Assembly (NCBI GenBank): GCA_010094045.1
Contig: ML986660.1
Location: 124,001 to 188,000 of the forward strand
Origin: Lojkania enalia
Lineage: Eukaryota; Ascomycota; Dothideomycetes; Pleosporales
DNA: 64,000 nt
Direction of reading: 5' to 3'
Part shown: positions 1 to 64,000 of the stretch, in pieces
Numbering within the stretch: position 1 is the first letter of the stretch
Layout: every line of letters begins with the position of its first letter
Notes under the pieces: generated by a model
Seen by the model: the letters and a program-made list of their open reading frames with translations, nothing else
Database searches by the model: none
What the model was told of the DNA's origin: nothing
Position numbers and translations under genes: made by a program

Positions 1-1
1 A

Positions 2-187
2 TCTATCGAGAATAGCCTCAGCTCTGAACTTAGTTCCAACCTCGGCAGCATCACTGGATCACCCACCACCTCCAGTGCATCTCCGACTGGTTCTAGCTCT
101 TCCACTCCCGGCGCTGCTGGTCCCGCTGCCATTCCAGCTATGGGTGCTGTAGCAGGTGGCATTCTCGCACTCGCTGGCCTTATGTAA
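2..187 (+). CDS. C-terminal end of a GPI-anchored cell-surface protein (partial)
   Basis: The reading frame is open from the window edge to a TAA at 185-187, giving the last 61 residues of a protein that starts outside. The visible part is a Ser/Thr/Gly-rich stretch, then Ala/Gly/Pro small residues, then a short hydrophobic tail (GGILALAGLM) ending the protein with no charged residues after it. This is the layout of a GPI-attachment signal: small-residue omega site, spacer, hydrophobic C-terminus. The protein is therefore probably secreted and anchored to the plasma membrane or wall. The family of the missing N-terminal domain (for example CFEM or a glycoside hydrolase) cannot be told from this piece. 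Confidence 0.75.
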   Translation, partial: SIENSLSSELSSNLGSITGSPTTSSASPTGSSSSTPGAAGPAAIPAMGAVAGGILALAGLM

Positions 188-1561
188 AGCGGGGAGATGG
201 CTCCCACTTCTCAGTAACAAAGAATCACGAACTTCGATATGTGGACCCGAGTAGGTTTGGTTTCAGCTTATTAGCTGAACCCGCTTCGTCTCGACAGAGA
301 CATTTGCACACTTGACAAATGGATATTATAATCCTGAAGTAATGAATCGGGTTGAGATGTTCTTTTACAGTATACCGCTTAAATAAGTTGCGCTATTAAA
401 ACATGTATTTCTAATTTCACATTCTACCTCGCTCAACCTATGATGGTTTGTTGTCATATAGCTCTTATTACACATCCTCTAATTAGGTAACTATCTCTCA
501 CAGATCGACATCTTTAATAATCCCTCTGACCAAGTGAAAACAAGAACTTCGAAAGCTCCCGTCAACATTTTAATCTCCCCCATTTTTGCCTCTTTTCCTA
601 GCTCGGCGTCAGTCTCTTCGCAAAAGCTCATTCCCTCCCACCGTCTCCACTACACCTCCACCTGTCCTACAGACCTGCTTACGCGTCCGTATCCGCAATG
701 ACATCACCCGAATTCCCCACTACTCGAGGCTTGTGAAACCTTCTGATTCGTTACGCACTTGGCTCGTGCTTTTATCGGGCCGGATCCGACCTTACCTATT
801 TGGGATTGATAAATGTTCGATCCGGGGTATGGCGTAGAGGTCGAGGGAAACAAGTGTAAATCGGAGACGCTTGGACTACTACTAGGTGGGGGGACAGTTG
901 CTAGATGCCGTAGAATCATGTGATCCTCTACCTATGCATTTGGAAACTTTCTTCCCTGGCATTGGATAAGTACTCCGTCGGTAATCTGGAATGCAAGGCC
1001 CTACAATTATTTGAGATGTCAGGTTGCAGGCAAAACTACTGCTTTAATTACGAAACTCTAAAGAATTTTATTCTAACGAATATCGCGAGATTGCATCCTT
1101 CAACTCGGCGCTCATGAATTGTGCACCAGGAGAATGCCAGATGCAGGTGGGCAAGGTGGAATGCGCTACAAATACCGACTAGCTTATGGCCAGCGAATCA
1201 TCTAGATTTAGGAGGGGGGCATGACTTGGATATTGTAATTGGAAAACTTCCTATCATCCCCTTGCAGTAACATGCATTAAAGTTTATCTCCTAATCCGAT
1301 TTTTCACTGTTAGAACAACTAATTTGTACATTGTGTAATCTACTTCCTCTTAGTAATACTTGTAAGTATTCCTTGTCCAGTTTCTAAGTCATGAAAACAA
1401 TGCCGAATCCAAATGACACTACAATATGCCTCACATATAAGCCTCCCTGGGTTCCATATCTTCATTCTTGAAGTATTCACCATAAGATTTGGCATTTTTG
1501 CATTCCTCGCAAACTCATGCCGGGCCTTACACACTGTATCAATAATTTCCTCGCGAATAAC
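188..1561. other. Intergenic stretch, no supported gene
   Basis: About 1.4 kb holding the 3' flank of the GPI protein gene and A+T-leaning DNA. The short open frames here lack codon structure or a recognisable motif. Nothing else is seen. Confidence 0.5.
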
Positions 1562-2106
1562 CCAGCAGGCGCTAGCGAAATGCAGCCTGCTGAGTCTAAA
1601 TCCGACAAGGATATATTCCTTGTAATTTTTCCTGTAATTGGATTTGTAATGTTTGTTGTAATCACAGTCTCTATTCTTACTATTCAGCGTCGTCGTAGAT
1701 ATAAGGATCGAAAACAGGATATGGAGACCGGTTTCTCCAAGGACAAACAGTTCAAAATTGATGAGGATAGTTACTCTATCCAAACTGCGCGATCCTTGAC
1801 ATCTGAGCAAGCCGAGATGTATCTAGAGTGCCAGGGTACAAAATCTACGCTGCCTGAGAATGTTTCTCTCGAAAAGCCGAAAGAGATCGCTAATCCCTAG
1901 GGCCTTATTCGGCCAGGGCCAAAAGAAGCTACATTTAACCCAGATGCTCATGCTACAGCGATAGCTCAACTACACGCTCAGCAGAGCAAGCCGTAGTGGT
2001 TAAAAAGGCCCTCTCTCGAGTGGGGAAGAGCTTCTACTAATGAGGAAACTATCACATCAGACACGCAGAAACAGACTGCGCCTCCTATGCACCCATCGCC
2101 TGCCTA
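1562..2106 (+). pseudogene. Decayed exon of a single-pass membrane protein
   Basis: One reading frame runs from about 1562 (just after a plausible acceptor, cccagcag) to a TAA at 2104-2106, interrupted only by TAG codons at 1898-1900 and 1994-1996. It encodes a short polar stretch, one strong membrane segment (FLVIFPVIGFVMFVVITVSI), an Arg-rich stop-transfer (RRRRYKDRK) and a long polar, Glu/Lys/Ser/Thr-rich cytoplasmic-type tail. This looks like the C-terminal half of a fungal surface receptor or sensor-like protein whose ectodomain exons lie upstream or are lost. The first stop sits in a CCTAGG context, as a CAG-to-TAG change would give. A shorter ATG-initiated protein of 127 residues (1517-1900) is possible, but the frame staying open across both stops favours a pseudogene. 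Confidence 0.5.
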
Positions 2107-5100
2107 AAACTTTGCGTCTTACATGGGCCTCTACTTAGCGTATGGGCCACAAACTGTAAAGTTGCGTCCTCTCTGCTATCGAGTTGCGTCTCCGCGTGCT
2201 ACCAAAACCTCTACAGAATTTCCGCTCCACTAACTACGGACATCGCGTCTACTGTACATATGGATGATTGGGCACATGCCTCGTTCACTACTCTCACCGA
2301 TGTTCGTCTTTTTCCTTGGGTTTCTTCTTTACTCCAAGATCTATTCACTCATGCTGACATTGACCAGCAATACCTTTCGATATTCTTCGGATTCTTAGGC
2401 TTCTTAAGGAACTTCTCAAGGATCTATGACTAGCTTAGATTCAACGGGATCCATATCCTAGGCATTGCTTAGCTAGTATCAGGTTCTCCAAAAAGCAATA
2501 TAGGGGCATTCTGAATGGTGCTAGGTATTCAGCCCTTGCGAATATCTGCATAATTATAAATACTTCCTTGTCTATCTAAATATCTACTGCGCACTTCATC
2601 TACATATGCTTCAACTAGCAGCCGTAGCCGTAATGGCCCTATTTTTGATCTCGCCACGGCGCGACAGTTCAGATAGCCCACTACGAAAACCAGCAACTAT
2701 TGGATGGATTGTCCTTATCGGTATTTCATTCGTCATGGTCGCTTCAATAGCAATCATAATCCAAGAACCTCTACACGCCGGGAGTATCCCAACATTAGTT
2801 ACATTATTAATAAGTTAGCTCTATATCTATTAGAATACAGTGCACTAATGCACTCCAGGTCATTTATTTCCTCGTCGAAGATTTTATCATCTAATACAAC
2901 TCATCAAGTAGTACGGCAACGGAGTACCTTCGGTCGGCAGTCAATGGAGTTAGCCGTACTACCATACTGATGGGATATCATTGACTCACCCCTTAGGGGT
3001 GACTTTTTGAGAAAAATAAATCTAAAAATAAATATTTTTTTTTTGGCGTGTTTACAATACCATTCGCCGGGATATCCAAGTCTTTGTACCTAATCCTAGA
3101 AGGTAGCTTTCCAATTGCAGAACTCGACTCTAGGGATATTATTAATTTTTCAGCATGCCTTGCAGTCTCTGTCATTGGGATTGCTTTGCAACCCTTTAAC
3201 GGCCGTGAAGTAGCCGTGATGGATATCTATGTCCGGCCTGGCTTTTTAAGCTCCTTCAATGGGATCATGCACCACTAATTATTGTGAACCTAATATTCAC
3301 GGGCGCTTCCTTTGTTCTAGGAAAAGCTCAAATCTTCCAGATATACGAGAGATATATTAATACATTTAAGGGACTCGTATCAGTCTGCTTGGTTCGGCGC
3401 TCATACATGACAGTACCACAGCTAATACTCTTTTTCATAGCCGTAGCATGCACTAGGGGCCACTCAACTTCAGAGGCTTTTCGTATTAAACATTAATAGT
3501 GAAATGCCATTCTTCCGTCCTTAATTTTTACCGCCAATTCGCGTCAATTCGTGAATATAAGCAAAACTCCCGGCTTAGAACATCATTATTTCCCATTACA
3601 GTAGCTGTTATCTTCGTGGCATTTTTAATCTTCTACAACGACGACACTGCCAATTGCCAAATGAGATTTCAAATACGCTCTAGTGCTACCTATCGCACTA
3701 GTGGTAGGCATGTACAATGAGGAAATTGACTAAGTAGCCTCCCTCTTCTTGAGACGGAGGAGCATACCAAGCATTTAAATTTTAAAAATTCATGTCTACA
3801 GCAAGAACAGTCGCACAATCAATATGCAAATCAAGCAAACAATCCGCGTAGATAGAGTAAAATTTCGACCTAATATAGGGCATGAGGGTGAGACCTACTC
3901 CTATCATATTCGGAACAAATAGGACAACTTACAAAGCACACGGTTTTTTTTCATGTATGCCTATAATCCGCGTGAGTTCTACCCACGAATGGGCGATTAA
4001 TTTGACCCTCCCAGAACGGAGATGCTAAACCTAGGCTAGTAGGGCCAACTCTGTAACTGTACCTGTAACTGAGTGTTACCACAGAAATATTGTATCACTT
4101 CTAGACCGTGATCCTGAGTTCACACTTAACAGGTCATTTCGTTCATGCTTGCTCTGCAAGCCACCGTCTTATCCAACTTATACCTTGAAGCTCTCACTAA
4201 CAAAATTTTGAAGGAGGTTGGCATGGCTACACACCTTACTAAAAGGATCGGTTGAAGAGGAAGGTGCTTACTCTCCGCTTCTGATAGGCCCGGATGGTGA
4301 GCCGCTGTGACGAACTAATCGCCAGTGAGAGTTGCTCTGCGGCACACACCTCCGGGTCAATTCAAAGCCAATGTCTAAATCTTTCGTCTTTGGTATTCAA
4401 ACTCAGCAGGAACAAATTCTGGTGAATGCATACACTGCAGTATTTTCAGATAAATTCTTGGCGCCTTTACCGCACCAAAGATCGATATTGGAGAAATAGA
4501 AGCTCCACGACCCCGCCCACGATTCTCCGGCATCTGCGTCTTCTTAGAATCGAATCAATACTATCCAACAGCCGCCGCCACGTTCCGAAAACACACAGCG
4601 AGAGTGGGGGAAAGCGTTCGTAGGAGATCGGAGGCGCCGTCTCTGGTACCACACATTAGGGCCGTGGAATTAAGCCTATTTGGGCTTAGCGAAGCGGCCG
4701 GGTCAGGAGTGTGGGTCCATGGGAAAATTCTGATTTTGCCGACTTTCCCATGTTTCATCATGGCATTTCCATCTTCTCCCATGGTATTCTGACCACTTTT
4801 CCATTCGAACCCTAGGCGGGAGCCGTAGTAGTTGCCGCCATCCGCCATCGCCATCACATTTGCAGCTCAAACTTCCAAATAATGCCCTCGCTCTTGTGCC
4901 CCTGTCAGCAGGTTTCATGTCAAGTCCCCATGTTGGGAGACGTCGGGTGCACCCTAGCTATGAACACGTCTGTCCCAATTCAAACCGTTCTCTTTTCTCT
5001 ACCTAAATTCAACTATGAGCAGATTGGGCCAGGCTGGAAATAACGAACCTTCTGACCACGCGGGAGTACTTCAATGATAGGGCCAGGTCTCGTTTGCGAC

Positions 5101-5857
5101 AACGGCCTAGGCTCGGGGCCGTAAAAGCCAAGGGCCTACGCCAAGGGTGAACATGTCCCCTTAGCTACAGCGACTGATTCTTATTAGAATAAAGTCGTAG
5201 CCAGCCACATATGGCAAACTAAGTGCCAGCTCATCTGATAATATGTTTAGCATTGACTTCGAATTTATTTCGCGGCCTTCACCGACTTTTCCTCCCCCAC
5301 CCGGTAGGAGTGGCGAGCATAGGTGTTCCGCGTGCAAGGTGGCGAATTGGCCGAGACGTTCTCATTTTTTTGCCCATTTGTATCATAGAGTGACAGTCCA
5401 TATTTGGTACGCAATCCTAAGAGCTCCCGTTGATGGCCGGGTGCCACGGTGTCGGTATTAGCGCCGTGAATCAGCTTCTAATCTGTCCTGCAGTCGCCCT
5501 TATACAAAGCTCGAGCTTGCTGATTCGCTGCGACCATGTCGTTGCTATTGACTCATTTCTTACCCCCCCCTAGAGACTCTTTCCTATGAATATTGAGACA
5601 CGAATTGCCACGAACACCATACTAACTTTTTTTTTAAATCTTGTGCGATGTCGAATCGCCCTTATCAACTATGATCGAACGCTTAGTTACCAGTTCCCCT
5701 TTGGCCAACATATATGCTACATGCCAACCGAAGCTCGCTAATGTATCCTTTCGATCTCTGAAGGCGGCCACGCCCCCTTCATACCCAACACCATACACGT
5801 ATACACGTGAATCCTCTACCTGCACTCCGGCGCTTAGCTCGGCTTGAGTGCTCTCCA
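2107..5857. other. Gene-poor region with possible membrane-protein relics
   Basis: No intact gene is recognised in 3.7 kb. Several short frames between 2606 and 3720 on the plus strand (2606-2818, 3048-3278, 3284-3496, 3499-3720) are hydrophobic and lie end to end. They may be fragments of a decayed membrane protein, but no family motif is visible. The part nearest 5858 is the promoter side of the Zn2Cys6 gene. Confidence 0.35.
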
Positions 5858-8346
5858 ATGTCGCAGCAGTCTATAGCCGCAATGCGGGCAAGGAACCCCT
5901 CCACCTCAGCGAAGCCTCTTCAAACATGCGACGTATGCAAACTCCGGCATCAAAAATGTAGTGGCGAGCGCCCAAGCTGTTCACACTGTAACCTCCGAAA
6001 CCTAGTCTGTGTTTACTCTACGACACCCGCCCATAATATCGATCACTCCGTTGTGCGAAAACGTAGTCTCCGCTCAGAAGACGGCCAGAAGAAAGCACAC
6101 GTGTCTCAGTCGCCATCATCCATAGCCCGAGAAACTTCAGCCAACACACCGCCTGAAATAACTCATACTAAGTCAGTTGCCTCGCAGTCGAAATCCGAAG
6201 TAAAGAGTAGCAGGAAGCCTCCGAGGCAGCGGAATCCTCGATCCGCCGCTACCGCAAGCCTACAATATCTTGTTGATACGGCAAGACTGATCCTGAGACC
6301 AGACGAGGAACCTGACGGTGTCGATAATCCTTCCACAGAACACAAGAGACCAACTAAATCAATTAGTGTTTGGAACTCTCTGAGACATCATAAAAGGAAC
6401 GTATTTGATCGTACAAGCCTTCCACCCCGGAAGTATGCGCAATCACTCCTAGACGCCTTTTTTGAAGGACCCAATCGTTATATTTATGTTTGCGAACGCT
6501 TGGAAATGCAAGCTCGGTTAGATCGTCTTTATAATGAAAAGGATGCCATTGAAGATGAAGTCAAAGCGCTCATATACCTGACGCTAGCTGTCGGAGCACA
6601 ATGGAAAGATGGGGTCAGCAGCGAGGACTCCGCAACGTGGTCGGCAACAGCCCAAGATTGGATGGACATAGCCCAGCAGGACGACCAGGAGAATTGGTTG
6701 TGGGTTGCACAGGCGTTATTGCTCACCTGCCTACGGCATGCTGCAGAGAGACCCGCAAAATGCTATATAGATCTTGGTTCGTCGACTCGAATTTCGACGC
6801 ATACCATCTATTCATTTCTAATAGTCCTCCCAGGTTCTGCAGTCAAGGTTGCACAAACTTATAGAATAGATCTGTCGTTCGAGGATTCCTGCTTCGACTC
6901 TCAGGAAACTTACTCCAAATGGAGACAAGTCTGGCTGAGTTTGATCTTCGTCGATGCGTACGTTGGCACAGTCCCCATTTATGATGTTTGCTCACCAATA
7001 CATAGCTGGTTGTCCACAGCTCTAGGCAGAAACCCCCAAATAACATGCGAAACATCCCAGGACCCCTTTTTGCGAAATCTTAAGCTTGATTATGGGCTTC
7101 TAGGGTGCTCTGTTCAAACTTGCAACGCGAGGATGGGAGTCATCATCTCTAGAATGCTCAAAGACATCCATAGCTCCTCTCGCGTAGATATCCGGGTATA
7201 CGACCAATATCTCCAGGTCATTCAGAAGTGGATCAATGGTATTCCCCCGCATTTACGGCTAACCGGAGAGGATGATAATGCCCTAAATAATCTGCAAAGT
7301 TCCATTACAGATTATTACTCAGCGGTAGGTTGACTCCGGGACCCTATTTGCAATATGTCCTCTAATATTCCTATAGCTTCATTTGGAGCTGACACATCTC
7401 GGAAGTGTTATGTTTCTGCTACGACCTCTTTTGTTACACTGTGCGGGAAGGGAACTGCAGCAACCCGATACTGTGCTTCCCGAAACAGTGCGGGTTCATG
7501 CGCAAGCTTGGTAAGAACTTGGTGGCTTTGGCGTATCTTTTAGTCGCTAACTTAACTAACACAGTACGGATAGCGCCATACGGATAGCTCGCTGTTGCTC
7601 CTCCTTGATGTCAAGAGGCATTTTGGCAAAACGATCGTGGTACATGATGTAAGCTCCACGAGCATTCGGAAATGAATATCATCTAACATGACTATAGCCA
7701 TCTTACTTTTAATGCCGCTATAATTATCCTCCTTAATATGTCGCGGTCAAGGACGGTTCACGACGCCTCCAGAGTCACTCACGACCAAATTTATCAACAT
7801 CAGCAAGAGCTGGGCTTCAGTATGTGTATGAGTATTCTATCCCACTGCGCCTCTCAAGACGCTCTCGCCGCGCATTTTTTCAAGATTGCACAAGATCTTC
7901 ATAACAGTTTGCCCAGCAAGCACGCTACCGGCCCAATGGTGGACATAACCCACATGCACCCCCCTATTAACAAAAGACCGTCACTAAACCCACAACAAAC
8001 CCCACCATCACGTTCATCCAGCAGCGCGCAAAGTCAACTCAGCCACTCCACCTCACATTCATCTTCCACTTCATTCTCGACCTCTACGCCCCTCTCCATG
8101 GCGGCTCCGGATCCCAATATGCCATTGTCCTCGGCCCCAAATATGGACGGTGTAGAATTTACTGGGCCGTTCCTATACCTTAACCCGGAAACACCATTTT
8201 ATTCTGGTAGCAGCTCTTCCGAATTGCTTCGCGAGCTGGGGAGCGGGATGGATGGCATGGTAGATGTTGTCGATGAGGAGCTTGCCGGCATAGGACAGTT
8301 CGAGTTCGAGGATTGGCTAGTTGACAAACCTGGAAGTCTCGAATGA
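5858..8346 (+). CDS. Zn2Cys6 fungal transcription factor with middle homology region
   Basis: Proposed exons are 5858-6776, 6834-7324, 7377-7510, 7565-7648 and 7698-8346, totalling 759 codons (758 aa). Introns are 57, 52, 54 and 49 nt, all GT-AG. The Zn2Cys6 binuclear cluster has its six cysteines at residues 24, 27, 34, 41, 44 and 51 with the usual 2-6-6-2-6 spacing. A basic Ser/Lys linker follows, then the fungal-specific transcription factor domain. Splicing joins the middle-homology helices: LDAFFEGPNRYIYV early, DLG/SAVKVAQTYR across intron 1, YYSA/LHLELTHLG across intron 2. The C-terminus is Ser/Pro-rich with an acidic end, typical of an activation region. Start: the frame extends upstream only to a GTG, so the ATG at 5858 is chosen; 5881 is an alternative. 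Targets are unknown, and no biosynthetic genes lie directly beside it. Confidence 0.88.
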
Positions 8347-9316
8347 TTATCTCTGACCAATCTATCCGCAACATCTTGTTAATAGTGAACTGGCAAGACG
8401 ATGTGTCCAGGTTCGCGGGGTTGGCTAGGAAGTGATGTCTCCGACGATTCGTTACCTCAAGTTGAGTCTCAATGACGGTATCGGTACTTGGATACAGCAC
8501 AAGTGAGCGACCCTTTCTCGTAAAGGAAGTAAGATTTCAATATCTTCCTAGATACAGTCCGATCTTCTTGGGTCCCCTTCGGGGGGTGCATAATACAAGG
8601 TGATTGATGGAAAGCATGTCTGGGCATACGATCGTGAAGGGATGTAAGAAGTTTTCCACTTTCCACACCATTCATTTACGAAGTATTGTAGATAGATCAA
8701 AAAAAAAAAACCTGATGATAAAGAGCATACTATTACTTAAAAACCACCATGTCATTGTTCCTCCGTCCTCACTTCACCAATCTAGTACCTACCCAGCTAT
8801 CTTCACCCTTCGGGTAGCATCTCCATACGGAATCTACCCACACTCCTTCTCTTATCTCCCCTTTTTCTCGAGCATAGCATGCTAGAGACATGGACATTTT
8901 GTGTTGTATGAGCCTTAATACGGGGGCGTGATTCAACTCCAGTATGTTAGCACACTGTTCCCCTGACTTTTCGAAATATATAAGTTAGATCTTTGCATCC
9001 TTCGAAACACCGACCGCATGAGTAGCTACAAATTTTCCACAGCCACTGAAGACATTCTATGCACTCGAGAAGAGACAGCATCCTACGGGTTGTAGAAGCG
9101 GGTTTCTATATTTCGGCTAGGCGTTTCAAGATGCCACGTATCTCCGCACCAATCTCTACACATTACTTTTTCCTCCATTAAGCATATACTGAAAATAATG
9201 CGTTGCAGGTTTTCTGTTTGATCTTATATTGGACAAAGCGATATTTATATACTCGCTTATGGAGACGAGATTGTATCTTCTACAAACGGACTCCCCGGTC
9301 TCCAATACATGGCCAG
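8347..9316. other. Convergent 3' intergenic region
   Basis: Region between the 3' ends of the transcription factor and the ThDP enzyme. It contains an A-run near 8700 and a pyrimidine-rich stretch at 8780-8880, with no coding signal. Nothing else is seen. Confidence 0.5.
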
Positions 9317-11449
9317 CTACCCAATAAGTACTGTCTTGCCACCCCCATACTTGCCCTCCGGGCCCTCGAGGTGAGCATCTAGTACTGCAGTCTTCCCGTT
9401 CAATACCGTCTTGATTGCCTCTGGTAATAGCCTCCCCAACTCCTCCGCCGTACTAGCATGCGCGGCCCAAAGATCGCCGCCAGCCGCAGCCTTCGCAATC
9501 CCCGAATAATCGGGCGTCGGAGCAAAACTAATATTTAACTCTTCATTACTAACCTTACTACCCTCGCCATTAGGATGCACTAGCAGCATAGACCGCCGCG
9601 GTGCGTTCCACCCTTTATTGTTGAGAATGATGGTCAAAATGGGTATATTATAGCGTTTAGAGATCCAGTATACGGACCCGGGGACGGAGAATAGAAAAGT
9701 GCCGTCGCCGACAATCTGACAGACGAATTGTTTCTTGCCTTCTGTATCGGAGGCGAGTTTGACGCCGAGAGCTCCTCCACCAGACCAACCCAGACCGCCG
9801 CCTCCGCAGTTGATCCATGAGCCGGGGAGAGTGGCTTGAATTTGGTCGGCTACAAAACCGGTTTGCGTGACAGCTTCAATCGCCCAGATGGTGTCGTTGG
9901 GGCACAACTTCTTGAGCTGCTGGGCTAGGTAGGGAGTACCGAAGTGGCTGTTTTCGTCAACTTTAGCTTCTGCTGCGATAGTCTCGAGCTTCTTAGTGTA
10001 AGATTCTTGAAGAGCCGCCCAACGGTCTGAGAAGAAACTGCCAGATAATTTTTCCTGAAAGTTGGCATTTATGTAGGCGTTAATTTGACTGAGCGAAGTG
10101 TATGAATCGGCACGGTACCGCTGTAATGCTTTGATGTAAAAGACGGGCATCTGCTGTTTCAAGGGATCTACATCGATGTGAAATACTTTAGCACCGTCCC
10201 TTGGATGGCATTGGGTGTTGATCCAGGGTACATCGCAATCGACAACGAGAATCACGTCAGCCGTCTTGATGGCAGGCTCGACTCCGTATCGAAGGCCCAG
10301 CCATGCAGGGTGGTTGGCTAAGAAGACGATGAGTAGGGGTGCACTGATGGGGAGGCATTCACACGATCTATGCCTTTGGATAGCCGGGCGTACCTGGAAA
10401 ACACATGTCGCTTCCGCCTGTGTCAAGCACACGGAGGCCTTTGACGTTGCTTGCCAGCTGCACTAGCTCCTGCACAGAGGCATGATTCCGGCCTGAATAA
10501 CCAGCTATCACAAGCGGCTCCTGCGCATTCACCAATGCCTCTGCTATGGCCTTGACGCCACTGGATGGTAGCGCGGCCGGCTCGACAGGATTCCAGTACT
10601 CTTGTTGGAGGGAGTATGGGGTGAGGTCTTCCTCCATGGGCTCTCGTGCACCGTACAGATAGACTGGTCCTTTGGGGTCGCTCATGGCGAAGGATATGGC
10701 GCGATTGACCATTTGCTGCCTGGCGTTAGATTCGTCCCCGACCGGCCATGGTGCTTGCCCACCTTGACATTCTTCCCAGACTTAATCTCGCCAGTATAGC
10801 GGCAGTACTGTGCCAGGATCTGCTTCTGGTCCGGCACGTCTTGAATCCAGTGGATATACTCGGTCCTGCTTCCGCGCATTTCTCCCTCAATGGTGAAAGG
10901 CGACAGGCCGGCAAAGATCAGTACAGGGGCGCGTCCGCACGAGGCATTGTGCACGGCGGCGCCGAGGCCCTGGGTACCGACATCAACGTGGACGATGACG
11001 CATTGCGGCTTCCCTGTGAGGCGAGCATAGCCGTCGGCCATGGAAAGCGCAACCATCTGGAGAAGGCGTCAGCATCGTCGTCGGGGAGGTGCGGTGCAGT
11101 GCTACCTCCGCAAAGAGAAAGTGCAGTACAGCCCGGAAGGTGCCGTGCGGGAAAAGAACTGGAGTGCAGTGCACCCAGATCTGGGTGGGTGCAGGGAAGG
11201 GACCTCGCGACTCACCTCATTCGGACACGTGATGATCTTGGGGAACTGGCCCTTCTTCTCATTCTGGCCCTTAACAATGGCCTCGATGATGCTGGGGTGG
11301 TCGGATCCCAGGTTCACAAAGGCGTGTGTCACGCCGGCCTCCCAGATGGCCTCGAAGAAGGCGAAGGACGCCGTGTAGACCCTGCGTCCAAAGTCAAACA
11401 CCGCGGACCGTGCAGATAGCTGGACAGGAGCGAGCGTGTGTGCTTACAT
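9317..11449 (-). CDS. Thiamine-diphosphate-dependent enzyme (acetolactate synthase / benzoylformate decarboxylase-like)
   Basis: Proposed minus-strand exons are 11449-11448, 11381-11216, 11056-10763, 10715-10394 and 10317-9317, giving 595 codons (594 aa), the usual size for this superfamily. All three ThDP-enzyme regions are present. The N-terminal pyrimidine-binding domain has a candidate catalytic Glu at residue 56 (CPNEMVALS) followed by a GYARLTG-type segment. A central domain follows, then the C-terminal PP domain with the cofactor motif GDG near 465 and NN near 493. It should carry out decarboxylation or carboligation of a 2-keto acid; the substrate cannot be read from sequence. The only good start comes from joining AT at 11449-11448 to G at 11381 across a 66-nt intron (GTAAGC...GCAG), giving MVYTAS. 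Without that splice the frame has a TAA upstream and no ATG. An alternative first exon starting with ATG at 11615 and spliced to about 11425 is possible but less like the family. Confidence 0.85.
11382..11447 (-). other. Start-codon-splitting intron of the ThDP enzyme gene
   Basis: This 66-nt GTAAGC...CGCAG intron leaves only AT of the ATG in exon 1 and supplies G as the first base of exon 2. Exon 2 (11381-11216) then reads in frame into the conserved N-terminus, and phases agree through the remaining exons. This is a hand prediction without transcript support. Confidence 0.6.
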
Positions 11450-12240
11450 GGTGCTGATTGTACCCAGGTACCTGGGTAGTCCTTCCTAACAGCGCTGCCT
11501 GGCTGCGGAACGGGGACCTGCTATAACAGCGGCAAGAGTGGGGGAGAGAGGGACGCACGAGAGACAAAGCAACGCCCACAATACTCCGTAGTAGGTCCTG
11601 GCCGAGGGTGAGCATGGCGGGGGAGGGTATTCACGCCTTACTGCCCGGCAATAGGTATATTTGGTGGTGCCCCACCATGGGCTTGCCTACCCCGCTGGTG
11701 TCCATCGGTGGTGGGTTTGGTCTCGGAGATGCAACTAGGTACTGCTACTAGGTCGGCAATGGGTAATGATGCACACACGGTTCGCTACGGCCGCCGGCTG
11801 TTCGCGGTTCTCTGGGCATAAGGTACCGGTGGTGCCGAGGTCATTCCGACCGCTTAGTTACTACCATAACCATCTCCGCTCTCAGCGCCAAGACCCCCAG
11901 CATTCCGAGTATGCGCGTCTTCATTCCGAATGCCGTCTACAGTCGCATTTTGGTCCTTAGGACCCAACGACGTCTTCTCTGTGTGCTTGTCGTTGGTGTT
12001 GGGACTTGTCCATCTATGCTCGCGCAATATTTGCTTCGCGGAGGTCTTGGTAGTCGATAGGCAATCTTTCAACAACCTTCCAAGGTCAGGATCCTGGGGA
12101 CAAGCGCGACGTGAAACAGCTCCTGGTTTCATCCGTCCGCGCCCGTGACCGTATTCAAACACTCAAATGTCCCACGCCAGATGTGATCCTAAAACTCGTT
12201 GCCCAAATGTTAATCTTTTTCTAGCTATCTGCCCGCCGAC
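11450..12240. other. Divergent promoter region (ThDP enzyme / SET protein)
   Basis: About 0.8 kb between two divergently transcribed genes, with many short antisense frames but no coding structure. The exon-1 leader of the ThDP enzyme probably lies just above 11449. I see no distinctive operator motif. Confidence 0.45.
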
Positions 12241-13305
12241 ATGTCCCTTAGACTCTCAACGATCGTTTCCTGTATCTCAGTTGTCTTGGCGTCATCCGTA
12301 ACCTCGAAGGGCTTTATTCCATTTCCACATCATCAATTTGATAGTCGGTCATGGAATTCTCAGAATCCCTCTTGCTCAGGCTCTCCTCTGAACTATGTTG
12401 TTCTACCAAGTCTTGGAAAAGGTCTCGGGGTCTTTGCGGTCCGCGCTCTTGAGGTGGGCGATATTGTCATGCAAGAAGCGCCGGCCCTATTAGTCCACCC
12501 GCCACCATTCAGACAAGGGATGGGATACAATGTCACAGAAGTTGGAATTCGTGCTCGAGCCGCTTTTGAAGAACTCTCAGAAGACGCCCAGGCCGAGATT
12601 ATGTCTCTCACAGCGTACTATCGTCCGGCAGAAGCTAGGCTACCTGGGTTTGATCTTCTCAAGGCCATATTCAGCAGCAATGCGTATAACACAGGGGCCG
12701 ATCTTGGACTGTTCCCCAAAATCGCGAGAATTAACCATTCCTGCCGTCCTAACGCCGGCTATTCCTGGAACGCCGCCATTGGCAAGCGGGTTGTGTACGC
12801 AAGCAGGAAAATCGGTGAAGGGGAGGAGATTACAGTCTCATACATTCCGTTGTTACTCAGTGTATCGGAACGTCAAAAGAGACTAGATCCATATGGCTTC
12901 AAATGTGGTTGCGACGCTTGCGCTGCAGAGGAGAGCGCACGGAAAGCTGGAGATAGACGAAGAAGAGACATCAGAGATGCCTTCAACCAGCTAGAAAGAG
13001 AATCCATCTCGGACTTGGTCAATGACAAAGCCGGAAACAAAAAGGCCCAACAGTTAGCAAGACAGAGTGCTAAACTGGCACATCTCGTTGAAGAGGAACA
13101 GTTGCCCGACTATTATGCTAAAGCGTCTCGACTCGCCGCGATTTTTCATGCCCGAATACAAGACTGGGAACAAGCAACTAGGTGGGCGCAAAAGAGTTAC
13201 GAGTTAAGACGAATGGCCGATGCCGAATCTAAAGAAACGAAAGAGATGCATGCACTTACGAACAATTTGATTGCGAGCTGGAACAACGAAGGAGCAAAGC
13301 CATGA
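12241..13305 (+). CDS. SET-domain protein with N-terminal signal peptide
   Basis: Intronless, 354 aa, starting at an ATG. Residues 1-20 form a hydrophobic leader typical of a signal peptide. A split SET domain follows: GKGLGVFA at 59-66, NHSCRPNA at 165-172, and GEEITVSYI at 194-202, which includes the catalytic Tyr. The post-SET cysteines are at 222-227 (CGCDAC). The C-terminal third is helical and charged, like the TPR-like tail of SMYD/SET5-type proteins. The fold predicts a lysine methyltransferase using S-adenosylmethionine. A leader peptide on a SET protein is odd, but signal-bearing SET proteins recur in filamentous ascomycetes; substrate and location are not known from sequence. It lies divergent to the ThDP enzyme. 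Confidence 0.88.
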   Translation: MSLRLSTIVSCISVVLASSVTSKGFIPFPHHQFDSRSWNSQNPSCSGSPLNYVVLPSLGKGLGVFAVRALEVGDIVMQEAPALLVHPPPFRQGMGYNVTEVGIRARAAFEELSEDAQAEIMSLTAYYRPAEARLPGFDLLKAIFSSNAYNTGADLGLFPKIARINHSCRPNAGYSWNAAIGKRVVYASRKIGEGEEITVSYIPLLLSVSERQKRLDPYGFKCGCDACAAEESARKAGDRRRRDIRDAFNQLERESISDLVNDKAGNKKAQQLARQSAKLAHLVEEEQLPDYYAKASRLAAIFHARIQDWEQATRWAQKSYELRRMADAESKETKEMHALTNNLIASWNNEGAKP

Positions 13306-13549
13306 CCAAAGGTCGATGAACGCAGCCGGAATGCTAAACCGTGATCTTGGTATAGTCCTACCCATCAGAACACTGCGATAGAAGCCTCGTCTTCTGAAGT
13401 CGATACATTGGAGCGTCGAAACCACAAGTTGTCTTGCTTGAATTCGATCCCTCGCTTCACGGCCCACATACCCGATATTTTAGCCTAATCCGTAAAGCAA
13501 GCTGCCTCAGTGCCGCATCACAGAAATATATCAGCCCAAACATCGCTAT

Positions 13550-14488
13550 ATGCCTTCTTTGTTCTCTCAAGAAATTAGCTTGATAAAAATTCCCCTATCA
13601 CGATCCCCACCTAGCATGTCTCGACTGATAGACCAATATAAGCTTACAAGCAAGAAGCCCATGCGCGTGTTGATCCTGTCGATGCCAAGGACAGGTCAAT
13701 CTTCGCTCGTTTTCGCGCTGCGCAAGCTCGGATATACACCCCATACAATGCGGACACTCCTTTCGGACCCTTCCCACATCCCGCTCTGGCAAGAAGCCGT
13801 GAATACAACTCTACTACCACAAGAGGATCGCCCAGCACATCAACGCAACGCCCCACCCTACGGCCGCGAGGAGTTTGAAAAATTGCTCGGCGATTACGAC
13901 GTAGCTGCTGATCTGCCTAGTGCAGTTTTCGCAAAAGAGTTGGTCGAAGCGTACCCAGAAGCAAAAGTCATTTTAACGACAAGAAACTACAAAGACTGGG
14001 AAACAGACATGCAAAACTCACTCTGGATTTTCCTTACGTGGCGTCTCTTTGCGCTGTGTCGCATCTTATATATCACACAATGGGCGCCAGTCATTAGCCT
14101 ATTACACTCCATTTTCGCCGCTCATAATAAAAACACTTACTCCGGGCCTTTGGCCCGGAAAGCATTCGAGAAGCATAACGAGACGATCCGGAACCTTGTT
14201 CCATCTTCGAACCTTCTTGAATTTGATGAAAGGGATGGGTGGGGTTCGATATGCGAGTTTCTAGGCCACGAAGTACCGAATGAGGCGTTTCCGAGGGTTG
14301 TAGAAGGGGGACAGATGAGACAGGGCTTAGAAAGGGCGTGGTGGCGCATGGTACAGTCCGCTGTCCTAATACTGGCATTACCCGGGTTGGTGTGCATAAT
14401 AGCTTATGCGGGGTGGAAGTGGCAGCATGATATATGGGACATTTTGGATGAGGTCCTGGAGCGATCGAAAAAGCTATTGAATATGTAG
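13550..14488 (+). CDS. Sulfotransferase-like protein (fungal Sulfotransfer_4 type) with C-terminal membrane anchor
   Basis: 312 aa from the first ATG; an in-frame ATG at 13616 (MSRLIDQ) would give 290 aa and may be the real start. The P-loop-like 5'-phosphosulfate-binding motif SMPRTGQSSL follows a beta strand (VLILSM). Downstream come a DVAADLPSAVFAKEL segment and VILTTRNYKDWE, which match the layout of the P-loop sulfotransferase-like family common in fungi (once labelled NAD-dependent epimerase in many annotations). A hydrophobic helix near the C-terminus (VLILALPGLVCIIAYAGW) suggests a tail anchor. The acceptor substrate is unknown. No cluster partner is visible. Confidence 0.8.
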   Translation: MPSLFSQEISLIKIPLSRSPPSMSRLIDQYKLTSKKPMRVLILSMPRTGQSSLVFALRKLGYTPHTMRTLLSDPSHIPLWQEAVNTTLLPQEDRPAHQRNAPPYGREEFEKLLGDYDVAADLPSAVFAKELVEAYPEAKVILTTRNYKDWETDMQNSLWIFLTWRLFALCRILYITQWAPVISLLHSIFAAHNKNTYSGPLARKAFEKHNETIRNLVPSSNLLEFDERDGWGSICEFLGHEVPNEAFPRVVEGGQMRQGLERAWWRMVQSAVLILALPGLVCIIAYAGWKWQHDIWDILDEVLERSKKLLNM

Positions 14489-15028
14489 AATGATGAATCC
14501 CCATAGGTGAAAAAATGATTTGATAAAGACGGGATAAGCTCATCAAGCTTGGGAGTGCATGAGTTGCCGGTTGTTCAGACGCTGTGTCACAACATGAAAG
14601 AGCGCGTCCAAAGTGAAAACGGTTTCTAGAAAAGATACCGGATCTTGTCATGGCGATTCGGAAGTGGACTTTAGTTTCTGCTCCGAGTTTCGTGTAATCG
14701 AGCAACTCGATTATTCCTGTAAGTTGTTCTATTAGCCAATTCGGAAAACGAAGCGCGTCGGTTTCCCACTTTAGGACGCCGTACGAGGCTAGGTTCTAAA
14801 GTGTAAAAGTATGTAAGACTGTGAAATTTCAGGACTCATTTTATACTCTTCGAATTGAGGAACAAATTTGGCAGTTTCTTTAGCGCTAGAAGCCGGAACA
14901 AGCGATCAGGGTGGCCAAAATACAGCCAAAAAGGATCGCTTAGGTGTGCGCGATGTGGTTCGAACACCTTCGGTCCATCTTCTTCAACACAACACCTAGA
15001 ATTATCCCCTAAAACGCGTCCCCCCCCC
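14489..15028. other. Intergenic region between sulfotransferase-like gene and tRNA
   Basis: No gene is seen. A C9-A12 homopolymer tract at 15020-15040 forms part of the Pol III terminator of the minus-strand tRNA. Confidence 0.5.
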
Positions 15029-15045
15029 AAAAAAAAAAAAGAAAA
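15029..15045 (-). terminator. Pol III terminator of the tRNA-iMet gene
   Basis: Read on the minus strand, a TTTT run (15045-15042) and then, after one C, a T12 run (15040-15029) begin 16 nt after the tRNA 3' end. This is a standard RNA polymerase III stop and supports an active transcription unit. Confidence 0.7.
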
Positions 15046-15061
15046 TATATGTAGTCCCATT

Positions 15062-15186
15062 TAGCTAAGCTCCGTTTCGACTTCTTTTGTCAGTAATTCC
15101 GAGTTGCAGATATTAATTGATGGAGTCGCTTACTCAGAGGTCCTCCGGGTTATGAGCCCGGCGCGCTTCCGCTGCGCCACTTAGCT
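15062..15186 (-). tRNA. Initiator tRNA-Met (CAT), interrupted in the T-loop
   Basis: Minus strand 15186 to 15062, 125 nt; 72 nt after removing 15133-15081. Acceptor AGCTAAG pairs with CTTAGCT over 7 bp and includes the initiator-specific A1:U72 pair. The D-arm GCGC/GCGC carries a good A-box (TGGCGCAGCGG). The anticodon stem CCGGG/CCCGG has the GGG:CCC hallmark, with loop CTCATAA and anticodon CAT. The variable loop is AGGAC. The T-stem CTCTG pairs with CGGAG through one G:U, and the T-loop ATCGAAA carries A54, which marks eukaryotic initiators. The discriminator is A. The gene is split between A54 and T55 of the T-loop by 53 nt (separate entry). The B-box core TCGAAAC stays intact downstream of the insert, and a Pol III terminator follows. 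An alternative reading is a pseudogene broken by an insertion, but precise restoration by GT-AG removal argues against it. Confidence 0.8.
15081..15133 (-). other. 53-nt GT-AG segment inside the tRNA T-loop (candidate spliceosomal-type intron)
   Basis: On the minus strand the segment begins GTAAGC, carries ACTGAC about 10 nt before its end (a good fungal branch-point match) and ends GAAG. Its length matches the protein-gene introns in this window (47-80 nt). Excision leaves CTCTG-ATCGAAA-CGGAG, an intact T-arm. It is not at the usual tRNA intron position 37/38. I see no obvious bulge-helix-bulge at its junctions and no flanking target-site duplication. Confidence 0.65.
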
Positions 15187-15778
15187 TTATGTAGTGAAGA
15201 ATAAAAAAATTGCTATTTTTAAAGAATATGTCTAACACAAATATGACCGATTCTAAATTCCATAGCCGTTCGTGCCCATGGGCTACCGAGATACGGTACG
15301 GTGGGGCAAAATCCGTCCCCTACCGGTAAGGTGGTAGTCCGGCCAAGTGCCACGTCATAAAGTAACGGTTTCAGCGCGGAACACAATGCTTTTCGTTATT
15401 GCATAGAAAGGATGGGAGGAAGCCAAGTTTATTATTGGTATTGTTGGTATACCACAATTATCACCATTTATATGAGAATAGCTGCTAATGAGCTTGCAGT
15501 TTGCTCTTCTACGTTATAAATTGATCTAAGGAGTCCATTGGGGGGAAAAGGATGGAAACTAGCTTAGAACCTGGACACTAGATCCTGAATGTTTCACTGT
15601 CATATCAATGGCTCCCCTGGGCTCAATAGACGGGCATTTTGGGGAATCGCGAGTCGGTTAGCTTGATTCGGTTTAGCGCTTAGGGTACGCGTTGAGTGCA
15701 CCCCAAGGACGCGACGTGTCGAACGAACGCAAAGCATCTAGTGACCGAAGCGCCAATACGCTGTCCTTGCTAAGACTC
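15187..15778. other. Divergent 5' region of tRNA and CTF18
   Basis: About 0.6 kb holding the upstream flank of the minus-strand tRNA (A+T-rich near 15190-15230) and the promoter/leader of CTF18. No gene is seen. Confidence 0.5.
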
Positions 15779-18700
15779 ATGAGCGACTACTCGCCGCACA
15801 TAGACACATCTTTTGATCCTGCAATCCATCTCCACTCTGAACTTGCAGTCCAATCCGACTCGCACGCGTCGCTCTCCTATTCCGACGAGCTCGAGGCTTT
15901 GCAGCAGTGCATCGAAGAGACTAGGGCCCTGAAGAATAGGGCAGGCGTCGTGATTCAGCATAGAGCTTGGAGAACCGCCGACGTGTTCAGGAGCGAAGAG
16001 GAGTATCCAATTGGTATCTACAATACAAGCGGTGCCGCATGAGGACTTTTAGGACTAATTGCACTCAGATACGCCTTTAAAGCGTCTCAACAATTCTTCC
16101 GCTGCGTACTGCCCTAGCGGATTATCTGCAGACGGGCACATCTTCCCATCGTCCCCGCCTTGCATTATGCCTCTGATCTCGTCGCCAATTACATACCCTC
16201 CCATCTCGTCCCCGCAACACACTTCGCCGAAGAAACGCAAACGGCCGGATGCTGAAAGGAGTCCACTAAAGGACGTACATATCAATCAGCCTGCCAAGAG
16301 GGCTGGCGGCTTTCTTGACGACTCAGATGATGACGAGGACCTAGCTGCGGCGGAGGAGCACGCGCTAAAGAGACGTGCGATTGATGGTACCAACTGGGTT
16401 TCCCCCCTTCGGGATGTTCAGGTAGACCCTACGCCTCAGATTGCGAGTCAAGACGAAATAGCAAACCCCGAGACTATCCCGGTCGACGAACTAGATGATA
16501 TCTTCAGGTCGCCCTCACCTATAAAGCCTCGAACAACAACTGGGAGCCCAACGTCCTCGCCAAATCTAGGACACACTGCGCGCCTTCTATCCGGACAGAC
16601 AAAGTATATCCCCAAGAAGGCTGAGAAGGCCTCTGTTTCATATGAACAGCTCATCGCATCGCGGTCTACTACGCTTGAGGGTCGAGCAAAGAATAGTTAT
16701 TATGGGATTGACATTCATCGTTTGATGGAGGAGGCGCAGGTCGAAAATCGTAGCGATACCTCCCATAACGTTCCGCAGATCTCAGCAAAGCAGCCTAAAC
16801 CACAAGTCAAGCCATCCAAGAATGGCAGGACATTGATGTGGACTGAGAAGTATCGCGCAAAAAAATTTACAGATCTGGTGGGCGATGAACGTACACATCG
16901 ATCCGTACTCCGCTGGCTAAAAGGCTGGGATTCCATTGTCTTCCCAGGATCAGCAAAGATTAAACCAAAAAGCAAAAGGAGAGAAGAGCAGGAAGAACAG
17001 AAACACCGCAAGATCCTTCTGTTGACAGGGCCGCCTGGGCTAGGCAAGACAACTTTGGCACACGTTTGTGCTAAACAAGCCGGCTACGAGGTTCAGGAGA
17101 TCAACGCTTCCGATGAGCGAAGCCGAGATGTCGTAAAGGGTCGAGTTCGCGACATGGTAGGAACTGAAAACGTACGTGGTGTCAACGCGGATACAACAAA
17201 TGGGAAAGTACGAAAGGCTGGTAAACCTGTCTGTGTTGTTGTAGACGAGGTCGATGGCGTCGTGAGTGGGAGCGGAGGAGGTGGTGAAGGCGGATTCATA
17301 AAAGCACTAGTCGACCTGATCCGTCTAGACGAAAAGAACTCAAAATTAGCGGGTCAACAACCTGCTACTGCTGCCAAGCAGAAGAGAAAAGGCGATAAGT
17401 TTCGACTATTGCGGCCCCTTATTCTAATATGCAATGATATGTATCACCCGTCATTACGACCACTTCGACAATCATCATTTGCCGAAATCATCCACATTCG
17501 CAAACCGTCTCTCAACATAATGGTCTCCCGTGTACAGAATGTCTTTGACAAAGAGGGCATCGCTTGCGACTCTGACGGCGCCCGTCGGCTATGTGAAGCA
17601 ATTTGGGGCGTCAGTACGAAGAAAGAAGGTGGCACCGGTAGCGGCACGGGCGAGGGAGATATACGCGGTGTGATGGTGGTCAGTGAGTGGGTTGCTGGCC
17701 GATTGCGAGCTTCCCATGCTCAAATCAACGAAACACCACGATTGACAAGGCGTTGGGTGGAGGAAAACGTCATCAATGACCTTCACCACGGTGGTGGAGC
17801 CGTGCGAGGCTTGGGACGTGGTGGAGCCAAAGATGTGGTCGATCGAGTTTTCCGTGAAGGCGCTGGCTTTCCAAAACAAGCTGAGATAGCGCCTATAGCG
17901 GTTCAACAGGGCAAGAAGGGGGCGATCGGCGTGGCCGAGGCAGCAAAGCAATGTGCAATGCAGAGACTGAGAGAAATGGTCGATACGAGCGGCGACTGTG
18001 ATCGAATTGTCACAGGTACATCCATTTCTAGTTTGTTCTTTCATCTATACTAATTGAATTACCCAGACTGCTTCACAGCATACCCAGAAAAACCATTCCA
18101 GGACGACACTCTCCTTAGCAAACCATGCGCGGCTTTTGAGTGGCTCTACTTCCATGACCTGCTCTCCTCTGCCGTCCATGGCTCTCAGGAGTGGGAACTC
18201 GCGCCTTATCTCTCACAATCGGTTCTCGCCTTCCATGACCTTTTTGCCTCTCCTCGTCAACAAAGTACGAATCAGATGATAGACTCTGGTCCCGACGCCT
18301 CCTTCTCCGGGCCCAGCGCAAGCTTTCATGCAGCTGAACAGCAAAAGGCCAATCGAGCCCAGCTAATGGGCTTATATTCTTCTCTTAGCTTACCGTTGGC
18401 GCGTATTTTCCGCTCTCCAGAAGAGCTTGCCACCGAATTTCTTCCATACGTCCTACGCATCCTTTCGCCAGATGTTAAGCCAGTGATTATAAATAGTGGT
18501 GTTGTAGGATCAAAATCTGCAGCCACCGCATCTATTCGCAAGGCCTCAGAGAAGGCCCTTGTGAAGAGAGCGGTGCAAGCAATGGCTGCGACTGGCGTCC
18601 GTTTTGAGAAGAGCAGGGTAGAATTCGATGACACCACGAATAAAAATAGTGGATGGGTATATCGAATGGAACCTGCGCTCGATCAACTTGGCGCTTTTGA

Positions 18701-19073
18701 TACTCTTGATTACAAGAAAGAAGAAAAGGTCCGATTTGCAGTTCGAAGTGTGCTAGAAAGCGAATGGAAGAAAGAGAGTGCGAGAATGGATGCCGAGATC
18801 CGACGAAAACGTGGTGGGCAAGTTGACGAAGAAACAAATAGAGAGCAGAACGCAGATGACGGGGAAACCAAAAAGACTGAGGTCAAGGAGGAGAAAGTCA
18901 AGAGGGATTTCTTCGGCAGAGTCATGAAGGAGAAGGCCGCTGTTTCGCGTGATGCAAAGCTAAAGATTCAGGTTGAAGGGAACCAGGGGAGGATTTGGGT
19001 GTCATTTCATGAAGGGTTTTCAAATGCAGTTCGAAAGCCAATCACGCTTGATGAGCTTATGAGAGGATTATAG
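15779..19073 (+). CDS. CTF18: CTF18, large subunit of the alternative clamp loader CTF18-RFC
   Basis: Exons 15779-16013, 16069-18015 and 18067-19073 total 1063 codons (1062 aa). Introns are 55 and 51 nt, both GT-AG with actaat-type branch sites. The AAA+ core has Walker A GPPGLGKT at about 399-406 and Walker B VVVDEVDG at about 468-475. A WTEKYRAKKFTDLVGDE lead-in precedes it, as in Rfc1/Ctf18. After the second intron comes the Ctf18-type segment DCFTAYPEKPFQDDTLLSKP and FEWLYFHD. The long Ser/Pro-rich N-terminus and Lys-rich C-terminus fit the family. Known role: with Rfc2-5, Dcc1 and Ctf8 it loads PCNA for replication and sister-chromatid cohesion in the nucleus. The frame extends upstream only to a TTG, so the ATG at 15779 (MSDYSPHID) is chosen. 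Confidence 0.93.
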
Positions 19074-19276
19074 AATGTATCGCATGCAGCACGAAATGAG
19101 CGCTCTTTTTTTTTAAACACTTATGGCGACCGGAATATACCTCGCCGCCGTTGTACGCAGCATGACGTTAGTCACTCTCATGAATTAGATTTTGTCCCCG
19201 ACTTGTCACTACTTTTTCGGACTTAAATATAGAGAGTTTCCAAGTCTTCCCTAACTTCCATACCTTTAATTTATTT

Positions 19277-19317
<41 letters not shown>

Positions 19318-22300
19318 TGGTTTGGTTTCCTTCTTTGGTAAAGGGGAGAGAGGGTTGTTTGTCATTAGGCGGTGGTTCACAAAAAGGGTTGGATGTCACG
19401 ACCGCTACGACTTTTTTTTGCACCGTTTATGTGACTGGCAACATGAATATCTTGATATATCCCAGTCGGTTATAGCCACCTACCAAGAACTACTTGTTAT
19501 TTCCGGACATATCTTACCAGCAGAGCCTTTCCGTCAACCCATCTGTCGATATACAGACTACAACTTTGCCCTCCCTCACAGGTGGAGAAGTGGACTTCCC
19601 AGGCGGCATCACTATTTAGGACGAGAACGACAGATTCCAGGCCTAAGCTAGTTAATGTGATGAACGGTACAAATCAGGCATCTTGGCGTGCAAGGAATGA
19701 TCGAGGGTGGCTACGAGCGAAATTTTGGAAATGAAATGAACCGAGTTGACGCACGAGTATTCGGTTTGAGGCGTAGCGGGGATGGGGGCAGAACTACCAG
19801 CATTTCGTTAGGGGTGAGTCCCCATAACGTACATCACCACCAAATCAGGATAATGTTGTTACATCTTTTGGTACAACCCGGCGCGCTTCATCTGTAGTAA
19901 GCATGTTGGGCCAACGATTTGCCGGCGATGCGGTGTGTAAGCTTACGCCTTACTGTCTACATCGGTAATATTCGTCATGAACATATTGCTACCCGGGATA
20001 TACCTTGTTTTATATCCTGCAGAATACCTACAGACCCCATTTTACACGTATCAGTACACACAATCCATTTCACAATAGTTATTAAAGATAGAATATCAAA
20101 ACTTAATATCCGAGCATTGTGACGCAACTGCTATATGTTATTGTAAACGGATAGATTTAAATATATGGGACAATACACGGAAGCCATCAATAAGTAATGC
20201 AAACGGCAATATAGTTTGTTACTAGACATGTATTTCATTCTTAGTACCTCCCGATAAGCTTGATTCGAAAGCCCCCAGGCTGCTTCCACACTTTAGTTGA
20301 TGTAGTCCGCCTCTAAGGCGGGACAGTTTAGGCTACTGACAATATTGGCCCGGGCAAACTACCTTTGGTGTATGCACTGCCAAGCTCTTCAAGGATGTAT
20401 AACTGGAAGACTATAAAGAGGTCTCACCAACTAATTTGCTATTAGGAATTTCTAACAGTGCTTTATTTTTTGCCTACATTATTCCCTAACTATTTCCTCC
20501 TTGATAACGATCTTTTCCATAATCATACCTAGAACCGTGAAAATTGGTGGATTTGGAGCATTGGAGGAGTCAATTGAGTGGCTATCTAGAGGACCATATA
20601 TGGGCGGGTGGGTACCCCCGTCAGGGCTGGGTCCTCGGTTATAATATCAATTATGACACTCATTGTCTGCAACCAAGGGTGTCCTATCAAATCTCAAACG
20701 CATAATGAGAGAGCAACTCTTCAGTAAACTTTGATGAACGCACTAGATAGCAACTGCGAACCAAGGAAGAAAAATATCCATAGGTTTAGCAAAATAGTCT
20801 TCTAGAACTTGATGGGAGGCCTCTAGCTTCTCACGGAATTCCTATGATTGTACGCTGCAGAACCGCATGAACGCAGAACGTCATTGTGTAGATGCAATTC
20901 CAGGCAGGTTAAGGGGAAATGGTGTCAAATGCAACGCCTCCCGTGCGGTCCGAATTAAGCTCTTTTTTATGACTGCTTCCGAGGCACAATGCATAGGGAG
21001 GGTAAAGAGAATTTCCAGTGTCCCAAAGGGAAAATATGAAAAGTAGTGAAGGCAGAGTAATTCCTTGTTCGGAGTAAGTGTGGCATAAGCAGAGAGTTAG
21101 AAAATATTTTCGATCCTGGAGCCTCAGCAAGTTGGAACAAAGACGACATTTTCTCCCTAAGCGACAAGCGCTATGAGATAGCGGCCAGTGAAGACGAATG
21201 CGGCCACTCGGTGTCTGCACTAATCATGATCGAGTTAGAAATTCTGCTTAAGGTAAACCGAATAGTATGAATATCCTTACATATTTCCAGGACCTGTGGT
21301 TCGGTGACTAACACCGAGAAGTTTGACAAGGTATGAGGCCATCTCGATAGCTATCGAATCAATATATACTATGATAAGAACAAGCTCATCACCACCGGAA
21401 ACGTTTGCACCTCGATGCCCCACTGGGCGATTAGGACAGGTCCCTTACCGGTAGGATCATTTTCCAAAAGGCTAATTGCTCGAAGCCTCAACAGGTTTTG
21501 CCATATTCTGATCAGGGTGAGGGCTTGTGTAAATGACCTGTGACAGAGTTGATACAATAAGGAGATTGGTAATATAAAACGGGGTGATCGGGGCTATTCG
21601 GTCCTGGAATGGTTAGAGGAGGCAGATCAAATTGAGATCCTGGGTATTCTCTCGTGTTGCTATTACAACCAAACTCGACTGCGAAGTCCTCTAGTGTAAG
21701 GTTATATAAGGCACAATTCCTCATGAGGACTAACCTTGATATCATGTGACACTTGGACGGACAGTACAAATAACTTTGATCTTCCATAGATACCAATCAA
21801 CGTAGTTCCCCTCCTCATCTGTCCTGATACCTTACATCTAGAATGCGGCTTACGTGCCTCTAAGGACTAGGTGTACGCGAAAAATATAGAGCGACCTACG
21901 CGAAGCGCTCGTCGTTCCCAAAGGAATTTGGATGCGCACTTGAGCCAGCTCTTAACATGGCCTTAATTTGGCTGCAGAATCTGCCATATTGGTTGACTGC
22001 AATTCCTTGCCCTTGCGTAGGTTACACTAATAACCACCCGTCAAGCTACTATGTGAGATAACCTAATGTTCTTCGACTGTTAGCATGAGCGTAAGGAAGA
22101 CTATTTTCCTTCCTGGTTGATTGGTCACTATAGAACATTTAACACACATCAAAAGTTTATACAACCGCTTACTTCCGAATCTCAGGGGGATTGCTGTGGC
22201 GAATAGAAGAGATGGTGGCATCCTCCCCATGCACAAGGACGGTTAATCTTGCATTGCTCTCTTCCTGCAAGGACAAGTACGAGGCAGCGTGCGAGGCGGA

Positions 22301-23029
22301 GGTTTGAATTTACCGTAGCCGCGACCAGGGAAACCTCGAACTGAAGCTCTATGAACTGTTTGGGGCCTTTGTTTGAACGCCAAAGTCTTGGGGAGGAGTT
22401 AATATCGGCAGCAATAGTGGTCCATGACATTCTAGAGGGAATACCCACACCACCTATAAATATATTCTTGCACATGCGAAGTCTGCAGCAAGATTAATGC
22501 AGATTTGATCTCCACAAATAAGCCTTAGACTTCCATGCCAAGAAGACGAACCCGAACTGGTCCAACAACCCAATTCAAAAATTAGAATCCTAGGTAGGGT
22601 GGATGACACGTGCCCCGGGTTGCAGCCGAAGCTTACTTCTAGGCAGGCGACTTTCTGTAAGAAAACAGTCGCTGCGCCACAATCGTATCCTCAATACGAA
22701 CTTCAATGGGGGCCGTTTCGGGGCGCGGGACTGTGATCAAACGTGGCTGAGACCTGTGGAAGCCGAGGAAATGATATAAGAGTCTGAACCTGACGCTTAT
22801 TATCAATATAGGCCCGAGCCCATCCACAACCCGCGCTTCCCCAGATCTTGCGATCTTCAACATCAACATAACAGGTCCGCGATCAGGGGCCCGCCCAAGC
22901 AACGATTCGTATACGAAGAAGAAAGGGCTTGCGCGAGCCAAGCGTGTCAGCCCACGTGCGATCGCGACACGGCAACGTCGCATCTTCGCATTGATTCAGT
23001 ATTCCATTCGGAGGGAACACACGACCGAA
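19074..23029. other. Gene-free stretch of about 4 kb
   Basis: No supported gene. A 31-T homopolymer lies at 19280-19310 just past CTF18. The rest is moderately A+T-rich with many short unconnected frames. A plus-strand patch around 22240-22400 looks faintly coding but has stops and no recognisable family. Near 22639-22983 an antisense frame of 114 aa exists without supporting motifs. Confidence 0.45.
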
Positions 23030-23401
23030 ATGGTTGACTGTCAAAACTATGAGATGTTCACGGCAGGCCGGCCGCCGACAAAACTTGCCTTCGTTTCTGT
23101 TGCGAACGTCACCGAATACTCGAGCGCCCTTAGCTCGTGCTGCGGCGGTAACCCGATATCAGCCTGGGGGCCGCGGGACTGCTTTGTGTACTGCAATGTC
23201 ACAGCGCCCGAGCAAACACATCAGTCAGTGGCCGACTGCGTGGACAGCACTCTGAAGAGCCAGGATCAGGGAGGCGCGCCTGTGATGCACGACGAAGGGA
23301 TATCAAACGCCGCCGCCGAGAAGGGGCTAGGAGCGAACGGATTGCTGGGGTACGTGGTGATGGGAATTGCGTTTGTGGGATGTGTTTCGGGCATGCTGTA
23401 A
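23030..23401 (+). CDS. Small Cys-containing protein with C-terminal hydrophobic segment
   Basis: 123 aa from the ATG at 23030; the frame extends further only to a TTG. The sequence has a CC pair (SSCCGGN) and a CFVYCNV motif, plus another Cys in VADCVDS, a pattern seen in small fungal surface or secreted-type proteins of unknown role. The C-terminus is Gly/Ala-rich and then hydrophobic (LLGYVVMGIAFVGCVSGML), ending directly, like a tail anchor or GPI signal. No clear N-terminal signal peptide is present, so export is uncertain. No function can be assigned. GC-rich codon use contrasts with the A+T-leaning flanks, which supports a real gene. Confidence 0.6.
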   Translation: MVDCQNYEMFTAGRPPTKLAFVSVANVTEYSSALSSCCGGNPISAWGPRDCFVYCNVTAPEQTHQSVADCVDSTLKSQDQGGAPVMHDEGISNAAAEKGLGANGLLGYVVMGIAFVGCVSGML

Positions 23402-24042
23402 TGGGGGCAGGCTTGGGGATGCGCCAGCTGCGGGGCCCCGAGACGTGTGCAGATTTTGCTATTTCAGCGCGGGCGCATTGTTCGGTTTTGGGAGAAGAAA
23501 AAAACGGTCATGATACCCATCGCTGCGTCGTTTCCATTAGAGTCATGCAGGCCGGTCCCTATTGTCGCATTTGGGCGGCACGTTGCTACACGGTTCCAAT
23601 TGGCTGGGGAGAATGGGAAATGTAGAAAGCTACGAATACACAATTATGTACAAACCGAGAGTAATCGACCCGGAATCAAGACATGACTTGAGCCCTGGGG
23701 CCGCTCGCCGAGCCGCCAAGTAATTTGCTGTTGAGACATGCTCGGACGCAGTGGCATCAATATAGCCCTTCCTCATGGATAGGAAGAAGAGCTAAGGGAG
23801 ATTTGCTTTACTCAGCAACGGAATACGGAGATTGCCGCACTCTGATTGGCAAACGTACCTATTAAAGTGAAATCTTTTCGGTCACACGACTTTGCACTAT
23901 GGATAGCTGCTGCACAACTGACTCAGATCGTTTCGGCCTTTTCAAAAACCAAAAAAGAAAAGAAAAGGAAAGAAAGAAAGAAACCGCATATAGGATGTCA
24001 CTTGCTCTTTGACGGGCGGCATCCTTCTGTTAGAGTTATAGG
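23402..24042. other. Intergenic, upstream of MFS gene
   Basis: A+T-leaning promoter region with a short purine microsatellite (AAAG-type) at about 23941-23983, shortly before the MFS start. No gene is seen. Confidence 0.5.
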
Positions 24043-25978
24043 ATGGAGGACGAACACGAGATGTCGATTGTCCCAGCCGGCCAAGGGATTGCTGAATTGC
24101 AAAATTCGCACAGGTCTGCGAATGCACGCCTAGATTCCGAGGCAGCGCTTCAGCCTCCATATCTACGAAGGAAAGAATCCTCCACTACGGGAGGCAATGG
24201 AACGGAGAGGGGGAGATGGCGCCTTTTCGCTATCCTTACTGCGCTCTTTGTACGTAGCCAATCCCATGAAAGTGGCACTTCGAAGTATAATACATACTCC
24301 AGAGCCCTAATCCCACATGTAGCTGTCCCTATTCGTCGCCGCCTTGGATGCTACTATTGTTGCAACTGCTGCACCCACGATATCTAGAGACCTCAACTCC
24401 GCGGCAGGATATACTTGGATTGGTGCTGCTTTCCTTCTTGCTAATGCGGCTTCGGGTCCCATTTGGGCGAAATTGTCTGATATCTGGGGCAGAAAACTTA
24501 TTGTGCTGCTTGCATTGGGGACCTTCTTTGCTTCGTCTACTGTCTGTGCGACCGCCGGAACCATGCAGGCTCTGATCATTGGAAGGGCGTTTCAGGGTGC
24601 AGCCGGAGGAGGCTTGATTTTGTTAGTGCACGTGTGCATTAGTGATCTCTTCAGCTTAAGGTATGTATAAAACGAGGCGCTTCGGAAACAGAGTTGTGTT
24701 AAACATAATTAGGAAGAGGAGCCTGTTCATGGGGATGACGGAATCTATCTGGGCTCTTGCCGGGGGTATTGGCCCCATCCTCGGTGGTGTCTTTGCCTCT
24801 CTCATATCGTGGAGGTGGTGTTGTACGTTATCTGCTCCAATGAAGCTTCGCAGATACCTGCTGATCAACGTTAAGTTTACATCAATCTGCCCATTAGTGG
24901 TCTCGCGTTCGGACTAATTCTATCCTTTCTCGACATCAAACATGAACATACGTCCTTCATTAACGGTCTCAAGGCTGTAGACTGGTTTGGAATCTTGACC
25001 TTCATCGGATTCACGTTGATGGTCCTTCTAGGTCTGGATTTTGGAGGGGCCATATTTCCATGGGACTCTGAGAAAGTTATTGCCTTGCTCGTTGTGGGGG
25101 GATTCATGATATTCGCTTTCATATACAGTGAAGTCCGAGTCGCAAAGTACCCAATAATCCCGATGGGGCTTTTCAGACGAAGAACGAATATCGGGGCGCT
25201 GCTAGTAACTTTCTTTCATGGATTCGTAAGATTACCAAGATTGATATTACTAGTGGCTACTGACCATTCATAGGTATTCATTAGTGCGGAGTACTACATG
25301 CCCTTATTCCTCCAATCAGTCATCGAAGCCACGCCTCTGAAGTCAGGTCTGCTTCTTCTTCCGTTCATCGTTCCTGGTGCGATCGGCGGCATCATTGGCG
25401 GGATCTTCATACATCGGACTGGCCGCTTTCGGGAGCTTATGTGGTTGGGTACTGCCCTTCTATGCCTAGGATTTGGACTTTTAGTGTCACTTAACGAGCA
25501 TACTAGTACTACTAAAGTTGTCGGCTTTCTCATCGTTGGAGGTGTTGGCTCAGGCCTCTTATTTGAACCCCCTCTTATCGCCGTCCAAAGTCAAGTCCAG
25601 CAAGAAGACGTCGCAACTGCTACTTCCACACTCAGCTTCATCCGAAACATGGCACTAGCGATCTCTGTTGTCATCGGTGGATCAATCTTTCAGAACTCGA
25701 TGGACACCCGCGAGCCATACCTCCGCGCGGCAGGTTTGTCGCAAAATCTACTTCACGATCTCTCTGGCGAGAATGCGATGGCTAATGTCATGCTTGCTAG
25801 CACTTTGAAGAACTCGACATGGGAGTTGGCGGTCAAAGAGAGCTTCTCCTGGGCTACAAGAAACATGTGGATTACTTACACTGTGTTTGCGTTCTTGGGT
25901 ATAATTGCAAGTGTGTTGGTCGAGGCTGCACATTTGGCGACTGAACATGTTGAAATGGCTACGGGCCTAAAGAAATAA
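24043..25978 (+). CDS. MFS multidrug/toxin efflux transporter (DHA2-like, 14 TM)
   Basis: Exons 24043-24249, 24323-24660, 24713-24822, 24876-25225 and 25274-25978 give 570 codons (569 aa). The four introns are 73, 52, 53 and 48 nt, all GT-AG and phase-consistent. After a polar N-terminus, TM1 leads into ALDATIVATAAPTI, the DHA2 signature. The loop 2-3 motif GPIWAKLSDIWGRK (motif A) follows. The antiporter motif C appears as WALAGGIGPILGGVFAS followed by SWRWCFYINLP, highly characteristic of this drug:H+ antiporter family. A later SGLLLLPF segment and TM13-14 complete the protein. It should export small molecules across the plasma membrane. The substrate is unknown, and no biosynthetic gene is adjacent. 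Confidence 0.9.
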
Positions 25979-26640
25979 AAGCTATATCAACTAACGTAGT
26001 TTACAAGCGAGCGCCCAGTACAAGCGAGTGGCAGCGCGCACCACCAACGTGTTCTAATTACCATATCCAAGGTTATATACTAGGCGACAACGGAGTAGTA
26101 ACTAGAGAAGCTACAGGCCAGCTTTTAATAAAATATATTTTATTGTTGTAGAATAATCGCACAAAAAGCCGCCTCAATTCTAATAGAGTGCGCAGCTTAC
26201 TGATAGAACACGTTCACGGCGAGTGAAGTTTCTTGTATCACCACTCCCTAGTCCCCCATTCCTCCATACAGACTGGGCCACATTCTACGACTCGAAGCAG
26301 TATCAACTTGTCTATTCAACCCGTTACTCCACCCTTCTTTCGACTCACCGAGGTCTACTTTTTGCAAAGGCGCAGATTCCAAACCCACTTTTCCACCGGG
26401 TCTACTCCTCTCTACTCACCTCATCTCCACTTGTCTCTTCGCTAGAATCATGGCGGCGAGCCTGTGGAACAATATTATTTCGCCCAAACCTATTCGCTCA
26501 CTAGCTGCTCATTATGTGTATACCCATTCGTATGCAAAAATCCGTACATCCCTTTCAGCGTCTCGGACTGTGGGCGGCTTCAAGGCCTCGAATTTCAGTT
26601 GAGTAGTTGCAGTCTGTACTAGGGCTTGAATACGGGATTG
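25979..26640. other. Intergenic after MFS gene
   Basis: About 0.7 kb of A+T-leaning and pyrimidine-rich sequence. Short frames around 26223-26504 lack any motif. No gene is seen. Confidence 0.45.
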
Positions 26641-26781
26641 TCACTTGTGCCAATACCATATTGCTCCGAAAAGATCGAAGAGGAAGAGACCTAATACACC
26701 AAATGCGATGTCCCTGCCGAATTTCTAGTAGGTAGTGCCTGAACCACAGATTGCTGCGATGAGTGTTGGTGTAGCGGTAGG
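26641..26781 (-). pseudogene. Relic of a membrane-protein C-terminus, cut by an LTR-like repeat
   Basis: Minus-strand frame ending at the TGA in 26643-26641. It reads a Thr/Pro-rich piece, ICGSGTTY, a TAG, then KFGRDIAFGVLGLFLFDLFG, a membrane-segment-like stretch, and WYWHK. The TAG is in frame and the hydrophobic pattern continues past it, so this looks like a decayed single-pass protein tail. Its upstream part stops exactly where the repeat 26782-26931 begins, suggesting insertion into the gene. Confidence 0.4.
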
Positions 26782-26931
26782 TGTCGCGTGTTAGGTAGCA
26801 TCAATTGCTGAGGCAAATATTGATGTATTGAAGGAGGGTAGGTGGCCTGCCTGGCTACAGGCTGGCAGTGGCGAGACTATATAGGCCTGAAAAACAAGCC
26901 AACTATAATAGGATAGTAGAAACATGTCACA
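26782..26931 (-). repeat. Solo-LTR-like repeat, copy 1 (150 nt)
   Basis: Read on the minus strand it starts TGTGACATG and ends CGCGACA (TG...CA ends), with an internal TATATAG. It matches 34524-34672 on the plus strand nearly end to end by eye, differing at scattered positions. Bounded ends, size and the TATA-like core suit a small Ty1/copia-type solo LTR, but no target duplication was established. Confidence 0.6.
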
Positions 26932-27698
26932 GTAGGAGTGATGGAAATTGGGGCCCAAGCGGGCTCTCGAGTCGAAACTAGAGGCGCCAGCGCCCAAGTA
27001 TTCTGGCCCTGCCTAGCTCTTAATGTGTTAGCGGCCATTATCTGTGTAGTAACATGCATGCAAGAAGCGCTGTGGGCTGTGAAACATCTTCAAGCTCGTG
27101 TACTGTGGAGACTGGGAAGTACCCGATCAGTAGATTGTCGCCAGTATGCTTGAATATGATTCTATTGTGAATGGGTGCATTTGAAGAAATGCTCCGTTAA
27201 GATGAGCGAATGAATTAAATAGCATCGCTGGAGCCTTACAAAGGGGTGTTATAAACTAGAGTCTACCTGAGTTGTTCATACACAATGAATCGAACGCTCA
27301 TATCTTTGACGTGTTTCACAGTATTGATGAACTATTCTGCTTGCAAAAGGTCCATTTCTAGAGGACACAGAATTAGCGGTCGGTAGGAGGGCCACAAGTC
27401 AGAAGCATAGATGCAACTGTGTGTCTGTTTCAAAGGTAATTGATAGAAGGAGATATGAATTGAAAGACTTGTAATTTAAGGGAGAATAAATCATAATATT
27501 CTATGGCTAAGTTAAAATATTGTAGTAAAAGAAAGTTACATAGCATATTTTCTTGGTTGGGAAGGCTAGTACTCTTGGATAAGGGTAGCCGGGGGAATTG
27601 TGTTGATTGGCGACGGACGAAGAATAATGCCGAGGAGGAGGTACGGCGAAGTTCGAGATTTCTATCCGTCCTGCAATAGGAGAGTCATACCTATGACC
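26932..27698. other. A+T-leaning stretch, no supported gene
   Basis: No conserved motif is seen. Open frames across 26938-27153 are short and probably chance. Confidence 0.4.
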
Positions 27699-27993
27699 TC
27701 ATTTTGCATCAAAAATTTTCCTGATATCCAACCCTAGATTAGCGATTGGCTTCGGCACAGTAATGTCCCCGACTCGAGGGGTGGCCTCGAATTATCGACT
27801 ATGCATCTCGTGCCCTCGAGTGATTGAGAGTGGCTTTCTAGGTATAACCGCCTTGCCGAACTCAAGAATCGTTTTGTCATTTGATATCTTTCGACCAGAT
27901 GAGTCTATGGTAAGCAATTGCGCATAGGATGAGGATAATGACAATCCCGATGATCGTGCTGGCGACGAGTCCTATTGTCTGTTCTAGTGTCAT
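27699..27993 (-). pseudogene. Decayed single-pass membrane-protein exon
   Basis: A minus-strand frame from ATG at 27993 gives 38 aa ending at 27877: MTLEQTIGLVAS followed by a membrane segment (TIIGIVIILILCAIAY) and HRLIWSKDIK. Directly at that stop a second frame (shifted by one) opens as NDKTILEFGKAVIPRKPLSI, crosses one TAA, and continues as FEATPRVGDITVPKP to a TGA at 27699. The pattern is one TM plus cytoplasmic tail broken by a frameshift and a nonsense codon. A real 38-residue peptide cannot be excluded. Confidence 0.4.
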
Positions 27994-28474
27994 GATATCA
28001 TTTGACTGTAGCAGTGGATAATCGATGTCCAAATGATTGGGATGCCTTCATAGAGACCGGCTATTCACTCGAAATTATTTGGACTTGCAAATGTTGACAA
28101 TATTGTCCATACATTTATGGTACATGAATAGAGATATAAGGATAACTTTCGGGGCGCAGAAATAGATATCAAACACGAAAAAGGATTTAGTCATAACGTA
28201 GATCCTAGGAGGAAGATTAACCAAAAAATTGTGGTCTTCGTAGGTATAGTCGAGCTTTCTGTTTACTAAAGAATTAGAAGGGCATCGGCCACAAATACAG
28301 GGTTGTTATTCAATTCCTCTCTAGTTGACATAGTAGCCAATATAGATCAATATTAAATGCTAATCAACCTAAACATATTGTTCACCACATTTCCGGATCG
28401 TAGATCTGCATAAGTGTGTCTAGAGTTCGGGGGCTAATATTGACCATCAAAGGCGGGGGCAAGAGACCACCGAT
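27994..28474. other. Intergenic, no supported gene
   Basis: A+T-leaning sequence with no conserved coding pattern seen. Confidence 0.4.
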
Positions 28475-28888
28475 TTAAGGCGGAGTAGACTGACTTCTCT
28501 TAGGAGGCGAAAGATGCGTACCTACAGTCATTCTGCGAGTAGAATGGAGATGTGCAGAGGCAGAATAGATCGCGGTGATTGGAACGACGGGTGATGCAGG
28601 TGTATTCGGATATGGCGTAGATGTTGGAGACGTTGCGGCCCTTGGCCTTGGTAAGGACTGAAATGTAGCTTCGACATCGCCGTTCTTGGCCCCGGCTTTG
28701 GGTCGATAGCGCTTGGGCATACAATGAACTATGGCCATGACCATAGTGAGGATTATAATAAGCGGAAGCGTGACTGCTAGAATGAGGATTAGCCGCGTGC
28801 GGTTCTCACCCGAGACGCCGAGGAAACGCGAAAAGATTCCTGCATTTAGCGTTTTTGTGTCGAAAGTTACAATTAAAGCTAGTAACAA
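28475..28888 (-). CDS. Hypothetical single-pass membrane protein, C-terminal exon
   Basis: The frame ends at 28475 and is open for 137 codons, but its upstream limit (28888) is a TTG and an in-frame TAG lies just above, so the N-terminus must come from another exon. A candidate acceptor (aaatgcag) lies near 28846. The exon encodes an NRT glycosylation-type site, a strong membrane segment (LILILAVTLPLIIILTMVMA), a basic stop-transfer (KRYRPKAGAK) and a Ser/Thr/Pro-rich tail. This is a type I surface-protein layout; no family could be named. Upstream exons may be lost, in which case it is a pseudogene like its neighbours. Confidence 0.4.
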   Translation of the reverse strand: MLLALIVTFDTKTLNAGIFSRFLGVSGENRTRLILILAVTLPLIIILTMVMAIVHCMPKRYRPKAGAKNGDVEATFQSLPRPRAATSPTSTPYPNTPASPVVPITAIYSASAHLHSTRRMTVGTHLSPPKRSQSTPP

Positions 28889-28921
28889 TGCGAATACAAA
28901 GGGCTATGACTGCACAATAAT

Positions 28922-29290
28922 TCAATGGGATTGAAATAGAATAATGCTTGGCGTGCCTAAGAGTTTTCTTGGGGTATATCGAAATAAGCAATAGCGGGAA
29001 GGCGTAAAGGACACGGCATAAAAGAGCGGATAGATAACGGTTCTAGCAACGAGGGAAAGATAGTACCATTGTCTTCTCATCGCTAGAAACGGTTCGGCGG
29101 GACAAAGAATAATTACAATGATCTTATATACCGGCTGTTCTAGCCAAAGAGAAATGAATCTGGACGAATATACACCGACGTAGCACATGACGACGAGCAT
29201 TCACGATGCGAGGGTGATAAGTTGACTACCTATGTACACAATTTCGGCAAAATCTCCGATCCATGCACCGAGCCAGAGCCATAGCTAAGG
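28922..29290 (-). pseudogene. Relic of a multi-pass membrane protein
   Basis: After a plausible acceptor (ccttag), the minus-strand frame reads LWLWLGAWIGDFAEIVYIG and SQLITLAS, meets a TGA at 29203-29201, and continues in the same frame through MLVVMCYVGVYSSRF and two further hydrophobic stretches to 28922. The aromatic and hydrophobic composition either side of the stop indicates one original coding region. The family is not recognised. It lies upstream of the 28475-28888 exon on the same strand and could once have been part of the same gene. Confidence 0.35.
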
Positions 29291-29396
29291 AAGTGCGTAT
29301 GTTATGAGCCCTTCACTACAAATCTTGGGTCGTATGAAAGGGTGAAAACTTTATATATGAAGAAGTTGGCTTCCCATGGCTGATGTGGGAAGAACA

Positions 29397-30206
29397 TCAC
29401 TCCCCGGAGAGCTTCGTCGCGACACTCGGCCGCCGCGAGTTCGAACTACTACTCGACGAGCTACTCGCGCCTAGGCTCTTCCTTCTGCCATCGAAGTTAG
29501 TCCTCGACATGGGATCGGATGCGGTGCTAAAAGGCCGTATGCTCGGCTGGGGAGGGAAGTAGTCCTCCCCAAGGTAGCGTTCTTCGCCGTTTGCAACTGG
29601 GGTCCTGGAGCGACTCTGCATGGGGCTCATTCGCATGGCCTCCGGGCTCCAGGTCCATCGCTGGCTGCCGCTCGTCAAGCTCCTCTGGTGCTTTCGCTTG
29701 GGTATGGCAGCGGGGAGCTCGAGGCGCGAGTTCATGCCCATCCACAGGGCCTCTTCCTCGTCGTCGCCAGGCACCCTCCATCCGCCGACGCCCTCGAAGT
29801 CGCGCGTCAGTTCGCTGGTGCCGACGAGGGACGCGAAGGAGGCACTCGATGTACTCTTGTTGCGCAGGCGCGGCGGGTTGGGGGGCGCTAGGTCCTGAGA
29901 AGCGCTGCCACTGCCGCTGCTGCGTCGGTGGCGGGCCCGGTGCGGCGAGGTTCGAGGGGGCGAAGCGCGTTTCGAGGTCGGCTTGGGCGGCGGGGGGAAG
30001 ACGTATGCATGGAGGAGGGCGACGCTGAGCTCGAAGTAGACAATGGACACGCGGACGGCAAGGGTGCTCACGGCAAAGGCTGTGGTGACGACGGCGAAGG
30101 CGGCGAGCGGGATCGAGACGAGGAGTAGCAGCGGTGGGCCGAGCATGTACAGCGGGCTGGTGAGGCGCGGGCGTGGAATGCAGGTGGAGATGCAGAGCGA
30201 AGACAT
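29397..30206 (-). CDS. Conserved-looking hypothetical protein with N-terminal hydrophobic region
   Basis: Intronless, 269 aa, with an ATG at 30206 and a stop at 29397. Residues about 18-70 are hydrophobic (MLGPPLLLLVSIPLAAFAVV and a following stretch ending near LLHAYVF), probably two membrane helices. The rest is a Ser/Arg/Pro-rich disordered tail with short ordered blocks such as RDFEGVGGWR and ALWMGMNSRLELP, which look like conserved motifs of a fungal-specific family of unknown function. A serine run (SSSSSSSS) lies near the C-terminus. GC-rich third positions and length support a true gene; the overlapping plus-strand frames (29591-30028 and others) are shadows. Confidence 0.7.
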   Translation of the reverse strand: MSSLCISTCIPRPRLTSPLYMLGPPLLLLVSIPLAAFAVVTTAFAVSTLAVRVSIVYFELSVALLHAYVFPPPPKPTSKRASPPRTSPHRARHRRSSGSGSASQDLAPPNPPRLRNKSTSSASFASLVGTSELTRDFEGVGGWRVPGDDEEEALWMGMNSRLELPAAIPKRKHQRSLTSGSQRWTWSPEAMRMSPMQSRSRTPVANGEERYLGEDYFPPQPSIRPFSTASDPMSRTNFDGRRKSLGASSSSSSSSNSRRPSVATKLSGE

Positions 30207-30823
30207 GATGGCGACACCATCTCGGCCAACTCGATGAAACTTAGTACAAGTACAGTGCGACTAGGTATCTGTTTGGAGGTAGTAGTGTGCCGTTTGCATG
30301 TGTTTGCATGTGATGTATGGGCCATGTGAGGCGATTATTGCTGCCAAGCCACCGTCGTCCCGGTGTTTCTCCGATAAAAGACGGTGATTGGCTACGGACG
30401 CGTTCATTCACCACTAACTACTATACCTAACATATTTCAGCGTCTCCATTAAGTCATCAAGTTGGAAACAAGTAATACATACGCGAAAGCTTCCCGGGCA
30501 TCGGATAGGCTACGATAGGCCGCTTTGAAGACGCAGTTTGCAATGTCTTCCACAAAGAGCTGTAACCTCGCCGCCGGGGGTTCAAAGAAACGTCGAGCAC
30601 TATGCACGCTTCCCCAAGTCCATTTTTGGCCCCTTTATGTGCAGGCTTTGAGGGCTATGCATGCTTTGTGCGCTTCATTTTCCTCCAAACAAAGTCTGCG
30701 TTTCAACGGAGGCTTTCTTAAGCTCGTTTTCGTCGCCATTCCGTCCCACATCTGCACTTGCTCACAGTCGCAACAGCTTGGAAGCATACATCAACTACAG
30801 CCACTTCGTCTCCATCAATTACC
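30207..30823. other. Divergent promoter region
   Basis: About 0.6 kb shared by two divergent genes (29397-30206 minus, 30824-31408 plus). No distinctive operator or RNA gene is recognised. Confidence 0.45.
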
Positions 30824-31408
30824 ATGACCGACCAAACCTTTGGCGTGGGAGAGCAACCTGTCCAGGCCATCAACACCGTTGTCACCTCCACGGGGGCCGC
30901 CTATGCTGGCGACGCAACCCAGCAGAACAGTGCCCGCTTCACACGCGCGGAGCGACGCGCCTATGCCAAAGAAAAGAGAGTCGCCCAGCAGGCTAATAAG
31001 CCCCACAAGAAGGGCCACAAGAAGCAGCTGCACTCAACTGCTGGCCCCAGCGTCGGCAATGTCGAAGACGTCATAACCTATCTACTCACCATCCGCGGAA
31101 TGCAAGGCGGCCGCAACATGGACGAGACACTGAACCGTGTGGCCAAGAACCTAGGCCAACACATTGCGAATGTCTCCTCGAAGAATGCCCAGCCGTCTGC
31201 AAAGAAGCCAGAGAAGATGCAGAAGCGCAAGGAGCTGCGCGCCGAGAAGAGGAAGCTGAAGCTGGCACAGGCCGAGAGCGCGAAGAGAGAGGAAGGCTCT
31301 ATTAAGGCTGGCCTTGAGCCTGTACCAGAACCACAACCACAACCGCAGCCCGGGCAGCAACAACAGCCGCTCCCTGAGTTCGATGAGATCGTCTTCGACC
31401 ATCTGTGA
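30824..31408 (+). CDS. Small Lys-rich hypothetical protein
   Basis: 194 aa from the ATG at 30824 (MTDQTFGVGEQ); the frame upstream extends only to a TTG. The N-terminal half has a RAERRAYAKEKRVAQQ basic patch and a KKGHKKQ segment. Residues about 85-115 form a short predicted helical block, followed by a Lys/Arg/Glu coiled-coil-like region and an acidic end after a PQPQPQPGQQQQP low-complexity linker. The composition suggests a nucleic-acid- or ribosome-associated protein, but no named domain is visible. Confidence 0.7.
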   Translation: MTDQTFGVGEQPVQAINTVVTSTGAAYAGDATQQNSARFTRAERRAYAKEKRVAQQANKPHKKGHKKQLHSTAGPSVGNVEDVITYLLTIRGMQGGRNMDETLNRVAKNLGQHIANVSSKNAQPSAKKPEKMQKRKELRAEKRKLKLAQAESAKREEGSIKAGLEPVPEPQPQPQPGQQQQPLPEFDEIVFDHL

Positions 31409-31746
31409 TCGAGGGACGCTCATATTTTACCCCAAAATCTCCTGTCCCCTATGTTCTTTTAATTTTGATCTGCTCGTTCTGTAGTACGTAGTGTACTTCT
31501 ATTCATTATATAATGTATTCTGATCTTCAGCACTTTCACATCTCCTCTTATCTACCATCCTTATATGCTTTCATAATGTTATATAAGCCGATGTATATAC
31601 TTTCATCACTATCATATCAAACCGTTTGTCCGCCCCTCCAATACACAGCTCTAATCTTAAAACTTTCACCCCATGTTTGGGCAGGCATCTTGGTGCATAT
31701 CATCCATAATGTCATACACAGTCCTTTGCTACCTTTCCAGTGTCGC
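31409..31746. other. Intergenic
   Basis: 3' flank of the Lys-rich gene and upstream region of the small TM protein; nothing further is seen. Confidence 0.4.
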
Positions 31747-32010
31747 ATGCCCACCATTGCCGCCCGCAATATTAATGCTGTTTTCAACTCACTCCAACAT
31801 ACAACCTCTTACACTCTTGTCTCGGGCTTGATTAGTCTGGCCGTCATTGTCGCTATCCTCGTCATTACCACTACAATCGTTGCCATTTTCTTCCGCAAGA
31901 CGATTCCCCATTGGATCACTCAATCTAGCAATCGAGATTTTGAGCAGGGCTGGCTAGCAAGTGAGCCAGCAGAAAACTGCAGGAATTTTTCTGCAGCACC
32001 ATCTCAATGA
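31747..32010 (+). CDS. Small single-pass membrane protein
   Basis: 87 aa from the ATG at 31747 (MPTIAARNINAVF). A longer frame reaches back to 31513 but its first 78 residues look like untranslated leader. There is one strong membrane segment (LVSGLISLAVIVAILVITTT and following) with a basic stop-transfer (FFRKTIPHW), then a polar tail. The topology resembles the decayed TM exons at 1.6, 26.7, 27.9 and 28.5 kb. No function is assigned, and a chance or decayed frame is possible. Confidence 0.4.
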   Translation: MPTIAARNINAVFNSLQHTTSYTLVSGLISLAVIVAILVITTTIVAIFFRKTIPHWITQSSNRDFEQGWLASEPAENCRNFSAAPSQ

Positions 32011-34523
32011 CTTAAAAGCATGAAAGAAGCCTAAGCGGTATGTGGATGGTGAATTACATGCTCTGGGAGCTGACGCAAATTTCGGGGTCCTGTTGAGCAG
32101 GTTCCTAGCCCATTCTATTATGGAGGTTAGTTCGATTGGAGAAATGGGGGGTTCCGGGGCGTATACTTTAATGATAATTGCGTCTTAATAAAGCGAAGTG
32201 ATATTTACTGGCATCTTCTTACTCTTATCTGCATTCGAATTTCGCGCTTTACGAACTAATGTGTCATAACATATGGCGTGACTCATAAAAGTGTAATCTA
32301 CTAAAAATTTTAGTATAGCAACTTATTTTTCTGTTTTAACGTAAAAGCAATGTGCACCTTAGAGTGACACGAATAATTACCCTTAATTGTCACGATGCCA
32401 GAGGGGATAAATGGCAGCCAAAAGTGGTGTGAATTGAGGGATTTCGAGGGTCTATATATAGGCAGGATGTAGCTGACGTAATAGCCGAATATCTAACATG
32501 ACATTAATGAGTGTACGGTTTACTCTAGAGTTATTTTTAAACTCGGGTACGAAGGCGGAGACGGATGAATCAGCTACATAGGCGGTCACTGACTATCTTA
32601 GTGCTCTACGGTAGCAATTTCCCTCGAATTCAAATGCTGTATTGTACTGGAAGGGAATGACACTTTTATCTTATGGTACTGTCGACAGAATGGCTCTGCG
32701 CTAATTTGCGATCACTTCGCCTTGCATCTACAGACGGAAGTCTTGGAAGTATGAGCATTGTGTTCCATTTTCACATGATACACAAATTTTATGACTACTT
32801 CTAGGTCTATTTTCGATTGCAGGCGATGGGCTGAAATGATCACAGCATTCCTTCTGTCTCCATGCGCTCACGGATTCGGGGAAACATGTATATAGCCATC
32901 TAACCTTCCGGTGCTCGTAAATTCCATAAATGAGTGCCTAAAAGAGCCGGTCCATGCTGTTAGCAAGAGGTAGATTTAGCGAAGCCTACATGATTTACAT
33001 CACTTTCCCCATAAAAGCGCTATAGTATGCAGACCCAAGTCCTAGGAGTTCTTCCCATATCCCTATGCTCTATAGTATTTCCGAACGTAACTTTTAGTCT
33101 CTTTATACCATGTTACCGTGGTATAAAGACAAAGCAAGAGAATTGAAAATACGGCCTCGGCCCCACAATTCCTATGGGGCGTAAGATCCGGAGTAAAGAT
33201 AAAAATCTGTCCCGTATTATGTTCATATTATCGATAAATGCGCAGAAATGTAAAGGAGTATAATGGGAGCGAGCCGCGCTATTGTTGCAATGCGTGAGGG
33301 CAGGGCCTGGTCCACTCCATATAGCCTCGCGGACAAGAAGGTGATCTGAAGCACACCTAGCGTGAAATGAAAAAAAAAAGCCTCGAGGCCAGTCATGGGA
33401 AAGATTCATCGCACTCTCCTCATCTTCGCGCTAAATTTGTTATGAGGTTGGGCAAGAGTGGTTTTGGGGAGCAGAGACGGGTTGGTGTAGGGAATTCGCT
33501 ATCCATCTCGCCCGAAAGCGCTCCCCAGCCACCTATGTCCTTTACTAGAATCCAATTATCGGGATTACATCTTTGGAGTAAAACTTGGCATCGAATTCAG
33601 CGGATTTTTGCTTCGGAGCCACATGCAGGTGGGCTCTAGACTACGACTTCGACTTTCCAAGGTTGGCCGGTATTGGTAACATGGTAGATGCTTTTTGTTA
33701 CCTAGGTAGGTAGGAATAATGACTAACAATTAGTGCTGCAGTAGAGCTAGTAGTAGTAGCTTTTGCGAATTTGGATAGAGTTCAACCAAGATTACTTAGG
33801 GGCCCGATACCGAGCTTTCACCGTCTTAAACCCTTTAATGTTATTAACTTGTAGAATGATATAGAACTACAGCTTCCTTTTAACACTTAGTATTACCTTA
33901 TCGCCTAAATAGCTTTCACCATCGCATTCATTTTCCTAGCTTATATGTAGCTTTGCCGTTTTCCCATAGTCACCAGTGGTCGACCCTACCCATCGGATAC
34001 GAGAGTGTAGACGAGGTGGTATTCAGGGTGAAGGTTTTTATTTCGAGGAAACGAGATAAGGTGCTCAGGCCTGCAAACAAAAGTCATCAATAGAGTCCAG
34101 GACCTACTACATAAAGAGCGGGTCGACACCAAATCTTATGAAAGAGTTACAGGAAAAGGGAAAGTACATCCTACCCGCAGGAGCGATTCCAAGCAAAGTG
34201 ATAATAATGAGCAATTGGCGTTCGTGAAAGCATTCTTTCTACCGATCAAGAAGCTAGACCTAGCAGGCCATCACACACTGCACTCTCGAGTTTGGCCGTT
34301 TCTCAATTTGTTCCATCTCTTAGCCAACCCAAGCGTTAGTTAGCTAATGTTGACGGTGCGCGAAAGAATCCGTTCAACTGGTTGGTCCCAGAACCGGGAC
34401 TAGAATTCTGAGTAGAGCGAGCTAGGCGAGACTACTTAGAAATTGTTGTCCTTGTACAAGCTCCATAGCTTAATTCGACCCATTTTAAGCTAAATATATG
34501 CAGTGGAGAGAGACGGCTGATTC
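32011..34523. other. Gene-poor region
   Basis: 2.5 kb of A+T-leaning DNA. Frames at 33113-33409 (minus) and 33367-33639 (plus) are short and lack motifs. No gene is supported. Confidence 0.45.
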
Positions 34524-34672
34524 CGTCACGTGTTTCTACTATCCTATTATAGTTGGTCTGTTTTAAGGCCTATATAGTCTTGCCACTGCCAGCCTCTAGC
34601 TGGGTAGGCCACTTACCCTCCTTCAATCCATCAATATTTGCCTCAGCAATTGGTGCTCCCTGATACGCGACA
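34524..34672 (+). repeat. Solo-LTR-like repeat, copy 2 (149 nt)
   Basis: Plus-strand copy of the repeat at 26782-26931 (inverted relative to it). It starts CGTCACGTG and ends TACGCGACA, contains TATATAG and shares most positions along its whole length. The decayed first bases suggest it is the older or more mutated copy. Confidence 0.6.
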
Positions 34673-37340
34673 GATTCAAGGCGACAGAAAGACAATTAAG
34701 TTTCGAGGCCAAGTTCGAAGAGCACACATTAGATGAGAATACTACGAAAATAAGCTAAGTTAGATTTTTACTAAATAGCCAACTGACTTGTCTTTAAGCA
34801 ATGACGGGAGAGTTGGCTCTGTTAAGCTTTCTACTACGCGATAGCTAAAGGGAACTAGCTGTCCTACCGGAGTCTATGCGTAGAAATTTCCACCAAGCTA
34901 AAGAAGACGTCGTTTTCCTCCAAAAAATCAAGGTGTGTAATGGAAAAGAAACACCTATCTCGTACAATACCTGACGCTCGCCACGAGGTTAGTAGCCCTG
35001 TGCCTCCATATAGGCAGGGGTTCCTACGACTCCCGAAGACTCAAAGTGGATAATGAGACAACACGATCTCGATATTATATATGCGCCCAAAGACGACCAA
35101 TCTTATGTCAAGGGTGCTTTGCTAGGTATTGCCGGAAGATATGGAGAAGGCGGTATTGAAGAAAGCAAAATTACATTTTCTCGCGCATTACAGCTTCCAT
35201 TATTGGTAAAATCATAATATATGGTTCATTATTTCCCGCCAGATTATATAAACCAACTAGCCACTATTTCTAGCATTCCCATCCTGTCTCCCTAACAGTA
35301 ACTACAGGTATTCGCGCACTCGAAGGCGAGATCAGCCGCGAACAACAATTTTCAAAAGCAAATGGAAGTCCTTGATTAGGATTTCACAGAGGAATAAAAA
35401 GGTATGCATCCTATTGTAGAGATTCCGCTTTACAATTCGCATCTAGCCGGTTAATAATTGCGTTTATCTATGGCCCTATAAGTAAAACGTTTTTGATGAA
35501 GCGTTGTTGGGTGTCCATGTCTCATTCTCGAATTGACTAAACCTTGGAACTAAGCAATGCCAGTTGAAGAATACGATGAAACATAGTTCCCTTCAGCGTG
35601 GCCACTCTTTCATAAAGGCAAATGTTAATTACTTAAGGAATTAAGATACTCCACTGCTAATCCCGTACCGTGGCAAAATCACCAGAGTCTAAAGCAACAG
35701 GGTCAGGCGCCATGTGGTTCAAAAGACTTGTAGGGACAAGGCATACTCTTCTTTTTAGTGCGGACACGCTGGGAAGCTCGGTCCAGCTCTATCCGGAATC
35801 GAGTTGTGAAAGATTTACCATATTAATTAAACTCTAACCGACCAGAAGACTAGTTGCTCTAGAAATTGAGGTATGCCTTCGCTATGAAATCTGTCATGGG
35901 GATTTTGGCAAGTCTGTCGAGCTGTATTAGATATTGTCGTACGATATCACGCTGGATAACCACTGATATACCCCTTTTCCATGTACATAAATATGGCCCG
36001 CTGGCCATATTCAATCAAGCAGTTCAGTTCCTCATCTCCCTCCCTAAGACAAGATTCACCTCTCACCATAAAATCCTCCTGGCAGATTTCCTAAGACTTA
36101 TAGATTATTGACTTGGGTGGCAGAGATTGATAATAAGTAGTCTACATTATGTGCATGAGATGAGATTGCAAATCATTCGAGGCAGAAGAGCGGGTTCATC
36201 TTATAAGCCGTCAAACATGCTATGGTAGCTGTAGTGCCATCTTCGATTGCGCTGACCTCAAATGCTGAGATGTTGTTTTATGATTCTAATTGGCCTCCGT
36301 TACGACGCTAGCAATCTTGGGGTAGTCGTACCCGTCACAGAGAGAAAAGTGTCTCACAATAGCAAGCTTCGATATTCAGAGCTTTATTAAACCGTTAAGA
36401 CTCTTCTAAGGGAATCACCTTTGGCAAAGACTACGCACTACTTGCATTACTTGCATTCCTTGCACCACAGCCAACTCGACGCTTTTTCTCCGAAGATATC
36501 CTCGCACAAATTATGCAAGAGGTGCATACGGTTTCGGATTCAAGCCTTCTAATCAGTTCCCTATCTTTTTCATACCAAGCCTTGAGCTCTCTTGTAGTTT
36601 CCCACTATAGTACTCATTGTCATACAATTGCAGTTGTTGGCTAATCACAATAGTGAATAGTGCTTGATTTCTTCCTTGACTGACTGCAGCTCATATAGGA
36701 TGAAGCTATTTAGGGCTAATTGCTAGTCATTCCAATAGTGTCAAGTCTTTTATTCACGCCGTAGTTGACTACCTAGCGCATTAGTGGCCCGAATCCTGCA
36801 ATACAGACGGAGACATTGTCCTAGTGAACATGATAAATGCTTGCACCAAAATTTCAACGTCACGGCTTTGCACTTAGTGTGGGCATGGCCGACAACATTA
36901 GCACCAAACACGCTTTCATTTTCATATATTTGGGAACGTTCCGTCCAATCGCACTATCCCATTATGAAAAGACTCGCCAATGATCCTTATGGATCCTCAT
37001 GGGCCCTTATAGATCATTATGTATATTTTAAAATAAGAAAATCTCCAAGTTAAACTTCTAATTTCAGTGAGATGAATTCAAATTTTAGAGCCTACAACTC
37101 TCTAAAAGCACAGCAGTAAATTTATGTTACCGTTTTCGGCAAGTATTCACTAATATGCATGAGAATTTAAGAATTAAACACAGCTCAAAATCCCCTATGC
37201 ATGATCATTGGTAGGTATGTCCACTAAATATCACCAAAAACCCGCAACACGACCGACATCCAACAAAGGTCAGCTTTAGACCCCGTATCATAATACACCT
37301 ACAAAGTAGGTAATATGCAAGATGGCCGCGATGCCCTGTC
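34673..37340. other. Gene-poor region
   Basis: 2.7 kb with no supported gene. Short frames such as 35866-36111 and 36784-37053 have no recognisable motif. The right end is the 3' flank of the laccase gene. Confidence 0.45.
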
Positions 37341-39316
37341 CTAAACACCCGAATCTTCCTGCGGGAACGGCGAATCCGGATACCAATCATTCCAATTCTC
37401 GCAAACCGGCGCAAAGTCATTTTCCCAGTCGCTCGTGGCCCCGCTTCCCGGAATCAGGGCTGGCGATTCTAGGACCGCTGCCCCAAAGCCCTGGCTGCTG
37501 TGCCAGGCAATGTGGCAGTGCAGGAGCCAAAGCCCCGGGTTGTCCAGCGCCCACGCGATGACCATATGGCCATTCTGCGGTAGAGAGGCCGTGTCGCGGC
37601 GCGGGGGATTCGTCAATTGCCACCCGTTGGTTGTCCCATCCCAGCGGGTGTTGGGCAGGGCCGCGAGCACGAGAAAGTCGTGACCATGGAGGTGCATGGG
37701 GTGGGAGATGCTGTGTGGCGAGGATTGTGAGCAGAGAATGCGAAAGATTGAGCATCATGTGCACTTACCCTGGGATGGGCGTCAGCTCTTCAATTACGAG
37801 GACGACCCATTCGGTCTCGCTGCTCGCGTTTTTGTAATAAGCCGCTGTGGAAGAGTTTAAAGCCTAGCAGCCGGCGTCAGTATCCAAGCTCCCTGGATTT
37901 AATTCATCACAGGTAGAATGCACTCACCCCGACCTGGAAAATGTTGTTCGACCTCGGGATGGCGCCCAAGTCCCCAGATATGACATCTCCTAATGCCGGT
38001 TGCGACCAGTTCGTCCACATAAACCCCCCGGACGGCTGGTTGATTGACCATCTAAGGTACTTGTTGAGGTAGTATTCCCCCGTCACATTCTCCAACTGGA
38101 TGCCCCCATTCATGTTTGTCAAGTCAACCGGTACCCACGGCACCACCCTCGCGGCCGGCTCGTCCAGGCAATTCTCAATCTGGACCACCGTACTCACGCT
38201 CGTGGGGATCTTGGTGCTATTCTTATTATATCTGACAATACCCGTGATGTTTTCGGGGGCGCCGTTGGGTATGCATTCGCTGACGAACCCACTGCGCAGC
38301 CAGTAGTCACCCGGCACCGCATTCGCCTCAACAATGACATCGTACCGCTGGCCCATGTTGACCAGCACGCTATCCGTCTCGTAAGGTACAATCGGCACTA
38401 GGTCGGCCTGTATCACCGTCATTCTGTGCCCATCAATGCTGAACTGGAACCACGCCTCGGTGGCGATGTTGATGAGCCGCAGACGGTACTTCTTGCCTGC
38501 CTCAAAGACGACTTGGTACTTCTCGCCCCCGCCGATGCAGTTCGGATCGAGCGCGGTCGCATTGGTCGCCGTGCAATTTCCTGTGTTCATACCGTTGACC
38601 AGCCCGGTGGGCAAGCCATTAAACGTGACGTTGAAAGTAGCGATAGTGCTCCAGTGTTCAAATGCTGTGTGGTGGTCCCAGTCTGAGAGGAACACACTCC
38701 CGAGGTCCTCGTCATAGTCAGCCGTCGCTGGGCCGTTGATGATCAGGGGCCCATGCAACCCCATGCTGTTCTGCAGACTGAAGTGGCCGTGGTACATCGC
38801 GGTGCCGTACTGGCTAGCATGGAACTTGTACGTCATGCTTTGTCCTGGGGGAATGGGGCATTGGGTGACACCAGGGACCCCGTCGTACTGCGTGTTGTTG
38901 AGCTGGCGTATGCCATGCCAATGGATAGATGTGCCATTGGTTGCTAGGTTGTTAGTCACATGAACGACAACGTCGTCACCCCAGTCGGCTATAATTGCTG
39001 GGCCGGGTATTGTCCCATTGGCGGCCATACATTTCCGCCTGTACCCATCTGGCGCGCAGTCAATCTCCTCTACAGTAAGCCAGTACTCGACCGTGCGGCC
39101 TGTGTGGAAGATTGTGTCGTAGTAGTTGGTATTGATGTCGTATTCGCCCCAGCATTTGCGGGATGTCTTGGAGTTCTGGCATCCAGGGGTCAAGCCGCTG
39201 GTATCGCGGATCGAAAGGGCTGTGGATCCGCTGGCTGGGCTGATGGTACCAGCGATCGAGAGGGCCGACGCCCCTGCTGCTGCGAGGGCCAGCAGGGAGA
39301 GCAAAGAGTGTGTCAT
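37341..39316 (-). CDS. Laccase (ascomycete multicopper oxidase), secreted
   Basis: Exons 39316-37928, 37863-37769 and 37710-37341 give 618 codons (617 aa). Introns are 64 and 58 nt, GT-AG. A signal peptide covers about residues 1-19. Copper ligand motifs: HWHG at 132-135, YHGH at 175-178 (an HxH pair, most often HSH in laccases), HPMHLHGH at 498-505, and HCHIAWH at 559-565 including the type-1 Cys. The protein ends EDSGV; a DSG(L/I/V) C-terminus is the hallmark of ascomycete laccases sensu stricto, where it acts as a plug or is processed. Many N-glycosylation sequons are present. It oxidises phenolics with O2, outside the cell. It is divergent to the O-methyltransferase, sharing a 0.9-kb promoter. 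Confidence 0.95.
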
Positions 39317-40244
39317 AGTTACGATTAGCGAGTGACAGTGACTTCACGACGGGATAGTTAGGAGTTTGGGCGTCATGGCGTCCTTTAAGACTCATGGCAT
39401 ATTGCCTGGCGATGTCACCGAGCAGCAGTCTGTCATGCCATTTCACCCTACCTTCCCGACTTCATGGGGCTCGCCCGCCCATGCTTCAAGGCGCCCATTT
39501 GGCTTTGGGTATAGTTGAAGGTCCAATTTCTGCTAGACAGGAGCGGTGCGGGGACGCGGTGGCCGCAAAGGGCGGGTACTGACAATATTACTATTCGCGA
39601 CCGACGCAAGAGGCTCAAGAAGTTCCCCCGACAAGCCGTCTTGGCCGCGATCTGGAGACAGGAAAGGCGTAATGCCAGTTGGCTATCTACACGATGCTTG
39701 GATACCTCATCAGCATCGCTATCTTGGTTCCTGGTTCCTAGTTCCGGCATCGGACAGGGTCGCATTACGCCTCGGGAAGGAATTGAGATCTAAAGTGATG
39801 GCGATCTGGGGTCGCAGTTCATCCAGGTTATGCAATTTACCACGTGTTCAGCACGTGTTTAGCACGTGTGGGTGGGTCTCGGGGATTCATGGCCCATGGA
39901 TGCAGTTCGGGGATCAGCTGACCAGTATATTCCCGTCGGGGAGACTGAGGGGGTTTACTCGACTTACAAAGCCTTTCGTCCGGCCTTTGCTCTGTCGAGC
40001 CGTCATCCATGTTATCTTGAAGTCCGAGGAGTGAGAACCGGGGAATGCGAGTTTAAGCTGAGATTACACAACCAACCACATGCATTTAGAACCTCACAAA
40101 TGCTGGGCCCTGAAGAGTCTTTGAAGCCCTTTCAGGTGCCGACCCGCCATAAGTGAAAAGTGAAGAGTCTAAACATCCTACAACTTGTCCGCACCTTCTA
40201 CGCCCAACTCAGTACACTCGCACCACCCGCACACCGGCGCAACC
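39317..40244. promoter_or_regulatory. Shared divergent promoter of laccase and O-methyltransferase
   Basis: 0.93 kb between the two start codons with no gene. It contains the CACGTG array at 39841-39868. Shared location suggests the two genes could be co-regulated; that is inference from layout. Confidence 0.55.
39841..39868. promoter_or_regulatory. Triple CACGTG array with 11-bp spacing
   Basis: CACGTG occurs at 39841-39846, 39852-39857 and 39863-39868. The first two units are near-identical 11-mers (CACGTGTTCAG, CACGTGTTTAG), so the boxes sit on the same helical face about one turn apart. CACGTG is the core site of bHLH and some bZIP regulators. Confidence 0.65.
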
Positions 40245-41662
40245 ATGGCGACGCTCCTCACCAATGGTAGCAAACACGAGAAGGAGGCCTCTTCCACCTC
40301 TACTGACATTCTCACTCTGGCGCTGGACATCGTACAGAATGCAGCCAGCATTAAAACGCTGCTCGCTTCCCAACATCTCCCTGCTCCAAGCTTCTCGCCT
40401 GACTCGGCGGAGTTGCCGGACACGCCGGAACATGCCGCCCTGCGCAGCCGACTCGTGGCCGCGCTTGATGATCTACGGCTGCTAGTCGTCGGGCCGCGCC
40501 GCACGATGCGCAGCCTCATCTGTTTCAGCAACGACCTAGCCGCTTTTCAGGTCGCGTTCGAGTTTGGCTTCTTCACCATTGTTCCCGAGTCGGAAGAGGG
40601 TATCACCTTGGAAGAGGTCGCCCGGAAAGCGGGGATAGATGCAGGCCGGGCGCGCCAGGTGCTGAGGATGCTGTGCACGCATCGCGTCTTCAAGGAGACC
40701 AAAGACGGGTGGTTCGCGCACACGGCGAGCAGCGTGGCCTTCAGCCGGGACGAGAACCTGAGGTGTGCCGGGCATTATGGGATGGATGAGATGTTCAAGG
40801 CCGCCTCTTCGACGGCCGACACCATCAAGGCGTCGCCTCAGAAATCTGACCTTGCGCATTCGCCCTTCAAGACGCGCCTTGGTGCTTCCATGTTTGAGTA
40901 CTACGAGCAGAATCCGGAGCATGCTGCTCGGTTCGCCAAGGCCATGGCCGGTGTTGCAGGTGGTACGTAAATCTGGAATTCCCCCCCTTTCATACCTTAC
41001 CCTCTATCGCATCTGCAATGTACAAAGGCTAACAGAGAACAGTCGACCGTAAAACTAGCACACTCGGTGACCTGTTCCCGTGGAACACACTCCATGGCAC
41101 TGTCGTCGATGTGGGCGGCGGCAGCGGGCATATCTCCATTGCCCTCGCGCACCGGTTCCCACATCTCACGTTCCTCGTGCAGGACGGTGTGCCTGACATG
41201 CTTGCCCAGGGCCGGCGCCTCCTCGCGGTCGAGGACCCTGCCGTGGCCTGTCGTATCGAGCTGCTGCAGCACGACTTCTTCCAGCCACAGCCGCCGCCTG
41301 AACGCCTCACCACCCGCGGACCCGTAGCCGCCTTCTTCCTCCGCCACGTCTTTCACAACTGGAACGACGATGACGCCGTGACCATCGCCCGCGCGCTCGT
41401 GCCCGCCCTCGAGGCCGCCGCCCCGGAGACCCCACTAATCATCAGCGAAAGGGTGCTTCCCTGTCTGGGGGATGAGGTGCCACTGCACGAGGAGCGCGCC
41501 ATGCGCCAGATGGACATGATGATGATGGTGGGGCTGGGAGCTAAGGAACGAACGCTCGCCGAGTGGAAGGCCTTGTTTAGGGCGGCAGACGAGAGACTGG
41601 AGGTGAAGAAGGTGCACGGACAGGCGGCGTCGGGCATCTTGGAGGTGGTGCTTAGGAAATGA
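40245..41662 (+). CDS. S-adenosylmethionine-dependent O-methyltransferase (family 2)
   Basis: Exons 40245-40962 and 41043-41662 give 446 codons (445 aa), with an 80-nt GT-AG intron. The N-terminal dimerisation/winged-helix region includes GITLEEVARKAGIDAGRARQ. The SAM-binding motif is VVDVGGGSG, with glycines at 264-268. Then come QHDFF and LRHVFHNWNDDDA, where His344 corresponds to the catalytic base of plant-type and fungal OMTs. The C-terminal DMMMMVGLGAKERT/EWKALF block is typical. It should methylate a phenolic or polyketide hydroxyl. The frame extends upstream only to a TTG, so ATG 40245 is used. With the neighbouring laccase it may act on the same aromatic metabolite (inference). Confidence 0.92.
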
Positions 41663-42378
41663 GGGAGACCATGTTGATTAGAGCGAAGATAAATTTGAAT
41701 GTAATAAAGAATATGAGGCTTTATTTTGGACTCTCACACTATATGGCGGTCTCAACTAGCACTTGCAAAATATGATCTGCTACCACAGCATCCAAAGGAA
41801 GTGAAGTGAGACTGCCAGAACCCCGAGCGCCACCATTTGCTGTAGCAGAAAAAAACCGCTGGATGGATTCAAATTCGATTGATGATATAAGCCGCTTGTA
41901 TTGTCAGCATCCGAGGACTCGGCCCACAAAACATTACATCGCAGAGATCATGGGTGACTTAGGTCAAAACATATACCGCCGTTGCAGATGCCATGTCTTC
42001 TGAAGCTACTTTGCTCTGTCTGAGCTCTCCGAAACCCGATTCTTGTAGGAGCCTACTTCGCCGGACAAAGGAGACTCGTTTCAGCCGGAGAGCTCGTCTT
42101 CTCGTAATATTGTTACCCCTGCTTCATCTCAAGCATTTATCACCTCTGGTATGAGCGATCTCTAGGAACTGGATTCTAGCTACCTAGTTCAGGATGCTAT
42201 TTACAACCAAGATGGAATGAAAAGAGAAGAGAATCCGATGTTTCGCGAAGTCACAGAGTTTTCCAAGCACGAGCCACGCATTAAAATCTGAACGCGAGAG
42301 ACGACCATTCGTATTATCAGTATAATACATTCCTTTTCAGTTGCTCCTGTAATCTCTTTAATCTCTAATTTATGCCTA
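41663..42378. other. Convergent 3' region between OMT and SDR
   Basis: 0.7 kb without a gene, containing the long inverted repeat at 42022-42095. It may hold the termination regions of both genes. Confidence 0.45.
42022..42095. repeat. Imperfect inverted repeat / potential long hairpin
   Basis: GAGCTCTCCGAAAC (42022-42035) is mirrored by GTTTCAGCCGGAGAGCTC (42078-42095): ten perfect pairs, a 3-nt bulge, then five more. The loop contains a second small hairpin, GTAGGAGCCTAC, near 42046-42057. It lies between the convergent 3' ends of OMT and SDR. Confidence 0.55.
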
Positions 42379-43292
42379 TCAACGCTTGACATGCTCTAAG
42401 CCCCGTTCGGCGTTGACCATCCTGTCGACTAACCACGTGGGGAACACCCAGGTTGCGAATCTTACAAGTGGAGCAAACGTCCCATGCCAGATTGTACCCC
42501 TAGCTCCGCCGAGAATGTCCTTGACCAGCTTGTCGGCAAGCACTTGGACTTTCATGGCCTTGCCCTGGTGGTCCATTCGTTCCTTGTATGCCGCGTCCTG
42601 AGTGTTGTAATAGTGCGAAGTCTCAGGCAGCCTCATCCGACCACCGGGCTTGCCGAACATGGGTGTGTCGGCAGACCCGCACATGACTGTCACAACACGC
42701 ACGCCCAGCGGCTCCAGCTCGAGTCGCAAGGTTTCCGATATGCGTGCTTCGGCCGCTTTAGAACTGGCAAAGATGCCTGGCCGCCGGGTTAGCTTTTCAC
42801 CGACTGCCCACGGTGTAGGCGGGGAGTTGAAGCTTTAGCCGACTTACCCGCCCACACCATGGACAGGACAGCGTCAATGGAACTTTGGTTGGAAACAATC
42901 CCCTTAGCCTCGATAAGCAAGGGAGCAAATGCCTGGACCATGGCTAGAGGGCCCCAGACGTTGACGTCGTATAGCTTCTTTGCTTCGGTGATGTCGACGT
43001 CCAGCAGCGGGCAGACGAACTCGACCCCGGCGTTGTTGACTAGGACGTCGAGCTTCCCGCCCGTGCGCTTCGCGACCGTGTCCTTGCACTGCGAGATGGT
43101 CTGCGGAACGGTGACATCTAGCTCGAGTATCTCCATGTTGCTTAGCGCTGAGAGGTCCGCAGCCTTGGAGGGATCGCGCGCCGTGGCGAAAACATGGAAT
43201 CCCCGTTCGTGAAAGATCTTGGCCATGGCCCAGCCGATACCGCCGGTGCTGCAGCCTGTAATCAGGACCGTCTTCTTCTGTATTGTTGCCAT
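42379..43292 (-). CDS. Short-chain dehydrogenase/reductase-like protein with Phe in place of the catalytic Tyr
   Basis: Exons 43292-42848 and 42776-42379 give 281 codons (280 aa), with a 71-nt GT-AG intron. The Rossmann NAD(P)-binding motif TGCSTGGIGWAMA lies at about 12-24, with NNAG downstream and a Ser in VSNQSSIDA at the usual active-site position. The family YxxxK motif reads F151-ASS-K155: the codon is TTT where Tyr (TAT/TAC) is expected. The C-terminal half (SETLRLELEPLGVRVVTV) matches AYR1-like or retinol-dehydrogenase-like classical SDRs. Loss of the Tyr hydroxyl should cripple ordinary oxidoreductase chemistry. It may be inactive or have another role. Its start is ATG 43292, since the frame above has only a TTG. 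It faces the O-methyltransferase tail to tail. Confidence 0.88.
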
Positions 43293-43974
43293 GGAGTCGT
43301 TGTTAGTAGAAGAGAGCGATGAACATTGAGACTGATGCGGATCCGACAATAATATTAAGCGGAAGTTTCGGCCATTGTGTTACATTGCAGCTAGGCCGGG
43401 GAGGGGGGGGAGGTGTTTCGAGGATCTATGCAGCCGGCTAGATTTGCTCTCCGTAGGACGTACGTATAATTTGAGTCCCCGAAGTATGACCAACTGTTAG
43501 CCCGGGGTTGTGCGCCAATTACCGAGCTACTTTTCAAAGGTGCATGCGGAGACTTACTGCATGCAGTCAAAATCGGACCAAATATCCTCCGACTTGCTTC
43601 AGTTGCAGACAAAAGTATATGCTATGGGGATTCGCCAAGTCAGCGGCAACAATAATAATCCGACAAAACAAAGCCACGCATAAATCTTTGTCAACAAAGT
43701 AGGTACGTACTTCGGGGATTCGGAATTCTCTGACTTGCATGCGATCCTCACACCTAAATTGACATCGGCACTTTGCATTACGTCTTGTGACTTTGAATTC
43801 CCCGAAGTAAGGCTCGCTCCTGGGCAAACATGCTTAGACTTTAAGAAAGTTGAGTAAGACAAATCTGTTCTACTACAAAAGCATCAGAAGGTTGCTAAGA
43901 TAGAAGCACTACACAGCTTCAAACTCGGTCGCTACCCGTCACCCAGAATTACAAACAAAATCTCAAATCCGAAG
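43293..43974. promoter_or_regulatory. Divergent promoter region of SDR and secreted DUF3237-like gene
   Basis: 0.7 kb without a gene. CCCCGAAGTA occurs at 43477-43486 and 43800-43809, and its reverse complement at 43708-43717. The last two, with flanking GAATTC, form a larger inverted repeat spanning about 43708-43809. These could be regulatory sites or the ends of a small mobile element. Confidence 0.5.
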
Positions 43975-44640
43975 ATGCTCCGCAACCCAGCTTGTCTTGC
44001 CATTGCGGCCATGTCCGCCATTGCTTTTATGACGCAACCCGCCTATGGACAGTCCTCGAATGTCACACTATTCAAACCTCCTACACTTGTCCCATTTCTC
44101 CACATTGACCTGAAAGTTGAGGACACAACGTTTGTGACCGCCACCAATGGAATTATTACTGGACAGGCTAATAACCAAGGCGGTAAGCGATGTCTCTCGA
44201 CTTCACAAGAAGATAGTAGGACTAACTGAAGTCAAGGCAACTTTACTGGCGCCATAACCGGTCAAGTTCTGAAACTCGGCACGGAATTTGAGACATTTCC
44301 AACAGCTGCTAACTTTACAGAAAGTGTAAGTAGCCGTGATGCTGCATTTCCTTCATTATATTGCCTCATGAGCATACGCTAATGTCGTGAGCTGTAGACT
44401 TACGACAATGTCTTCACATTGCTTACTACTGATGGGACAACAATCCTTATGAGCGTCCGCGGATACATCCATTACACTGGGAACCATCTACATGGCTTTT
44501 CCCGTATGGAGTTCTCCACCGATTCCGCGGATTACCAATATCTGAGTTATGGTAATTATGTCTCGGAGTTTGATGCCACTTATCCTTCAGGCAGAGCCTC
44601 TGTGGATGTGTTCGAGATGCAAACCAGCGGGCACTACTAG
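43975..44640 (+). CDS. Secreted DUF3237-like beta-barrel protein
   Basis: Exons 43975-44182, 44237-44325 and 44398-44640 give 180 codons (179 aa). Introns are 54 and 72 nt, GT-AG, the first with a CTAAC branch site. Residues 1-26 are a signal peptide ending near AYGQS. The mature part reads ITGQANNQGGNFTGAITGQV, then a TDGTTILMSVRGYIHYTG-type strand pair and a C-terminal SVDVFEMQ. Alternating beta strands with GxxTG and DGT turns resemble DUF3237 (a small beta-barrel fold of unknown catalytic role). Several N-glycosylation sites support secretion. It is the last intact gene before the A+T-rich block. Confidence 0.65.
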
Positions 44641-45249
44641 GGGTTCAATCATAGGATAGCTGGTGAGAGAGGGGATTTGGCTCCTCCCTGCACGTAATTC
44701 AAGAAGTCGGGATGTTATCCTGAGACCTTGGAAAAAAAGGAATTTGAGAGCGTAGAATAGAGATGGTCACTTCTTCCGTCGGGCTCTGCTCGGGTCCTAT
44801 CTTTGATAGGTTTATAACAATATATACTTTTATGCCTACTTCTCCTGGATCGAAGCACCTCTAGGATTTAAGACCCCTGGTTATACCACAATATTATCAT
44901 AACAATAGGCGAAAATCCATCATATTGGTCAAATACTTCCCGAGATGGACCAGGCTAGTATATGCGCCTAACAATAACGGGCCCCTATCCGCATGCGACG
45001 CTATTATATTGAATGTAGCTATGGATGCAAACAACACCTATTAGCCGTATTCAGAGTTATAAAATATTCTATTATATCCTATAGAGTACTACGATAGTTA
45101 TACTATATATATATAGCTAAAATTAATGGAATTATACTTAATAAGGTGGTTAAGAAAAAGTAAGAAATAAAGAATTAGAATAGTATTATAGAACGCTTAT
45201 ATACGGTTGGTTAAATATACTTTAGATAGTTAACTCTATTACTAGAATA
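44641..45249. other. Boundary from normal DNA into the A+T-rich block
   Basis: Base composition shifts between about 44.8 and 45.1 kb from mixed sequence to almost pure TA-rich text with CA and TG scarce. No gene is seen. Confidence 0.6.
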
Positions 45250-45990
45250 TATTCTATTATCGAAGTAGCTACTCTATTAAAACGGCCACTTTTTCTTAGC
45301 GTTATAAGCACTATATACGAACTATAATAAATCTACAATACAACCTTCTATTAATTTAATAAGAAGGTAGAATTAAGCTTACCTTATAAGTATAACGATG
45401 CGAAGAAATCGTTCCACGAAAAGCTTTACATGTAACCTTATCCTAAAGCTTTTTACTTATCTTATCCTACCCCCGGCTCCGCCTCTTTTCCCATCTGTAT
45501 ATAGTTGTACACTCCCTTATAAGTAGCTTAGTAGTTCTTCTATATCCTTTTATATAAGGCCTATAGGTGTTAATAGAATTCCCAGGTCCCTAAACCCCTA
45601 TATACTCCTATATACCTCTAAGTAGATTTGTGCCGCATTTAGACCTATTATCTTACCTATACTATTATAATAAGTATATAAATTAGGCTAATTTAAAAGC
45701 GTATAATACGCTACTATAGTTTATAATATATAATATTAATAACTCTCTACTTAACTTTATAGAATCGCGTTTTAATCTTATATATAACTAAATTACTAGA
45801 AGCTTATAATAACCGAAGAATAAATAATTATATAATATCTTCTTAACCTTAATTTATAAGAATTTACGCTCTAACTATATAAGGTAGTAGATATAATAGA
45901 TAAACTATTAGGTGTATATAATAGAATATTTAAAATATATATAAATAAGTTTAAAATAGTCTTTAATTAAATAAAAAATTATTAAAGAAT
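45250..45990 (+). mobile_element. Truncated pogo/Fot-type element, inverted copy
   Basis: Starts with an end sequence like the TIRs of the next element (TATTCTATTATCGAAGTAGC, CTTTTTCTTAGCG). Stretches around 45.3-45.4 and 45.66-45.93 kb are reverse complements of 49.65-49.83 and 47.57-47.74 kb. It thus represents one end and N-terminal coding part of the same element family, in the opposite direction, with the rest missing. Boundaries are approximate. Confidence 0.5.
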
Positions 45991-46106
45991 AAAATAAGAG
46001 AATTTAGAGGTTATTAATATATAGTTTAAGTTTAATATATTCTACTATTAAAGTAGCTACTCTATTAAAATAGCTACTTTTTCTTAGTATAATAAATACT
46101 ATAATA

Positions 46107-49100
46107 TATTCTACTATCGAGGCGGCTAAACTATTAAAGCGGCTACTTTTTCTTAGCGTAATAAATACTATATACAAAAAGTTAATTTACTTAATACTAA
46201 TAAAAGATTCTATATATAATATACTTTTATCTAATTTAGAATTTTCCCTACTATCTTTTTAGTACGTACGAGCGTTATATCTAGTCTTACTATAGTTACT
46301 ATAGTAGCGTTAAGCTGGTTAAGCCCTTTCTTAAGTATTAGTACTATAAGTCTTCTTAAAGAGTTAAGAGTTTATAGATACTTTAGCAGCTATATATAAA
46401 AATCCCTTACTATATAATACTATACTACTATACTAAATATACTTTCTTTTATACGTTTTATACTTAGTTACTTCTTCTAATTACCTTTTAAGCTTAGAGT
46501 TACAAGCTTAAAGAAGTATATTCTAATATAGTATTAACTTAGCACCTTTTATAAGCTATAAGAATCCTTCTTATACCTCTTTTAGTAATTATATAAAGGA
46601 TTTTTATATAAGTATTAATTGTAACCTAAATTTATATATATATTACTTAGAGTTTTAGACTACTAAGAGTCTTCTTATAAAAGTAGTTCTAGTAGGGTAC
46701 GTAGTTATATATTAAGATAATCTAATATAATCTATACGTTTAAAAGAATAATTCCTATTACTTTAAAGGCTTTTTAATAGTTCTTATATATAAATATATT
46801 AAAAAACACGTTTTTAAAGGCTGGAAGGAAGCTTTTTTTATTAATATAGTAGATACGTTAACGCGCTAAGTTTTATACGCGCTATAAGTACTTTAACTTT
46901 AATAGTAAGAAGTAAACTATATTAAGAGGCTAAAGTATATACAATAAATAAGAAAGTATATAAAGCGTTAGAATCTTTTATATAAGGTAGTAATCTTTAA
47001 ATTTCTAGTTAAGGTGGCTTTTATAGCTGTCTAAAATAAGTAGCCTATATAACTCTATCTAATATATCTTTATATACTTATTAAAGTACTTTAGCTACTT
47101 AAGACTAAGTATATTATTTATCTAGCCGTTCTTAGAGACTAAAATTTTTTAATTGTATAGTATACCTACTTCTTTATACTATATAGAGATATAGATATAT
47201 CCTTTATAAATAATAAATAGTAGAGTTGTATATATAGTAGTATAGATACTTTAGATAACTATAATCTACTCGTAATTACTTAGCTGTATAAGAGTAGGCC
47301 TTATATAATATTCTAAACCTATAATAACCTTTATAGTATTAATAACATCTATTTAAAAGCCTATCTTATTAAAGTTGTAGATATTATTATTATATATGCT
47401 ATATTTTGCAATTATATCCCGTACGAGTTTAAACTATATGTTAATAACTTCTAGATTCTCTTATTTTATTCTTTAACAATCCTTTACTTAATTAAAAGCT
47501 ATTTTAAACTTGTTTATACGCGCTATAAATTATTTAGGCTAATTCTTTCCTATAGATATTCTACTACGTACGCCTAATAATTTATCTATTATATCTACTA
47601 CCTTATATAGCTAAAGCGTAAATTCTTATAAATTAAGGTTAAAAATATATTATACGATTATTTATTCTTTAATTACTATAAGCTTCTAGTAATTTAGTTA
47701 TATACGAGGGTAAAACGCGATTCTATAAAGTTGAATAATATATTTATAAGCGAGCGGCCACTATAAGTAAATAGCTACCTCTACTAACTTTTTACGCCTT
47801 TACAGCAATCTATCTTAATAACATAATAAGATAATTATAATATTTAAACTACGCTAGATTAAGGAATATCTATAATATCTTTCTTATAAGTTCTTAAGTT
47901 ATAGCTAGTTTTCCTATAGTAGCTGTAGTACGCTAAAGCCTACTAACTTATATTTAATTACGCCTTACCTTAATATATTTCCTCCTCTAACTACTACTTA
48001 ATATCTTTTTAAGTAATAATATCCTCTACCTCTACCTTTATTAAGGTATCTTTCTACTAGATCCTCTTCTTTTTACACTTTCTACGCGTTATAGTAGTCT
48101 TATTTACTTTCTTAAGTCTTATAATCTAATTATATATAAGTATACTTTCGTATACTATTACTTTAGTACTTTTTTTAAGCTGGTTAAGTACTATAATAAT
48201 AGAAGTAGGCGATAAGCTTTTATACCTCTAAATTCTATCGCGAATTAATATTAATTAAGCGTCTAGCTTACGCATATTACTTAGTATTTTAGCTTCTTAG
48301 AGGGTAACCTCTAGCGCAGGTAGTATTAGCGTATAAAGTTTAATATTAAGCTTTAATATTACCGCCTTTAAATTATATAAAACTAGACTAGCGCTTTAAA
48401 AGTTTACGTAGATATTCTCTTTTATAATTAACTACTTATAAGCTGTATAGAAGGTAGATAAGAACTTTAACTTTATAATATAGTTAATATAGTTATATAT
48501 TAAGCTTTTAATCTAGCGCCCGTACGCGCGCTTTAATAGTAAAAAATAGCTAATATTAAGCAGCTATAGAAGATGCGATAAATATAGTAGTATATAGAGA
48601 GTATAGATATTATTCTCCTTATAAAGCTATTAGAATTTAAGCGAGTTATAGCTTTTATAACTATTAAGAATAAGTAACTAGCACGCGCCCACCCTATACT
48701 CTACTATATATTTAATAAAGTGCTTTAACTACTCTACTCTAAGCTTATTAGTAGTCTAGCTGTTATTACTAACTGTAAAAGCCCAGTCGTATAGTATATT
48801 ATCCTTCTTATACTATATAGAGAGATAGTACTAGCTAGTAAAGATAATAAAGGGTAGGATTATCTACCTAGTAGCATTAACTGTATAGATTACAGTAACC
48901 TACTTATAATTATCTAGCTAAATAGCTTTTAGTTTACCTCGTCTCTCTAAGCTAGTAATAACTAGCTAAGCTAATATCTTACCTATTATAAAGCCTGTCT
49001 TATTAAAGTTAAAGGTATCCTTATTATAAATACTATAAGTAGCTTTTATACGTACTATAAGGTTGAACTAAACTCTAATAGTTTCTAGATCCTTATATAG

Positions 49101-49805
49101 GGCTCTCTATTAATTATACAGCCGATTAAAACGCGTAATAAGGCTATCTATTTACTTAACAAAGTTGTGCAGCTATAACTTACTAACTTAGTTAGTACCG
49201 TATTTAGTAAGCAGCTTATTTACTATATCTTATATAGTATCTAATATAGGCGGAAATCCTTACAAATCTAGGTTAAGTATATATCTAGTTATTACCTCCT
49301 CTTCTAGCTAAGTAAGCTTCTTTAAGTTAGGCTAGTAATTATATTATATAGTAATTCTAGCGTATTATTATTGTAGAGTTGTTCGGGGGTAGATATAGAT
49401 TAAAGTAGCGTATTTTACGCTACTTATTTAGTATTAATTTATAGTTAAGATAGTAAGAAAAATATCTACTTTATTATAGGGCAATTAAGAAGTAGTTAGT
49501 TAAGCTATTATAGTTAGAAGGTAACACGTCGCGAAAAGTTAGTAGGGGTAGCCGCTCGCTTATAGTAGCCGCTCGCTTATAAACACGTTAGAGAGTTGTT
49601 AATATTATATATTAAAAGCTATAGTAGTATATTATACGCTCTTAAACTAGCCTAATTTATATACTTATAAGGTAAGCTTAATTTTACCTTCTTATTAAAT
49701 TAATAGAAGGTTATATTATAGATTTATTATAGTTCGTACGTAGTATTTATAATACTAAGAAAAAGTGGCCGCTTTAATAGTTTAGCCGTTTTAATAGTAG
49801 AATAC
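46107..49805 (-). mobile_element. Pogo/Fot-type Tc1-mariner element 1, RIP-decayed, split by element 2
   Basis: Terminal inverted repeats: TATTCTACTATCGAGGCGGC at 46107 onward matches the reverse complement of the end at about 49805. Subtracting the inner element (47744-49583) leaves 1859 bp, the usual size of Fot1-like elements. On the minus strand around 47.05-47.4 kb the degraded frame reads a DDE transposase core: IYNFNKIGF (the D(E)TGF block), RPTLIQL, FIIYKG, then LLILDSYKSH (the LILDGHxSH block). The numerous TAG/TAA and K/I/Y substitutions are those expected from C-to-T on both strands. A further end-like copy lies at 46.03-46.1 kb. Confidence 0.7.
47744..49583 (-). mobile_element. 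Pogo/Fot-type element 2, nested in element 1
   Basis: About 1.84 kb with inverted ends: TATAAGCGAGCGGCCACTAT at 47744-47770 and its mirror at 49540-49583. The right end carries the GCCGCTCGCTTATA unit twice as a direct sub-repeat. The minus-strand degraded frame near 48.75-49.05 kb contains FNFNKTGF, LPFIIFT and a WAFTVSNNS block, i.e. a DDE transposase of the same class but a different subfamily from element 1. It is inserted inside element 1's transposase region, so it arrived later. Confidence 0.65.
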
Positions 49806-51426
49806 GTTATATAAAAAGTTAACTTACTTAATATATAATAGCCTCTAATTAGCTAGGTATAGAATAGAGTAATAACTAAAAGTAATTATATATTATAGAG
49901 GATTATTTTTATAGGTTTATAATAGAAGTATATAAGTAGAATATATAAAGAATATTTAAATTAATTATAAAGAGCTATAAATATTAGAGTTATAAAGTTA
50001 TTAAATATAATTTAACTCCTCTACTATTCTTCCTATTTAGTTGCTACTTAGTAACTAGGCGGACTTAGTAGGATAGTTTTAACTAAGTTATTAAACTGTT
50101 TATATAGTTAGTTTTATTTACTTATCTATATAAAGTTCTATACTTTAATAGGTTCTAGTATAAGAGTATTTATAATACTATATCCTCTTTTTAAACTCTT
50201 AGTCTAAGAATTATACTATTTTCCTTAATTATATAGTAGGGTTAGTAAACTACTTATACTTTCTTTATATACTTTTCTAATATCTTCTTCTTACTATTTT
50301 ATACTAAGTTACTATTACTATATTAACTATATTAATTCTTCTAGTTTAATTATAATATCTTATTTTTAATATTTTTATAAGAGGCTAATATATAAAATTA
50401 ATAAAAAGTAGACTCTAAAATAATTATACTATTTTAAATACTTCTAGTCTAATATATAGTTATTTTATAATATTTTCTATAATACTTAAAATATTTATAT
50501 ACTTTAATTCCTTTATTAATTTATAGTACTTATATATAGTAGTAGAATATTAGAATAAAAAGGTTAAGAAGTTAGATTGCTAGTTTTAACTAGTTAAAGA
50601 GAAGTACTAAAAAATCTTAGATTAACTATAAGATATAAATAGTAAGGTAGTAGTAGTTTAAATAAAAGTTTAGTATCTTTAGAAAATTTATAAGTAAGTA
50701 AAATATAGATATATAGAAGGTTATAAATATATATAGGAGTAACTTAAGGAAGAGAAAGAAGTAGATTATAAGATAGGTCTCCTTCTTAAAGTAGAGTTAC
50801 CTTTTATAATATAGCTAATATTATTTAATTCTATTACTCTATTTTTAAAACTTCTTTATAAGTTTAGTTTTTATAATATATTTATAATATTATAAGGCTA
50901 AAGTTCTCTTCTAGTTCTTAAATATTATTCTATAAATTTCTATACTTATCTATTTCTAACTATTTAATTAGATAGTATTATTTATAATTCTATATCTTAT
51001 ATTTTATTATTTTCTAGATTTTCTATTTTTAGTCTTCTATATATATATCTAAGCTAGTAGATAAATATAGATTAGATTAGGGTTAGGGTTTTATATAAGT
51101 AGGGTAGGATTAAGGTTAGAGTTTTACTAATTAGCCTAGAGTATAGATAGAGTTAAAGTAGCTACTTAGTAATAGAGTATAGGTTAAGGTAGAGTTATAT
51201 AGATTAGATTTTCTTAGAATCTAACTAATTAGTATACTTTAGAAAGTAGCTTAGTAAGAGTATATATAGTATAATATTCTAGAATTTTATTATAGCTATT
51301 TATTATAGATTAGACTAATCTTACTTTATTAGATTCTAGAGTAGTATACTATAGTATATTATAGACTATAGTTATATACTTCTTAACTATTAATTTTATA
51401 TACTTTAATCTAATATAATAATATAT
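49806..51426. other. A+T-rich RIP-type DNA, unassigned
   Basis: 1.6 kb of decayed sequence. A plus-strand frame around 50.57-50.83 kb reads like a Lys/Glu/Gln-rich coiled coil with TAG/TAA interruptions but belongs to no family I can name. A short TTAGGGTTAGGG occurs near 51.08 kb. Confidence 0.4.
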
Positions 51427-53285
51427 AGTATAAGCGAGCTGATTACCTAAGTAAACTAATTATAATACTAAGACTATACTAAAATCGCGACTACTTTTTG
51501 CAAAATATTATACTTTCTTATATTCTATTATACTATATAATATAGTAGCCTATTCTTCTATATCTATAGTATTATTTTTATACGTCCGCGAGTTATATCT
51601 AGCCTTACTATACTACCTATAACACCTTTAAGTCGGCTAGTCTCTATTAACGCGCGTTTTCTTCCTACTTTTCTTTCTATTAATATAAGCGCTAAACTCT
51701 TTTAGAGTAGTTAATTAAGCGCCTTCTTTAATTATTAAATTACCTTCCTTCTATATACGCTTTCTTTTATATAATTAAAGTTATATAGCAGCCTTATTAG
51801 CTGCTTAAAGCTTAGTAACTTAAGTATATAATAGTACGTTTTTATATATTATATATACAGCACCCTTTATAAACTATTTAAATACCTCTACTATTAAAGT
51901 AAATAAGCTATCTAAATACTTTAAACTCTTAATTAAACGTATATAGATTAAGACCTAAATTTAATAGGATTACTTAGTATTTTTAACTTCTAAAAGGTAT
52001 TTTTAACTATAGAAGGTATTAGTATATATAGTCGAACTTTAAGCTTTAATAGTACTATATCTAGGTTAAATAGAACTAGGCTAGTACTTTAAAAGCTATT
52101 TAGGATATTACTATTTATAATTGCTACGTTAAAAGCTGCTTTAAAGTAGAGTAAGAACTTAATTTTTATAATATAGTTAATATAACTACGTATTAACTAC
52201 TCGACTTAGCACCCGTATATAGTCTTTAAAGGTAAGAAACAACCTATATCTAGTAGCTATAGTAGGTGCGACAAATATAGAGGTATATAGAGAGTAATAA
52301 TATTCTTTTCCTTATAAAGCTGCCTAAATTTAAGCGAGTTATAGCTTTTATAGCCGTCGAGAATTAGCAATTAATATATACTAATAGTACAATCCTTTAT
52401 ATATGCGTTAAAGTACTTTAACTACTTAATACTAATATTATTTATCGTCCAGCCGTTATTAGTAACCTATATAGCCTAGGTTAGTAGAATATCGTCTTCT
52501 TTATACTATATAGAGAGGTAGTAGATACCTGTAAAGATAATAAAAGGTAGTATTACCTATCCTATCGTATTAATACTCTAAATAACTATAGTCTACTCGT
52601 AATTACTTAACTAGAGCTACTTTAGTCGATTCTATCTTTTAGAGTTAGTAACTACTACTTCTATTAATATTACATCTATTATAAAGCTTAATTTATTAAA
52701 GTTATATATATCTTTATTAATAATACTATACTTAGCCTTTATATTCTATATAAGGTAGAACCAGCCTCCTATAACCTTAGAATCCTTATATTTAGCACTT
52801 AAATAGTCGTACTTTTAATTAAATTTAATCTTAAGCTTAGGTGTATATTTAATAAAGTTCTCTACCTAGTTTTCTAATCTAGCTAGTAGAGTATATAGCT
52901 AGTAGTAAATTAGCTATATTTTAAACAGTAGTAAGTTGTAGTAGAAATTCTCTTATATCTAGATCTAATATATACTAAATAATTACCTACTCCTTAGTCT
53001 TACTAAGCTTTATTAAATTAGGCTGGCAATTATATTATAGAGCTATTCCTTACCTTTATATACTAAATATACTTTAGGAGATATTATAGATTAATATAAT
53101 ATAACGTATAGTTAGTATTACGTCTTATTAAAGAGCTTAGAGTATAAGCTATATTCTAGCTTCTTTCTAAATTAATTCTATAGTTGTTAATTATAGTATA
53201 ATACTATAAAGTATAATTATCGCGATTTTAGTAGGGTTTTAGTATTATAATCAGCTCGCTTAGGTAATTAGCTTACTTATACTAT
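51427..53285 (-). mobile_element. Pogo/Fot-type element 3, RIP-decayed
   Basis: About 1859 bp with inverted ends of roughly 65 bp: AGTATAAGCGAGCTGATTAC at 51427 onward, mirrored at 53220-53285, sharing the TACTAAAATCGCGA motif. The minus-strand degraded frame at 51.9-52.8 kb contains IYNFNKLSF, FIIFTG, LLILDGYKS, LSHLLQLLD and, toward the C-terminus, LVLFNLDIVL. These are in the order of Fot/pogo DDE transposases. Stops are TAG/TAA. Confidence 0.7.
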
Positions 53286-53379
53286 ACGTTAATATATTTA
53301 TAATAGTAATTTATTATATAAACTATAGAAGTTTATAAATTTCTTAACAAATATATTTTTATAGTAGCTTCTTATTAGT

Positions 53380-54900
53380 AATAATATTAGAATTAATATT
53401 CTTCTAGTTAATCTCTAGTTCTTTATTATATACTTAAGCTAGAAGTTTAAAGAGATCTATAACCTTATTAGTACTATAAAAAGGGCTTAGCTTACTAGTA
53501 TTTTAGGCCTTTATAGCCTAATATACCTCTTTAGTATAATAGTTTTCTTCGCTTATTATATATTTTAGAAATATAATATCCTAGATTCTCTATATAGTAA
53601 GGTAATATCTTTTATCTTTAATTATATTTCTAGTAGTATTAAAACCCCGTTTAATACTAACTCCTATAATTTATATTAGAAGAATATTTCTTATAACCTA
53701 AGTAAGCCGCGGATACTAATATTTATTTACTCTCTACTAGTCTAATATATTAAAGTTATAACCTCGAATAGAAGGTATACTTAGATAACTTTCTTCTTCT
53801 TAATAAGTTGGTCCTTTCTCTTCTTCCTCTAACTCTTCTTCTCCCTCTCTCTCTTTCTCTTCTATATTACTTAAATCCTAGTCTAAGAAACTTAAGGAGT
53901 TACTTAAAGATAAATATTATAGAAATAGTTTATAAAACTACTTATTACTTTATATCTATTAAAGTTGGAGTATTATAGATAAAGTATAATCTAGTATATT
54001 CTTATTATAGTAATTAAGATATTTAAGGAATTGTTAATAATAGATTTTCTTATACTAAAAGTTCTAAGTTTTATCTTATAGTTATAGTTAGAAGCTAATA
54101 TAATAAATAACTATAATAAAAGTACCTTATATATTATAAGCTTCTAGGATAAATCTAAGATTATTATATAGTTAAACAAGTAACTATACTTTATATCTAT
54201 TTTTAAGTAGTATTTACTTAATTTAAATCGACCCTTCTCTACTATAGCTCTTACTACTATTAGCTAATCTAAGTTACTCTCTATATCTTTAGCTAGATTT
54301 CTATTTATATTATCTAGAAAATCGAAGAGCCTATTATATATTTACTAAATATTCTAGATCTAAGGCTTTATATTTTTACTAAGTACTTTAGTTGCCCTTT
54401 TAAAATTGTTAAGCAGGTCTATAATTAGTATTAAATAGTACTATTTAGTAGTAGATAGTTAAAGTTACTAGAGATTATAAAAATCTACCTTAGTATTCTT
54501 ATTATTACCAGATTTCTAAGTAGGGATTTTTAAGTTAATTTTATATTAAAACTAGTTATTAATATATTATTTAAGGCCTACTACTTAGTTATATATATTA
54601 AATATCGAATTTTATTAAGTTAGGATATCTTTTATTATAGATAGCTAGTATTTAGATAGTAGGAAGTCCTGTAAAATAATAAAATACTTATAGTACTATA
54701 GTAATCGATTAATTACTCTATAAATAGCTTAAATTTAACTAGAAATTAGTATATAATAACTATAATAACTAACTATAATAAAAAGCTATATTTTATAAAG
54801 AGAATTTAAAATAGAAATCTATATTTAGATCTTATTTATATCGCGTTGCTATAAAGTTCCTCTATCTCCTATCTCTTTAAGGGGTACGAGTTTAAGATAG
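53380..54900 (-). mobile_element. hAT-type transposase relic, RIP-decayed
   Basis: The minus-strand degraded frame reads, from 54.4 kb downward, a block ending KIDIKYSYLFN...ILDPSRKL, then a Lys/Arg-rich linker. Near 53.55-53.72 kb it shows a hAT dimerisation-type block (YPRLTQVIRNILPI, then VSIKRGFN...RNII). Order and spacing fit the C-terminal half of a fungal hAT transposase. TIRs and target-site duplication were not found by eye, so limits are approximate. Confidence 0.6.
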
Positions 54901-56076
54901 TAAATAATTTCCTAAATAATAAGATTGATAATATAAGTAAGATATAGAATTGTATTCTCCTCGCAGTTCTATTTAATACTATCTTTATATAGTTTCTCTT
55001 ATATCGTATATATAAGTATACTATTATTAGTAGTATTATCGTAGGTAACTACTAGTAATTATTGTTGTATATTTTTATTTAATAGAATATATAATACTTC
55101 TATTACTATAGAAGTACTAGTATAGCTTCTTCGAATAGAGATAAAATTAAGTAGTTTCTTATAAAACTCCTAGTCCTAATTAATATAATACTCTTTTACT
55201 ATAAGGAAACTAAGGTAGTTTTTTACAGACTAGGTATTAAACGTAATTAATATCTTTATACTTTAGCTAAGATTATATAAAAGAGAGGATTAAGCTATTA
55301 TAATTTTATACTTAAATAGTTTTATAAAACTAAATTAGCTAATTAATATAGTATCTAGTTGGAAGAACTAAATAAATTATTAAAAGAACGGGTAATCTAC
55401 TATTTAAAAAGACTAGTTAATAATAATAATAATAATAATATAGACTAGTTTATACTTAAAAATGCTAGTAGAATATAGTAGTATAATTAGATCTTTATTA
55501 TTAGGAGGCCTAGCTATAGGTATATAGAACCTATTATACTTAGAAGCTAGAGTTTTTAGACAGGCCTAGAATCTAAAGTAATTTATTAGATACTTTATAC
55601 TATTATAATTCTTATTTAAATATATAAGTCGAAAACTATAGTAGTAATAGAATATAAATAGATAACTATCTAGAAATTATACAGCTTCTCTAAATTATCT
55701 CTAGATCTTACTATAATAAGTAGCTAAATTCTACCTTAGTTTATTAAGTATATTTAAAGAGTTCTAAGCCTATAGTATTAATTTCTACTATACTATCTAT
55801 ATATTAATAAGTTCTATTACTCTCTATCTATCTTCTTTATCTACTATCCGTAGATATATAATTAGCTGATAGGTTTCTTAAAAACCTTAATAGAAAATTG
55901 ATAGAGTATTAATTATAAGATATTAGATTTATATTAGTATTAATATAACTATAATAAAATACTATAATAAAGAATAGTAGGAATATTATAATATTATAGG
56001 TATATAAGGAGTTAAGGTTAATGATTGAGAGTATCTAACTATAAATTATATTTGTAGACTACTACTACTACTACTT

Positions 56077-56112
<36 letters not shown>

Positions 56113-57696
56113 ATATATATAAAACTCTAGTAAAATAGTAGTATATTATACTATTATATTAAGTATTTATTTTTAGAGATAATAGGTTTTATTACTAAAT
56201 AGTATACTAATACTATACTCTTAGTAGTATATAGAAGTCTACTATAGTATATTATAAAATACTATAGTCTAGAAAATACTATAAAGTATAGTAAATTACT
56301 ATTATATATTATAAAGTATAGTTAATTACTATTATATACTATAAAGTATAGTAAATTACTATTATATATTATAAAGTATAGTTAATTACTATTATATACT
56401 ATAAAGTATAGTAAATTACTATTATATACTATAAAGTATAGTAAATTACTATTATTTAATATACTATAATATACTGCAAGATACTATAGTATACTATCTA
56501 GAATCTAATAACTACTCTAGTCTATTTTACGATATACTACTATAGTCTATAATATAGTATAATATACTACTCTAGTTAATTAAGTTTATATATATAGGGA
56601 AGTAGTATAAATAAAATTTATATAGTATTAGAAAAGTATATTAGATTTTCTTCTACTAATTACTAGTAGTAAGGACTAAGCTAATTCTTATTTATTAAAG
56701 TATTATTATCTAAGAAACTATTAAAGTTAGTTATATCTTTATCTAAGAAGCCTTTAAAAGTACTATTTAACTTCTTACTTAATATCTTATATTTATCCTT
56801 ATATTATATAAGCTTAGCCTTAATTTTAGAGTTATTATTAACCTCCTCTTCGCACTTATCGCTTTTAATACCCTTAATATAGGGTAAGTTCGAATTAAGA
56901 AGAAAATTATTATCAAATTAATTATATACTAATAGAGGCTCTTAATATCTAAGGTAGTAATTAGTATATATCTATAATAAATAGATATAATAAAAAATAT
57001 AATAAACTTACCTCTATTCTAACTTTAAGATAATAGCTAACTCTTCCTTAGATAGTCCCTTAATAAACTCTTACTATTTATTTTAAGTATTCTTACTTTT
57101 AAAGCTATTATTTTATAGTTTAAAAAGGCTATCTTAGTATATCTTATATATAACCTTCTATATAGCCCTTCTAGAGCTATATACCCGTAATAGACTACGA
57201 GCTGATTCTTATATAGTAGATATATCTTTCTCTTAACTAGTAGCCTTTAATAGAACTGCTTAGTAACGTCTAAAGTTAAACTCTTAGTCGATATACTCCT
57301 ATTTTAAATAGATAGTTTTTAGCTTTACCTTTAACTAATTATCTATTTACTTATAAGTATATATATATATAATAAATAACTATAATAACTTATTAGACTT
57401 ATAATTGTTAAAGCGCTTCTCTACTATAGCTTTAATAGTTTTATCTAATATCTTTTTTTTTCTTCCCCTATGTTATAAATATAAAACGCTAAGAGGTACT
57501 GCTTCTGTAGCTAGGGCTTAATCTAATATCAGCTACTATATAGGTCGACTTAGACGAGAACTAATAAAGTAATAATAGGTAGAAATATATTAAGAACTAG
57601 TTATTAAACAGTAAGTAATAGGACTACAGGAATTAGAGAGATAATTAGTTAGACGATAAAGTATAGTACAACCTATATACGTGATAATAGTAGAAG
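54901..57696. other. A+T-rich RIP-type DNA with simple repeats and a minus-strand coding relic
   Basis: Includes (AAT)n at about 55418-55440, (ACT)n at about 56057-56111 and a 30-bp tandem array (separate entry). On the minus strand, from about 57.48 to 56.65 kb, a decayed frame reads protein-like text (for example FIKGLSKEELAIILKLE and SNLPYIKGIKSDKCEEE). It is probably part of another transposable element, unidentified. Confidence 0.45.
56281..56460. repeat. 30-bp tandem repeat, six units
   Basis: Six consecutive 30-mers begin at 56281, 56311, 56341, 56371, 56401 and 56431. Two variants alternate (core GTAAATTACT versus GTTAATTACT), so 56281-56340 and 56341-56400 are identical 60-bp double units. 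The last two units are both of the first type. The array is A+T only apart from the GTA and CTAT motif positions. Confidence 0.8.
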
Positions 57697-57871
57697 TGTC
57701 AGGTATAGTAGGTTGGACCTAACAAACCTAACAGACCTAGTAAGCTAAGGTCTAGCGGTCTTAGACCTAACTATATAAGATAGAAGATCTTCTTAGTAGA
57801 TTAGGTCCTATATAGTTATTCTCGTAGATTTATCTTATTACTCTATTAGACTTTTAAATATATTTATTACA
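57697..57871 (+). repeat. Candidate 5' LTR of the Gypsy element
   Basis: A TGTCAGG...TTATTACA segment of about 175 bp with an internal TATATAAG lies just upstream of the gag relic. Position and TG...CA ends fit a 5' LTR. The 3' LTR is not inside the window, so this cannot be confirmed here. Confidence 0.45.
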
Positions 57872-60800
57872 TTTGAAGAACCGGCGAATCTAATACTCTC
57901 TCTTTACTAAAGCTACTACCTCTAACCAACCTAATATAAATAAAGCTCTGGCACGTGTACGACTGCGATAGTAGTTATTATATATACTAGTAGTATATAA
58001 ATTAGTAATATAATAACTATCTAATACTAAGAGAATAGAAACTATCTAAAGATATCTACTGTATTATAAAGTTAAGTTATAATAACCTAAAGGCTATAAG
58101 CTCTAGAAGAAGTTATAGCGTAAAAAGTATAGGAATAGGAGACCCGTATTATATAGATATAATATAAACTAGTCGTAGCTAGAGCCGATCTAGCTAAAGC
58201 TAAATAATAAGTATAAGCTAAAATAGCTTTACTAAAGAAGTTTAATAGTAAGAAAGAATATGTTAACCCTTTTCTTACGTTAATAGAGCTGTACTTTAAG
58301 TTTAATAGTACGACCTTCTTTTTAGACGAGGATAAGATTTTAGCTATAATAATAAATATAGAAGAGATACTACTAGTATAAACTAAACTATTTATAGCTA
58401 ATTAGCTGGAGAATAGAAGTAATATAAAGAAGACTAGAGAATCTACAGATAAACTCTTTAAGAGCTGGGAAGGATTTAAGAATAAGGTCTAAAATATCTT
58501 CGGAGAAGTAGATGTAGAATAGAAAGTATAAAGGAAACTACTAAAACTAATCTAGACTAAGAGGGTAACGGATTATATTATAGAGTTCTAAAGACTTAGT
58601 ACTAGACTAGAATAGGACGATAGTATATTAGCAGGAATCTTCTATAAAGGGCTTAAAGATAAGGTTAAGGACAACCTAGCTAGAGAAGAAAGGCTAATAG
58701 AGCTATTAGAAATAATCAAATTAGCAGTTAGGATTAACAACTATTAATATAAGTAAGAGACAGAAAAATAATCTTAGCCGTAAGTATTCGTACCAACTAA
58801 GAAGGAAAGTAAGACGGTGCTATAAGATAGTAATCTAATAGTCCTAGGAAAAGTTGAAAAGGATAAAGGAAAGAACTACTAATAATTAAGGATAAGCAAT
58901 CTTAAGAAAGAAAGGCTTAAGAAGAGAGCGTGTCTTCTATATAGACAAAAAGGGTACTATATAAAAGAATATCTAAATAAGAAGAAAGAAGCTAAAATAA
59001 TAACTGCGCAGCCTACTAATAGATACTAATAACTAATATAGTACTAGATATATTATATAGATAATAGATGCGGAATATACCGCTTAGTAAAAGAAGAGAG
59101 CAATTATTAGCTATAGCTAAAAAGGGTAGCAGTAGTTATTAGATATGTAGAATACCTACTAAGTGTACTAAAACTCGATAGTATAATAATCTTAGAGAGA
59201 ATAAAGTAAAAGAAGTACTAGATCTATAATAAAATATACTAGGCGAGACTATACTCTTAGAAATATTAGAATATACCGTTCGAAGAAGTAATATTCTGAG
59301 ATAGCTAGAGCGTATTAGAAGCTATAGTAAAATTAGTAGAAAAAGTTATAAATAAAGAAATATTCGAGTATATATAAGAAATCTACTAAAGCTATTCTAT
59401 AGAACTAGTAAAGGGTAAAAAAGGGAAATATATACTACCCTATAAGAACAGCTGCGAAAAAGATTAGGCTAGCTATTACTAGGATAATTACTAGATATAT
59501 AAGGGTATTAAGATAAAGTTAGAAGTGTAGCTAAGAATAGATATATAATTATTACTAAGAATTTTACTATCTTAGAATAAAATAGAAGATTATATAGAAA
59601 ATAAGTATTATTAGATTTATAGAAGTCTAATTTACCTTAAAACTAAGTATTTACACCGGTTTAGTAAAATCGTTATAGAAGCTAAGGAGCTAAAGAAAGT
59701 AGTTTTAGAGGTAAGGAAGATATAGGGAGACGTTAGAAGACAACTTAATATTACAGCTTATAAGATAACGGGAGTAAATATACTTAAAGAGGAGGAACAT
59801 TCTAAAGATAATATATATTTAGAGGAATATAAAACTTTAAGCTAGAAATAATATATAGTTAGATGTTAATACTACTAAAATATATTTAAGGTATTTAAAT
59901 AGTAAGAATTAGATAAAGATTACTAACTAATCGAATAGTAATAGTATTTCTTAGGATAGAAGTATAAGATATATAGTAAATAGGTAAAGGCTACTTATAC
60001 CTAAGAACTATAGACAAAATATAGTATAGATAGATATCCGCTGTATAGAGAAGAGAAAGAGAATGTAGGGTTCTTCCTATCTTAGTTAAAAAACTAAGTA
60101 GCTTCTAAGACGATAGTTACGCCGAGAAACCGGGCAGGAAAGTTATTAGAAGGGTTACTAGTAAAGTACCTTTATATATAGTACTCTGAGTAGAGTTTAA
60201 TAGAAAGAAGTTTAGAATACTACTTAATAGTAGAGCTTTAGATATGTTTATATTAGCGTAATAGGTTTATAAGAATAATATAGAGTAGAGGAAAAAAGTA
60301 GTACCTTATATAATACATCTAGTAGATAATAAGCTAATAGACTATAGTAGAGGAGTTATACTAATAGAAACTAAAAAGTAAGCGCTTAACGTTGCAGGAT
60401 ATACTAATATAAGAAGTATCGATATTATAAATCTAGGAAAATTTAATATATTACTAGGTATAAACTAGCTAGCTAAATATAATTCTAAAGTAGATTAGTA
60501 GTAAAAGATAGTTTATAGGTTATAGAGCTATACTAAAATAGAGCGGGTAGTAAGATAGTATAAGATAAGGCGTCTTTCGGGTCTATAGTTAATATAAAGA
60601 GTATTAGCAGCTACGATAGTAAGATATCTTAAGAGAATAAAATAAACGCTAGGTATTATTATAGTTTAAAAAGTATATAAGAAACTATAGAATAATAGTA
60701 TACTTTAAGAAATCTAAGAGGATTATAGCGAATTTACAGGGCTATATAAAGAAGTAGAAAATAGAGGATTACTTAAGTATAAGAAATACGACTATAAAAT

Positions 60801-63659
60801 TATTATTAAGAATAAAAAGAAACTAAAACCTAGTCTAATATACGATTTAAACTAAGAATAAAGAGAGGAACTTAGGAAGTATATCTAAAAGAATTTAGTA
60901 AGAGGATATATACAACTAAACTAAAGTAAAATAGCTTTGCTAATATTATTTATACTAAAAAAGAATAGTAAACTAAGGTTATATATAGACTATAAACAAC
61001 TAAATAATATAACCAAAAAAAATAGATACCTATTACCTAGAATAATAGAACTTATAAGTTAGTTATAAGGAGTTAAGTAGTTTACAAAGTTTAATATAAA
61101 AGAAGGATACTACTAAATTCGGATAAAGAAGGGCTACGAATAGAAAACGGTATTTAAGATAAGAAAAGGTCTCTTTAAATACTAGTAATACTATTCGGAC
61201 TTATAAATATACTAGCAACCTTCTAAGCGGTTATAAATAACGCGTTAAGGGAGTACTTAAATATATTCGTAACAGTATATCTAGATAATATTCTAGTCTA
61301 TATAGATAGATTGCTAAGAGAGTATAAGGAATATATTAGAAAAGTACTAACAAAACTATAGGAGTATAAATTACTTATAGCCCTAGAGAAATATAAGTTT
61401 TATAAGATAGGAATAGGGTTTCTAGAGTTCTAGATATCTAGAAACAGTATTAAGATAGAATAAGAAAAGGTTAAAGTAATACTAGAATAGCTAGTATCTA
61501 CTTTAGTTAAATAAATCTAATTCTTTTTAAGCTTCGCGAATTTCTATAGAAAATTTATAAGCGGGTACTCTAGAATAGTAGCACCTTTAATAGAGATTAC
61601 TAAGAAAGAAAAAGGGTTTAAGTAGTAGAAAGTATAGTAAAAAGCCTTCGAAAAACTAAAAGCCTGCTTTACCTTAGTATTAATACTAAGAATACTAGAC
61701 TTAGAGAAGTAATTTTAAGTGGAAACTAATGCTTCGGATAAAATAATAGGTGCTTACTTAAGTTAGTAAGACGAAGACGGAAAGTAGAGGCTATAAGCCT
61801 ACTTTTCCAGAAAAATAAAACTAGAAGAACTCCACTATAATATATATAATAAGGAACTATTAGTAATAGTTAAAGCGTTAAGGGAATAGTAAGTATATTT
61901 AGTAGGAACTAAATACCTATTTAAAGTCTAGATAGACTATAAAAACCTTATATACTTTATAATAATAAAAAAACTTATAGAAAGATAAATATAATAGATA
62001 GAACAACTAGTAGACTATAACTTTAGAATAATATACTAGAAAGGGTTAGAAAATATAGCTGCAGACGTACTAAGTCGTAGAGCCGACTATATAACTAAGG
62101 AAAAGTATAAAAGAGACGCGATTCTAAAAAAGGAATTAGATAGATCTCTTATATATAACTACCTACGAGTCGTCTAAATTATAAAACTAACTACGTTAGA
62201 GTAAACTTAGTAGTAGAAGCTAAGAGATATATAGATAGTAGAGTAATATCTAATAAGTAGTAAAGAAGTAAAAGTAATCGAAAACGTAACTTAGAAACAA
62301 CTATATATATACCCGTATATATAGTAGTAGATAATAAAAGAATTACACGAATTGCTAAAATAGAGATATCTAGAAGTAGTAGAAATAGAGTAAAGGCTAA
62401 GGAAAAGTTTTACCCTTACTAACGTAAGAAGAGAAGTATAAGATATACTCTATAAGTACTTAGAATGCGGAAAGAATAAGACTATAAAATATAAGCTTTA
62501 TAGATTCTTATAGCTATTAGAAGCATCTAAAGGACTATAGGAATAGATTATAATCGATTTTATAACTAAGCTACTAGAATTAATAGAGCTAGGATTAAAA
62601 AGAAAATGCGATATAATTATAAATATAGTAGATTAGCTAATAAAATATACGCACTTTAGACTAGTATTAGAAATAATAATAGTACCTAAACTAGCGTATA
62701 AGTTATTATATATAGTATTTATAGAGTATAGAGTTCTAAAGTATATTATCTTAGATAGAGATAAGTTATTTATATCTAAATACTAGTAAGAATAGATAAA
62801 GAAGATAGGAATCTAATAATAGATATCTACTAATTTCTACTTATAGATAAATAGCTAGATAGAATAAGTTAACTAGAATCTAAAAATATATTTAAAGACA
62901 TATATTAATAAATAATAAGATAATTAAGTTAAACTATTACCTATAGTATAGATAGTCTATAATAGAATAATTTAGAGTACTATAGAGACTATATACTTTA
63001 AAGCTAACTATAGACGGAAAGCTGTTATATATTAGGAACAGAATAAGAAGGGATCTCCAGTTCTACTAGTAGACTAGAAAGCTAAAGAAATAAAGGAAGT
63101 CTATAATTAACTTAAGGAAAAGATTTAGTTAAGAAATCTTAGAATAGTAGAATAAGCTAATAAGTTAAGAATTAAGAGACTAACCTTTAAAAAGAAGGGT
63201 AAAGTTTTCCTGTTAACAAAAAACTTAAAGACTAAAAGACCTATAAAAAAGTTAGATTATAAAAGAATAGAACTATTTCTAATTAAAGAATAGATTAGAC
63301 CTATAAATTTTAAATTAAGGCTACTAAGTAATATAAAAATACACCTAGTATTTTATAAGTTAAAACTAGAACTAGCGCTAGATAACGCGCTACTATAAGA
63401 AACTATTAATATAGAACTAGAATAGGAATATAAAGTAGAGTATATACTAGTAAAAAAGCAGTTTAGACGTTAGTAGAAGTATCTAGTAAAGTAGAAAAGA
63501 TACCTATAGGAGGAAAGTTTATAGGAACTAGTATAGAACCTAGCTAACTATATTACGAAGTTAAAGGAGTTTTACTAGAAGGCTAGAATAATAGGTTATT
63601 AAGTAAAGTCTAGTTAGAAAGTAATAGTAGTAGTAATATAAAAGAAGCCTCTTATATAG

Positions 63660-63960
63660 AACTTAGAGTAATAGTAGAGGGCGCCTTAGATCTAGCAGAC
63701 CTCCTCTTCTCTTCCTCTAACTTCTCTTACTCTTCTATCAACTTTATCTCTTGTTTCCTAAGATCTAGACTATACTCCTTTAGAAAATAGATGTATTTCT
63801 TAGTATACTCTAGGCGAGAAAGAGCTATCTAATAGTAATACGCAGATTCCTTAAGATAGTAAATCTCCTCTTTCTTAGTAGCTACGAAATCTTAATAAGT
63901 AGAAGTAGACTCCTTATAGGCCTTTAATATATTCGCTAGGAAACAGCAAAGGATACTCTT
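63660..63960 (-). pseudogene. Antisense coiled-coil frame downstream of the chromodomain
   Basis: On the minus strand one frame stays readable for about 95 codons with only four TAG/TAA interruptions: VATKKEEIYYLKESAYYY, ALSRLEYTKK, LDLRKQEIKLIEE, EKLEEEKRRSARSKAPSTI. This is a heptad-like Lys/Glu/Leu pattern. It runs opposite to pol between the chromodomain and the expected 3' LTR. It could be an accessory antisense gene of the element or a captured fragment. Confidence 0.45.
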
Positions 63961-64000
63961 AGTTAAAGAAAGATCGCAGAACAGACCCTAAGAAAGGTAT

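Follow-up and report, generated by a model that had tools for sequence, protein, structure and literature searches.

Each of the initiator tRNA-Met genes found in the genome of Lojkania enalia, a marine fungus of the Pleosporales, very probably carries a spliceosomal intron in its T-loop; the gene would be transcribed by Pol III, the insert would be removed by the spliceosome, and a B box downstream of the gene possibly takes part in transcription. The kind of intron is known. To the extent that the literature was searched, its location is new, both in being a tRNA and in being shared by all the initiator genes found: none of the matches listed (judged by titles and abstract openings, mostly of open-access papers, with no bioRxiv preprints) concerned a spliceosomal intron in a tRNA. 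The preliminary description of this DNA, which knew of no account of such an arrangement, agrees with this.

The initiator tRNA-Met gene in the window

The window, meaning the whole stretch of 64,000 nucleotides that was analysed, contains the gene on its minus strand at 15186-15062. The parts of the gene and the elements that follow it are:

15134..15186, minus: 5' exon of the initiator tRNA-Met (A1 to A54), containing the A box and the anticodon CAT; length 53 nt, 53/53 the same in the two other copies
15145..15161, minus: anticodon stem-loop CCGGG-CTCATAA-CCCGG, with CAT at 15154-15152; from reading the sequence, and called Met(CAT) by ARAGORN on the spliced form
15081..15133, minus: insert with the look of a GT-AG intron, lying between A54 and U55; 53 nt, sole register with the loop AUCGAAA
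15089..15094, minus: ACTGAC, a motif like a branch site (fungal consensus RCTRAY), 9 nt before the end of the insert; the branch A would be 15090
15062..15080, minus: 3' exon of the initiator tRNA-Met (U55 to A73), with TCGAAAC, the core of the cut internal B box; 19 nt
15029..15045, minus: T-runs like a Pol III terminator, T4 at 15045-15042 and T12 at 15040-15029; from reading the sequence
14956..14966, minus: TGTTCGAACCA, candidate extragenic B box, its GTTCGA starting 97 nt past the tRNA; TGTTCGA also lies 3' of the other initiator genes and of the good U6 genes

The features from which the preliminary description had recognised an initiator (A1:U72, the G:C pairs of the anticodon stem, CAT and A54) are present on this strand, as are the 53-nt insert GTAAGC...ACTGAC...AAG that splits the T-loop and the T4/T12 terminator after the tRNA. 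Excision of the insert leaves, as had been claimed, a tRNA of 72 nt with all seven acceptor pairs, all five T-stem pairs and the loop ATCGAAA. The spliced product shows A1:U72, the G:C anticodon stem, CAU, A54 and A60 and has no T54, a combination that I take to be the mark of a eukaryotic initiator tRNA-Met. The locus is an initiator tRNA-Met gene, its role in initiation being predicted.

No tRNA is detected anywhere in the window by ARAGORN, or by Rfam at gathering scores. When the inserts are removed, ARAGORN calls tRNA-Met(CAT) for all three copies of the gene in the genome, and it calls no tRNA in the unspliced forms, so that tRNA finders may overlook initiators of this kind, none being called by ARAGORN at the three loci. 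Since the program is also satisfied with 8 of 12 registers that are off by 1-2 nt, it cannot fix the position of the cut; the conserved T-loop does so. The folds of the three precursors have z-scores of -1.75, -2.13 and -1.89.

Initiator genes in the genome

The search of all initiator loci that the preliminary description had proposed was carried out over the 58 Mb of the genome (an assembly in 400 contigs), by similarity and by patterns allowing up to three mismatches. It found three genes, all of them split in the T-loop:

Copy 1, C83:139062-139186: the gene in the window; insert of 53 nt
Copy 2, C17:325982-326109: insert of 56 nt
Copy 3, C1:296518-296647: insert of 58 nt

No uninterrupted initiator gene was found: a pattern for the 5' half of the tRNA (up to three mismatches, 58 Mb) matched just these three genes, and a pattern for the intact stretch from anticodon to T-loop, with the same tolerance, had zero matches in the genome. 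Several uninterrupted copies elsewhere had been named beforehand as a sign of a pseudogene with an insertion, and neither similarity nor the two patterns brought any to light in this genome. Six further matches to the initiator pattern (five in viral_contigs and one in genome_contigs) are all uninterrupted and have a GTTC-type T-loop, and are therefore not eukaryotic initiators.

The first 53 nt are identical across the three genes. Copies 1 and 2 have the same tRNA over all 72 nt, and copy 3 agrees with it at 71 of the 72 positions, its single change turning a G:U pair of the T-stem into A:U. Alignments of the inserts contain 31/56, 32/63 and 34/68 identical columns (50-55%), and the flanks of the genes (1.4-1.5 kb) gave no blastn match at E 0.01 in any of six comparisons. 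The inserts of copies 1 and 2 score as they do in 16 of 500 shuffled pairs, and these two may be one intron by descent; the insert of copy 3, equalled by 208 and 230 of 500 shuffled pairs in its comparisons with the other two, has no detectable similarity to them. Because copies 1 and 2 are perhaps related, the three inserts are not fully independent, and the shuffle probabilities given below are not to be multiplied.

Register of the insert and splice signals

Gene by gene, all positions from nt 42 to 65 were taken in turn as the last one before the insert. Several registers close the T-stem, and one per gene gives the loop A54 U55 C56 G57 A58 A59 A60. That register is, in all three genes, the one in which the insert begins with GT and ends with AG. 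Copies 1 and 2 are cut at 54/55 and copy 3 at 55/56, a shift of one base in the 3' direction; the exons would join CTCTGA to TCGAAAC and, in copy 3, CTCTGAT to CGAAACAG. An exact cut and join at GT and AG allows such a slide with the RNA unchanged. Among shuffled inserts (200,000 trials per copy, those for copy 3 using copy 1's exons), the combination of GT..AG with a preserved tRNA came up in 0.22%, 0.75% and 0.19% of cases for copies 1, 2 and 3, as compared with three out of three for the real inserts.

The donors are GTAAGC in copy 1, GTGAGT in copy 2 and the weaker GTGGGA in copy 3. Copy 1 has ACTGAC as a branch-like motif and a second AG 3 nt upstream of the inferred 3' splice site, copy 2 has ACTGAT further up and GATAAC near its end, and copy 3 has ACTAAG, which fits RCTRAY at five of six letters. 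RCTRAY is described as the fungal branch consensus, at a spacing of 6-36 nt, in the available text of PMC5832005. At 6-36 nt before the AG it occurs exactly in two of the three inserts; shuffles contain it exactly in 4-10% of cases and with one mismatch in 43-63%, and at such frequencies the branch motif by itself is weak evidence.

Introns of the host were represented by two in CTF18, a gene within the window, both fixed by the NCBI Lojkania enalia protein:

16014-16068, plus: CTF18 intron, 55 nt, GTATCT..ACTAAT..CAG
18016-18066, plus: CTF18 intron, 51 nt, GTACAT..ACTAAT..CAG

Against this reference of two introns, the inserts (53, 56 and 58 nt, as compared with 55 and 51 nt) are similar in branch motif and AG and differ in their donors. 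Joining of open frames ab initio was too noisy to be used, and a protein comparison of laccases offered no protein named Lojkania among the best 120 of 373 matches.

How the insert may be removed

The GT-AG ends and the RCTRAY-like motifs point to an intron of the U2 type. In the proposed course of maturation, Pol III would transcribe the initiator gene through to the downstream T-run, and the major spliceosome would remove the intron of 53-58 nt by way of ordinary donor, branch and AG signals; the T-arm would fold, and the tRNA would be finished and used, only after that removal. The intron cuts the internal B box, and TFIIIC may use the downstream B box (TGTTCGA...), in the way that this genome's U6 genes seem to. 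I infer from the sequence the splicing itself, the machine used, transcription by Pol III and the use of the downstream box. The idea that this tRNA needs the spliceosome or another non-standard route to mature, put forward in the preliminary description, gains support from three split genes out of three, a sole GT-AG register in each and the lack of a bulge-helix-bulge. Weaknesses of the spliceosomal reading include the 3' exon of just 19 nt, the second AG near the 3' splice site of copy 1 and, in copy 3, the less convincing donor and the inexact branch motif.

Introns of eukaryotic nuclear tRNA genes normally sit at 37/38 and are cut by the tRNA endonuclease. The present inserts might be non-canonical introns handled by that endonuclease and a ligase, as is assumed for the ectopic introns of archaea and of the red alga Cyanidioschyzon merolae, and I consider this improbable. 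The enzyme is presumably present, since ARAGORN marks ordinary introns in 28 of 47 tRNA genes of this genome (some of its placements and anticodons look unreliable). Ectopic introns also lie outside the usual site, and those of C. merolae often interrupt the A or the B box (PMC3978253, in the text available), but they are tied to a bulge-helix-bulge, and there is none at the junctions here: at the registers that give the product, the central helix has 2, 2 and 1 of four pairs, and over 36 registers there was one chance match (copy 2, cut 48), not in a tRNA-giving register. Cleavage by the tRNA endonuclease had been named in advance as the observation that would speak against a spliceosomal route, and these structures give it no footing. 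The inserts differ from the many ordinary introns of nuclear tRNA genes in this genome in lying at 54/55 or 55/56, in possessing a branch-like motif and in their GT..AG ends, which have been kept though the inserts diverged, whereas tRNA splicing relies on structure and not on GT-AG motifs, according to the available part of a 2026 review (PMC13149111). By the same part of the review, the splicing of tRNAs does not depend on the spliceosome, and the account of tRNAscan-SE 2.0, in its available text, takes non-canonical introns to be something found in archaea (PMC8450103).

It is quite unlikely that the three genes are pseudogenes with insertions, the real initiator being absent from the contigs or changed so far that the searches did not recognise it. 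A true gene could be missing from an assembly in 400 contigs, and the searches, by similarity and by patterns, reached to three mismatches; against this, the letters of the tRNA are kept at 72/72, 72/72 and 71/72 where flanks and inserts have drifted apart, all three genes retain T-runs and TGTTCGA downstream, and two patterns found no intact copy.

Introner-like mobile introns, which occur in Dothideomycetes, could have spread recently and landed in initiator genes by chance, as the distant likeness of copies 1 and 2 might suggest, but there is very little chance of this, for there are not many near-identical copies (each insert matches itself or other initiator loci alone in a search of 58 Mb with very common words skipped), copy 3 has no detectable similarity to the other inserts, and the idea bears on the origin of the inserts and not on their removal.

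Promoter elements

The B box of a tRNA gene comprises positions 52-62 (PMC3978253, in the text available), and an insert in the T-loop therefore cuts into it. An intact initiator would match GGTTCGANTCC at 7 of 11 letters (N counted) and the cut copies match it at 6, 6 and 5; in copies 1 and 2 the core TCGAAAC is unbroken. As the match falls only from 7 to these values, the internal half may still work.

Downstream of the genes, TGTTCGA occurs on the gene strand within 120 nt in all three initiator genes, with GTTCGA at +97, +5 and +8. It is likewise found downstream of both U6 genes above the Rfam cut-off (GTTCGA at +23 and +83) and of none of 47 other tRNA genes, all 47 of which have an internal GTTCRA. 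These controls are the tRNA genes in 46 RF00005 loci (L007-L036 and L040-L055), and they form a partial inventory: 63 of 2591 first-look candidates were scored, giving at least 46 matches. The shorter GTTCGA lies downstream of two of the 47, at +96 in L031, where it is the neighbouring tRNA's own B box, and at +101 in L041, where no second tRNA was called in the fetched stretch and a neighbour does not explain it. For the GTTCGA enrichment the hypergeometric probability is 5e-4 when the three initiators are counted by themselves and 8e-6 when both U6 genes are included, figures that are guides and not formal tests since the motif was found by looking. At a chance frequency of about 3% per 120 nt, the site at +97 of copy 1 could have arisen by chance, and those at +5 and +8 weigh more.

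By the full consensus the downstream sites score 8, 9 and 8 of 11 letters in copies 1, 2 and 3. Sites of at least 8/11 are common in the flanks (9, 7 and 8 for the three copies, counted on both strands from -250 to +400), so that only the core TGTTCGA discriminates. The core lies past the T-run in copy 1 and in the U6 genes, and before the T-run, in the 3' trailer, in copies 2 and 3. Upstream TATA-like scores of the initiator genes are no different from those of 31 ordinary tRNA genes, nor does upstream A+T content set the initiator genes apart. The U6 genes considered were:

L037:1501-1600 (contig C41): U6 gene above the Rfam cut-off, intronless, TGTTCGA downstream
L038:1501-1599 (contig C60): U6 gene above the Rfam cut-off, intronless, TGTTCGA downstream
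L039:1501-1605 (contig C66): weak U6 match, 41.1 bits against an Rfam cut-off of 44, changed at many positions, the 500 nt downstream containing no GTTCGA; it may be a U6 pseudogene

The TGTTCGA 3' of the two good U6 genes is likely an extragenic B box. The SRP RNA gene has GTTCGAGTCC internally, and the next forward copy is about 1.3 kb downstream.

With the internal B box cut by the intron, TFIIIC may rely on the downstream box, and I think it rather probable that the initiator genes use that box, a candidate TFIIIC site. An initiator that has A54 and A60 departs from the B-box consensus even without a cut; the external box might therefore be older than the intron and have made it tolerable. 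The motif downstream on the gene strand in the three initiator genes resembles the promoter of S. cerevisiae SNR6, which has an intragenic A box and a B box beyond the terminator (PMC11346459, in the text available). I know of no tRNA gene with an extragenic B box arranged as in SNR6.

A further step is to suppose that the entire cytosolic supply of initiator tRNA hangs on the spliceosome of mRNA, initiation being thereby tied to splicing, and that the genes have come to resemble U6 in having a working outside B box, the inner one having been cut by an intron. I lean toward this only slightly, the cost of the cut to the inner box, no more than one or two consensus letters, having lowered my estimate. 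If true, a tRNA would need the spliceosome to mature, and this would be the initiator, on which the making of all proteins depends. It could then be tested by what path an RNA made by Pol III reaches the spliceosome, whether splicing stress affects initiation and what allows a gene with a damaged internal promoter to persist.

Comparison with spliceosomal introns of other small RNAs

Spliceosomal introns are described in the U6 and U3 RNA genes of fungi (PMC5832005, in the text available). The U6 introns of Schizosaccharomyces pombe and other fungi are, like the present inserts, short introns in a small structured RNA made by Pol III. Here the host is a tRNA, the site is the T-loop and the B box is cut, and the good U6 genes of this genome are intronless (2/2). 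The introns of U3 snoRNA are again ordinary spliceosomal introns in a small RNA, but one of another class, and their positions shift slightly among Dothideomycetes (both points from the available text of PMC5832005).

Other RNA genes and surroundings

A search for other tRNAs split in the same way, with the pattern GGT|GTRNG..AG|TCRANNCC, gave nine matches as compared with six in a reversed control, and none of the nine, taken in one reading per match, has five T-stem pairs. Two patterns drawn in part from the general consensus found no elongator tRNA-Met, their four matches sitting on known RF00005 tRNA genes with other anticodons. There was no match to RNase P RNA, and the controls of that search gave none either. 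A pair of tRNA genes with 9 nt between them, on one strand, occupies L031:1393-1607: Gln(CTG) and a gene called Ser(CGA) by ARAGORN.

Within the window, CTF18 (chromosome transmission fidelity protein 18; 15779-19073, plus) is divergent from the initiator gene and starts about 590 nt from it. The protein is 100% identical, over 98% of the query, to one of Lojkania enalia, and after Lojkania its best named match belongs to Zopfia rhizophila. On the other side of the tRNA, at 12214-14488 on the plus strand, are open frames that encode a SET domain and a Sulfotransfer_4 domain. The end of the window (44001-64000) is an AT-rich block, with a G+C content of 23-30% as against 43-54% elsewhere in the window. 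Such blocks arise in fungi of this kind by repeat-induced mutation.
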